The position numbers were made by a program, and so were the translations under genes. A DNA stretch of 33,487 nt from a virus. This document shows positions 1 to 33,487 of the stretch, piece after piece (within the stretch, counting starts at the first letter, position 1; each line of letters opens with the position of its first letter). The stretch spans positions 1 through 33,487 of the IMG/VR virus record IMGVR_UViG_3300033183_000124, one strand, 5' to 3'. A model generated the notes under the pieces. The model searched no databases. It was not told where the DNA came from and saw nothing but the letters and a program-made list of their open reading frames with translations.

Positions 1-73
1 TCATCGCTATACCCGTAGCTACAGCTGCGCCTACCACAGCCATTTTTACTATGTTGACGACCTTCTTACCCAT
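1..73 (-). CDS. Tail-tip protein, N-terminal fragment (duplicate of right end)
   Basis: The first 24 codons of the 964-residue tail-tip gene read leftward from ATG at 73-71 and run off the window edge. The intact gene is at 30525-33419. The ATG shares its A with the TGA stop of the NlpC/P60-like gene (TGATG), so the two are translationally coupled. The fragment exists only because the circular contig was opened here. Confidence 0.9.
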   Translation of the reverse strand, partial: MGKKVVNIVKMAVVGAAVATGIAM

Positions 74-141
74 CAGTCAAATCTCCAAAATCTGTGCGCT
101 TCACTGATTGGGCTAAAGATAAGCCCCTCATCGCCAACGCA
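1..141. repeat. Terminal direct repeat, left copy
   Basis: These 141 bases are identical to the last 141 bases of the window. The repeat covers the first codons of the tail-tip gene and the 3' end of the NlpC/P60-like gene, and both genes become intact when the ends are joined. An exact overlap of this size at contig ends is what a de Bruijn assembler leaves on a circular or circularly permuted molecule, so I read it as an assembly overlap rather than a biological terminal repeat. The unique circle is about 33,346 bp. Confidence 0.95.
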
Positions 142-492
142 AGCAATACTGTTGCCGATTAGTATACCAACAGATTGACCGTCTGGTGTTATATGGCCGA
201 CCACATCCCCGCGATTAGCAAAGCCTCGCTCGATCTCGGTGTAGCGGCTAGAGACAAAATCCCATAGACCATCAAAGCCCTTGCGCTTTACATGATACGC
301 AGCACCTTTGGCTGTTTTGTATTTACCGATGGAGTCTGCGAATTTAGTCTCGCCGGTTATGGCTATCTCGCACTTGATAACGAACTGCGAGCAGTCGTGT
401 GTACCCCAGTCAAACGACGTGTATCGATTAGCCTCTATGAACTGCGCCAGGCGCTCGGGCCAATCGTCTGGTCTCATGCGGTTTTGCCCCAA
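73..492 (-). CDS. NlpC/P60-like tail peptidase (DUF6950-like)
   Basis: A 139-residue protein that resembles the small cysteine-peptidase-like proteins placed between the hub and tail-tip genes in lambdoid phages (gpK C-terminal part) and gene transfer agents. The diagnostic segment is WGTHDCSQF near residues 29-37, whose Cys is the expected nucleophile. A GDVVGH segment near 95-100 could supply the His. In such phages the protein sits at the tail tip and is thought to help local peptidoglycan opening or tip maturation. It overlaps the upstream hub-like gene by 19 bases and is coupled to the tail-tip gene by TGATG. The family assignment is by pattern; peptidase activity is inferred. Confidence 0.72.
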   Translation of the reverse strand: MGQNRMRPDDWPERLAQFIEANRYTSFDWGTHDCSQFVIKCEIAITGETKFADSIGKYKTAKGAAYHVKRKGFDGLWDFVSSRYTEIERGFANRGDVVGHITPDGQSVGILIGNSIACVGDEGLIFSPISEAHRFWRFD

Positions 493-1016
493 TTAATCTG
501 CCTGTCCTGTAGGTCTGCAACGTAGTCCAGCCCTAGATCATTCGGGAAGTAGGTCTTTTGATCTTCCGAGGTGTAGCGTGTCGAGCGTGGGCGCTCCAGA
601 TCGATTAAGTTGTTCTCAGCCGTCACTCGTATTGAAGCAGTCTCAGCGCCCTCGTCAATTTCCATAACGTCCATACGACCTTTGAACAGGGTGTAGGTCG
701 AGAAAACACCGCTATCGAGCGTACCTATTAAAACAGTAGCTGCGCGGTTTTGGTAATTCTCTTGTAGAGCGATGGATATTAGCGAGGCATCAATGCCGGT
801 TAGAGCTATAGCCGTACCTCTAGCCGATATTTCGCCGGATTCTTCAACATTACCGATAGACAGCAGAGAGCCTGCGCCCGTGTAAAGATCGCCGCCAATA
901 GTGGCATCTTGATAACCACTCCAAAGGCGAACTGTACCGGAGTCAAACTCCAATTTAGTGGCTAAGAATAGGTTTACTTCATCGTTAGCAAAGTTAGCGG
1001 GGCTATTGCGACTCAT
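474..1016 (-). CDS. Tail hub-like protein (DUF2163/gpL-like)
   Basis: A 180-residue protein rich in beta-type sequence, in the position of lambda gpL or gene-transfer-agent gp13, between the distal tail protein and the NlpC-like peptidase. Features that fit the family are an N-terminal segment with FLATKLEFDSGTVRLWSG, a central ITV/ARGT stretch and a C-terminal EDQKTYFPNDLGLDYVADLQ. It has no cysteine ladder, so an iron-sulfur cluster like that of gpL is not supported. The start ATG overlaps the stop of the upstream gene (TAATG), indicating coupled translation. The role as baseplate hub or tip initiator is inferred mostly from gene order. Confidence 0.6.
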   Translation of the reverse strand: MSRNSPANFANDEVNLFLATKLEFDSGTVRLWSGYQDATIGGDLYTGAGSLLSIGNVEESGEISARGTAIALTGIDASLISIALQENYQNRAATVLIGTLDSGVFSTYTLFKGRMDVMEIDEGAETASIRVTAENNLIDLERPRSTRYTSEDQKTYFPNDLGLDYVADLQDRQINWGKTA

Positions 1017-1642
1017 TAAATAGCCTCCACTGCACCGAAGGTCACGCCATAAACTGTCGCGGTATCAATATCCCACGACGTCTCATTAGTGCTTAGACGG
1101 AAGTTACCTTTAGCGTTCGACACGGTGACCGCCGCATTATCGGCTGGCGCGGTGCGAACTTTAGGGAATAGGTTAAGCGTGGCCTCGCCTGATGCGTTGC
1201 TGTCGACGTCCTCGAGTACCTTGTGCAGTGTAGCCGTCGCACCAGAGCCTAGCTGGATATAGTCGCCAGCCTTCAGGTAACCCGTAGCACTCGCCGGTAG
1301 ACCGTCAATGTTGAGCTCGTCGCCGGTCTGGCTAGCGCCGTTCACGACTGGCGTGCCAGATGTTGTCGCAGCAGACCCGCGAGGTGTTGCGCCATTAGGA
1401 TCACCGAGTAAGAACGTGCCGTACTGTCCGCGCAGGCGCAGGAGAAACGCGACCCACAACTCAGCATCTTCGCGCTTCATTGCCGGCAGTGTGATGTCTG
1501 CCTCCCAGCCCTGCCCTTGATGGCGGTAAACCTGCTGTGCGAATGTGAACGGCGATGCAGCTATCGCAACAGCATTACGCGCGATCAGTCGGATTCGCGC
1601 TATATTACTGTTCGGTGTTGATAGTGGGTAAGACTCTGCCAT
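1016..1642 (-). CDS. Distal tail protein-like minor tail protein
   Basis: A 208-residue protein immediately after the tape measure, where siphoviruses encode the distal tail (Dit-like, lambda gpM-like) protein that caps the tube and carries the hub. Residues 1-100 show the usual beta-rich pattern with an LRGQYGTFLLGDP segment. Residues about 105-160 (PVVNGASQTGDELNIDG and KAGDYIQLGSGATATLHKV) look like a small inserted beta domain seen in related tail proteins. A ribosome site GGAGC lies a few bases before the ATG, inside the end of the tape-measure gene. Moderately sure of the role, less sure of the exact family. Confidence 0.62.
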   Translation of the reverse strand: MAESYPLSTPNSNIARIRLIARNAVAIAASPFTFAQQVYRHQGQGWEADITLPAMKREDAELWVAFLLRLRGQYGTFLLGDPNGATPRGSAATTSGTPVVNGASQTGDELNIDGLPASATGYLKAGDYIQLGSGATATLHKVLEDVDSNASGEATLNLFPKVRTAPADNAAVTVSNAKGNFRLSTNETSWDIDTATVYGVTFGAVEAI

Positions 1643-1644
1643 CG

Positions 1645-3030
1645 TTATGCTCCAAATGCAGCGCCGAATGAGCCGCCGCGTTTACGCGCATCGAGTACCG
1701 CCTGCTTAGATGCAGCAGCGATCTGCGGCATCAGTGAGGCGATCTCAGTGCGCACTGTTTGCTGTACGCCAGTTGTTACATTGATCGTCTGGTTGATTGT
1801 AACACCCTGAGCGCCACCCTGCGTATGATCGACGACAGTCTCATTCGGGTGCAGGATCGCAGGGAACCCGCCTTGACCGTCGATACCACCCGAGCGAGCG
1901 CCTGACCCCGTGTACCCGCCGCCGGCAAACGATGGAGGCATATAACCTGATGCTGCGTGTGCGGTTGCGACTGGCGCCGCAGTTGCGAAGGGGTTAAAAC
2001 CGGCCAACATCCCAGCCAAAGGTGCGGTTATAGAGCGTTGCACCTGCATACGGATTAGGTCGCTGATGATTGAACGCGCCATATCTTTAAACGCTTCTTT
2101 GGCCGATTTCGTGCCGCTAATCATATCAACTAGCGCATCCTCTACAGGGCGCAGGTTTTGCTCCATCGCTTTTGTGGCAGCGTCCTGCGCCTTATACATA
2201 TCCTCTTGCGCTTTACGATGTGCCTCAGCATATTCGTCCATACGCTTCTGTTTACGGTCGTAGGCCATCTCAAGATCGCGGGCGACTATCTGCTCAAGCT
2301 CTGCCTGCTCTTTTATCGCTTTAGCTAACTTTTTCTCAGCCTTCTCGCGCCTTTCAGTCTCGCCAGTAATGTCGGCGATTCTTTTCTCGTATTGCTTGCG
2401 CTGAAGTAAAACAGACTCTAACTCTATTTTGAGCTCTTGTAGATTCTTAGCTTCTTCTCTAGCGAGAGATGCACCTTCCTCGCCGGCTTCATTGTAGAAC
2501 TCTAACGCACCTTGAGATATGCGAATCTGTCGCTCGAGTTTCTTCTGCTCAATGCGCGTATCGATGATTGCTTTTCGGTAATCTGATACAGACTTGATAG
2601 TCGCTTCTGGCGCAGCATCTCGCAGAGCGATTCCCATATCCTCGGCGATGTCTTTAACTTCTTTCATCGCGTCTTTAGTATCAAAGAGCGCCGGTAGAAG
2701 AACCATAGCGAAGGATGCTGCAAGACCGGCAATGGCGCCAACTAGAGGCGCGCCTAACACGAAACCTAAGTCAGCCGCCTGCTGTGAGAGCGCCAGCATA
2801 GGATTGGTGCCGGCCTGAATCTGACCGACAAGCTGTTGAACCTGGATACCGGCCATACCCGCGTTGCGGCCCATACCAGACATGGCTGACCCTGCGCCCA
2901 TAACAGCGGCTTGAGTCTTACCTGCATTTGTTGAGGTGCGAGAGAGATCAGTATTAACCTGATTAAATGCGGCTTTAGAATCGTTTATCGCCGATATGCG
3001 GATTCTTAAATCTTCAGGAGTTGTTGCCAT
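1645..3030 (-). CDS. Tail tape measure protein
   Basis: The 461-residue tape measure sets tail length and is the substrate of the upstream chaperones. It has an N-terminal region rich in Ala/Gly/Met with hydrophobic segments at about residues 85-115, long charged coiled coils at about 190-295 (KKAEKLAK-like heptads rich in E, K, R and A), and a C-terminal Gly-rich part with GGxTGSGARSGGIDGQGG near 375. The rule of roughly 1.5 angstrom per residue would give a short tail of about 70 nm. It starts at ATG 3030. The -1 frameshift product of the chaperone gene ends inside it at 3014. Confidence 0.85.
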   Translation of the reverse strand: MATTPEDLRIRISAINDSKAAFNQVNTDLSRTSTNAGKTQAAVMGAGSAMSGMGRNAGMAGIQVQQLVGQIQAGTNPMLALSQQAADLGFVLGAPLVGAIAGLAASFAMVLLPALFDTKDAMKEVKDIAEDMGIALRDAAPEATIKSVSDYRKAIIDTRIEQKKLERQIRISQGALEFYNEAGEEGASLAREEAKNLQELKIELESVLLQRKQYEKRIADITGETERREKAEKKLAKAIKEQAELEQIVARDLEMAYDRKQKRMDEYAEAHRKAQEDMYKAQDAATKAMEQNLRPVEDALVDMISGTKSAKEAFKDMARSIISDLIRMQVQRSITAPLAGMLAGFNPFATAAPVATAHAASGYMPPSFAGGGYTGSGARSGGIDGQGGFPAILHPNETVVDHTQGGAQGVTINQTINVTTGVQQTVRTEIASLMPQIAAASKQAVLDARKRGGSFGAAFGA

Positions 3031-3492
3031 GCTGCTCTGCCTTTATCTGATAGTAAGCCATCCAGCCGTTAAACTCCTCTTGGCTGATCCGTCCGAGTTG
3101 TTCAACTGTCATATGTAGCTTCTCAGCTAAAGTATACAACGCGAACAACTCTGGATCGCCTTTTACTTTCCCACCATGTCATCGACTTCTGCGATTTTGG
3201 TGGCAATGCGCTGAATGATGTTCGGATCGACTTTCTTCATCAGCATTGGCTTATCAGATAGGTCGAACGCTTTTGAGCCATCCTCGAGCTCACACTTTAG
3301 AATCACCAGTCGCACCAAGAACTCGGCCTCGTCACCGTCTGCCGCTTGGCGTAGTGCTTTGCGGTCATTCATCGAGACAGGCGAAGAGTACAGAATAGTC
3401 GGATTACCGTTATCGTCCGCCCATTCGGGTACTTCTATTTTCTTGACGCCCTGCGAGTCAAAGTGCGCCTTAGCGCGATCCAAAATACTCAT
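3014..3492 (-). CDS. Tail assembly chaperone fusion (G-T-like), -1 frameshift product
   Basis: Seen: the zero frame of the chaperone gene ends with codons GTG GGA AAG then a stop. The heptamer G GGA AAG (3172-3166) is the slippery sequence used in the lambda G/G-T pair and is in the correct phase. Slipping back one base opens 50 further codons that read VKGDPELFALYTLAEKLHM, then TVEQLGRISQEEFNGWMAYY, ending at 3014 and overlapping the tape-measure start. The EEF.GW.AYY motif is typical of T-domain chaperones. The fusion would be 159 residues (109 plus 50). A small amount of fusion binds the tape measure while the short form binds the tail tube. Confidence 0.82.
3163..3492 (-). CDS. Tail assembly chaperone (G-like), short form
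   Basis: A 109-residue protein starting MSILDRAKAHFDSQG and ending MVGK at 3163. I chose ATG 3492-3490 because GGAG (3505-3502) lies nine bases upstream; an in-frame TTG at 3540 would add 16 residues but lacks as good a site. The sequence resembles gpG-type chaperones: a small N-terminal beta part with VKKIEVPEW, then helices ending in IIQRIATKIAEVDDM. It lies between the tail tube and the tape measure, as expected. Most ribosomes should make this form; a minority shift at GGGAAAG into the T extension. Confidence 0.82.
   Translation of the reverse strand: MSILDRAKAHFDSQGVKKIEVPEWADDNGNPTILYSSPVSMNDRKALRQAADGDEAEFLVRLVILKCELEDGSKAFDLSDKPMLMKKVDPNIIQRIATKIAEVDDMVGK
3166..3172 (-). promoter_or_regulatory. 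Programmed -1 frameshift site GGGAAAG
   Basis: On the coding strand the heptamer reads G GGA AAG in zero-frame phase and is followed directly by the TAA stop of the short chaperone. Both tRNAs can re-pair after a one-base slip (GGG, AAA). The same heptamer is used in lambda. The downstream frame stays open for 50 codons. Confidence 0.85.
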
Positions 3493-3586
3493 AAAACTAT
3501 TCTCCGTTTTAATCTCCGTTAGATCACTAGGCGGTCGCAACGGAGAAACGACTGTTCGGGTATCCCCTAGCCTAGTGAATTCTTAC

Positions 3587-3979
3587 TTAGGACGCAGTGC
3601 CCCAAGTAACAGCACCATCAACCTGGAAGCTGAATGTCGCTTCAACCAGACTGTCGAATGTTGCAGACACGCCGGCTTCAGTGATGATCGCTGACATAGT
3701 CGCGTATGTGTCGCCAGTATCCGCACCCTCTGGGTACAGGTTAAGCGTCACAGATGCGCCGACAGTCATCGCGCCCTGTCCAGTTGTGTCTGTCTCATCC
3801 CAGCGTACAGCCACAGAGCCGCTTGCTGAAGTCAGGCCAGAAACGTATGAGCGAGCAGTGTCACCCATTGAGCTAGTGTCAATAGTCTCAGCGGTTTCGG
3901 TCAGTGACCAGTTCTGTACCTCTGCGACTGTGTTTGCGCCTACTTTAACGTAGCCTTCTGATCCTTTATGCACCGCCAT
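3587..3979 (-). CDS. Major tail tube protein
   Basis: A 130-residue, beta-rich, acidic protein with few Lys and many Thr/Ser/Val, the usual profile of siphovirus tail-tube subunits. Recognisable pieces are the N-terminal GSEGYVKVGANTVAEVQNW, the ETIDTSSMGD loop near 35 (matching the EEIDVTS/DTSS pattern common to tube proteins) and a C-terminal ATFSFQVDGAVTWG strand. A strong GGAG site precedes the ATG by seven bases. It lies between the tail terminator and the chaperone pair, exactly the siphovirus order. It should polymerise around the tape measure to form the tail tube. Confidence 0.82.
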   Translation of the reverse strand: MAVHKGSEGYVKVGANTVAEVQNWSLTETAETIDTSSMGDTARSYVSGLTSASGSVAVRWDETDTTGQGAMTVGASVTLNLYPEGADTGDTYATMSAIITEAGVSATFDSLVEATFSFQVDGAVTWGTAS

Positions 3980-3995
3980 GATGTATCTCCTAAAG

Positions 3996-4430
3996 TTATG
4001 CGTTGCCTCTTGCGAAAGTATAAAGCACCGACACAGTAACTACCACACCGCCATATGGCTCGATAGCACCCTCGTCTGTCTCGACTTCCACGATTTGAGT
4101 ATCCAACGCATAACCGCCGCGAGTGCGATCTGCGTCTAACCCATTTTCAATTGCTTCGATCAACTGGTTGCGAGCCGTGTCGATTGAAGTGCCTTTAACA
4201 AATCCGAAGATTCGAATCGTTAAATCTGACTGGCGCTGCGTCTCTGCACCTTCGATGGTAGCATCGCCGCGCACCTCTCCTGCTGACTGCACTAGGCACG
4301 CAGGGAACTGAGCAGAGCTCAGCTCTTCAAACTTGAACGGCTGACGAGTAACGAAAGCAGGCGTAACCGGTGTGGTTACAGCTTGCAGTGTAGATACAAT
4401 GTCACTACAGATATTTTCTCGCGTACTCAT
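3996..4430 (-). CDS. Tail terminator-like protein (gpU-like)
   Basis: A 144-residue alpha/beta protein preceding the tail tube gene. It has an N-terminal helix (STRENICSDIVSTLQAV), a central FPACLVQSAGEV strand-turn, a TDLTIRIFGFVKG-type strand followed by a helix (ARNQLIEAIENGL), and a final VVVTVSVLYTFARGNA strand. This matches tail terminator or tail completion proteins, which cap the tube when it reaches tape-measure length and join it to the head. Its start overlaps the stop of the upstream gene by four bases (ATGA type). Assignment rests on fold pattern and order. Confidence 0.68.
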   Translation of the reverse strand: MSTRENICSDIVSTLQAVTTPVTPAFVTRQPFKFEELSSAQFPACLVQSAGEVRGDATIEGAETQRQSDLTIRIFGFVKGTSIDTARNQLIEAIENGLDADRTRGGYALDTQIVEVETDEGAIEPYGGVVVTVSVLYTFARGNA

Positions 4431-4849
4431 TTAAACAGCCTTCTTTTCATAAACTCGATCAACTTGCGACGCTCATTCTGGTTAAACCCGAAGAACGGGC
4501 GGCGCTGGTTGTTGAAATATGCTTTCTTGTTCTCAGTAGCTCGCGCAAACTTGATCTCAGCATAACCGCGATTCTTGAGTGCCGTCATTGAGCCTAACAT
4601 CGCACCGGTAAAGTTGAGATCGACGCGAGTGCCTCGGCCTTTCTCTTTACGGAAGATTGCGTATTTAGGTGTATACGGCTTAAATGCGCCGCTAATCCCG
4701 CGCCCGCTTTCTGTGCGAGCTAAGATGATATTCTCGCCGTACTGCGCAGTAGCGAAGAGCGCCGTATCAATCTGCGCTGGCATATCTCGCTCGATCTTAG
4801 CTAACTTAGCTGTTATCGACTTAGTGTTGAGCGAGACGTCGATCCTCAT
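4427..4849 (-). CDS. Head-tail joining/neck protein (HK97 gp10-like)
   Basis: A 140-residue basic protein of the type often annotated as minor tail or HK97 gp10-like. It has an N-terminal beta segment (MRIDVSLNTKSITAKLAKIE), a helix with QIDTALFATAQYGENIILART, the GISGAFKPYTPKYAIFRKEKG loop and a C-terminal RRPFFGFNQNERRKLIEFM helix. The R-P-F-F-G-F piece recurs in this family. It lies between the connector and the tail terminator and overlaps both neighbours by four bases, so these three genes form a coupled block. The neck role is inferred from position. Confidence 0.65.
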   Translation of the reverse strand: MRIDVSLNTKSITAKLAKIERDMPAQIDTALFATAQYGENIILARTESGRGISGAFKPYTPKYAIFRKEKGRGTRVDLNFTGAMLGSMTALKNRGYAEIKFARATENKKAYFNNQRRPFFGFNQNERRKLIEFMKRRLFK

Positions 4850-5259
4850 CGCGTTAGGCGTCCTGCGATGACGATGTCCTTCTCGGATTCGCTGACCGTG
4901 CCGTCATCATTGTAGTCGTACTCAACACCATCGCCGAACACTGCTTCTAACTCCTGCGCGTACATATCGCGGTAGAAGTCGAGCATTTCACGGTAGCGGT
5001 CGCCATCCACCCAGTTGGTCAACTGAGGGAGTGCATATTTCCACAAAACCAGATACGCATTGGCGCGTGTCCACTGCGAATCTGTGAGCAAGGTGTCATC
5101 CATCTCGCCAGCGTAACCAGTGCGGGGCCACCAGCGGCGACGAATCGCGCGCTTAATGTCTGCCTCCGCTTTAGCGTGCTCACCAGAGAAAGAGCTGATG
5201 CCCAAAGAGAGAATATCTGGAATGATCGCTGTGAGGTCTGAGTCTGTTGAGAAAGCCAT
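4846..5259 (-). CDS. Head-tail connector/adaptor protein
   Basis: A 137-residue mostly helical protein immediately after the capsid gene, in the slot of head completion adaptors (HK97 gp6-like, lambda gpW/FII region). It contains an AKAEADIKRAIRRRWWPRTGY helix, an RANAYLVLWKYALPQLTNWV helix and a Tyr/Asp-rich EYDYNDDGTVSESE stretch near the C-terminus. I start it at ATG 5259, where AAGGTG stands five bases upstream, rather than at a TTG at 5274 that would add five residues. It ends overlapping the next gene by four bases. Family not certain. Confidence 0.65.
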   Translation of the reverse strand: MAFSTDSDLTAIIPDILSLGISSFSGEHAKAEADIKRAIRRRWWPRTGYAGEMDDTLLTDSQWTRANAYLVLWKYALPQLTNWVDGDRYREMLDFYRDMYAQELEAVFGDGVEYDYNDDGTVSESEKDIVIAGRLTR

Positions 5260-5283
5260 ATAAACACCTTGCAAGAATAAGAA

Positions 5284-5305
5284 GGAGCGACCCGAAGGTC
5301 GCCCC
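5284..5305 (-). terminator. UUCG-loop hairpin after the capsid gene
   Basis: On the leftward strand GCGACC, loop TTCG, GGTCGC form a six-pair stem capped by a very stable tetraloop, with two further G-C pairs beyond one mismatch. It is followed by a pyrimidine-rich CCTTCTTATTCTT rather than a clean U tract. It lies eight bases after the capsid stop. A partial terminator or RNA-stabilising element that raises capsid mRNA over downstream tail genes is plausible. Confidence 0.55.
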
Positions 5306-5312
5306 GTTGGTC

Positions 5313-6146
5313 TTAAAGACCTGCGTCGAAGTACATCTCAACGCCGTAGCTGTCGTCAAGCTCGCCAACACCGTAAACGGCAGTAGCGTTGAGTTCCCAA
5401 CCACGGTTAGAAGCGTCACGCTGAGGCTCGATCACGAAGTCGCGCTTCATAGCGATAGCCAGTGCTTCAGGAGCGAATACTGCACCTTTAGCGTCGCCTG
5501 AACCGTCGATAGAAACGTGAGCAGATTCGTAGATGTCTACACCAGCGATAGAGCCGACGTAGCCATTGCGCATTGCTTCGTTCTGAAGATCACCACCGTT
5601 CGGGTTAGCGAAGGTGTTGGTCAGGTTAGCTTTCAGAGCGTATGCCTGGAGTGGGTTAAGAACAGCAACCAGACGACCGTTTACTTTGTTGTTACGCAGA
5701 GTAGCGGACGCTTTGAAGATGTCTGCAACGGTCAGTTCCTGAGTAGTAGCACCCAGACCAGTAGAGAAACCGTCGAACAGAGCGATCAAGTCCTGATCCA
5801 TTTTCGCAGCAATTGCGTTGCCCAGAACAGTACCCAGCTCATCAGCAGGGTTGCCCGCGCCCATCGCAGCCATGTCAGTCAGGAATACCTGTGCACCTAC
5901 TTCGCCAACTGCGATAGACACTGAAGAAGTGCTTACAGTTGTAGAAGTCATGTCTGTGCCTTCGGTCAGGTTAGCAGCAGAGATTGATGGGTACTTAGGA
6001 ACCTGAATAGTAGTACCAGCAACAGCTTCGATGTTGTACATGGTAACCAGGTTGCGCATGATTGATTGCTCTTCGGCAGTGAAACGTGCCTGAGCAACAA
6101 TATTGACGAACAAATCGTCAAGAGTTGAAGAAGTAGTAGCAGCCAT
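5313..6146 (-). CDS. Major capsid protein (HK97-fold type)
   Basis: A 277-residue protein with the composition and layout of phage coat proteins and no long prohead-protease-type N-terminal delta domain. Residues 1-50 are helical (FTAEEQSIMRNLVTMYNIEAV). GTTIQVPKYPSISAANLTEG follows the usual E-loop entry pattern, a P-domain-like stretch has FLTDMAAMGAGNPADELG, and the A-domain region runs from LRNNKVNGRLVAVLNPLQ to the end with AVYGVGELDDSYGV. It follows the scaffold gene, as coat genes do. A GGAG site lies upstream of the ATG. The role is clear from order and composition; the exact capsid family was not established. Confidence 0.85.
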   Translation of the reverse strand: MAATTSSTLDDLFVNIVAQARFTAEEQSIMRNLVTMYNIEAVAGTTIQVPKYPSISAANLTEGTDMTSTTVSTSSVSIAVGEVGAQVFLTDMAAMGAGNPADELGTVLGNAIAAKMDQDLIALFDGFSTGLGATTQELTVADIFKASATLRNNKVNGRLVAVLNPLQAYALKANLTNTFANPNGGDLQNEAMRNGYVGSIAGVDIYESAHVSIDGSGDAKGAVFAPEALAIAMKRDFVIEPQRDASNRGWELNATAVYGVGELDDSYGVEMYFDAGL

Positions 6147-6182
6147 GATAGCTCTCCAAATTTACGTTAATTTAAACAAGTT

Positions 6183-6845
6183 TTAACGCTTGCCCTTAGA
6201 AGCGGCGAATGCCTCTTTCCCACCGGAATCCCAGTTTGCAAGCATATCAGCCACCGATTGAGGCTTCGGAGTAGAGCCACCTGCCGCCCCTTTGCTGCCG
6301 GTGCCTCCAACTGAGGCTTTGACAAAATGCGGGTTAGCAGTAAGAAAATCATTTACCAGCTCATTGACTGATAAAGGTGATCCGCTGTCATTGTAGCGTA
6401 CAGACCCGTCTGAATCCAATACCTCTACTTGACCGTCCTCATTCAAGCGCGTCTGGCCCTTCAAGAGCTGTACGACCTGCTGAGGATTAACAGCATTGTT
6501 TTGCGATGCCGCGTTGATTAGCGCGCCATCAACTTGAATCTCTTGTAGCTTCTGACTGAGTGTCTGGATTTGCATCTCCTTCTTCTCGGTCACCTGCTTG
6601 AGCACTTTCTCGAACTCCCCTTTTTCTTTCTGGCGCTCGAGCTCTGCCTGCTGTTTCTCTTCCATCAGGCGGCGTGCTTCGTCGACGTCGATGCCCTCGA
6701 GCTGTTTCTCATACTTGCGACGCTCGCGAGCGAGTCGTTGCTCGATGATCTTCTCGACATCTGATTGCGTAAAAGTTTTCTCCGCTGGCTCGTTCTGGCC
6801 TGCGTCGTCATTGGGTAGATCGTTATCCATGATTGCATCGCTCAT
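6183..6845 (-). CDS. Capsid scaffolding protein
   Basis: A 220-residue, highly charged protein between the MuF-like gene and the capsid gene. Residues 25-110 are an almost uninterrupted coiled coil rich in E, K, Q and R (for example KIIEQRLARERRKYEKQLEG). A low-complexity Gly/Ser/Pro region follows (GGTGSKGAAGGSTPKPQS), with a short C-terminal helix SVADMLANWDSGGKEAF that could bind coat. This is the standard scaffold design: the protein guides procapsid assembly and then leaves. There is no protease domain visible, so exit intact or host cleavage is likely. GAGG stands eight bases before the ATG. Confidence 0.85.
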   Translation of the reverse strand: MSDAIMDNDLPNDDAGQNEPAEKTFTQSDVEKIIEQRLARERRKYEKQLEGIDVDEARRLMEEKQQAELERQKEKGEFEKVLKQVTEKKEMQIQTLSQKLQEIQVDGALINAASQNNAVNPQQVVQLLKGQTRLNEDGQVEVLDSDGSVRYNDSGSPLSVNELVNDFLTANPHFVKASVGGTGSKGAAGGSTPKPQSVADMLANWDSGGKEAFAASKGKR

Positions 6846-6889
6846 GTCGCGTACCTCTCTATAGAGTTATTTCCGTTTTATATCCTAGA

Positions 6890-7765
6890 TCAGAGTTCTT
6901 CATCGAACACTGGTCTAAAATGATGTCGGCACTGATAACCACCGCGCACGATGAATGGGTCACCGTCGGCCTTACCCTGCCATGCTGTCTCTGCCCAAGT
7001 CTCTCTGATCTCGTCCTCTGTCCACACCTCGTTGACGTGGCGCACGCAGAAGTCGCGTGAGTCATCGACGATGGTGCCGTAGTAGCGCCAGTGTGTTGAG
7101 CCGATCTCTCGGGCCGCTGCGACATTCACGGCGGCATCGAACTGCATGATTGAGTCGACAATCATTTGTCGAGCATAACGCCGCATATTGTTACCAGTGC
7201 GATCAGCAGCGTATACGCGGTGAAGTGTGCGTACAGCTTCTTCATCTCCTGCCTCCGCTAGTTCTACCAGTCTGTCGATCTCATCCTGATCTGACGCCAT
7301 ATATACGCCGTTTATTTTCAGACGCAAGTTGCGCACTGACTCAGCCAGTGGGCGACCGGTCAAGGCGCTATGATATAGCTCGTTAGCGAGATCGTTGGAG
7401 AATGTTGACGCGATGTCCTGGTAGCCGTAGAACGCGACGCGCTGAAGTGCCTCAACTGTCTCAGCCGCAACACCGGTGAAGTCGCCGTACTCGTTAAGCA
7501 TATCGGTCATACTATCGACGATCTCTCGGTAGTCTCTGATCTGGCTGTCGATCTCAGTGAGGTAAGTTTCGCGCATGATCTGCTCGACATCAGTACGAGC
7601 ATTGATCGCCCAGACTAGATCAAACATATCCCCATCGCGTAGCGGTGCCTGCATCGCCAGATCAGCAATACGCTCTTCAAGCTCTCGCATAATGGTATAA
7701 AGGCGCTGCTCGTGTGATTCGGTCAGCGCCTCAACGATGCGAGCGTGATCGAGATCAGCCGCCAT
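6890..7765 (-). CDS. MuF-like minor head (head morphogenesis) protein
   Basis: A 291-residue protein directly after the portal gene. The N-terminal two thirds are helical. The C-terminal part carries the MuF signature near residues 225-290: HWRYYGTIVDDSRDFC, then a W-E-D-E-I segment, then GDPFIVRGGYQCRHHFRPV. The last pattern (G-Y-x-C-R-H-x-x-x-P) is the conserved end of MuF domains in SPP1 gp7 and Mu gpF relatives. These proteins enter the procapsid in few copies, bind the portal and in some phages assist DNA ejection. The start overlaps the portal stop by 11 bases. Confidence 0.82.
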   Translation of the reverse strand: MAADLDHARIVEALTESHEQRLYTIMRELEERIADLAMQAPLRDGDMFDLVWAINARTDVEQIMRETYLTEIDSQIRDYREIVDSMTDMLNEYGDFTGVAAETVEALQRVAFYGYQDIASTFSNDLANELYHSALTGRPLAESVRNLRLKINGVYMASDQDEIDRLVELAEAGDEEAVRTLHRVYAADRTGNNMRRYARQMIVDSIMQFDAAVNVAAAREIGSTHWRYYGTIVDDSRDFCVRHVNEVWTEDEIRETWAETAWQGKADGDPFIVRGGYQCRHHFRPVFDEEL

Positions 7766-9149
7766 TTGCTACCTGTGAGAAGTCACCAAGCTGGCGCGTC
7801 GAGTCGATCTCGTCGTATGCCTTCTGCAACTCTTCATCATCTAGGATCAGATCGACGATCAACTTGTCGACGCCCTTATTGAATGTCGGCGAGTTGACAC
7901 CAGATGCGCGAGCCTTCTGCAAAAACTCGAGCTCGTTCGGGTAATCACGCACGTCGAATGAGTCTGGATAGAACACCTCAACGTCTGGCATCGTATCCTG
8001 CCAAATACAGATGAACTGCCAGAGGTGCTCTTCTGCTAGCTCTAAGATGTCAGCCTTCTCAGCTAGTCGTGAGTTGAGTAGCTGGAACTCAGTCTGCAAC
8101 GCGATGCCCGACGCTTTGATCGCCTCAGTACCACGAACAGCACCGAGGTGCGCCATGCGATTGATTGCCTCGACCTTGCGCTCAATAGAATCCATCACAG
8201 CCTGTAAGTTGCCGCCAGATGGCTGAAGCATATACGGCTTGAGACCTGCGTCGAGCTCGTCAGGCATATGCACGATGCCGCCGGCCCCAGCAGTTGCGTC
8301 AGTGTCGAATGTCTTAACCAGTGTCGGGTGATTCGATATGCGGATCAGTTGCTCGATCTCAGATAGCTCCTGGTAGATCGCCTTCTGCATCACAGCAATA
8401 TCAGCGAGGTCTGACTTACCGATGCCTTTGGTCACTGTACGAGCCGCAGGTATATACACGGCAGGAATGACGCCGATGGGGTTATCCATCTCTTCGACCA
8501 ACTGCTCCTGATCGTTGCTGACCTCGTACAGTTTAACGGTCTCTTCAGTCCAGACGCGGAAGTAGACAGTCGAGTCTGTCGCATTCTCTCGGATCACTTC
8601 TTCGCGCAGCTTTAGGTACGTCAGTTTAGTGCGGCCTGATAGTGTGCGCTCCCATTTCCAATCAAACACGTTCTCAGGTGTGTATAGATTCAGATACGGG
8701 CGGATACCCTGTCCGAGCTCTTCAGCCTTAGTCCCAGCTTGGGATTTCGGCTTGTCGACCAGCACCCAGCAATGCCCGTATACGCTTGACCAAATCTGCG
8801 CCTCTTTCATAAACGCATCAAGCGAGCGTCCTTCAAGGTCAGCGTCTTTAATGATCTGCTCAAGGATCGGTGAGCCATCAAGCGAGTTGTAATTGCGTGT
8901 CGGCGGTGTACGCCATAGGAACGACGAGTAAATATGCACGACGTTAGCGCAGTGGTTGTCCACTGGCGTCAGATCGATACGACGGGCGTACTCTGTCTTA
9001 TCTTCGTTTAGGTACTTAACAAGGTAATTACCATCCTTGTAGTGCTCACCGCCCAGGTACGAACGCAAGTGGAATTCCCACTGGTCTTTGTGATCGTCAT
9101 AATCTGGGTGCGTATATGTGATCTCAGAAGTTGCCACGATTACGTCCAT
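7755..9149 (-). CDS. Portal protein (DUF4055-like)
   Basis: A 464-residue protein between terminase and the MuF-like gene, with the length and order of a portal. The start THPDYDDHKDQWEFHLRSYL and the segment NVVHIYSSFLWRTPP near 70-85 match the DUF4055 portal group. A helical stem region is apparent around 240-300 (DLADIAVMQKAIYQELSEIE), and the clip/wing helices follow. It should form the dodecameric ring at one vertex through which DNA is packaged and ejected. The first ATG (9149) overlaps the terminase stop by ten bases; an in-frame GTG four codons later is an alternative start. Confidence 0.82.
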   Translation of the reverse strand: MDVIVATSEITYTHPDYDDHKDQWEFHLRSYLGGEHYKDGNYLVKYLNEDKTEYARRIDLTPVDNHCANVVHIYSSFLWRTPPTRNYNSLDGSPILEQIIKDADLEGRSLDAFMKEAQIWSSVYGHCWVLVDKPKSQAGTKAEELGQGIRPYLNLYTPENVFDWKWERTLSGRTKLTYLKLREEVIRENATDSTVYFRVWTEETVKLYEVSNDQEQLVEEMDNPIGVIPAVYIPAARTVTKGIGKSDLADIAVMQKAIYQELSEIEQLIRISNHPTLVKTFDTDATAGAGGIVHMPDELDAGLKPYMLQPSGGNLQAVMDSIERKVEAINRMAHLGAVRGTEAIKASGIALQTEFQLLNSRLAEKADILELAEEHLWQFICIWQDTMPDVEVFYPDSFDVRDYPNELEFLQKARASGVNSPTFNKGVDKLIVDLILDDEELQKAYDEIDSTRQLGDFSQVANGG

Positions 9150-10357
9150 CTAGTTGGTTGAGGTGTAGAATGATCCCGTTTTATAGGATAAAGGAAATCA
9201 ACCAAATATCCTAGCGCGTCATTCATGTGGTCATAGCCAGACTCTTTATCTGGCTGCGCTGTACCTTCTTTATACGTCTGTCGCTCAAGCGATTTAATCA
9301 CCTGCTTACACTTAGGATCGATAAACAGGTGACGATCTCCGCCGGCTGTCTTTAACCTGGCGTTGACCGAGTTGATCCTGTCTCTGATCTGCGTGTGACT
9401 GTTTCGCACCTTAACGACGAATCCCGCATTCTGAAGTATAGACAAATCTGTGCGCCCGCCAGCAGATGTTTTACGCTGGCGCGCGGCTGGGTCAGGGTAC
9501 ACAATGATCTTGTGATCTGGGTATCGTGTCTTGATCTCATCAGCAAGCTCGTCAGTGTTCGAGCCGTAGATCACGATCTCATCGACGACGCGCAGGGTCT
9601 CGCCATCCTTCACAGCGACGACGGCTGACATCGGGTCAATGTTGAAGTCGCAGCCGATGTGCAGAATCTTCGCCTCATCGATGTGTGTACTCAGTACACT
9701 CTCTTGCCGGTCGAAGTTGTAATATATGATACCCGAGTAGTTGACGAAGTTGGCGAGATACTCCTGCTTGAAGGTACGCTCGTCAAGGTCGCGCATAGCC
9801 TGCTCGATCTCATCGGCGTCGACGTTGCCGCCTTCTAGCGTCGTATACTGAAACGCTCGCCAGTCCTCCTGCTTATCTGCGCCTTTAGTCCAAAGATCGT
9901 AGAAGTGGTTGCGGCCCTTCGGTGTACCGATGAACATCGCGCCGCCTTTGCGATCAGACAGCGATGGTCGGATAACCTCGAACCACGCCTCGGGTCTCAT
10001 ATCAGCCATCTCATCGAGCACGACGAAGTCTAACGATCTGCCGCGAAGTGCGTCGAAGTTCTCTGCACCCTTGAGCGAGATCGTCGAGCCATTGAGCAGG
10101 CGCAGCGTGAGCTCTGATTCGTTGCGTTTCGTGATGTATGGCTCGGGTATCGTATCAAGTAGCATCTGCCACGCGATGTCCTTCGCGGCGCGATACGTCG
10201 GCGCGATATACCAGCAGTTCGCGCCAGGTTTATTTATCGATGCGCGCAGTAGCTCGGCAGTTGATAAGAATGTTTTACCGAATCGACGCCCAGCGACCAC
10301 GACGCGAAAGCGCGAGTCGCTGAGAAATATCTCAGACTGCGGCCTAGTTAGATTCAT
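9140..10357 (-). CDS. terL: Terminase large subunit
   Basis: A 405-residue packaging motor. ATPase half: Walker A VAGRRFGKT at residues 21-29, Walker B FVVLDE at 111-116 with the catalytic Glu, and coupling motif FIGTPKGRN at 142-150. Nuclease half (RNase H fold): acidic residues in CDFNIDP near 236-242, YPDPAAR near 287-293 and DHMNDALGY near 385. All key residues are present, so it should be active. It overlaps the small subunit by 14 bases and the portal by ten. The large-subunit group would predict the packaging mode (headful or site-specific), which I cannot place without a tree. Confidence 0.95.
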   Translation of the reverse strand: MNLTRPQSEIFLSDSRFRVVVAGRRFGKTFLSTAELLRASINKPGANCWYIAPTYRAAKDIAWQMLLDTIPEPYITKRNESELTLRLLNGSTISLKGAENFDALRGRSLDFVVLDEMADMRPEAWFEVIRPSLSDRKGGAMFIGTPKGRNHFYDLWTKGADKQEDWRAFQYTTLEGGNVDADEIEQAMRDLDERTFKQEYLANFVNYSGIIYYNFDRQESVLSTHIDEAKILHIGCDFNIDPMSAVVAVKDGETLRVVDEIVIYGSNTDELADEIKTRYPDHKIIVYPDPAARQRKTSAGGRTDLSILQNAGFVVKVRNSHTQIRDRINSVNARLKTAGGDRHLFIDPKCKQVIKSLERQTYKEGTAQPDKESGYDHMNDALGYLVDFLYPIKRDHSTPQPTRWT

Positions 10358-10730
10358 TCGTGTTAATCACAATAGCCGGTATCTCGACTTTAACCTGCTC
10401 TTCTTCTGGCTTGTCGCGCCACTTAAAGCGGTTCTTCATGTTGAACACCCACGAAGCTGCGTTAAATCCGTCTATTTTGCCTTTAGCTCCGTCGAGACCT
10501 AATTTTTCCCATTCGTACTGCTGAAGTCTCATCGCCTCTTGCAGTTTTTGGGGAGGGAAGTCTTCGGGGAATTCTTTACAGTAAGCCTCGACCGTATCCC
10601 AATCAGCAAAGGGAAAACAGGCTTTAGATAGCCCAGAAGCGAGGTGATCGTATACCTGTTGAAACGCTGCTTGTCTCTCCGCTTTCGTTTTCCACTTTTT
10701 GTTGTACTGATTACCTTTAGGCGCTGGCAT
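10344..10730 (-). CDS. Terminase small subunit (probable)
   Basis: A 128-residue protein directly upstream of terL. The N-terminal MPAPKGNQYNKKWKTKAERQ is the usual opening of many small terminases and DNA-packaging proteins. The remainder is helical and charged, ending KPEEEQVKVEIPAIVINTNESN, a tail that may contact TerL. I start at ATG 10730, preceded by GGGGTGG, rather than the much longer upstream extension that would lie over the GIY-YIG gene in another frame. It would bind the packaging start site and load TerL. No confident HTH is seen by eye. Confidence 0.72.
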   Translation of the reverse strand: MPAPKGNQYNKKWKTKAERQAAFQQVYDHLASGLSKACFPFADWDTVEAYCKEFPEDFPPQKLQEAMRLQQYEWEKLGLDGAKGKIDGFNAASWVFNMKNRFKWRDKPEEEQVKVEIPAIVINTNESN

Positions 10731-11223
10731 TTTCCACCCCCTCAAACCATTTGCGAACTGCTGCGGCCTTACTAGGTCGAGTTGACATAAAATCGGCGCA
10801 GTACAGCTCAGTATTAAATCTCTGCTCATCATTCATAGTTTTTAACGCCTGCTTGAGCTCATCGCAAGAGTCCGAAAAAGCATTTCGCATATGTGTGATG
10901 TATAGACTGGTAGGACATTTCGCGCCTTTGACTATCCACGGTTTATCGCTAGGCGCTAAGTATAAAGGCGCTATTTCTCTAATTTTGTTGACTAAGTTAG
11001 GAATGCTCTGGATGAAGTCCATCTCTTCTATGACTCCGTCGCCATCGACCTCGGCTAATATTGTAGAGCTCCAGTCGCAGCTTAGTTTTTTCTTTAGTTC
11101 TCTGTTTCCGTGAGCCTCTCGCCGTTTGTAGCAACTCATACGCCTAGTTAAGTTGACGGTTTTACCGACATAAAAAGGCGTGCCGGTAGCATCAACTAAA
11201 GCGTATATAGTTGTCCTAGCCAT
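10717..11223 (-). CDS. GIY-YIG family endonuclease
   Basis: A 168-residue protein with a GIY-YIG nuclease domain at the N-terminus: IYALV at residues 6-10, FYVGKT at 17-22, an Arg pair at 27-28 and a Glu in VIEEMDF near 67 as metal ligand, followed by N79. The rest (about 95-168) has no motif I recognise, but Cys residues at about 103, 119 and 140 might matter. Start ATG 11223 shares a base with the stop of the preceding gene (TGATG), and GGAG lies upstream; an earlier in-frame ATG at 11250 is less likely. It could be a free-standing homing nuclease, or serve packaging as HNH proteins beside terminases do. Confidence 0.82.
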   Translation of the reverse strand: MARTTIYALVDATGTPFYVGKTVNLTRRMSCYKRREAHGNRELKKKLSCDWSSTILAEVDGDGVIEEMDFIQSIPNLVNKIREIAPLYLAPSDKPWIVKGAKCPTSLYITHMRNAFSDSCDELKQALKTMNDEQRFNTELYCADFMSTRPSKAAAVRKWFEGVENASA

Positions 11224-11441
11224 CAGTGCAATTCTCCACTTAAATGCCATGTCGCCTGCTCATCCATCCACAGGCACACCGCAAACTTTTCTAGTTCTGT
11301 AATGATATCCCAATCAAGCTCATCTGGCACGTTGCCGCTCTCATCGAGTACCTCCTGCACCGATGCCTTACCTCCATCAGTCCACACAGACGCTAGGTAA
11401 ACGTCGCCTCTGAATAGATATGTAAACGTGATCTCTAGCAT
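11223..11441 (-). CDS. Hypothetical acidic protein
   Basis: A 72-residue acidic protein not recognised. The first 20 residues form a likely beta hairpin (LEITFTYLFRGDVYLASVW), followed by Asp/Glu-rich sequence (DESGNVPDELDWDIITELE) and a WMDEQATWHL end. It is the first gene of the packaging arm after the repeat-rich gap and is coupled by TGATG to the GIY-YIG gene. A tiny frame of 16 codons (11485-11435) ends at its start and could act as a leader. Confidence 0.6.
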   Translation of the reverse strand: MLEITFTYLFRGDVYLASVWTDGGKASVQEVLDESGNVPDELDWDIITELEKFAVCLWMDEQATWHLSGELH

Positions 11442-11450
11442 CGTGTGCCT

Positions 11451-11620
11451 GTTCCAGATTCAATCAAGTCATTTTCTATATACATACTATATCTCTCTCT
11501 TCTATTTTACTCTTTTAACTAGAACAACTAGAACAGTAATAAAAAGAGTAGATAAAACAAAAAGTTAGGGTGTTCCAGTTAGTGTTCCAGTTTCACCAAA
11601 ATTCCAGTTCTAACTGGAAC
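11451..11620. repeat. Seven-copy 9-mer array (consensus aactggaac)
   Basis: Exact copies occur at 11572-11580 and 11584-11592 (as gttccagtt) and at 11612-11620 (direct). One-mismatch copies are 11517-11525 and 11526-11534 (aactagaac twice, head to tail) and 11601-11609; a two-mismatch copy is at 11451-11459. The pair at 11602-11619 forms an 8+8 inverted repeat with a 2-base centre. The array flanks an AT-rich tract (about 11471-11570). It is consistent with an iteron-type replication origin, a repressor/activator array for the late arm, or both. Confidence 0.75.
11598..11620 (-). terminator. Hairpin with short U run behind the primase gene
   Basis: Read leftward, TTCCAGTT, AG, AACTGGAA is followed at once by TTTT, eight bases after the primase stop. 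It could act as a weak intrinsic terminator as well as a protein-binding dyad. The two-base centre means some pairs must open to make a loop, and the U run is short. Confidence 0.35.
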
Positions 11621-11627
11621 AAAACCC

Positions 11628-13688
11628 CTATTCGGCGTCAAAACTGCTCTTTTGCTCCCACAAAACTTTGATGTCATCACTCGACTTCACTAATTGGGAA
11701 CGCTTTTTGACATACGCTGTGTGCGTCTTGCCGTTCCATCTTAGTTTCGGCCAACGCTCATAACCTAGCTCCTCAGCCGCCTTCGGTAGCTGTCGATTGT
11801 TGAGTGTACGCCCTAGCTTATACTCTTCGATCAGGATATTGACCGCCATCGGGTTAAAGGTCTCTTCGTGAACACCGAGCCCACCGAGCTCCAACGCCTC
11901 AGCCAGTAATGAGGTCGCCTCTGACCGGCTGTTGACGATCATTCTGCGTTTAGCGTCGGTTGTGTCAGGTGCTTTGTTTGGATCGAAGTCGCTTAAGTCT
12001 ATCGAGTACAGCCATCCGCGTATGGCTTCTGGTTGAGTGCGTATAGCATCCCACAGCGGCTCATAATGTCCTGCAATACTGGGCAACTGCGACTTGTCCG
12101 TAAACTGCGTGAAGAACACCCCATATCGCCGGTCGTTATCCGTCAACATCAGTGCATCTTCGTGGTTAGTCAGCAGCAGATAATTCATCGTATTGAGTGC
12201 CGTGAACGGGTTTTGTCCTTTGCGCGTAATGCTGATCTCTGTGTTTGTAATCAGCGGCTTTAGCTTATCCATAATCATTCGACGGTCTTGCCCACCGACG
12301 CGCACCTCTTCAATGATGCCGAAGCAGGCACCCTCAGCCCAGGCGTTGAAGGATGATCTGATCGAGTCCATATCGATCTGATGCGCGTTTTCTTGACCTA
12401 GCGCGGCGATAATCATGTTGCCTATAGCTGTCTTACCGTCGCCCTCGATGCCCTTAAGCAGCGGCGACCAGAGCACTTTGCGCCCTGCGTTGCGTACAAC
12501 ATAGGCCATCCACTGCGCGATCACGCGCCAATCATTCGGGAATAGGAGCTCCAAATGACGCTGGAATATGTCCGGCCATGTCTCAGCCGTAGCAGGTACG
12601 AATCCTTCTTTATAGGTGTTGAAGCACTCAGAGCCTTTGTACTTAAAGAACTCACCAAAACACGGGGCATACATCGCATAAGCTGCGCGGGGTATGTCCT
12701 GCACCTGGAGCGCGAAGTCAGCCGGTTTATAACGGCGCTTACCAACATAGGTATCTTGGTTAGCTAACAACGCGTTAAATGCCTCTGGCTTAAACGCTTC
12801 GCGCTTGGAGCGGCTGTAGAACTTGTGTTCGTGTGCTACATACACCCAGTCATCCCAGATACTCGTCTCGACCTCTTCGACGCCGAACGGCACGACAGGG
12901 GCATATGCCGAGCCTATGAGATCAGACAGTTCTGAGCCATCGAACAAGTCTTTAGCGCGCTGTATACCGCGAGACTCTGCAATGGCGTCTTTATGCGCAA
13001 AAAAGAATGTCCAAATATCCGTATCAGACGCGCCACGCGCCTTCATCCGATTGACGATCTCGAGCGCGCTGTCGTGTACGTTCTCACCCGAGCGCAGTGA
13101 CTTCAGTAGATCGGCATCACTCTTATGCACTCGACGCACTTGAGCTAATTTAGTCACTACCCGCTGCGGGAGCTCTAAAGGCTCATCAGGAAAACCCATA
13201 AATTCTTTATTAGGTTTTAGGTGCATCAACTGGTTGCCGCACTTGATATCGATGTGGGCCTCAAATTCGCCATTGCTTGACTGCTTAATGTTCTGACCTG
13301 GTACGACACCTTCAGGTAATTTGAACAACCAGTGCAGCGAGCGCCCGTCTGAGCCTACCTGTACCGGCGGCGGCATCTCTGCCAATCCCATCTTCTTAGC
13401 TAGCTCATCGACAGAGATAATGTAGTCACCGGCTTCGTCGGCCTTGTTACCGTCGTAGTCGACCAGTACCATATTATCCATGACGACGCCGACCATATCC
13501 GCGCTGGCGAAGTCGTTAAGGATATAGGTCTGCCCATTACCGAACGGTTTTACCAGAATACCGCCACCGGCTTTTTTCTTTACTGGCGTCACTCTGAAGC
13601 CGGCTTCAATGGCCTTTTTTGCCAACTGTGGTACACTTAACGCTCCCTTTGATTTGCCCACTCCGGTGGGCTTTTCTTTTCCTATCAT
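11628..13688 (-). CDS. Primase-polymerase / SF3 helicase (DUF5906-like)
   Basis: A 686-residue replication protein. The N-terminal part has an archaeo-eukaryotic primase-type core: LVDYDGN (residues 75-81, D-x-D), SLHWLF (117-122) and HIDIKCG (145-151). The C-terminal half is a superfamily 3 helicase: Walker A GIEGDGKTAIGN (413-424), Walker B FGIIEEV (456-462), motif C NYLLLTNHEDAL (502-513) and DNDRRY as arginine-finger region (517-522). This organisation resembles phage NrS-1-type primase-polymerases. It should prime and unwind DNA with the family A polymerase encoded on the opposite strand. Its start overlaps the RHH gene stop by four bases. A rightward terminator-like hairpin lies inside its first codons. 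Confidence 0.85.
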   Translation of the reverse strand: MIGKEKPTGVGKSKGALSVPQLAKKAIEAGFRVTPVKKKAGGGILVKPFGNGQTYILNDFASADMVGVVMDNMVLVDYDGNKADEAGDYIISVDELAKKMGLAEMPPPVQVGSDGRSLHWLFKLPEGVVPGQNIKQSSNGEFEAHIDIKCGNQLMHLKPNKEFMGFPDEPLELPQRVVTKLAQVRRVHKSDADLLKSLRSGENVHDSALEIVNRMKARGASDTDIWTFFFAHKDAIAESRGIQRAKDLFDGSELSDLIGSAYAPVVPFGVEEVETSIWDDWVYVAHEHKFYSRSKREAFKPEAFNALLANQDTYVGKRRYKPADFALQVQDIPRAAYAMYAPCFGEFFKYKGSECFNTYKEGFVPATAETWPDIFQRHLELLFPNDWRVIAQWMAYVVRNAGRKVLWSPLLKGIEGDGKTAIGNMIIAALGQENAHQIDMDSIRSSFNAWAEGACFGIIEEVRVGGQDRRMIMDKLKPLITNTEISITRKGQNPFTALNTMNYLLLTNHEDALMLTDNDRRYGVFFTQFTDKSQLPSIAGHYEPLWDAIRTQPEAIRGWLYSIDLSDFDPNKAPDTTDAKRRMIVNSRSEATSLLAEALELGGLGVHEETFNPMAVNILIEEYKLGRTLNNRQLPKAAEELGYERWPKLRWNGKTHTAYVKKRSQLVKSSDDIKVLWEQKSSFDAE
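13656..13680 (+). terminator. Rightward intrinsic terminator inside the primase 5' end
   Basis: On the + strand GCCCAC, loop TCCG, GTGGGC is followed by TTTTCTTTT, a near-ideal Rho-independent terminator. It is antisense to the first ten or so codons of the leftward primase gene. It would stop any rightward read-through from the structural region before it reaches the early promoter at about 13,886-13,915. Chance codon content cannot be excluded. Confidence 0.6.
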
Positions 13689-13870
13689 TTGTTCGCCTCA
13701 TACTCATTTATAAAATCGGCCACCAGGTTACGCATTAGCTTGCCTACAGATAGCCGCTCCCGCTCGCAGATAGCCAGCACTTTAGCTTTATCATCAGCCG
13801 GCAGTCTGAATGCCATCGGTTCCGTTTGAGGAGACCCTTTTGAATCCTCAAGAATACTTTTTATATACAT
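13685..13870 (-). CDS. Ribbon-helix-helix-like DNA-binding protein
   Basis: A 61-residue basic protein. After a short tail, PMAFRLPADDKAKVLAICERERLSVGKLMRNLVADFINEYE reads as a ribbon-helix-helix unit: a strand (MAFRL), a helix (ADDKAKVLAICERE), a turn and a second helix. Such proteins bind short inverted repeats as dimers. A perfect 7+7 inverted repeat stands 31 bases upstream of its start, overlapping its own promoter and the divergent early promoter, so autoregulation and control of the early arm are likely. AGGA lies seven bases before the ATG. It is coupled to the primase gene by a four-base overlap. Confidence 0.7.
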   Translation of the reverse strand: MYIKSILEDSKGSPQTEPMAFRLPADDKAKVLAICERERLSVGKLMRNLVADFINEYEANK

Positions 13871-13885
13871 TTTCTTTCCTTAGTG

Positions 13886-13915
13886 TTTACAACAGGTTGG
13901 ACTATAGCCTATAGT
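13886..13915 (+). promoter_or_regulatory. Early rightward promoter (sigma70-like)
   Basis: TTTACA (13886-13891) and TATAGT (13910-13915) are separated by 18 bases and drive the SSB gene at 13970. The -10 is one arm of the operator dyad. Confidence 0.55.
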
Positions 13916-13924
13916 TACTCCTGT
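13892..13924. promoter_or_regulatory. Extended operator dyad between divergent promoters
   Basis: The core actatag-c-ctatagt (13901-13915) is a perfect 7+7 inverted repeat. Outer arms acagg (13892-13896) and cctgt (13920-13924) pair about the same centre at 13908. The dyad covers the spacer and -10 of both divergent promoters, so a bound dimer or tetramer would shut both. The RHH protein encoded next door is the obvious candidate. Confidence 0.7.
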
Positions 13925-13930
13925 CGCCAA
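13901..13930 (-). promoter_or_regulatory. Leftward promoter for RHH/primase genes
   Basis: Read leftward, TTGGCG (13930-13925), 18 bases, then TATAGT (13906-13901). It is the mirror of the rightward promoter across the dyad, and the RHH start codon follows about 30 bases later. The -35 matches the consensus at four of six positions. Confidence 0.45.
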
Positions 13931-13969
13931 GTGCGGCGGCGTAAATTAAATCGTTAAAGGATCGTAAAA

Positions 13970-14512
13970 ATGTCAAAACTACAAATCACAACGCCTAAAG
14001 GCGAACTCATGTGGGCTACTATCAACGGTCAGGGTAAAACTGATCTCAACGGTCGCAACATCTACACCATCGACGTGGTCGCAACCGCTGATGATGCTGC
14101 ACCACTTATCGCTAAACTGGATGAGTTCTGGGAAGAGAACAAACCGAAAGGCGCGAAGGCTCCCAAGACTACCGGTTATAAAGAGATGGACGACGGTCGC
14201 ATCAAGTTCACACTCAAGACCTCTACCACCTACCCATCAGGTGACCAGAAAGAGATCAAAATCTACGACGCTAAAGCCCAGCAGGTGCGCCTAGATGACA
14301 AGATCGGCAACGGCTCAACCGGTCGTGCCTCCGGTATCGCAGCAATCTACGACGGAGGCGTAGCGGCTCGAGGCGTCACGCTGTACCTAGATGCCGTGCA
14401 GGTCATCAACCTGTTGCGCTACACTGGCGCATCGTCTGACTTCACTGAAGAGGACGGCGACTTCGACGGCGCAGAGGCTAACGATGGCTTCGTAGCTGAA
14501 GAGCTGGTCTAA
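13970..14512 (+). CDS. Single-stranded DNA-binding protein (T7 gp2.5/DUF2815-like)
   Basis: A 180-residue protein, first of the early arm. The beta-rich core (residues 1-150) has LMWATINGQGKTDLNGRNIY and IKFTLKTSTTYPSGDQKEI, matching phage SSBs of the DUF2815 or gp2.5 type. It includes an insert typical of these proteins in which many Lys and aromatic residues could bind DNA. The C-terminus is strongly acidic (FTEEDGDFDGAEANDG), the usual partner-binding tail of SSBs. AAAGGA lies upstream of the ATG. It sits directly before the polymerase, with a hairpin in between. Confidence 0.82.
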   Translation: MSKLQITTPKGELMWATINGQGKTDLNGRNIYTIDVVATADDAAPLIAKLDEFWEENKPKGAKAPKTTGYKEMDDGRIKFTLKTSTTYPSGDQKEIKIYDAKAQQVRLDDKIGNGSTGRASGIAAIYDGGVAARGVTLYLDAVQVINLLRYTGASSDFTEEDGDFDGAEANDGFVAEELV

Positions 14513-14527
14513 TCTCCCCCACAGTTA

Positions 14528-14550
14528 GGCGGGTCTGTCCAAAACCCGCC
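14528..14550 (+). promoter_or_regulatory. Hairpin between SSB and polymerase genes
   Basis: GGCGGGT and ACCCGCC form a perfect seven-pair stem with a nine-base loop. There is no U tract, so it is more likely an mRNA stability or partial attenuation element that keeps SSB expression above polymerase than a full terminator. Confidence 0.5.
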
Positions 14551-14570
14551 ACTACCTAGACAGGTACATT

Positions 14571-16181
14571 ATGCGAACACTCTATATAGACACAGAGACC
14601 ACCGGCCTCTACCCACACCACGACCGTGTGACCCTATTCCAGTATCTCTGGCACGGCGACAAGCACGCCACACTCATTCAGAACCCAAGCATCAAAGAAG
14701 TCCACGCGCTACTGCACAGCGCCGACCTGATCGTCGGTCACAACCTCTCGTTCGACTTCGCTATGCTCGGCTTCATCCCGAAGCACTATACAGACTTTGA
14801 TGACACGCTTTACCTCTCTCGAGTCATTGACTACCAGGAGCGCACCCACTCGCTAGATGACGTGGTTAAGCGCACCTTCGGTAAGGACTTGTACAGAGAC
14901 TTGGACAAGAAGCGCCTACAGCGCACCGACTGGGCTAGCGCCGAGCTCACCGACGAGCAGCGTCGCTATGCCGCGTTAGACGTCGAGGTGTTGCCGACCA
15001 TCTACGCTCGCTTCAAGAAGCACGCGAGCAACCCGATCTACAAGTTCGACAAGCGCAGTATCATCGCCGGTCTGCGTGTCCAGTCGCACGGCCTGCCTGT
15101 CCTGCACGATGAGATCGCAGAGGAGCGCGCCGAGGTCGCTGACCGACTAGCCCAAGCCCTTGAGCAGTTGCCGTTCAACCCCAACAGTCCCAAGCAGGTC
15201 ACAGACTTCTTCGGCATCGCCTCAAGCGGCGACCGTGTGATGGCCGGCCTCGAGGCTGATGGCAACACCTACGCCCGCCTGACCCGAGAGGCGCGCGGCG
15301 CAGGCAAGTACCACAACTTCCTGACCAAGCTCGGGGAGAACGTGCGCTACAGAGGCACGCTACAACCGGCGGCACGCTCGGGGCGCTTCACTTCGTCTAA
15401 AGAGAACATCCAGAACCTGCCGCGAGACACTAAGCGGTTTATCGGTACCCGTACTGATCGGGTCATTATCTCTGCTGACTTCGCCCAGCTTGAGCTGCGC
15501 ACCGTTGCGGCTATCTCAGAAGATCGCACCATGATCGACCTGTTCCGCTCGGGTGCTGACCTGCACAACTTCGCCGCCGAGCAGCTCTTCGGGCCTGAGT
15601 ACACTAAGGAGCAACGCCAGATCGCTAAGGTGTTTAACTTCTCATTGAATTACGGAGCGGGTGTTGGTACTGTTGGGCTGATTCTATTAACCCAGACAGG
15701 TATCAAAATGTCAGAATCAGAAGTAGCAAGACTCAAAAAGCGTTGGTTAGACACTTTCGATGGTATCGCCCGCTGGCAAAAGCAAGGAGCCACACGTCAC
15801 GAATTGGGGATGCCCCATCGCACCCCACATGGGCGTCGTTACATCTCTGAGCGCTTTACCGATCATCTCTCCATTGAGAACCAGGGCGCGGGCGCAGAAG
15901 TGGCGCGCATTGCTTTGCACTACATCGACGACCACCTAAGCGATGAGGTGAAGCTCATTAATTTTATTCACGATTCGTATGCCGCCGAATGCGCCAACGA
16001 TCCGAGCGTCTACCGACCCGCCGCGAAAGTTATTTATGACGGGATGAAATATGCTTGGCAGCGAGCGCCTTTTGCCAAGCACGGTATAGACATGCCGGTC
16101 GATGTTGGGGTAGCGCACAATTTGAAGGATGCGGATTCACTAGAGAATTGTTTATACGTGTATTCGGGGGACGTCCAGTGA
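14571..16181 (+). CDS. DNA polymerase I family (family A) with 3'-5' exonuclease
   Basis: A 536-residue replicative polymerase, shorter than E. coli Pol I because it lacks the 5' nuclease and much of the thumb. Exo motifs: DTETTG (7-12), HNLSFDFAML (57-66) and YAALD (133-137). Pol motif A is DFAQLELR (303-310). Motif B runs R349-K353-F357-YG361. Motif C is HDS (467-469). All catalytic residues are present. The residue matching E. coli F762 is Phe (F357). Base composition changes within the gene: codons before about 15,640 are GC-rich, and those after are visibly more AT-rich and resemble the downstream HNH gene. It overlaps the HNH start by four bases (GTGA). Confidence 0.95.
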   Translation: MRTLYIDTETTGLYPHHDRVTLFQYLWHGDKHATLIQNPSIKEVHALLHSADLIVGHNLSFDFAMLGFIPKHYTDFDDTLYLSRVIDYQERTHSLDDVVKRTFGKDLYRDLDKKRLQRTDWASAELTDEQRRYAALDVEVLPTIYARFKKHASNPIYKFDKRSIIAGLRVQSHGLPVLHDEIAEERAEVADRLAQALEQLPFNPNSPKQVTDFFGIASSGDRVMAGLEADGNTYARLTREARGAGKYHNFLTKLGENVRYRGTLQPAARSGRFTSSKENIQNLPRDTKRFIGTRTDRVIISADFAQLELRTVAAISEDRTMIDLFRSGADLHNFAAEQLFGPEYTKEQRQIAKVFNFSLNYGAGVGTVGLILLTQTGIKMSESEVARLKKRWLDTFDGIARWQKQGATRHELGMPHRTPHGRRYISERFTDHLSIENQGAGAEVARIALHYIDDHLSDEVKLINFIHDSYAAECANDPSVYRPAAKVIYDGMKYAWQRAPFAKHGIDMPVDVGVAHNLKDADSLENCLYVYSGDVQ

Positions 16182-16591
16182 AAAGAGTAGCACTTAACGT
16201 CTATTTTCAGAATGGGTCGTATTACGCGTTGGTTCGTCACAACAAGAAGTTATACGCATCTTCCGCGCAACCGACAGTAGAGGCGGCTATAGCTTGGCGA
16301 GACGAATTTCGCGCTAGGCACAAAAAAGTGAGTCAAGGCGCTCACATGAAGGAGCGCATCACGACTAACATAACCTACTTTATGCGCCGCAGATTAGAAC
16401 TCAAAGAAGAGTTACAAGCGTGCCAACGTTGCGCTAAAGACCTCACTGACGCCAGTCGTTATGAATGGTGCGTGCATCACATAGATCACGACCGCACAAA
16501 TAACACAGACGATAACTTCGAATTATTGTGCAAGTCTTGCCATCAGACTGAGCACCAGAAAAGAGATAAAAACGGGAGATACACAAAATGA
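16178..16591 (+). CDS. HNH endonuclease
   Basis: A 137-residue protein with GTG start overlapping the polymerase stop (GTGA), preceded by GGGGGA. The C-terminal HNH domain has CQRC (82-85), HHIDHD (100-105), N113 and CKSCH (118-122), so both zinc knuckles and the beta-beta-alpha-metal core are complete. The N-terminal YFQNGSYYALVRHNKKLYAS segment resembles an AP2-like DNA-binding beta sheet often found in phage homing HNH proteins. It sits directly behind the polymerase gene, a favourite homing site, and shares its lower GC with the 3' third of that gene. A homing enzyme is the likely reading. Confidence 0.85.
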   Translation: MKRVALNVYFQNGSYYALVRHNKKLYASSAQPTVEAAIAWRDEFRARHKKVSQGAHMKERITTNITYFMRRRLELKEELQACQRCAKDLTDASRYEWCVHHIDHDRTNNTDDNFELLCKSCHQTEHQKRDKNGRYTK

Positions 16592-17448
16592 ACGACTTTG
16601 CATACATCCGTCACGACGTACAGCCTAACACCCAAGAGTGGCTAGAGCTGCGCAAGAAGTACCGCACCGCATCAGAGGCGGCTATTGTACTGGGTATCAG
16701 CCCTTTCCAGACGCCAATTAATTTTAAGCTAATCAAAGCAGGCTTAAAGAAGCAGTACTACAACTCGGCGATGCGTCGCGGGCATGAGCTAGAGGAGCAG
16801 GTGCGCCAGCACGCCAACGACCACTTCGACCGCAACTTCGTCGAGCAGGTCTGGACACGCGACCAGTATCTCGCCTCACTTGACGGCATCGATGGTGACA
16901 CGCTGATCGAGATCAAGGTATCAGACCGAACCTATAACGACCTCGCCGACGGCAACGTGCCTGAGTACTATTTCGCGCAGATTCAGCAGCAGCTCTTCTG
17001 CTCACCTGCGACGGTCGGCTATCTGTACGTCTACAGCCCAGAGAAGGACGCCTACATAATGAGCAGCCCTATTGAGGAGATGCCGCTGTATATGGACAGC
17101 ATCGGCGAGGCGTGGGAGAAGTTCGACGCACTAGAGATCGATGAGCATACGCCAGTCGACCGCTCTGACGACGGCGCTATCGTCAACCTGTTCGGTGAGT
17201 ACGCCGGTCTGATGCGCAAGATCAAGCAGTGCCAGGAGCGCGCTGACATCATCAAGGCGAAGCTGATCGCAGAGGCTAGAGACCACACACTCATCGCAGG
17301 CGACTTCAAGCTAGAGCGACGCAAGGGCGCAACGCGCTACGACTACAAGAAGGCGGCGACCGACGCGAAAGTCGACCTCGAGCAGTACAAGACCGAGGGT
17401 AACCCGACTTTCACCTTCAAACTACCTCGGAACCCATTCGATGAGTAA
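16588..17448 (+). CDS. YqaJ/lambda-exo-like recombination nuclease
   Basis: A 286-residue PD-(D/E)xK nuclease of the YqaJ viral recombinase group. It opens with the RHDVQPNTQEWLELRKKYRT segment and the TASEAAIVLGISPF motif, then RRGHELEEQV (64-72), the catalytic SLDGID...IEIKV (97-111, with D99, E108 and K110) and QIQQQL (131-136). These are the full lambda-exonuclease-type active-site set. It would digest one strand from DNA ends to make single strands for annealing. No obvious annealase gene sits beside it; the SSB may serve. Start ATG overlaps the HNH stop by four bases. Confidence 0.88.
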   Translation: MNDFAYIRHDVQPNTQEWLELRKKYRTASEAAIVLGISPFQTPINFKLIKAGLKKQYYNSAMRRGHELEEQVRQHANDHFDRNFVEQVWTRDQYLASLDGIDGDTLIEIKVSDRTYNDLADGNVPEYYFAQIQQQLFCSPATVGYLYVYSPEKDAYIMSSPIEEMPLYMDSIGEAWEKFDALEIDEHTPVDRSDDGAIVNLFGEYAGLMRKIKQCQERADIIKAKLIAEARDHTLIAGDFKLERRKGATRYDYKKAATDAKVDLEQYKTEGNPTFTFKLPRNPFDE

Positions 17449-18658
17449 GTACTTACCCCACCAAATCCGTGCGGCTAGTGAGACTGAACAGCTCCTGCGC
17501 CAGCACGGTCTGGCCTATATCTTCGGCGAGCCTCGCAGCGGCAAGACGCGTACCGCACTCAAGATCGCGCACGACATAAAGGCTAAGAACGTCTTAGTGC
17601 TGACACCGAAGGCGGCGATCAGCGGCTGGGAGAAGGAGCGCGCCGCAGTAGACTATACCGCGCCTATTACCGTCACCAACTACGAGCAAGCTAAAAAGCT
17701 GCGCGCCGAGTATGATCTAGTCATCATCGATGAGGCGCACAGGCTCGGTAAGGTCGGCAAGCCTACCCAGCGGGTGAAGGACATACGAGCGATCACAGGC
17801 CGAGCGCCGTGCCTCTATCTCTCAGGTACGCCCATCGTCGAGACCCCGCTAGCGATCTATTACCAGTGGGTCGTGTGTCGACATAATCCATTGGATTACC
17901 GCAACTTCTACGAATTCTTCAGAGCCTACGGCGAGCCCTCCATGATACGACTACACGGGCGCTGGGTTGAGACGTACAAGAAGCACAAGCCAGAGCTGCT
18001 TGAAAAGATCGAGCCGTACATTGTACGGATGACCCAAGCCGATGCCGGTATCCCCGACAGCGTGCAGGCGAAGGACAAGTTGCACGTCGTCTCGCTGGCC
18101 CGTGAGACACTGGCGCTCATCAAGACCATACAGGACGACAAGATCGCCAGTATTGCCGGCGAGGTGATCGCCTTCGACAGCGACATTAAAGAGCGCATGG
18201 CCGTACACCAGGTTGAGTGTGGCGCGCTTCGCATCGAGGATCAGATCGTAGAGCTGCCTAACGATGAGGTACTCGAGTATCTGCTGCGCACCTTCGGCGA
18301 CAGCCCCGATGTGGCGCTGATGGCGCACTTCCACTCAACGCGCCAGAAGCTAGAGCGCCATTTCAAGCAGGCGCACATCTACTCAAGCACTGCGCACGCC
18401 GAGGGTGTAGACCTTAGCCACTATCGACACTTCGTCATCGTCAACGCTGACTACTCGGGCGCGAAGTTCGTGCAGCGCCGCGAGAGGCTGGTCAACGTGA
18501 AGAAAACCGGCGAGAGCGTCGTGCATCACATCGTCACCAACGGCGGGGTCTCGTCGCTAGTCTATGAGATGACCAGTAAGAAGCGAGACTTTAACCTCAA
18601 GTGCTACAGGGAGCTACGAGATGCAGAGCGAACAGGCGGTACAAAAGAAAATCATTAA
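17441..18658 (+). CDS. SNF2-like superfamily 2 helicase
   Basis: A 405-residue compact SF2 ATPase. Motif I is GEPRSGKT (29-36), Ia VLVLTPKAAISGWE (51-64), II DEAH (97-100) and III SGTP (128-131). The C-terminal lobe has VALMAHFHSTRQKLERHF near 290-305 and VQRRERLVNVKKTG as motif VI. The ISGWEKE and YEQ patterns fit the SNF2/phage helicase type. It likely remodels forks or recombination intermediates alongside the YqaJ nuclease upstream and the VRR-NUC protein downstream. It overlaps both neighbours, by 8 and 38 bases. Confidence 0.88.
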   Translation: MSKYLPHQIRAASETEQLLRQHGLAYIFGEPRSGKTRTALKIAHDIKAKNVLVLTPKAAISGWEKERAAVDYTAPITVTNYEQAKKLRAEYDLVIIDEAHRLGKVGKPTQRVKDIRAITGRAPCLYLSGTPIVETPLAIYYQWVVCRHNPLDYRNFYEFFRAYGEPSMIRLHGRWVETYKKHKPELLEKIEPYIVRMTQADAGIPDSVQAKDKLHVVSLARETLALIKTIQDDKIASIAGEVIAFDSDIKERMAVHQVECGALRIEDQIVELPNDEVLEYLLRTFGDSPDVALMAHFHSTRQKLERHFKQAHIYSSTAHAEGVDLSHYRHFVIVNADYSGAKFVQRRERLVNVKKTGESVVHHIVTNGGVSSLVYEMTSKKRDFNLKCYRELRDAERTGGTKENH

Positions 18659-18908
18659 TTACCTAGAGAGTCTCGGCGCCTGGACAGTCAAGACCATACA
18701 GACCAACAAGCGGGGCACGCCAGACGTTCTGGCCTGCCTCAACGGTCGGTTTATAGCCATCGAGGTTAAGAAAGAGGGCAAACTGTCGACCGTCACCCCC
18801 ATCCAACAGCATCAGCTCTCTCAGATACAACTCGCCGGCGGTATCGCTTTCGCCGCCGACAGTGTGGAAAAAGTTAAAACTATTTTGTCACAAAGTGTTG
18901 ACCTGTAG
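18621..18908 (+). CDS. VRR-NUC domain nuclease
   Basis: A 95-residue minimal VRR-NUC protein: SEQAVQKKIINYLESLGAW helix, the catalytic GTPDVLACLNGRFIAIEVK (D and E-x-K), and a Q-x-x-Q helix (TPIQQHQLSQIQLAGG). Single-domain versions in phages and Psychrobacter cut Holliday junctions or flaps in vitro. It starts 38 bases inside the helicase gene, which supports a shared job in recombination-dependent replication or genome resolution before packaging. Confidence 0.88.
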   Translation: MQSEQAVQKKIINYLESLGAWTVKTIQTNKRGTPDVLACLNGRFIAIEVKKEGKLSTVTPIQQHQLSQIQLAGGIAFAADSVEKVKTILSQSVDL

Positions 18909-18918
18909 TCTCATTGTG

Positions 18919-18941
18919 GTTAAAATCAAATCTGATTTAAC
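18919..18941. promoter_or_regulatory. Inverted repeat ahead of small-gene cluster
   Basis: gttaaaatca and tgatttaac pair with one bulged A around a four-base centre. The element lies in the 53-base gap between the VRR-NUC gene and the next start. It may be an operator for the small-gene cluster or an RNA hairpin. No clear -35/-10 pair is seen. Confidence 0.4.
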
Positions 18942-18961
18942 GCGACAACGGAGACGCAGAC

Positions 18962-19249
18962 ATGAAAAACGAAATCAAAGAAATGCTAAACGGTAGCCGC
19001 CAGTTCCGCATCCTAATTGAGCGCAAGCTAGATGAGAGTGCTGTTGATACTGTAGCTGGCTACCTTGTAGACGCTTTCAACGCTGTTGAGCGTGAGCCGC
19101 GCTTCCGCGCTGTTGAGTGGGCGATCATTGGTGCAGATGAGAATGCAACAGAGCTGGCTAGCTGGGAAGATGAAGGCGAGTATTTTGATTACTTCGTCAA
19201 CAGCCTTGAGGCAGGTGTTACTAACTACTTCTATTCTTTTGAGGCTTAA
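18962..19249 (+). CDS. Hypothetical acidic protein
   Basis: A 95-residue acidic protein with no family I recognise. The N-terminal half alternates charges (EIKEMLNGSRQFRILIERKL), the middle has VAGYLVDAFNAVEREPRF, and the end is rich in Glu, Tyr and Phe (DEGEYFDYFVNSLEAG). GGAG lies upstream of the ATG. It opens a run of tightly packed small genes between the recombination block and the methyltransferase. Such acidic small proteins in early arms are often host-takeover or anti-defence factors, but nothing specific is visible here. Confidence 0.65.
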   Translation: MKNEIKEMLNGSRQFRILIERKLDESAVDTVAGYLVDAFNAVEREPRFRAVEWAIIGADENATELASWEDEGEYFDYFVNSLEAGVTNYFYSFEA

Positions 19250-19250
19250 T

Positions 19251-19358
19251 ATGATCGACTTCGCACTCAACAACGGCCCGCTCATCGAGGCGGGCATCCT
19301 TATCGGCGGTCTGGCTATTGTAGCCGCCGCCATCATCACAACCGTTATGGACATATAA
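19251..19358 (+). CDS. Small single-span membrane protein
   Basis: A 35-residue peptide with a short polar N-terminus (MIDFALNNGPLIEAG) and one clear transmembrane segment (ILIGGLAIVAAAIITTVM). GAGG in the preceding gene's last codons serves as ribosome site, and the ATG follows the previous stop by one base. The segment is far from the lysis cassette, so a holin role is not favoured; an early membrane effector is possible. Confidence 0.6.
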   Translation: MIDFALNNGPLIEAGILIGGLAIVAAAIITTVMDI

Positions 19359-19360
19359 CA

Positions 19361-19495
19361 ATGACGCAGTACCGCATCCATTACTGGGAAGGTCGGCAGC
19401 AATATACGATTGTTGTCGGCACTAACGACATCAGCTCACTGGCGAGCTGGTACAAAAACAACTTTGCCCGCGTAAAAATCGAGGAGATCAAATAA
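19361..19495 (+). CDS. Small hypothetical protein
   Basis: A 44-residue peptide of beta-type sequence (MTQYRIHYWEGRQQYTIVVG) ending in a basic ARVKIEEIK. The start is two bases after the previous stop, and its own stop overlaps the next start (TAATG). Codon use fits the neighbours. No family is recognised. Confidence 0.55.
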   Translation: MTQYRIHYWEGRQQYTIVVGTNDISSLASWYKNNFARVKIEEIK

Positions 19496-19713
19496 TGACA
19501 CCCGCACAAGTAGAAGCACTACGCACCAAGCACCGACTAACCCGCGCCGAGTTCGGCCAGCTCGTCTACCAGACCGAGCGCGCCGTTAAGGGCTGGGAGC
19601 GTGGCGAGCGTAACATGCCGCAAGCACTCTGGGAGCTGTTGCAGTACAAGCTAGAGGGCGTAGAGCCGCCTAAACCAGTCTGGCATAACCCGATGCAGGA
19701 GACGCTACTGTGA
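19495..19713 (+). CDS. Small helix-turn-helix (XRE/Cro-like) protein
   Basis: A 72-residue protein. Residues 3-45 read as an XRE-type HTH: TPAQVEALRTKHRLTRAEFG, then QLVYQTERAVKGWERGERN, with the W-E-x-G-x-R-x-M-P ending common to this group (also seen in plasmid and toxin-antitoxin regulators of the DUF1870 type). It may repress an early promoter or act as a Cro-like switch. It is not accompanied by an integrase or a CI-like partner. Start and stop both overlap neighbouring genes. Confidence 0.72.
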   Translation: MTPAQVEALRTKHRLTRAEFGQLVYQTERAVKGWERGERNMPQALWELLQYKLEGVEPPKPVWHNPMQETLL

Positions 19714-19838
19714 CCCCTGAAGAGAAGCTCGAGGCGCTCCTGGCGTCTGTACCGTTACCGAAGCACAAACAGCGCGAGATCAAAGCACTGTTCGAGGAAG
19801 TTAAACCCAAAAAGAGGACGAAAAAAAGTGACAAATAA
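19710..19838 (+). CDS. Small basic hypothetical protein
   Basis: A 42-residue peptide from a GTG that overlaps the upstream stop. It consists of a predicted helix (TPEEKLEALLASVPLPKHKQ, REIKALFEEV) and a highly basic tail (KPKKRTKKSDK). It may bind nucleic acid through the tail. It is supported by tight packing and codon use rather than by similarity. Confidence 0.5.
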   Translation: MTPEEKLEALLASVPLPKHKQREIKALFEEVKPKKRTKKSDK

Positions 19839-19908
19839 CGTGCCTTTTACCCTGACCCTCATCATCGGCGTAATGCTGTTCGCCGCTTACCTTGAAGGAG
19901 TACTGTGA
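19828..19908 (+). CDS. Tiny membrane peptide
   Basis: A 26-residue peptide from GTG 19828, overlapping the preceding gene by 11 bases. It is almost entirely one hydrophobic span (FTLTLIIGVMLFAAYL). GAGG ten bases upstream and the TGATG junction with the next gene support translation. It is the second of three tiny single-span peptides in this arm. Confidence 0.45.
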   Translation: MTNNVPFTLTLIIGVMLFAAYLEGVL

Positions 19909-20081
19909 TGACTGACTTCACTGCACGCCCATCAACCATCAAAGCCGCCCTGCTCACCGAGCGCAAGGCTGAGTGCCCCTACGGTCGCCACGCGACACCT
20001 GCACAACGCGAGGAGTGGGAGGCGCACCACCGCGAGGTGATGGCTGTACTCAACGCTAAATTGCTGACGGTGCGCCCATGA
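19908..20081 (+). CDS. Small hypothetical protein
   Basis: A 57-residue basic protein. An N-terminal STIKAALLTERKAECPYGRH segment is followed by PAQREEWEAHHREVMAVLNA, a likely helix. The single Cys and His cluster do not make a clear zinc site. Both ends overlap neighbours (TGATG in, ATGA out into the methyltransferase). No family is recognised. Confidence 0.55.
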   Translation: MTDFTARPSTIKAALLTERKAECPYGRHATPAQREEWEAHHREVMAVLNAKLLTVRP

Positions 20082-20995
20082 CTGCTTATTACAACGAGTT
20101 CGACCCCTTTGCTGCCGCATGGTTAGAAGAACTGATAAAAGACGGTTTGATAGCGCCTGGCGTAGTAGACCGCAGATCAATCACAGAGGTAGACCCTAAT
20201 GACATCAAAGAATTCACCCAGTGCCACTTCTTCGCGGGAATCGGAGGGTGGAGTTATGCAGCTCGACTTGCTGGATGGCCTGACGACCGACCCATGTGGA
20301 CAGGCTCGCCCCCTTGCCAACCCTTCAGTACAGCCGGTAACAGAAAAGGAAAAGACGACCTTAGACACCTCTGGCCCGTCTTCTTCAATCTCATCCGCGA
20401 GTGCCAGCCTCCAGCAGTCTTTGGAGAGCAGGTTGCGTCAGCGATTAGAGACGGCTGGTTCTGCGATCTACAAGCTGACTTGGGAGCAGAAGAGTACGCC
20501 AGCGGGATGGTCGTACTGCCAGCGTGCAGCATCGGTGCCCCGCATAAAAGAGACCGACTCTTCTACGTTGCCAAGCGCATGGCCGACTCCCTCAACGCAG
20601 GACAACCCGCAAGTAGCTGGGGAGGGGAAAGCAGCAGACCACCCCAAGAGGGGAACGACACTTGGAGGAGCGGCGAGAATGGCAGCATGGCCGACACCAA
20701 TGACAGCCGACAACAGGGATCGGGGGAGTTTCGACGATCCGGCGATTCAGCGCCGAATGGAGATAGGGAAATCGATAGAACTGTCGATGCTGATTCATTC
20801 AGTAGCTTCTGGCAAGGAAGCAACTACGTTTACTGCCGAGACGGGAAGCACCGTCAAATACCAACTGAACCCGCGCTTTTCCCTTTGGCTCATGGGCTAC
20901 CCAATAGAGTGGGCACATTGCGCGGAGCGGGTAACGCCATTGTCCCGCAAGTCGGGGCAGAAGTAATTAGAGCGTTTATGGAGATAGAGCGATGA
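20078..20995 (+). CDS. C5 cytosine DNA methyltransferase
   Basis: A 305-residue Dcm-type enzyme that transfers a methyl group from SAM to cytosine C5. Motif I is FFAGIGG (51-57), motif IV PPCQPFS with catalytic C80 (78-84), motif VI appears as VFGEQV (114-119; Glu retained, typical of a phage subgroup), motif VIII is GAPHKRDRLFYVA (153-165) and motif X LRGAGNAIVPQV (281-292). The target-recognition segment (about 170-255) is short, polar and low complexity. There is no restriction partner, so protection from host restriction is likely. A 236-codon frame in the +1 phase lies wholly inside it. Confidence 0.88.
   Translation: MTAYYNEFDPFAAAWLEELIKDGLIAPGVVDRRSITEVDPNDIKEFTQCHFFAGIGGWSYAARLAGWPDDRPMWTGSPPCQPFSTAGNRKGKDDLRHLWPVFFNLIRECQPPAVFGEQVASAIRDGWFCDLQADLGAEEYASGMVVLPACSIGAPHKRDRLFYVAKRMADSLNAGQPASSWGGESSRPPQEGNDTWRSGENGSMADTNDSRQQGSGEFRRSGDSAPNGDREIDRTVDADSFSSFWQGSNYVYCRDGKHRQIPTEPALFPLAHGLPNRVGTLRGAGNAIVPQVGAEVIRAFMEIER
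20256..20966 (+). CDS. Nested WPTP-repeat protein overprinting the methyltransferase
   Basis: A 236-residue frame inside the methyltransferase gene, +1 phase. ATG 20256 has GGAGG (20243-20247) eight bases upstream, and those bases are the Gly-Gly codons of methyltransferase motif I. The product matches a recurring phage protein type by memory: SLQQSLESRLRQRLETAGS, then a Y.LTW segment, repeated AWPTPST/AWPTPMT boxes and a closing LNPRFSLWLMGYPIEW box. Function is unknown. WPTP codons coincide with the ADTN-type linker of the enzyme, and the closing box with its PLAHGLP.RVG segment, so conservation in one frame may drive the other. Translation is plausible but unproven. Confidence 0.55.
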   Translation: MQLDLLDGLTTDPCGQARPLANPSVQPVTEKEKTTLDTSGPSSSISSASASLQQSLESRLRQRLETAGSAIYKLTWEQKSTPAGWSYCQRAASVPRIKETDSSTLPSAWPTPSTQDNPQVAGEGKAADHPKRGTTLGGAARMAAWPTPMTADNRDRGSFDDPAIQRRMEIGKSIELSMLIHSVASGKEATTFTAETGSTVKYQLNPRFSLWLMGYPIEWAHCAERVTPLSRKSGQK

Positions 20996-21162
20996 CCAAA
21001 TTTACACCCGATGATCTGGACGAACTCGCCACCTACAAGGCGGCTATCGACCTGATATTCGATAACGGCAAATGGGAGCGCATAGACGGCAGGCTAGTGT
21101 GGCTAGTTCCTGAGAAGTACGCCGACAAGGTGCAGCAAATGATAGAGGAGCTAGAAGAATGA
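20992..21162 (+). CDS. Small hypothetical protein
   Basis: A 56-residue acidic protein (MTKFTPDDLDELATYKAAID, then FDNGKWERIDGRLVWLVPEK and a helical tail QQMIEELEE). It overlaps the methyltransferase stop (ATGA) and the next start in the same way. No family is recognised; the tight coupling supports it being real. Confidence 0.6.
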   Translation: MTKFTPDDLDELATYKAAIDLIFDNGKWERIDGRLVWLVPEKYADKVQQMIEELEE

Positions 21163-21473
21163 CAAACTTCCACCAAGAGCTACACGTACAACCGCGCACG
21201 CTAGAGATCGAGCGCATCTACCAGGAGAATAAAGAGGACATTAAAGCGGACATCGAGAGTCTCGAACTGTCCTTCCGTGACCTCGCCGCTAAGTACAACG
21301 TCAACGACCGCAACGTGCGTCGATGGTGTGAGCGTTGCGGTATAGACCCAGCATGGCGCAGTAAAGAGCGTCGAGTGCGTAAATTAGACGCGCCAAAGTG
21401 TTACACGAAGAAGTCGCAGCGGATCAAAGCGGACAAACCGCAGGCGCATAAATTAGCGGGGTTATGGAAATGA
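21159..21473 (+). CDS. HTH DNA-binding protein
   Basis: A 104-residue basic protein. The central ELSFRDLAAKYNVNDRNVRR is a clear helix-turn-helix of the type found in phage terminase small subunits and transposase-like regulators, followed by WCERCGIDPAW and a strongly basic C-terminal third (KERRVRKLDAPK, KKSQRIKADKPQ). It is far from terL and on the other strand, so a regulator is more likely than a terminase subunit. It could control late transcription from the repeat array or the 22.3 kb promoter region. Confidence 0.68.
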   Translation: MTNFHQELHVQPRTLEIERIYQENKEDIKADIESLELSFRDLAAKYNVNDRNVRRWCERCGIDPAWRSKERRVRKLDAPKCYTKKSQRIKADKPQAHKLAGLWK

Positions 21474-21556
21474 GTGATTTAGTGTTCGAAATAATCGCCG
21501 GTCTGGTTATCATCTGGGCCTTTGCTGAGATCGTCTGCTTTATAGTTGAGGATTAA
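21470..21556 (+). CDS. Tiny membrane peptide
   Basis: A 28-residue peptide overlapping the previous stop (ATGA). It is one long hydrophobic span from LVFEIIAGLVIIWAFAEIVC to FIV with acidic ends. The third such peptide in this arm. It may be an early membrane-acting factor such as superinfection exclusion, but sequence alone gives no mechanism. Confidence 0.5.
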   Translation: MSDLVFEIIAGLVIIWAFAEIVCFIVED

Positions 21557-21559
21557 GTG

Positions 21560-22081
21560 ATGCAAACATTTAAAGCATGGTGGAATAGTAGCGCAACGGC
21601 AGTTGATGACCATCCACGAAGGGTCGCAGAGGCCGCTTGGGACTTTGCGTATGAGATGCAGGAATATCGCATTAAAGAACTCGAGAAAATGTGCGATGGC
21701 AGAGATGAGATCATTGAAGAACTGCAAGAAGAACTGAAAGAAAGCCAACAAAAGCACTTGGATTCTATAAGAGCATTACGCAAGGCTAACGAGCAGATCA
21801 CTCGAATCGCCGCTGATAACGTAAAATTACGCATAGAGCTCGGCAAGCAAGAAGAACCAGTCGAGTGTGAGCAAGTTGTCTATGTGGCAACGCATAACAT
21901 TGAGGAAGATACGTTCTATGTCGGATCACTTAGAGAGATCATGGAATGGTGCGAGGAATGGAATCACGGAGTTAGCAGTCTGAACTTTTACCGCTTAGGT
22001 GATGAGGTTCGCATCGGCTTTGTGGATATGGGTAAAGAGACTAGGTTTAATAGAACTTTATCACCTGGTGATATAGTTTAA
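21560..22081 (+). CDS. Hypothetical coiled-coil protein
   Basis: A 173-residue protein; I use ATG 21560 (GAGG eight bases upstream) rather than GTG 21557. Residues about 20-95 are a continuous charged coiled coil (EMQEYRIKELEKMCDGRDEI, EELQEELKESQQKHLD). A globular C-terminal part has VYVATHNIEEDTFYVGSLRE and ends in a beta-type segment. It is the last gene before the structured gap. I do not recognise a family. Confidence 0.62.
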   Translation: MQTFKAWWNSSATAVDDHPRRVAEAAWDFAYEMQEYRIKELEKMCDGRDEIIEELQEELKESQQKHLDSIRALRKANEQITRIAADNVKLRIELGKQEEPVECEQVVYVATHNIEEDTFYVGSLREIMEWCEEWNHGVSSLNFYRLGDEVRIGFVDMGKETRFNRTLSPGDIV

Positions 22082-22174
22082 AGATTCACGGTGATGCTCA
22101 AATCGCTCCCCACTACTCTAATGTCTGGACGATAGAGGGGGCAAGCCTAGCCCGAGAAGAACCACTTTGTAAGT

Positions 22175-22243
22175 CGCCTGTGCACGGGCGCTGATAACGC
22201 AGGATAAGGGTCGGGACTACCTAACCGAGTGCCTGCACTTTTT
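22175..22243 (+). ncRNA. Candidate structured RNA with terminator-like end
   Basis: Stem 1 is cgcctg-tgca-cgggcg (22175-22190, with one G-U pair). Stem 2 closes gcagg (22199-22203) with cctgc (22232-22236) around an inner ggt/acc helix. A short agtg/cact stem then leads into TTTTT (22239-22243). Upstream bases 22108-22155 offer cccc/gggg and gggc/gccc pairs. It could be a small RNA, a leader or an attenuator. No known family is recognised. Confidence 0.35.
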
Positions 22244-22288
22244 GCATGAAATATGAACAAAAACACGACACTTTTCTGACATCAATAA

Positions 22289-22352
22289 TGTGCAATATTA
22301 GGATCATATGCGCATTAAAGTGTGGATTATGTGCACAATATGGCGCATTAAA
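22289..22352 (+). promoter_or_regulatory. Direct-repeat control region upstream of 22367 gene
   Basis: gcgcattaaa occurs at 22310-22319 and 22343-22352, 33 bases apart (about three helical turns). tgtgcaatat (22289) and tgtgcacaatat (22330) form a second related pair that includes the palindrome tgtgcaca. The spacing suggests a protein binding the same DNA face twice to regulate the gene at 22367. A CTGACA...TATTAG pair (about 22277-22300) is a weak promoter candidate. Confidence 0.5.
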
Positions 22353-22366
22353 AGCGAGGATTAATA

Positions 22367-22816
22367 ATGGCTAAACCCCGCAAAAAATATAACAAACTCA
22401 AGCAGCTCACCCGCGCCGCTGACTACTTCGTCAAAGACGTGCTAGTGTGCTACACCGATAACCTTAAAGGCTGTGTGATGCTGAACAAACGCAGTAAGCG
22501 CATCATACCGCCAGAGAGCCGCGAGGCGCGCGTCGCAGTGGCATCACTCGGTCGACCGCACAAATGGAGCTGCTTGATCGTCGCGTTAGGTTTAGACGGC
22601 GATAAGGAGTACTTCAAATCCGAAATAATCGAAACGAACACGCGCTATTTTCAGGCTGACCTGTCGCCAGTATTTGAGGAGCACCACCTGCGCCTGTCCA
22701 AAGAGATGAACCCAAATCACCTCTGCGGCCTCGCGTGGATAGCATCGCCTACAGGCGGCGACATTAGCGAGCGAGACGCGGCCGATATACTGACTAACTT
22801 GGAGGCGTGGAAGTGA
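22367..22816 (+). CDS. Hypothetical basic protein
   Basis: A 149-residue protein with a basic N-terminus (MAKPRKKYNKLKQLTRAADY) and a mixed alpha/beta body (HKWSCLIVALGLDGDKEYFK, LSPVFEEHHLRLSKEMNPNH, AWIASPTGGDISERDAADIL). I do not recognise the family. It is the first gene after the structured gap and is preceded by GAGG, so it opens a separate transcription block with the DUF3310 and zinc-ribbon genes. Confidence 0.62.
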   Translation: MAKPRKKYNKLKQLTRAADYFVKDVLVCYTDNLKGCVMLNKRSKRIIPPESREARVAVASLGRPHKWSCLIVALGLDGDKEYFKSEIIETNTRYFQADLSPVFEEHHLRLSKEMNPNHLCGLAWIASPTGGDISERDAADILTNLEAWK

Positions 22817-23088
22817 CTATCGTACCCCTAACGGAGCAAGAAGATGAGCTTATCGAACAAGATCAAGATATGGTTAATGCACCTAAGCATTATCAGAGTG
22901 AGGATGGGCTTGAGTGTTGGCAAGCACAGCTCGCGGCTGTTGGCCGAGATGGATATGTCGCTCACTGTCGTGCAACTGCTATTAAATACGCTTGGCGGGC
23001 AGGAGACAAAGACCCTAGAGCAGAAGCTCAAGACCTACGAAAATCGGCGTGGTACTTACTCAAAGCCGCCGAGGTCTTAGAGTCGTGA
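22813..23088 (+). CDS. DUF3310 protein (T7 gp1.7-related)
   Basis: A 91-residue protein. The DUF3310 hallmark is complete: VNAPKHYQSEDGLECWQAQL, then YVAHCRATAIKYAWRAGDKD and a final helix. In T7 the same domain forms the C-terminal part of gp1.7, a nucleotide kinase active on dTMP/dGMP. The stand-alone small form is common and its activity is less certain. I start at GTG 22813, which overlaps the previous stop and has GGAGG seven bases upstream; the GTG at 22807 is too close to that site. Confidence 0.85.
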   Translation: MTIVPLTEQEDELIEQDQDMVNAPKHYQSEDGLECWQAQLAAVGRDGYVAHCRATAIKYAWRAGDKDPRAEAQDLRKSAWYLLKAAEVLES

Positions 23089-23270
23089 AGTGCTATAATT
23101 GCCAATCTGCGGCGCTGGTCAGTCTATCCTCTATAGACAAGCGGCTATGCGCCGACTGTCTTACTTACAACGACTGGCATCTCAAACCACAGCAGAAGTC
23201 AGTTCTCATCGAAGGAAAAGTTGGCGATGCACGACTACTGGAACAATCGAAAGATGAAACTAGAAGCTGA
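23085..23270 (+). CDS. Small zinc-ribbon protein
   Basis: A 61-residue protein from a GTG that overlaps the DUF3310 stop (GTGA). CYNC at residues 3-6 and CADC at about 23-26 form a two-knuckle zinc ribbon with a beta hairpin between (SAALVSLSSIDKRL). The C-terminal half is polar. Small zinc ribbons of this sort in phage early regions can modify host RNA polymerase or ribosomes, but nothing here specifies the target. Confidence 0.65.
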   Translation: MKCYNCQSAALVSLSSIDKRLCADCLTYNDWHLKPQQKSVLIEGKVGDARLLEQSKDETRS

Positions 23271-23403
23271 TCTCGAGCACATCAAGCGTAATATGAAGAA
23301 CGCACGGGAGTTCGAGGAGAAAGAGCACCTACAAGAAGTCTACGCGATGGTCTATGACGAGCTAGAGATAGCTAAGAAAGCGGTCGCACAATTCGGGTAT
23401 TAA
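23227..23403 (+). CDS. Small coiled-coil hypothetical protein
   Basis: A 58-residue charged helical protein (MHDYWNNRKMKLEADLEHIK, REFEEKEHLQEVYAMVYDEL). It overlaps the zinc-ribbon gene by 44 bases. ATG 23227 is used here; a TTG at 23221 has a better-spaced AAGGA and is a real alternative. It is the last rightward gene before the convergence hairpin. Confidence 0.58.
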   Translation: MHDYWNNRKMKLEADLEHIKRNMKNAREFEEKEHLQEVYAMVYDELEIAKKAVAQFGY

Positions 23404-23427
23404 AAAAGCCCGCCTGTGTCGGCGGGC
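23402..23427 (-). terminator. Intrinsic terminator at the convergence point
   Basis: Read leftward, GCCCGCC, a six-base loop, GGCGGGC and then TTTTTT make a perfect Rho-independent terminator for the structural/lysis arm. In the rightward direction the hairpin is followed by AACCCCC, so it is a poor terminator for the early arm. It sits 22 bases after the metallophosphoesterase stop. Confidence 0.88.
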
Positions 23428-23449
23428 AACCCCCACGAGGTTGAGGCTA

Positions 23450-24622
23450 CTATCGCAAAACCTGTGCGATGTTAATAGTATGCCTCTCCACCTCTCCAAA
23501 GTCACGATGTAGCACCAACGCTTTACTGTCCTGCCCCGCACGATAGCCGCCAGAGTAGGCGTAGTTATCTTTAGCCGCTAGCGTCCTGAATGACTCGACA
23601 ATACACCCAGAATATTCTCTGCGTGTGTCGTGATGAATATGGCCGGTGTACCAGTAGCGGTACTCAGCCTCGCCCCAGTCCTGCGGCTTATCCGTCGCCA
23701 TAATCAGCGGTAGCTTGTCAGCCTTCGCTGTGTGACCGTGATGGACGCCGAAGAAGCATTTGCCGTGCCGTACATACTGGAACACCGCCGCAGTCGTGTC
23801 GATCTCTACGCGCTCATCAAGCTCGAACATATGCTTAAGCGCCGCCTGCAAGAACATAGCGCCGGTGTCGTCGTGATTGCCGATGGCAGTGATGACCTTG
23901 ACGCGGTGATGATGATCGAGCGCCGAGCGTATCATCTGTATCATTATTTTGAGCCCAGTATCGGCCATGTCCAGATAAGTGCCATCGGTATCTAGGCTGT
24001 GCCGGTTGCGTTCGGTCACCTTCGAGGCGTTGTCATAGTGGAAGTAATCGCCCAGGTTCACGATGACGGCCTGCTCACAGATCGGCGCAGACTTGACCAG
24101 CCGGTCGAATACGCCGCACATCACCCGCTGTGCTACCTGCAAATCCCAGTCGTCACCGGCCTCATCCTTGAGCGCCAGCATACCGATATGCGGATCACCG
24201 AGCGGATAGACCGCCATCAGCTCTTCAGAGGTTGTCGTGTGCTCATAGGGCACTGGTTCGAACTTCGGCAGATTGTCGGCTAATTCAGCGACTAATTGCC
24301 TAATAGACTCGGCGAAGTACTGGCGATCTATATCAGTCTTGACCCATTGCTGCTTGAGTAGGCCGTCCTCACCGTATAGCGTCGAGATGCCCTTAACTAA
24401 AAACCCATCCGGCGTGGGATGGGTCATGTCGTACTCTGGGCTATACCCTCGCTTAATCGCCGTCTGCTTCGCTTTAGTCTTAGCCGAGGTGATGTGGCTT
24501 CTAGGTAACCCTAATTTCTCGACGATCTGGTTATTTGAGTAGCCCTGCGTGGCTAGCTCGCATATCTCATACTGTCGGGTGTGAGGTGTTATGAATTCAA
24601 GAATGCGCGGATCAAGGGTCAT
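23450..24622 (-). CDS. Metallophosphoesterase with N-terminal HTH
   Basis: A 390-residue protein. The C-terminal two thirds are a calcineurin-like phosphoesterase with a full metal set: GDPHIG (142-147), GDYFHYD (191-197), GNHDD (248-252), HHGH (294-297) and TGHIHHD (326-332). Residues about 15-60 form a LuxR/sigma-like HTH (ICELATQGYSNNQIVEKLGL, then PRSHITSAK), so it probably binds DNA. Similar phage proteins are annotated as phosphoesterase or DNA repair exonuclease. Its place at the very end of the late arm is unusual for a DNA enzyme. GGAGG eight bases before the ATG sets the start. Confidence 0.85.
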   Translation of the reverse strand: MTLDPRILEFITPHTRQYEICELATQGYSNNQIVEKLGLPRSHITSAKTKAKQTAIKRGYSPEYDMTHPTPDGFLVKGISTLYGEDGLLKQQWVKTDIDRQYFAESIRQLVAELADNLPKFEPVPYEHTTTSEELMAVYPLGDPHIGMLALKDEAGDDWDLQVAQRVMCGVFDRLVKSAPICEQAVIVNLGDYFHYDNASKVTERNRHSLDTDGTYLDMADTGLKIMIQMIRSALDHHHRVKVITAIGNHDDTGAMFLQAALKHMFELDERVEIDTTAAVFQYVRHGKCFFGVHHGHTAKADKLPLIMATDKPQDWGEAEYRYWYTGHIHHDTRREYSGCIVESFRTLAAKDNYAYSGGYRAGQDSKALVLHRDFGEVERHTINIAQVLR

Positions 24623-24638
24623 CGCCGACCTCCGTGTT

Positions 24639-25001
24639 TTAGCCTTTCCAGCGTGCAGGGCCGTTCGAGCGTGTGTCTATATGTACGAAGTTGCTATATA
24701 CGCCCATGCCGCCCCAGCCGTCTAGGATAGGCTCGAGCACCTCGGCTATATCAGCAGGCTTAACGCCGTTGATGCGTATGTCACAGGCGCGCCCGTAGAG
24801 GTGCTGTGAGTTCTTTGAGCCACCGACTGCGGCGTTGTGATCGGCGCAGCGGCAGGCTGAATTGATAATGACCGGTACTCCGAAGTGACTACGCACGTGC
24901 TCGAGTATCGGCATCAACTCTGTATCTACAGTGTCGAATCCGCACCCGCATTTGCAGGCGAACTCTGAGCGGCTAAAGTATGAGCCTATTTTTCTATCCA
25001 T
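24639..25001 (-). CDS. Endolysin, peptidase M15 type
   Basis: A 120-residue single-domain M15 peptidase (D-Ala-D-Ala carboxypeptidase or L-Ala-D-Glu endopeptidase fold). The zinc set is visible: SQHLYGRACDI (H about 87, D about 94) and FVHIDTR (H about 107), preceded by the NSACRCADHNAAVGGSKNS loop. No signal peptide, so it needs the holin encoded upstream. The start ATG directly follows the stop of the basic gene (TAAATG). It should cut peptide stems of the host peptidoglycan at lysis. Confidence 0.9.
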   Translation of the reverse strand: MDRKIGSYFSRSEFACKCGCGFDTVDTELMPILEHVRSHFGVPVIINSACRCADHNAAVGGSKNSQHLYGRACDIRINGVKPADIAEVLEPILDGWGGMGVYSNFVHIDTRSNGPARWKG

Positions 25002-25199
25002 TTACTTCACCGACTTTTTGCCGCGACAGCCCCACGCTTTTCGGCGTGCTCTGACTTTCGCTGTTTTCTTCTGCCCACTAGAACGGGCACAGTACGCGTC
25101 TCCGCGCTTAGTGCCTGGATAGGATACTCGCCGGCGTGTTTTACCGGAACTGTCTTTGTAGGTCGTACCGTCTCGGTACTTCTTATCTGCCGCATTCAT
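25002..25199 (-). CDS. Small basic phage protein
   Basis: A 65-residue, very basic protein (about a third Lys/Arg) with a conserved-looking core: YRDGTTYKDSSGKTRRRVSY, then GDAYCARSSGQKK and ending RRKAWGCRGKKSVK. I have seen this type beside endolysin genes in other phages, mostly annotated as hypothetical. Its charge suggests DNA packing or binding to anionic membranes or cell wall. It overlaps the holin gene by four bases and abuts the endolysin, so it is co-expressed with lysis genes. Confidence 0.7.
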   Translation of the reverse strand: MNAADKKYRDGTTYKDSSGKTRRRVSYPGTKRGDAYCARSSGQKKTAKVRARRKAWGCRGKKSVK

Positions 25200-25567
25200 T
25201 TCTTCGCCCTCTTATCCAGTACGCCCTCGAATGCCCCGCCGCCAAAATAGAACGCCAAGATTATCAGCATCGCATAGCCGATCTGAAAATCTTCTAGGGT
25301 CTGCTTGATGATGTTAGCGTCGGTCTCTTGACCAGCTAGCGTGAAGCCGAGAACAAGCGCAAAGCAAGTGAGATAGACGAAGGTAAAGGCGAACGCTATA
25401 ACGCGCTGCGCTAACTTAAAGGGGGCATATGCCGACAGCATTTCGGTCTTTGCTTTAGTCTTTGCGGCTATCTCTTCTTCGGTGCTTGTGTGCATCGAGT
25501 CGATTAGGTCGATACCCTTAGAGATAACGTCACCTGATCCGAATATCTTACTTAATACGCCTAGCAT
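25196..25567 (-). CDS. Holin (3TM, GTA-release type)
   Basis: A 123-residue membrane protein. After an amphipathic N-terminus (MLGVLSKIFGSGDVISKGID) and a charged linker, there are hydrophobic segments RVIAFAFTFVYLTCFALVLG (about residues 56-75) and IGYAMLIILAFYFGGGAFEG (about 96-115), followed by a basic tail. This matches the holin family described for gene-transfer-agent release. I start at ATG 25567 (GGAG upstream) rather than an earlier in-frame codon at 25600. It would form lesions that let the endolysin reach the wall. Confidence 0.78.
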   Translation of the reverse strand: MLGVLSKIFGSGDVISKGIDLIDSMHTSTEEEIAAKTKAKTEMLSAYAPFKLAQRVIAFAFTFVYLTCFALVLGFTLAGQETDANIIKQTLEDFQIGYAMLIILAFYFGGGAFEGVLDKRAKK

Positions 25568-25568
25568 C

Positions 25569-25748
25569 TCAGCTCTCCTCGAATAAGTTAGTTCGCACAC
25601 ATACTACTTCGTAGTTTACTTTAGGTTTAGGCGCGCTGGTCATTAATGACTCTCTAGCGTCAAAGCAATCAGCCATTGATCGAAACAACCCTGTTGGTAC
25701 GGTGTTGACTCCGTTAGCGTGCAGGACAATTACGATCAGCGCCCACAT
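25569..25748 (-). CDS. Small hypothetical protein in the lysis cassette
   Basis: A 59-residue protein with a hydrophobic start (MWALIVIVLHANGV), a middle SMADCFDARESL segment and an end YEVVCVRTNLFEES. The pattern (hydrophobic strand, then F/C-x-A-R-E helix, then VC strand) resembles DUF1482-like phage peptides, which have no known role. Two or three Cys residues could form a disulfide if exported. It fits exactly between the spanin-like and holin genes with one base on either side. Confidence 0.65.
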   Translation of the reverse strand: MWALIVIVLHANGVNTVPTGLFRSMADCFDARESLMTSAPKPKVNYEVVCVRTNLFEES

Positions 25749-25749
25749 A

Positions 25750-26058
25750 CTAATCGTCTCTACGCGATGCCCTTAATCGGACGACTGTTTCGAGGTGCTG
25801 CATATTAGCGCGGGTCTCAGCGAGTTCTGCGCGCAGGTCAGCGATAGTTTTAAGCAGCTCTTCTTTCTCAACGATAAGTTTATCGACTTTCGCGTTTAGG
25901 ATGGTGACCTGCTCTTTTAGCGTCTCGTTGAACTCGGCACTGGCGGCGTCAGACTTAGTCAGGCGTTCGTGATTCTGTTTAGCCTTTTGAGATAGATAAC
26001 CCCAAAGACCTGCGGAACCCACTAAGGCGATAGCAATGGGAGCGAGTTGTTCAAACAT
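25750..26058 (-). CDS. Spanin-like (i-spanin) membrane/coiled-coil protein
   Basis: A 102-residue protein with one N-terminal transmembrane segment (LAPIAIALVGSAGLWGYLSQ) and a periplasmic-type coiled coil for the rest (about residues 35-95; KEQVTILNAKVDKLIVEKEE, LLKTIADLRAELAETRANM). This is the layout of an inner-membrane spanin, although no embedded or overlapping lipoprotein gene with a lipobox was found. It overlaps the four-span gene upstream by eight bases. A role in the last step of lysis is inferred from layout and position. Confidence 0.6.
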   Translation of the reverse strand: MFEQLAPIAIALVGSAGLWGYLSQKAKQNHERLTKSDAASAEFNETLKEQVTILNAKVDKLIVEKEELLKTIADLRAELAETRANMQHLETVVRLRASRRDD

Positions 26059-26506
26059 TCTTTAGCCTTCTCATCTCAAGTTCTTGACGTTGGAACAAGT
26101 TAGCTAAGTAGGCCGAATGCAACACCACCCATATGATCGCAAATTCCGTGAACCACTCGCTGACACTTTGCTCGATTTTAACAAATTCTCCGCTTGCCTT
26201 CACATTGTACACCATAGTCGAAACATAGTGCGCTTCGTGGGTAACATAAATCGAGAGGATAACCGCCGAAAGTACCATATCGACGATCAACAATACTTTG
26301 AGTACTCGTCGAGTTGACCAAATGGCAGCAGGTAATGTGGCGAAACTTGTCAGACCCCAGGCAGCGAGTAATTCCTGCGGTAGACAGGCATCGCAGAAGT
26401 TCCACAGCATACCTGCAAGCAAAACACCCCAGAAGGCGTACGACACGATCTGAGCCTGACCATTAGCGGTCATTACTTTGCTACAGAAGCCGTTTAGCTT
26501 ACTCAT
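26051..26506 (-). CDS. Four-span membrane protein
   Basis: A 151-residue integral membrane protein, not recognised. Hydrophobic spans lie at about 18-38 (AQIVSYAFWGVLLAGMLWNF), 47-66, 68-89 (VLKVLLIVDMVLSAVILSIY) and 117-137 (FAIIWVVLHSAYLANLF). The C-terminus is basic. It starts the lysis group and overlaps the structural gene upstream by eight bases and the spanin-like gene downstream. It could be a second holin, an antiholin or a host-envelope factor. Confidence 0.62.
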   Translation of the reverse strand: MSKLNGFCSKVMTANGQAQIVSYAFWGVLLAGMLWNFCDACLPQELLAAWGLTSFATLPAAIWSTRRVLKVLLIVDMVLSAVILSIYVTHEAHYVSTMVYNVKASGEFVKIEQSVSEWFTEFAIIWVVLHSAYLANLFQRQELEMRRLKNV

Positions 26507-27218
26507 CTATAACCAGGTGCGCATTCACATACGCACTAATCTCATTTTCGCTGCTGGATGACTTCGCTTGAAGCTGGAAGTCACATTTTTCTGGTACAGC
26601 AAATGGTACAGGTACAGTGAACTGCAATAATCCGACCGCCCACGTTGAGCGCCAGAAGTTGATCACAGCGCCAGCAGTTGTTTTTAAATGCGCGCGCCCT
26701 ATTAGATATTTATTCGGGTTTACCGTACCAGATGCGAACGAGACTGTATTGATATAGAGCGTAGAGTTAGCCGGCACGGTGTAGATCAACGCCTGCGCAC
26801 TACCGAATCCCGCAGCAATATACGAGTATGTCGTACCACCGTTAGAGATCGTGATATTACCGACATTAGAGCCGGTGACGATCTGCGCAGCGTTGATGCG
26901 TAGGAACGATTGTGTCGTAGTGACTGGCGTTGTACCCGCTAGAGTTACAGTCTCGGTGATCTGATTGTAGTCAGCATCAAGCCCCTCGAGGTATACGCCC
27001 ATCGTATCGCTGGCGCTAGAGCTCACTAGGCTCATCACAACGGCAGAGGCCGGCACCTGGGTAATACCGCCTCCGTCGTGTGTGATAGTCTCGTAGGTTG
27101 TGCCGATAGTCTCGTTAAACCCGAAGAGGTTTACCGCTTTGACGTTCTGGAAGTGTCCGCGAGCTATGTCGAAGTATGAGTTGTGGCTCGGGTTATGTTC
27201 GTCAAATTGGTATGGCAT
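26499..27218 (-). CDS. Putative virion structural (beta-rich) protein
   Basis: A 239-residue protein dominated by Thr, Ser, Val and Gly, with beta-sandwich-type sequence throughout (ETIGTTYETITHDGGGITQV, SLVSSSASDTMGVYLEG, GNITISNGGTTYSYIAAG). It has no signal peptide or membrane span. Similar proteins occur in phages as capsid-decoration or tail-associated proteins. It lies between the DGR and the lysis genes. AGAGG seven bases before the ATG marks the start. Structural role is inferred. Confidence 0.62.
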   Translation of the reverse strand: MPYQFDEHNPSHNSYFDIARGHFQNVKAVNLFGFNETIGTTYETITHDGGGITQVPASAVVMSLVSSSASDTMGVYLEGLDADYNQITETVTLAGTTPVTTTQSFLRINAAQIVTGSNVGNITISNGGTTYSYIAAGFGSAQALIYTVPANSTLYINTVSFASGTVNPNKYLIGRAHLKTTAGAVINFWRSTWAVGLLQFTVPVPFAVPEKCDFQLQAKSSSSENEISAYVNAHLVIDE

Positions 27219-27246
27219 AACTTAAACCTCTTCAGGCCAATCATTA

Positions 27247-27263
27247 ACAGGTGCATTACCTGT
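27247..27263. promoter_or_regulatory. Small inverted repeat in an intergenic gap
   Basis: acaggt and acctgt flank a five-base centre in the 70-base gap between the 80-residue gene and the structural gene. It may be a weak RNA hairpin or operator. There is no U tract in the leftward direction. Confidence 0.35.
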
Positions 27264-27288
27264 ACACTATCTTCATCAAGAAATGGCA

Positions 27289-27531
27289 TTAGATGCTCTC
27301 TAAATCTGACTTAGTAAAGCCAAAAGCCTCAATGGTAGACAAATCTTCTACATTTTCCCAAACTGGCTCGATAGCTTCACCGCCGTAGTCTGGATCATTG
27401 TAATTGTCTGGATACACCGCAGCATTTTGCTTGCGTGTCATAGTACCCTTTAGGAACTGCAAGAACTCTTCGTGTTCTGGAGTGCCTTGGATAGCGTCTA
27501 AATCTTCACGGGTGTTAATTGTGTACTTCAT
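27289..27531 (-). CDS. Hypothetical acidic protein
   Basis: An 80-residue acidic protein (MKYTINTREDLDAIQGTPEH, then EFLQFLKGTMTRKQ and a Tyr/Asp/Pro-rich AAVYPDNYNDPDYGGEAIEP). Proteins of this look follow tail-fibre genes in various phages and may be fibre chaperones; that is only a suggestion. GAGG six bases before the ATG. It overlaps the reverse transcriptase stop by 17 bases, so it is co-transcribed with the DGR. Confidence 0.6.
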   Translation of the reverse strand: MKYTINTREDLDAIQGTPEHEEFLQFLKGTMTRKQNAAVYPDNYNDPDYGGEAIEPVWENVEDLSTIEAFGFTKSDLESI

Positions 27532-28498
27532 ATTGACCTCTAAAATAGGTTTTCAAGTTATGGCAATCTGCCCACTTTATATGGCCACGCCAAGAAGCGG
27601 TAAATTTACTTAACGCCTCTCTGTCTTTTATCGTATTGTACCGTTTCATCTTGCGTTTAGCACGGGTTACTGAATCTTTGCGTATTAGCTTATGGTTGCG
27701 CCATATTCTATACCCTAAAAAGTCTATTCCAGTGTGTACGGGTCTAGCGCACCACTTACTTATATTCATACGCAACTCTTTAGCTACGAACGTCTCTATC
27801 TTGCCGTGTAGTGCGCGCAATTCCTGCAAGTCGTCGCCAAGTATAACAATATCATCCATGTACCTCACCCAGTGCCTTTGCTTGAGTTCGTGGTGAATAT
27901 AGTGATCAACTATATTGCCGTACACGTTTGCAAATAGCTGACTTGTAAGGCTTCCAATCGGTATGCCGACACCACTCTTAGGGGTTATCTCCTCAATCAA
28001 GTTTAGTGTTTGGCGGCACTTGATCTTATTTGCGATCTCCTTGTGTAGTATCTGGTGGTCTACACTAGGGAAGTATTTACTGAAGTCTGTCTTTAGAAAG
28101 TATTTGTATTGATGCTTTCTGAGTAACGCCTGAACACGCTTAACACCGTTGTGAGTTCCGTAACCGATTCTACAAGCATAGTTATAAGGTAGGAATGTTC
28201 TATCAAATATAGGCGCAATAATATTGCATAGGGCGTGTTGAACCAAACGATCTTTAAACTCTAAAGCAGATATTTGCCGAGGTTTAGGTTCATAAATTGT
28301 GAAGTGTCGGTATTCACCGACTTTATAACTTCCGTCTATTAATTCCTGCTGAAGCTGTCGAAGATTGGTTTTATCGTATTCCTTAAACTCTAAATAACCC
28401 CAAGTCTTTCGCTTACCTTTGGATGTCTGACTATAGGCTGCCAGAAGATTATCCCAGTCAGTAATCTGGCTATACAGATTACGGTACTTCTTTCCCAT
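27515..28498 (-). CDS. DGR reverse transcriptase
   Basis: A 327-residue reverse transcriptase of the diversity-generating retroelement group. Visible motifs are an N-terminal FKEYDKTNLRQLQQELIDGS segment, TDFSKYF (137-143), GIPIGSLTSQ (178-187, the DGR-type replacement of the QG motif) and catalytic YMDD (213-216), followed by HTGIDFLGYRIW. It has no maturase or endonuclease domain. It copies the template-repeat RNA with adenine-directed errors in complex with Avd. I start at ATG 28498 (GGAG upstream); a GTG at 28528 would add ten residues. It is the last gene of the DGR in the order target, avd, TR, RT. Confidence 0.95.
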   Translation of the reverse strand: MGKKYRNLYSQITDWDNLLAAYSQTSKGKRKTWGYLEFKEYDKTNLRQLQQELIDGSYKVGEYRHFTIYEPKPRQISALEFKDRLVQHALCNIIAPIFDRTFLPYNYACRIGYGTHNGVKRVQALLRKHQYKYFLKTDFSKYFPSVDHQILHKEIANKIKCRQTLNLIEEITPKSGVGIPIGSLTSQLFANVYGNIVDHYIHHELKQRHWVRYMDDIVILGDDLQELRALHGKIETFVAKELRMNISKWCARPVHTGIDFLGYRIWRNHKLIRKDSVTRAKRKMKRYNTIKDREALSKFTASWRGHIKWADCHNLKTYFRGQYEVHN

Positions 28499-28655
28499 AG
28501 ATGTTAGCTCCGCTTTTCGATATTCCACTACTCTGCGTTATGCTAAACCCCTTAATGTATTTGCCGAAGCAGGACAATAACGGCTGACCACAACACGGGG
28601 TGTAATCGACCTAGCAAGCCGTAACTTTGCTAGAGTGCATAACCTTTTTCATCGC
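28499..28655 (-). ncRNA. DGR TR-RT spacer (structured RNA segment)
   Basis: A 157-base non-coding stretch between TR and the RT start. A perfect seven-pair stem ctagcaa/ttgctag (28611-28617 with 28627-28633) encloses a nine-base loop. In studied DGRs the template RNA extends past TR into such a spacer, which folds and self-primes cDNA synthesis. Apart from the RT ribosome site I see no gene here. Confidence 0.6.
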
Positions 28656-28771
28656 CACAAACGCCACGGGAGCCAATGTTGTTGTTCGAGTTAGAAGCCG
28701 AGTTGTTCCAGTTCGAACAACGAGAACCAGCGTTAGAACCATTGTTCCAGTTGCCACCAAATAGCACCGCG
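28656..28771 (-). repeat. DGR template repeat (TR)
   Basis: 116 bases nearly identical to the variable repeat at 29209-29324. On the sense strand it has 24 adenines, mostly as AAC codons, which lets mutagenesis reach many amino acids. Read in the target frame it would give NWNNGSNAGSRC-type sequence with Asn at the variable sites. It is non-coding here and lies ten bases after the avd stop, so avd, TR and spacer are probably on one transcript. Confidence 0.95.
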
Positions 28772-28780
28772 ACGAAACCC

Positions 28781-29158
28781 CTATTGCCCTTTCTTGCTTT
28801 TTATACCCGCTATCCACTTATTAAGAATTGATCCGCACTCAGCTATAAGCGTCTGCGCGGTTTCTTCTTGGTGTTTACTGATACACCTGACTTTATCTGA
28901 AGAGTAGAAGCGAACCCAAAAGCGTAAATGGGCTAAACCAGCATCTGCCTCGTAGCATTTACTAACTTGATTGGATTTACCTGCTCTAACAAATAAATCA
29001 ACCTGTCTAAACAACACCTCTAAAAACATGTCTCTTGCTACGCCATGCTTTCTAGGTGTGTTTTGGATAATAGGGTACAGATACTTAATTACTTTCTCGT
29101 ATTTATCAACGATAAACATCTGATCGTAGCTTCTGTACCCTTCTTTAATTGGCTCCAT
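28781..29158 (-). CDS. avd: Avd, DGR accessory variability determinant
   Basis: A 125-residue basic helical protein between the target gene and TR. It fits the Avd/bAvd family: four helices with FIVDKYEKVIKYLYPIIQNT, ARDMFLEVLFRQVDLFVRAG, AHLRFWVRFYSSDKVRCISK and ETAQTLIAECGSILNKWI. The family forms pentameric barrels that bind the reverse transcriptase and template RNA and are needed for mutagenic retrohoming. Basic surface residues (about 20 Lys/Arg) fit RNA binding. It starts at ATG 29158, just beyond the VR-linked hairpin. Confidence 0.88.
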   Translation of the reverse strand: MEPIKEGYRSYDQMFIVDKYEKVIKYLYPIIQNTPRKHGVARDMFLEVLFRQVDLFVRAGKSNQVSKCYEADAGLAHLRFWVRFYSSDKVRCISKHQEETAQTLIAECGSILNKWIAGIKSKKGQ

Positions 29159-29172
29159 AAATCCCTATAGGC

Positions 29173-29188
29173 GGGCGCTTCCGCGCCC
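29173..29188 (-). promoter_or_regulatory. DGR hairpin/cruciform behind VR
   Basis: On the sense strand GGGCGC, loop GGAA, GCGCCC directly follows the stop of the target gene, 20 bases after VR. The loop matches the GRNA tetraloop type reported behind VR in DGRs, where the structure is needed for efficient retrohoming. It may also slow transcription into avd. Confidence 0.75.
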
Positions 29189-30514
29189 TTAGTCAAGTAT
29201 CAGGTGGTCACAAACGCCACGGGAGCCAATGACGGTGCCCGAGCTAGAAGCCGAGTTGGTCCAGAGCGAACAACGAGAACCAGCGTTAGAACCATCGCTC
29301 CAGGTGCCACCAAATAGCACCGCGTTAGGTGCGTTATACTCTGAACCGCGGCCTTCAGTATTAGCGTTCCAGCCACCTGTAGCATAAGCGCCACCGCGCT
29401 CTATGCCCCAAATCCACAAACAACCAGAAGATTGGTTACAACCCCACTTACTCACATAGGCACTATCCCAGTTAGTAGTAGATGGGTCAGAGCCAATAGA
29501 CGACGCTTCGGTTGTACCGAAGGCTAACGCCATAAACTCCTGTTGAGTTGGAGTACGTTTGCCGTGTGACGCTAATAGCTCTTGTGTCTCAAACCAAGTG
29601 TAAGAGCCGTAAGTCGTTGAACCGTTACCACCAAAGTTAGATGGTACTTTAGGGGGTGATGATCCATCAGCAATCGTTACGTTGTATTTAGATGTGCCGT
29701 TTGTGTGGTGATCTACACCAGTCAGGTAAATATCTGCCCAGAAACCGCCTGCTACCAATGTCATGCCACGCGGGTCACACGAAGGGCGGAATTTCAAATC
29801 CCAAAAAGAATACTCGTTAATTTGCGCTGTAGTGTTACCACCTGATTGACCTGTCGCATTAGAGCCAGCCGCATAATGGAAGCCGCCCACCTTGCGAGCG
29901 TTAGCTGAAGGCGGTGTCGTATGGTTAGACGATGCCTGTAGAGAGCCGTCAGTCTCAGCCCAGATTGCGTAGTCAGTGCCCGCAGTCAGGGACGGCATAT
30001 CAATAGACGTGCCAGATGCAATTGTCAGAACAGTACCATTCACCTCGACATAAATAGTTGTCGCAGATGTCGCAGTGCCGTTACCCGTCTTAGTCCAAGC
30101 AACAGACGATGGAGATGCTTTGCGGAACAAGCCATAAGTAGTGGTGCTAAGGCTAGAGAACGAAATTGTACCTGAGCCGTTGGTTGTCAAAACTTGGCCT
30201 ACTGTTCCATCTGATGTTGGCAGTGTGAAAGCAGATACAAAGCTAGTTAAGTTTGAATCGTAGGCTTGGACTGTGCTACCAACACCAGCAGGAGTGCCTG
30301 TTGATAACGTATAGACTGAAATCCATGCGCTGTCCGCAGCGTTGCGTAACTTCAAAAGGTCGTTAGCGGTATCGGCCCAGACCTGGTAAGCAAACGTAGT
30401 GGTTGGCTCGGTTGCCCCACTCGCCTGAGTGCCTAGCGCCTGTAGCGCGCTATTAAGGTCAGACCGAAAAGCTGGAAAGCCCTGGTTGTCTATTGTCAAA
30501 TCGTGCTGGCTCAT
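29189..30514 (-). CDS. DGR target protein, tail fibre/receptor-binding (C-type lectin-like end)
   Basis: A 441-residue virion protein whose last 45 residues are diversified. Residues 1-110 are a tail-fibre-type segment (QAYDSNLTSFVSAFTLPTSD, GQVLTTNGSGTISFSS). The middle is Gly/Ser/Thr rich. From about residue 250 it reads as a formylglycine-enzyme/C-type-lectin fold: PRGMTLVAGGFWADIYLTGV, then GKRTPTQQEFMALAFG and GCLWIWGIERGGAYATGGWN. VR covers residues about 398-436 and ends six residues from the C-terminus, as in most DGR targets. It most likely binds the host receptor. It follows the tail-tip gene by ten bases. Confidence 0.9.
   Translation of the reverse strand: MSQHDLTIDNQGFPAFRSDLNSALQALGTQASGATEPTTTFAYQVWADTANDLLKLRNAADSAWISVYTLSTGTPAGVGSTVQAYDSNLTSFVSAFTLPTSDGTVGQVLTTNGSGTISFSSLSTTTYGLFRKASPSSVAWTKTGNGTATSATTIYVEVNGTVLTIASGTSIDMPSLTAGTDYAIWAETDGSLQASSNHTTPPSANARKVGGFHYAAGSNATGQSGGNTTAQINEYSFWDLKFRPSCDPRGMTLVAGGFWADIYLTGVDHHTNGTSKYNVTIADGSSPPKVPSNFGGNGSTTYGSYTWFETQELLASHGKRTPTQQEFMALAFGTTEASSIGSDPSTTNWDSAYVSKWGCNQSSGCLWIWGIERGGAYATGGWNANTEGRGSEYNAPNAVLFGGTWSDGSNAGSRCSLWTNSASSSGTVIGSRGVCDHLILD
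29209..29324 (-). repeat. DGR variable repeat (VR)
   Basis: 116 bases matching TR except at 12 positions, and all 12 are adenines in the TR sense strand (24 adenines in total); none of the 92 other template bases differ. Changes give G, C and T. This is the direct footprint of adenine-directed mutagenesis. The altered codons turn Asn-rich template positions into T, S, D, L, G, V and others on the lectin-like surface. Confidence 0.96.
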
Positions 30515-30524
30515 TTTAAACCTC

Positions 30525-33419
30525 TTAGCTTATTACTCGACCCCAACCGCGAGCAGTATAGTCGAAACTACGTGCCACAGCAGTGCCGCCGCTGTTCTTA
30601 AATACTATCACAAATCCCGCTGGAGTCTTGCTTGTGATTTCATAATAGTCGCCCGTCTGCAAATCTTGGGCTCCGATACCCAGAGCCGGCACTTCTTTAA
30701 ACGCCCCATCTGGGAAGGTGACATTATAGGATGCTGCGCTAGTTGCTAGATCGTTCTGCCCAACCACTCGATCTGGCATATCAATCGTCACCGATAATTT
30801 ACTAACTGCCGGCGTCGCAGATGTGTCGGTAGTTGTCATCTTCAACCGGAATTGCATACCCCGCGCCTTAAAGTCACTTACAGCAAACGATTGCCAATTA
30901 CTCCAAATAGGTGTGCCAGTGGTATCGTCATAAGTTGTGCGAATTTGTACGATGGCATCAGTATCATCAAAGGCATTTACATCGCCATCAAAGTAACCCG
31001 AGCGAGCATCGAAATTGCCTACAGCCGAGTCAAACAGATTCACGTAATCCACGCGGATATGCTCGACGTTAGAGGTTACGCGGCTGATGAACACATCACC
31101 CAAATCGACAGTATCATCGAAGTAATAATAACCTTCGGTGTCTACATAACCACCGCCACCATCGAACAACCCCTCACCTGAATCAAAGAGTCCTACGGCT
31201 GAGTCAAACAACAGCGAGGTATTAAGTACTAAGCGATCTAGCTCATCCAGCTCCGCTACATCGTCAAACGTGCCCACAAAATCGGGGTGCTCTGTGATGG
31301 TCTGTACGGAATTTAGATTCTTGATGGCCTCTAAGTTGCTATCAAGTACAACAGTCGCAGGTGACTCTGACGCCAGCCCAAGTTTATCAACCGCTTTAAC
31401 GAAGTAAGTACCATTTCGCGCCGGTACAATAACGCTAGTAGATGGTCGAGCTACTTTAGGTATCAGCGACACGGAATTAGAGTAATCCATCGCCCCATCA
31501 GCCGAGGCAAAGCGCACGCGGTAATACGACAGATCAAGATCAGGTACAGCATTCCACGTCAGTAGATACTGATCGCCGATTAAGTTGCCGGTCAGCCCTG
31601 CTACATCACTAGGCGGTGCCGTCTTACCGACGACCTGGTGGGCTACCGTTGTCCAGTCAGACACAACGCCTACTGTACTAATTGATCGAGCGCGTACATT
31701 GTAGGTTGTATTATCCTCAACCTGTAGCAACTCAAAACGATTACCGGATGATTGGCCCAAGTTCACCCAGTCACCGCCATTAGACGCCTGAACCTCGAAG
31801 CGGTTAGCGAATGGACTGTCCGTTGATACCGTAGCGATCAGTGCGGTGATAACTTCCTCGTTGTAGGAGCGCAATTGATCCGATGCTATTAGGCTAGGCG
31901 CATCCAGCGTAGCGATAGGTGGCAGAGTAGTGTTGTTGCGCGTTAGCTCTGCCTCATCCGATACAGCCCATTGATAGACCGTTGAGCTGGTCTCTTTAAG
32001 CATCATGTTTACGCCGAACATCTCACCATCGTTCGACAGCTCCCAACCGACCACCTCGAATATTTTATTGGTAAAACCGAAACGCTCATTACTAAAGTAG
32101 AGCGTGTCCCCCACCTCGTATTTAAACGCCTTCAGGTTACACGGCACTGAGAGCGTTAGCTGTTCACGGTTACGGTAGAGGCTGATCTTGGCAAGGCGCT
32201 GTGCGGTTGCCGACGAAGTGGTATAAGGTAGCGCCACATCAACAAACCGCTGTATGCCACCATCCTCGGCCTTAAAGGTATCTGATTTAACCGATGGGTA
32301 GTCCACAGGCTGCCAGTTATCCTCTGGCGATAAGAAGATGCCCTTAACCGCGTTGAAGTTCGCCTGGTTAGATACGCGGGTGGTGACTTTGATCTGCCCG
32401 ATAATATCATCCATTGATAGCGTATGAACGGGTGTTACATACGCTCCTGCGCGTACTTTCCATTGACCATTAGAGTAGTAGATCGTGCCCGCCATAGCTG
32501 AGAGCATATCCTGCAATACAGCCGCAGGTTGCTTGCCAGTGTCGACAATGCCGTTAATGGTATAACGCTTCTCCGTACCGCCACCGGCCAGTGTGACATT
32601 CTCATCACATATATTCGCCGCAGTAATAAAGCTATTGAAGTCTATCTCAGCGTCAGCCGCGCCAATACCGTATTTACTATCGCGTAGGTAATCAAGCAGA
32701 CATAGCGCAGCGTTATTGCTGTAGGCGGTAGTAGCCGAGCGCGGGTCATACACTGCGCGCCCCTTAACAATCGCCGCTAGGTTGGGTACGCCATTGGAGT
32801 ACACGTTCTGGTCATAGGTTAGCTTGGCGTAGATGTAAGCGATACCGCGCAACCGATGGTTAGTTGTCATCGATGTGCGTGACACAAGATTGCTGTCGGC
32901 AGTTTGATCTTCGGCGCCAAAGTGCGCCGTAACCCACGCTTTACCTGAGTAATTAGGGTCTGTAGTAGCGTCAACCGCCGCCTCAACTGCGTTAGTTAGA
33001 CCGGATTTAACAATCTTATCATTAAAGAATACTGACTCAACGGCAGTAATCTGATGCCCAGCTAGCGTTACACAGTAGTGCAAATCTTTATTGCTGTTGG
33101 TCGCCTCCATAAACACCACAGCGCCGGAAGTCTTAACCCTGCCGTATACGATCTTGCGACTAGCCAGAGGGTTGCGCTGCATGATGGACTGGCCTTGTAG
33201 GTCGCTGGCGCTGGTGAGGTCTGATTGTTTGGGTTGCAGAGCATTAGATACGACGCCTAATACGGCGTTGATGACAAAAGCGTTGGTGAAGTATGCCCCC
33301 GCTGTACCCGTGAACGCACCAGTAGCTATAGCGCCGAATCCTGGGATCATCGCTATACCCGTAGCTACAGCTGCGCCTACCACAGCCATTTTTACTATGT
33401 TGACGACCTTCTTACCCAT
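30525..33419 (-). CDS. Central tail-tip/fibre protein (gpJ / GTA-megatron-like)
   Basis: The 964-residue tail-tip protein. Residues 1-60 are hydrophobic, Ala/Gly-rich (VVGAAVATGIAMIPGFGAIA, then FTNAFVINAVLGVVSNALQ), as in gpJ relatives. Residues about 75-480 form the hub-like body (ASRKIVYGRVKTSGAVVFME near 86-105). Two fibronectin-III-type segments follow at about 510-700 (PFANRFEVQASNGGDWVNLG; YLLTWNAVPDLDLSYYRVRF). Two FD-rich repeat clusters lie at about 736-760 and 796-816, then a beta domain to the end. It should bind the host and trigger ejection. Coupled to the NlpC-like gene across the circle junction and followed by the DGR target. Confidence 0.88.
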   Translation of the reverse strand: MGKKVVNIVKMAVVGAAVATGIAMIPGFGAIATGAFTGTAGAYFTNAFVINAVLGVVSNALQPKQSDLTSASDLQGQSIMQRNPLASRKIVYGRVKTSGAVVFMEATNSNKDLHYCVTLAGHQITAVESVFFNDKIVKSGLTNAVEAAVDATTDPNYSGKAWVTAHFGAEDQTADSNLVSRTSMTTNHRLRGIAYIYAKLTYDQNVYSNGVPNLAAIVKGRAVYDPRSATTAYSNNAALCLLDYLRDSKYGIGAADAEIDFNSFITAANICDENVTLAGGGTEKRYTINGIVDTGKQPAAVLQDMLSAMAGTIYYSNGQWKVRAGAYVTPVHTLSMDDIIGQIKVTTRVSNQANFNAVKGIFLSPEDNWQPVDYPSVKSDTFKAEDGGIQRFVDVALPYTTSSATAQRLAKISLYRNREQLTLSVPCNLKAFKYEVGDTLYFSNERFGFTNKIFEVVGWELSNDGEMFGVNMMLKETSSTVYQWAVSDEAELTRNNTTLPPIATLDAPSLIASDQLRSYNEEVITALIATVSTDSPFANRFEVQASNGGDWVNLGQSSGNRFELLQVEDNTTYNVRARSISTVGVVSDWTTVAHQVVGKTAPPSDVAGLTGNLIGDQYLLTWNAVPDLDLSYYRVRFASADGAMDYSNSVSLIPKVARPSTSVIVPARNGTYFVKAVDKLGLASESPATVVLDSNLEAIKNLNSVQTITEHPDFVGTFDDVAELDELDRLVLNTSLLFDSAVGLFDSGEGLFDGGGGYVDTEGYYYFDDTVDLGDVFISRVTSNVEHIRVDYVNLFDSAVGNFDARSGYFDGDVNAFDDTDAIVQIRTTYDDTTGTPIWSNWQSFAVSDFKARGMQFRLKMTTTDTSATPAVSKLSVTIDMPDRVVGQNDLATSAASYNVTFPDGAFKEVPALGIGAQDLQTGDYYEITSKTPAGFVIVFKNSGGTAVARSFDYTARGWGRVIS

Positions 33420-33487
33420 CAGTCAAATCTCCAAAATCTGTGCGCTTCACTGATTGGGCTAAAGATAAGCCCCTCATCGCCAACGCA
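33347..33487. repeat. Terminal direct repeat, right copy
   Basis: Right copy of the 141-base end overlap, identical to the left end. It contains the start codon of the tail-tip gene at 33417-33419 and duplicates the C-terminal codons of the NlpC/P60-like gene. It carries no additional gene. Confidence 0.95.

Follow-up and report, generated by a model that had tools for sequence, protein, structure and literature searches.

A complete BPP-1-type DGR in a small long-tailed phage without detectable integration genes

The DGR of the temperate podovirus BPP-1 (PMC6199706), arranged as mtd-avd-TR-brt, is the described system with which the locus reported here has most in common. A survey published in 2018 encountered phage DGRs in temperate carriers only, although it anticipated that a lytic one might be found (PMC6199706). 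Viral DGRs with tail-protein targets are abundant in metagenomes (PMC8144416), and the Zeta crAss-like phages, in which a DGR acts on a C-type-lectin tail-fibre target, have since been described as apparently lytic (PMC12386605). These are gut phages of ~100 kb, unlike the ~33.3-kb genome considered here, and the RTs of crAss-like phages among the matches listed are ~34-39% identical to the RT of this phage. Mtd-type tail proteins also occur in the small marine phages S-CBS1 and S-CBS3 of Synechococcus and P12026 of Marinomonas, with 38-47% identity over 64-66% of the target.

We analysed the IMG/VR virus record IMGVR_UViG_3300033183_000124 over its full 33,487 nucleotides, referred to here as the window. 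Its DGR shares with that of BPP-1 the gene order, the target family, the RNA family, the type of hairpin and a downstream Bbp4 gene (Table 1). The two systems differ in the N-terminus of the target, which in this phage resembles that of marine phage tail fibres and not that of BPP-1 Mtd, and in the carrier, a long-tailed phage with no detectable integrase in place of a temperate podovirus. The DGR is thus of a known kind, the BPP-1 type, and it is the carrier that is unusual. We put the probability of this reading, a complete BPP-1-type DGR in a long-tailed phage without detectable integration genes, at about 0.96.

Table 1. Position, strand and basis of assignment of the features of the DGR locus and its surroundings in the window.
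Feature	Position	Strand	Basis or remark
Direct terminal repeat, 141 bp	1-141 = 33347-33487	.	Sequence identity of the ends
Bbp4-like small protein, 80 aa	27289-27531	-	66% identity to BPP-1 Bbp4
DGR reverse transcriptase (RT), 337 aa from GTG	27515-28528	-	RVT_1, phrog_1423, Brt homology
Phage_DGR RNA element, 3' of TR	28503-28636	-	Rfam RF03022
TR, template repeat	28656-28771	-	Repeat search; 116 nt; 11 AAC/AAT codons in the target frame
avd, accessory variability determinant, 125 aa	28781-29158	-	Pfam bAvd 1.3e-28; phrog_3206
Post-VR hairpin GGGCGC-GGAA-GCGCCC	29173-29188	-	Immediately 3' of the target stop codon
IMH-like 3' end of VR	29191-29215	-	Departs from the TR copy after GTTTGTG; putative function by analogy
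VR, variable repeat	29209-29324	-	Repeat search; 116 nt; target codons 397-436 of 441
DGR target, Mtd-type receptor-binding tail protein, 441 aa	29189-30514	-	Pfam mtd_2nd; phrog_11262 tail protein
Tail-tip J-like protein, upstream neighbour of the target	30525-33419	-	phrog_5616, phrog_31 central tail fiber J

On the minus strand the target is followed by avd, TR and RT, with the Phage_DGR RNA lying 3' of TR, which is the BPP-1-type order. The RT translation contains the DGR-type motifs YMDD and GxxxSQ (the latter within IGSLTSQ) and shares 60.2% identity with BPP-1 Brt. Among solved structures it matches Brt of the Brt-Avd complex with an E-value of 5e-131, while Avd matches the solved Bbp7/Avd structure (5e-46). 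Since the alignment with the Brt structure begins only at residue 10 of the translation, and the DGR RNA ends at 28503, the ATG at 28498 is more likely to be the start of the RT than the GTG at 28528. The RF03022 match is full length and scores 104.9 bits, the cut-off being 50. An earlier, sequence-only reading of this DNA had named avd, a DGR-type RT (YMDD, GIPIGSLTSQ) and a lectin-like target, and each of these is backed by family models or solved homologues. Its list of parts was incomplete, the Phage_DGR RNA and the post-VR hairpin having been overlooked, as were the terminal repeat and the Bbp4 homologue.

The TR/VR pair, likewise reported in that reading, was recovered independently by repeat search. 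On the coding strand the two copies differ at 12 of 116 positions and all 12 are adenines in TR, whereas each of the 92 non-adenine positions of TR is identical in VR. If 12 differences were placed at random, the probability that all would lie within the 24 adenine positions is 3.9e-10 (hypergeometric). VR has G at six of the differing sites, C at four and T at two; the other 12 of the 24 adenines are unmutated, so that one or a few homing events would be enough to account for the pair. Outside the 116 bp the flanks of TR and VR are unrelated on either side, and a scan of IMG/VR that left the 24 adenine sites free to hold any base yielded no further copy. It might be argued that TR and VR are an ordinary duplication that has undergone normal mutation, as duplicated tail genes are known among relatives (L073-L077 have paired Mtd copies). 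The confinement of the differences to adenines already refutes this, and an RT, Avd and a DGR RNA stand alongside the repeats; we regard an ordinary duplication as having a negligible chance of being correct.

Comparison with relatives, a set of 80 Mtd-type loci and 20 RT loci taken from viral contigs, points the same way as the adenine-specific changes seen here. In 41 of them 609 of 637 TR/VR differences are at TR adenines, A making up 23% of TR, but this proportion is inflated because the alignment score punished non-A mismatches more heavily and a pair was retained only if over 70% of its differences lay at A. One RT-bearing locus, L078, has just 6 of 11 differences at A. Better evidence than the pooled figure is provided by relatives with an identical TR and a different VR, which the sequence-only reading had proposed should be sought. 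Such pairs are L067/L072 (13/13 and 13/13 differences at A), L043/L051 (19/19 and 15/15) and L041/L047 (11/12 and 17/19).

When the TR adenines are mapped to the frame of the target they fall in 13 codons, 12 of which correspond to codons with TR adenines in BPP-1 Mtd (340, 344, 346, 347, 350, 357, 359, 360, 364, 366, 368 and 369). The thirteenth is target codon 427, equivalent to BPP-1 367, and it takes the place of BPP-1 codon 348. At target codon 400 (equivalent to 340) the adenine change is synonymous. Eleven of the 13 codons are AAC or AAT, from which 15 amino acids can be reached and a stop never, and the theoretical protein diversity is up to ~10^13.5 variants. We propose that a transcript carrying TR and the Phage_DGR RNA would be reverse-transcribed by an RT-Avd complex, which would misread template adenines and so give a mutated cDNA. 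This cDNA would replace VR in the Mtd-type tail protein, with the IMH-like sequence and the post-VR hairpin directing the exchange, and the replacement could generate up to ~3e13 protein variants, without stops at the mutable codons, and thereby change tail binding.

The roles given here to the IMH-like site and the hairpin would follow those established by experiment in BPP-1. The IMH-like sequence is GTTTGTGACCACCTGATACTTG, as against GTCTGTGACCACCTGATTCTTG in BPP-1, and it differs from its TR copy (IMH*), the VR flank being GTGACCACCTGATACTTG and the TR flank GTGGCGATGAAAAAGG. Efficient homing in BPP-1 requires a hairpin at the post-VR place, and GRNA loops are common to phage DGRs (PMC3240598). 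In phage DGRs these hairpins are GC-rich, have a GRNA loop, lie 4-34 bp after VR and have a stem of 7-10 bp (PMC3240598). The GGAA loop and the 20-bp distance from VR seen here are within this pattern; the stem, at 6 bp, is shorter than that range and than the 8-bp stem of the BPP-1 hairpin at the equivalent place, GCGGGGCC-GAAA-GGCCCCGC. We scanned the sequence just 3' of the target stop for hairpins with a GNNA loop and a perfectly paired stem of 5 bp or more. Of 48 loci that have RT or avd, 36 contain such a hairpin, as against 1 of 24 that have neither (Fisher 4e-9); once near-identical loci are dropped the counts are 33 of 45 and 1 of 18 (7e-7). The hairpin occurs in 0.2% of shuffled sequences, and shared ancestry inflates the contrast between the two groups of loci. 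This tie to the DGR genes across loci argues for a role of the hairpin in homing and not as a terminator. A transcription terminator is unlikely in any case, as no T-run follows the hairpin, the terminator scan did not list it, and it is mostly missing where there are no DGR genes.

The short stem does raise the question of whether the cassette was once active but is now inactive in this phage, for instance because the hairpin has weakened or the genes are not expressed, with VR frozen in its present state. Loss appears to be frequent, since Mtd-type targets without DGR genes or with only remnants of them (as in L070, L089 and L096) are common among relatives. Here, however, RT, avd, TR, the DGR RNA and the IMH-like site are all intact, and because VR is unchanged at every non-adenine position a long decay since the last homing event is disfavoured. 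We therefore consider an inactive cassette improbable. The claim of the sequence-only reading that the system is intact and has acted in this lineage holds, all parts being present and the TR/VR differences being at adenines only. The cassette has seen recent use, and the DGR is presumably still active in the phage today. Among relatives, L070, L089, L096 and L050 have partial DGRs (a truncated RT, avd without RT, or an RT remnant without avd), apparently showing that the mutator has been lost repeatedly while the Mtd-type target was kept.

The terminal repeats indicate that the record is effectively complete, and it is very probably a whole genome of ~33.3 kb. It encodes a terminase, portal, capsid, tape measure and tail-tip proteins, together with a PolA-type polymerase, primase, helicase, RecE-like exonuclease, annealing protein, methyltransferase and endolysin. 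The presence of a tape measure, tail-tip J and lambda L/M-like proteins, with no sheath found, is the gene content of a siphovirus and supports, at the level of genes, the earlier assignment to that morphology. Among named phages, those nearest in capsid and terminase are the Pelagibacter HTVC111P-type phages and Phage DSL-LC06 (44-53%), and the DGR-side half of the window (14000-33487) had no megablast match in phage records. Two genes may encode homing endonucleases: an HNH endonuclease gene (16055-16591, plus strand) that overlaps the polymerase frame, and a GIY-YIG-like gene (10717-11250, minus strand) adjoining the putative small terminase.

No tyrosine or serine recombinase (PF00589, PF00239) was detected in the whole genome, which upholds the statement that integration genes are absent. 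It does not follow that the phage must be virulent. It could be temperate by another route, as a plasmid-like prophage or by means of an unrecognised recombinase or host XerCD, in which case the carrier would not be unusual. Consistent with this are two small repressor-like DNA-binding proteins (19495-19713 and 13685-13870), the occurrence of a tyrosine recombinase in 1 of 24 relatives sharing the head module and in 7 of 23 longer DGR-bearing relatives (absences in either group carry little weight because many of the records are fragments), and the restriction of phage DGRs to temperate phages in the earlier survey (PMC6199706). One DGR-bearing relative without an integrase (G025, 41.7 kb) was checked for terminal repeats that would make it a further complete example, and has none. 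Against a temperate lifestyle are the lack of a recombinase in a terminally repeated genome and the finding that all ORFs longer than 300 aa are assigned to the lytic cycle or to the DGR. Moreover, no close relative of the capsid was found in plasmids, and a search of 84,980 species genomes gave a single one. It lies in a Pseudomonadales MAG, on a contig of 12.4 kb that has phage genes, and so fixes neither a host nor a prophage state. A temperate lifestyle seems to us rather unlikely. The description 'apparently virulent' in the sequence-only reading is well served by a complete genome without a recombinase but falls short of proof in view of the repressor-like proteins and the one relative with a tyrosine recombinase; judged by its gene content, the phage is probably virulent. 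As the carrier has no sign of chromosomal integration, the use of DGRs is extended beyond chromosome-integrating phages, their best-known carriers. With a complete BPP-1-type system in a small integrase-less phage, it also becomes possible to test whether targeted hypermutation depends on a lysogenic phase.

The target itself appears to be composite. Its last 312 residues are 57% identical to BPP-1 Mtd, residues 122-441 match solved Mtd structures (E 1e-106), and a fold search with the predicted model, which is of medium confidence (pLDDT 70), returns Mtd. The lectin-like fold proposed for the C-terminus, for which structure prediction had been suggested as a check, is thus confirmed at that confidence, as is the view that the target is a tail protein adjoining the tail tip, given its phrog_11262 match beside the J-like gene; it presumably acts in receptor binding. 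While residues 130-441 match Mtd, residues 1-120 match the N-terminal parts of tail fibres from Roseobacter, Pelagibacter and Prochlorococcus phages, among them the HTVC111P-type phages that are nearest by capsid. An Mtd-type target was seen in none of the 24 fetched records sharing the head module, many of them fragments in which an absence is weak evidence. The marine-fibre-like N-terminus and the lack of Mtd in head-module relatives suggest that an Mtd lectin module, along with its DGR, was probably grafted onto a resident tail-fibre anchor.

The Bbp4-like gene offers a further view of how this module is constituted. Among phage records its homologues are found in Bordetella phages only. 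In our set of relatives it lies beside Mtd in 37 of the 38 RT-bearing loci whose downstream sequence is long enough and in 21 of 23 loci without any DGR gene, where it mostly begins 7-79 bp past the Mtd stop. What is new here is that the gene persists next to Mtd-type targets even when avd, TR and RT are missing. Because it is retained in DGR-less loci it tracks the target and not the mutator, which suggests that it is a dedicated partner of the target. The structure is predicted with high confidence (pLDDT 92), but neither PDB nor BFVD contains a matching fold, and we found no paper that mentions Bbp4 together with BPP-1. In some members the C-terminus is extended, and the extension matches DUF4376 or shows a weak match to tail-fibre or tail-fibre-assembly families. 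Our best guess is that the protein folds or assembles Mtd-type proteins, perhaps as a chaperone, so that a hitherto unstudied gene may be needed to make receptor-binding proteins of this type. More tentatively, and at somewhat less than even odds, the Mtd lectin and its Bbp4-family partner may be an exchangeable unit, into which the ~1.6-kb avd-TR-RT segment is optionally inserted between the two genes, and which has here been joined to the tail-fibre N-terminus already present in a strictly lytic siphophage, where it would go on diversifying host binding without lysogeny.

Bbp4-like homologues are also present at L038, L048, L055, L061, L085, L099 and L100, and L090 has what is likely to be a divergent member. 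In L069 and L073-L077 a second VR-like segment occurs ~1 kb upstream, which suggests two Mtd-type genes in tandem, possibly representing two targets or a duplicated receptor-binding protein.
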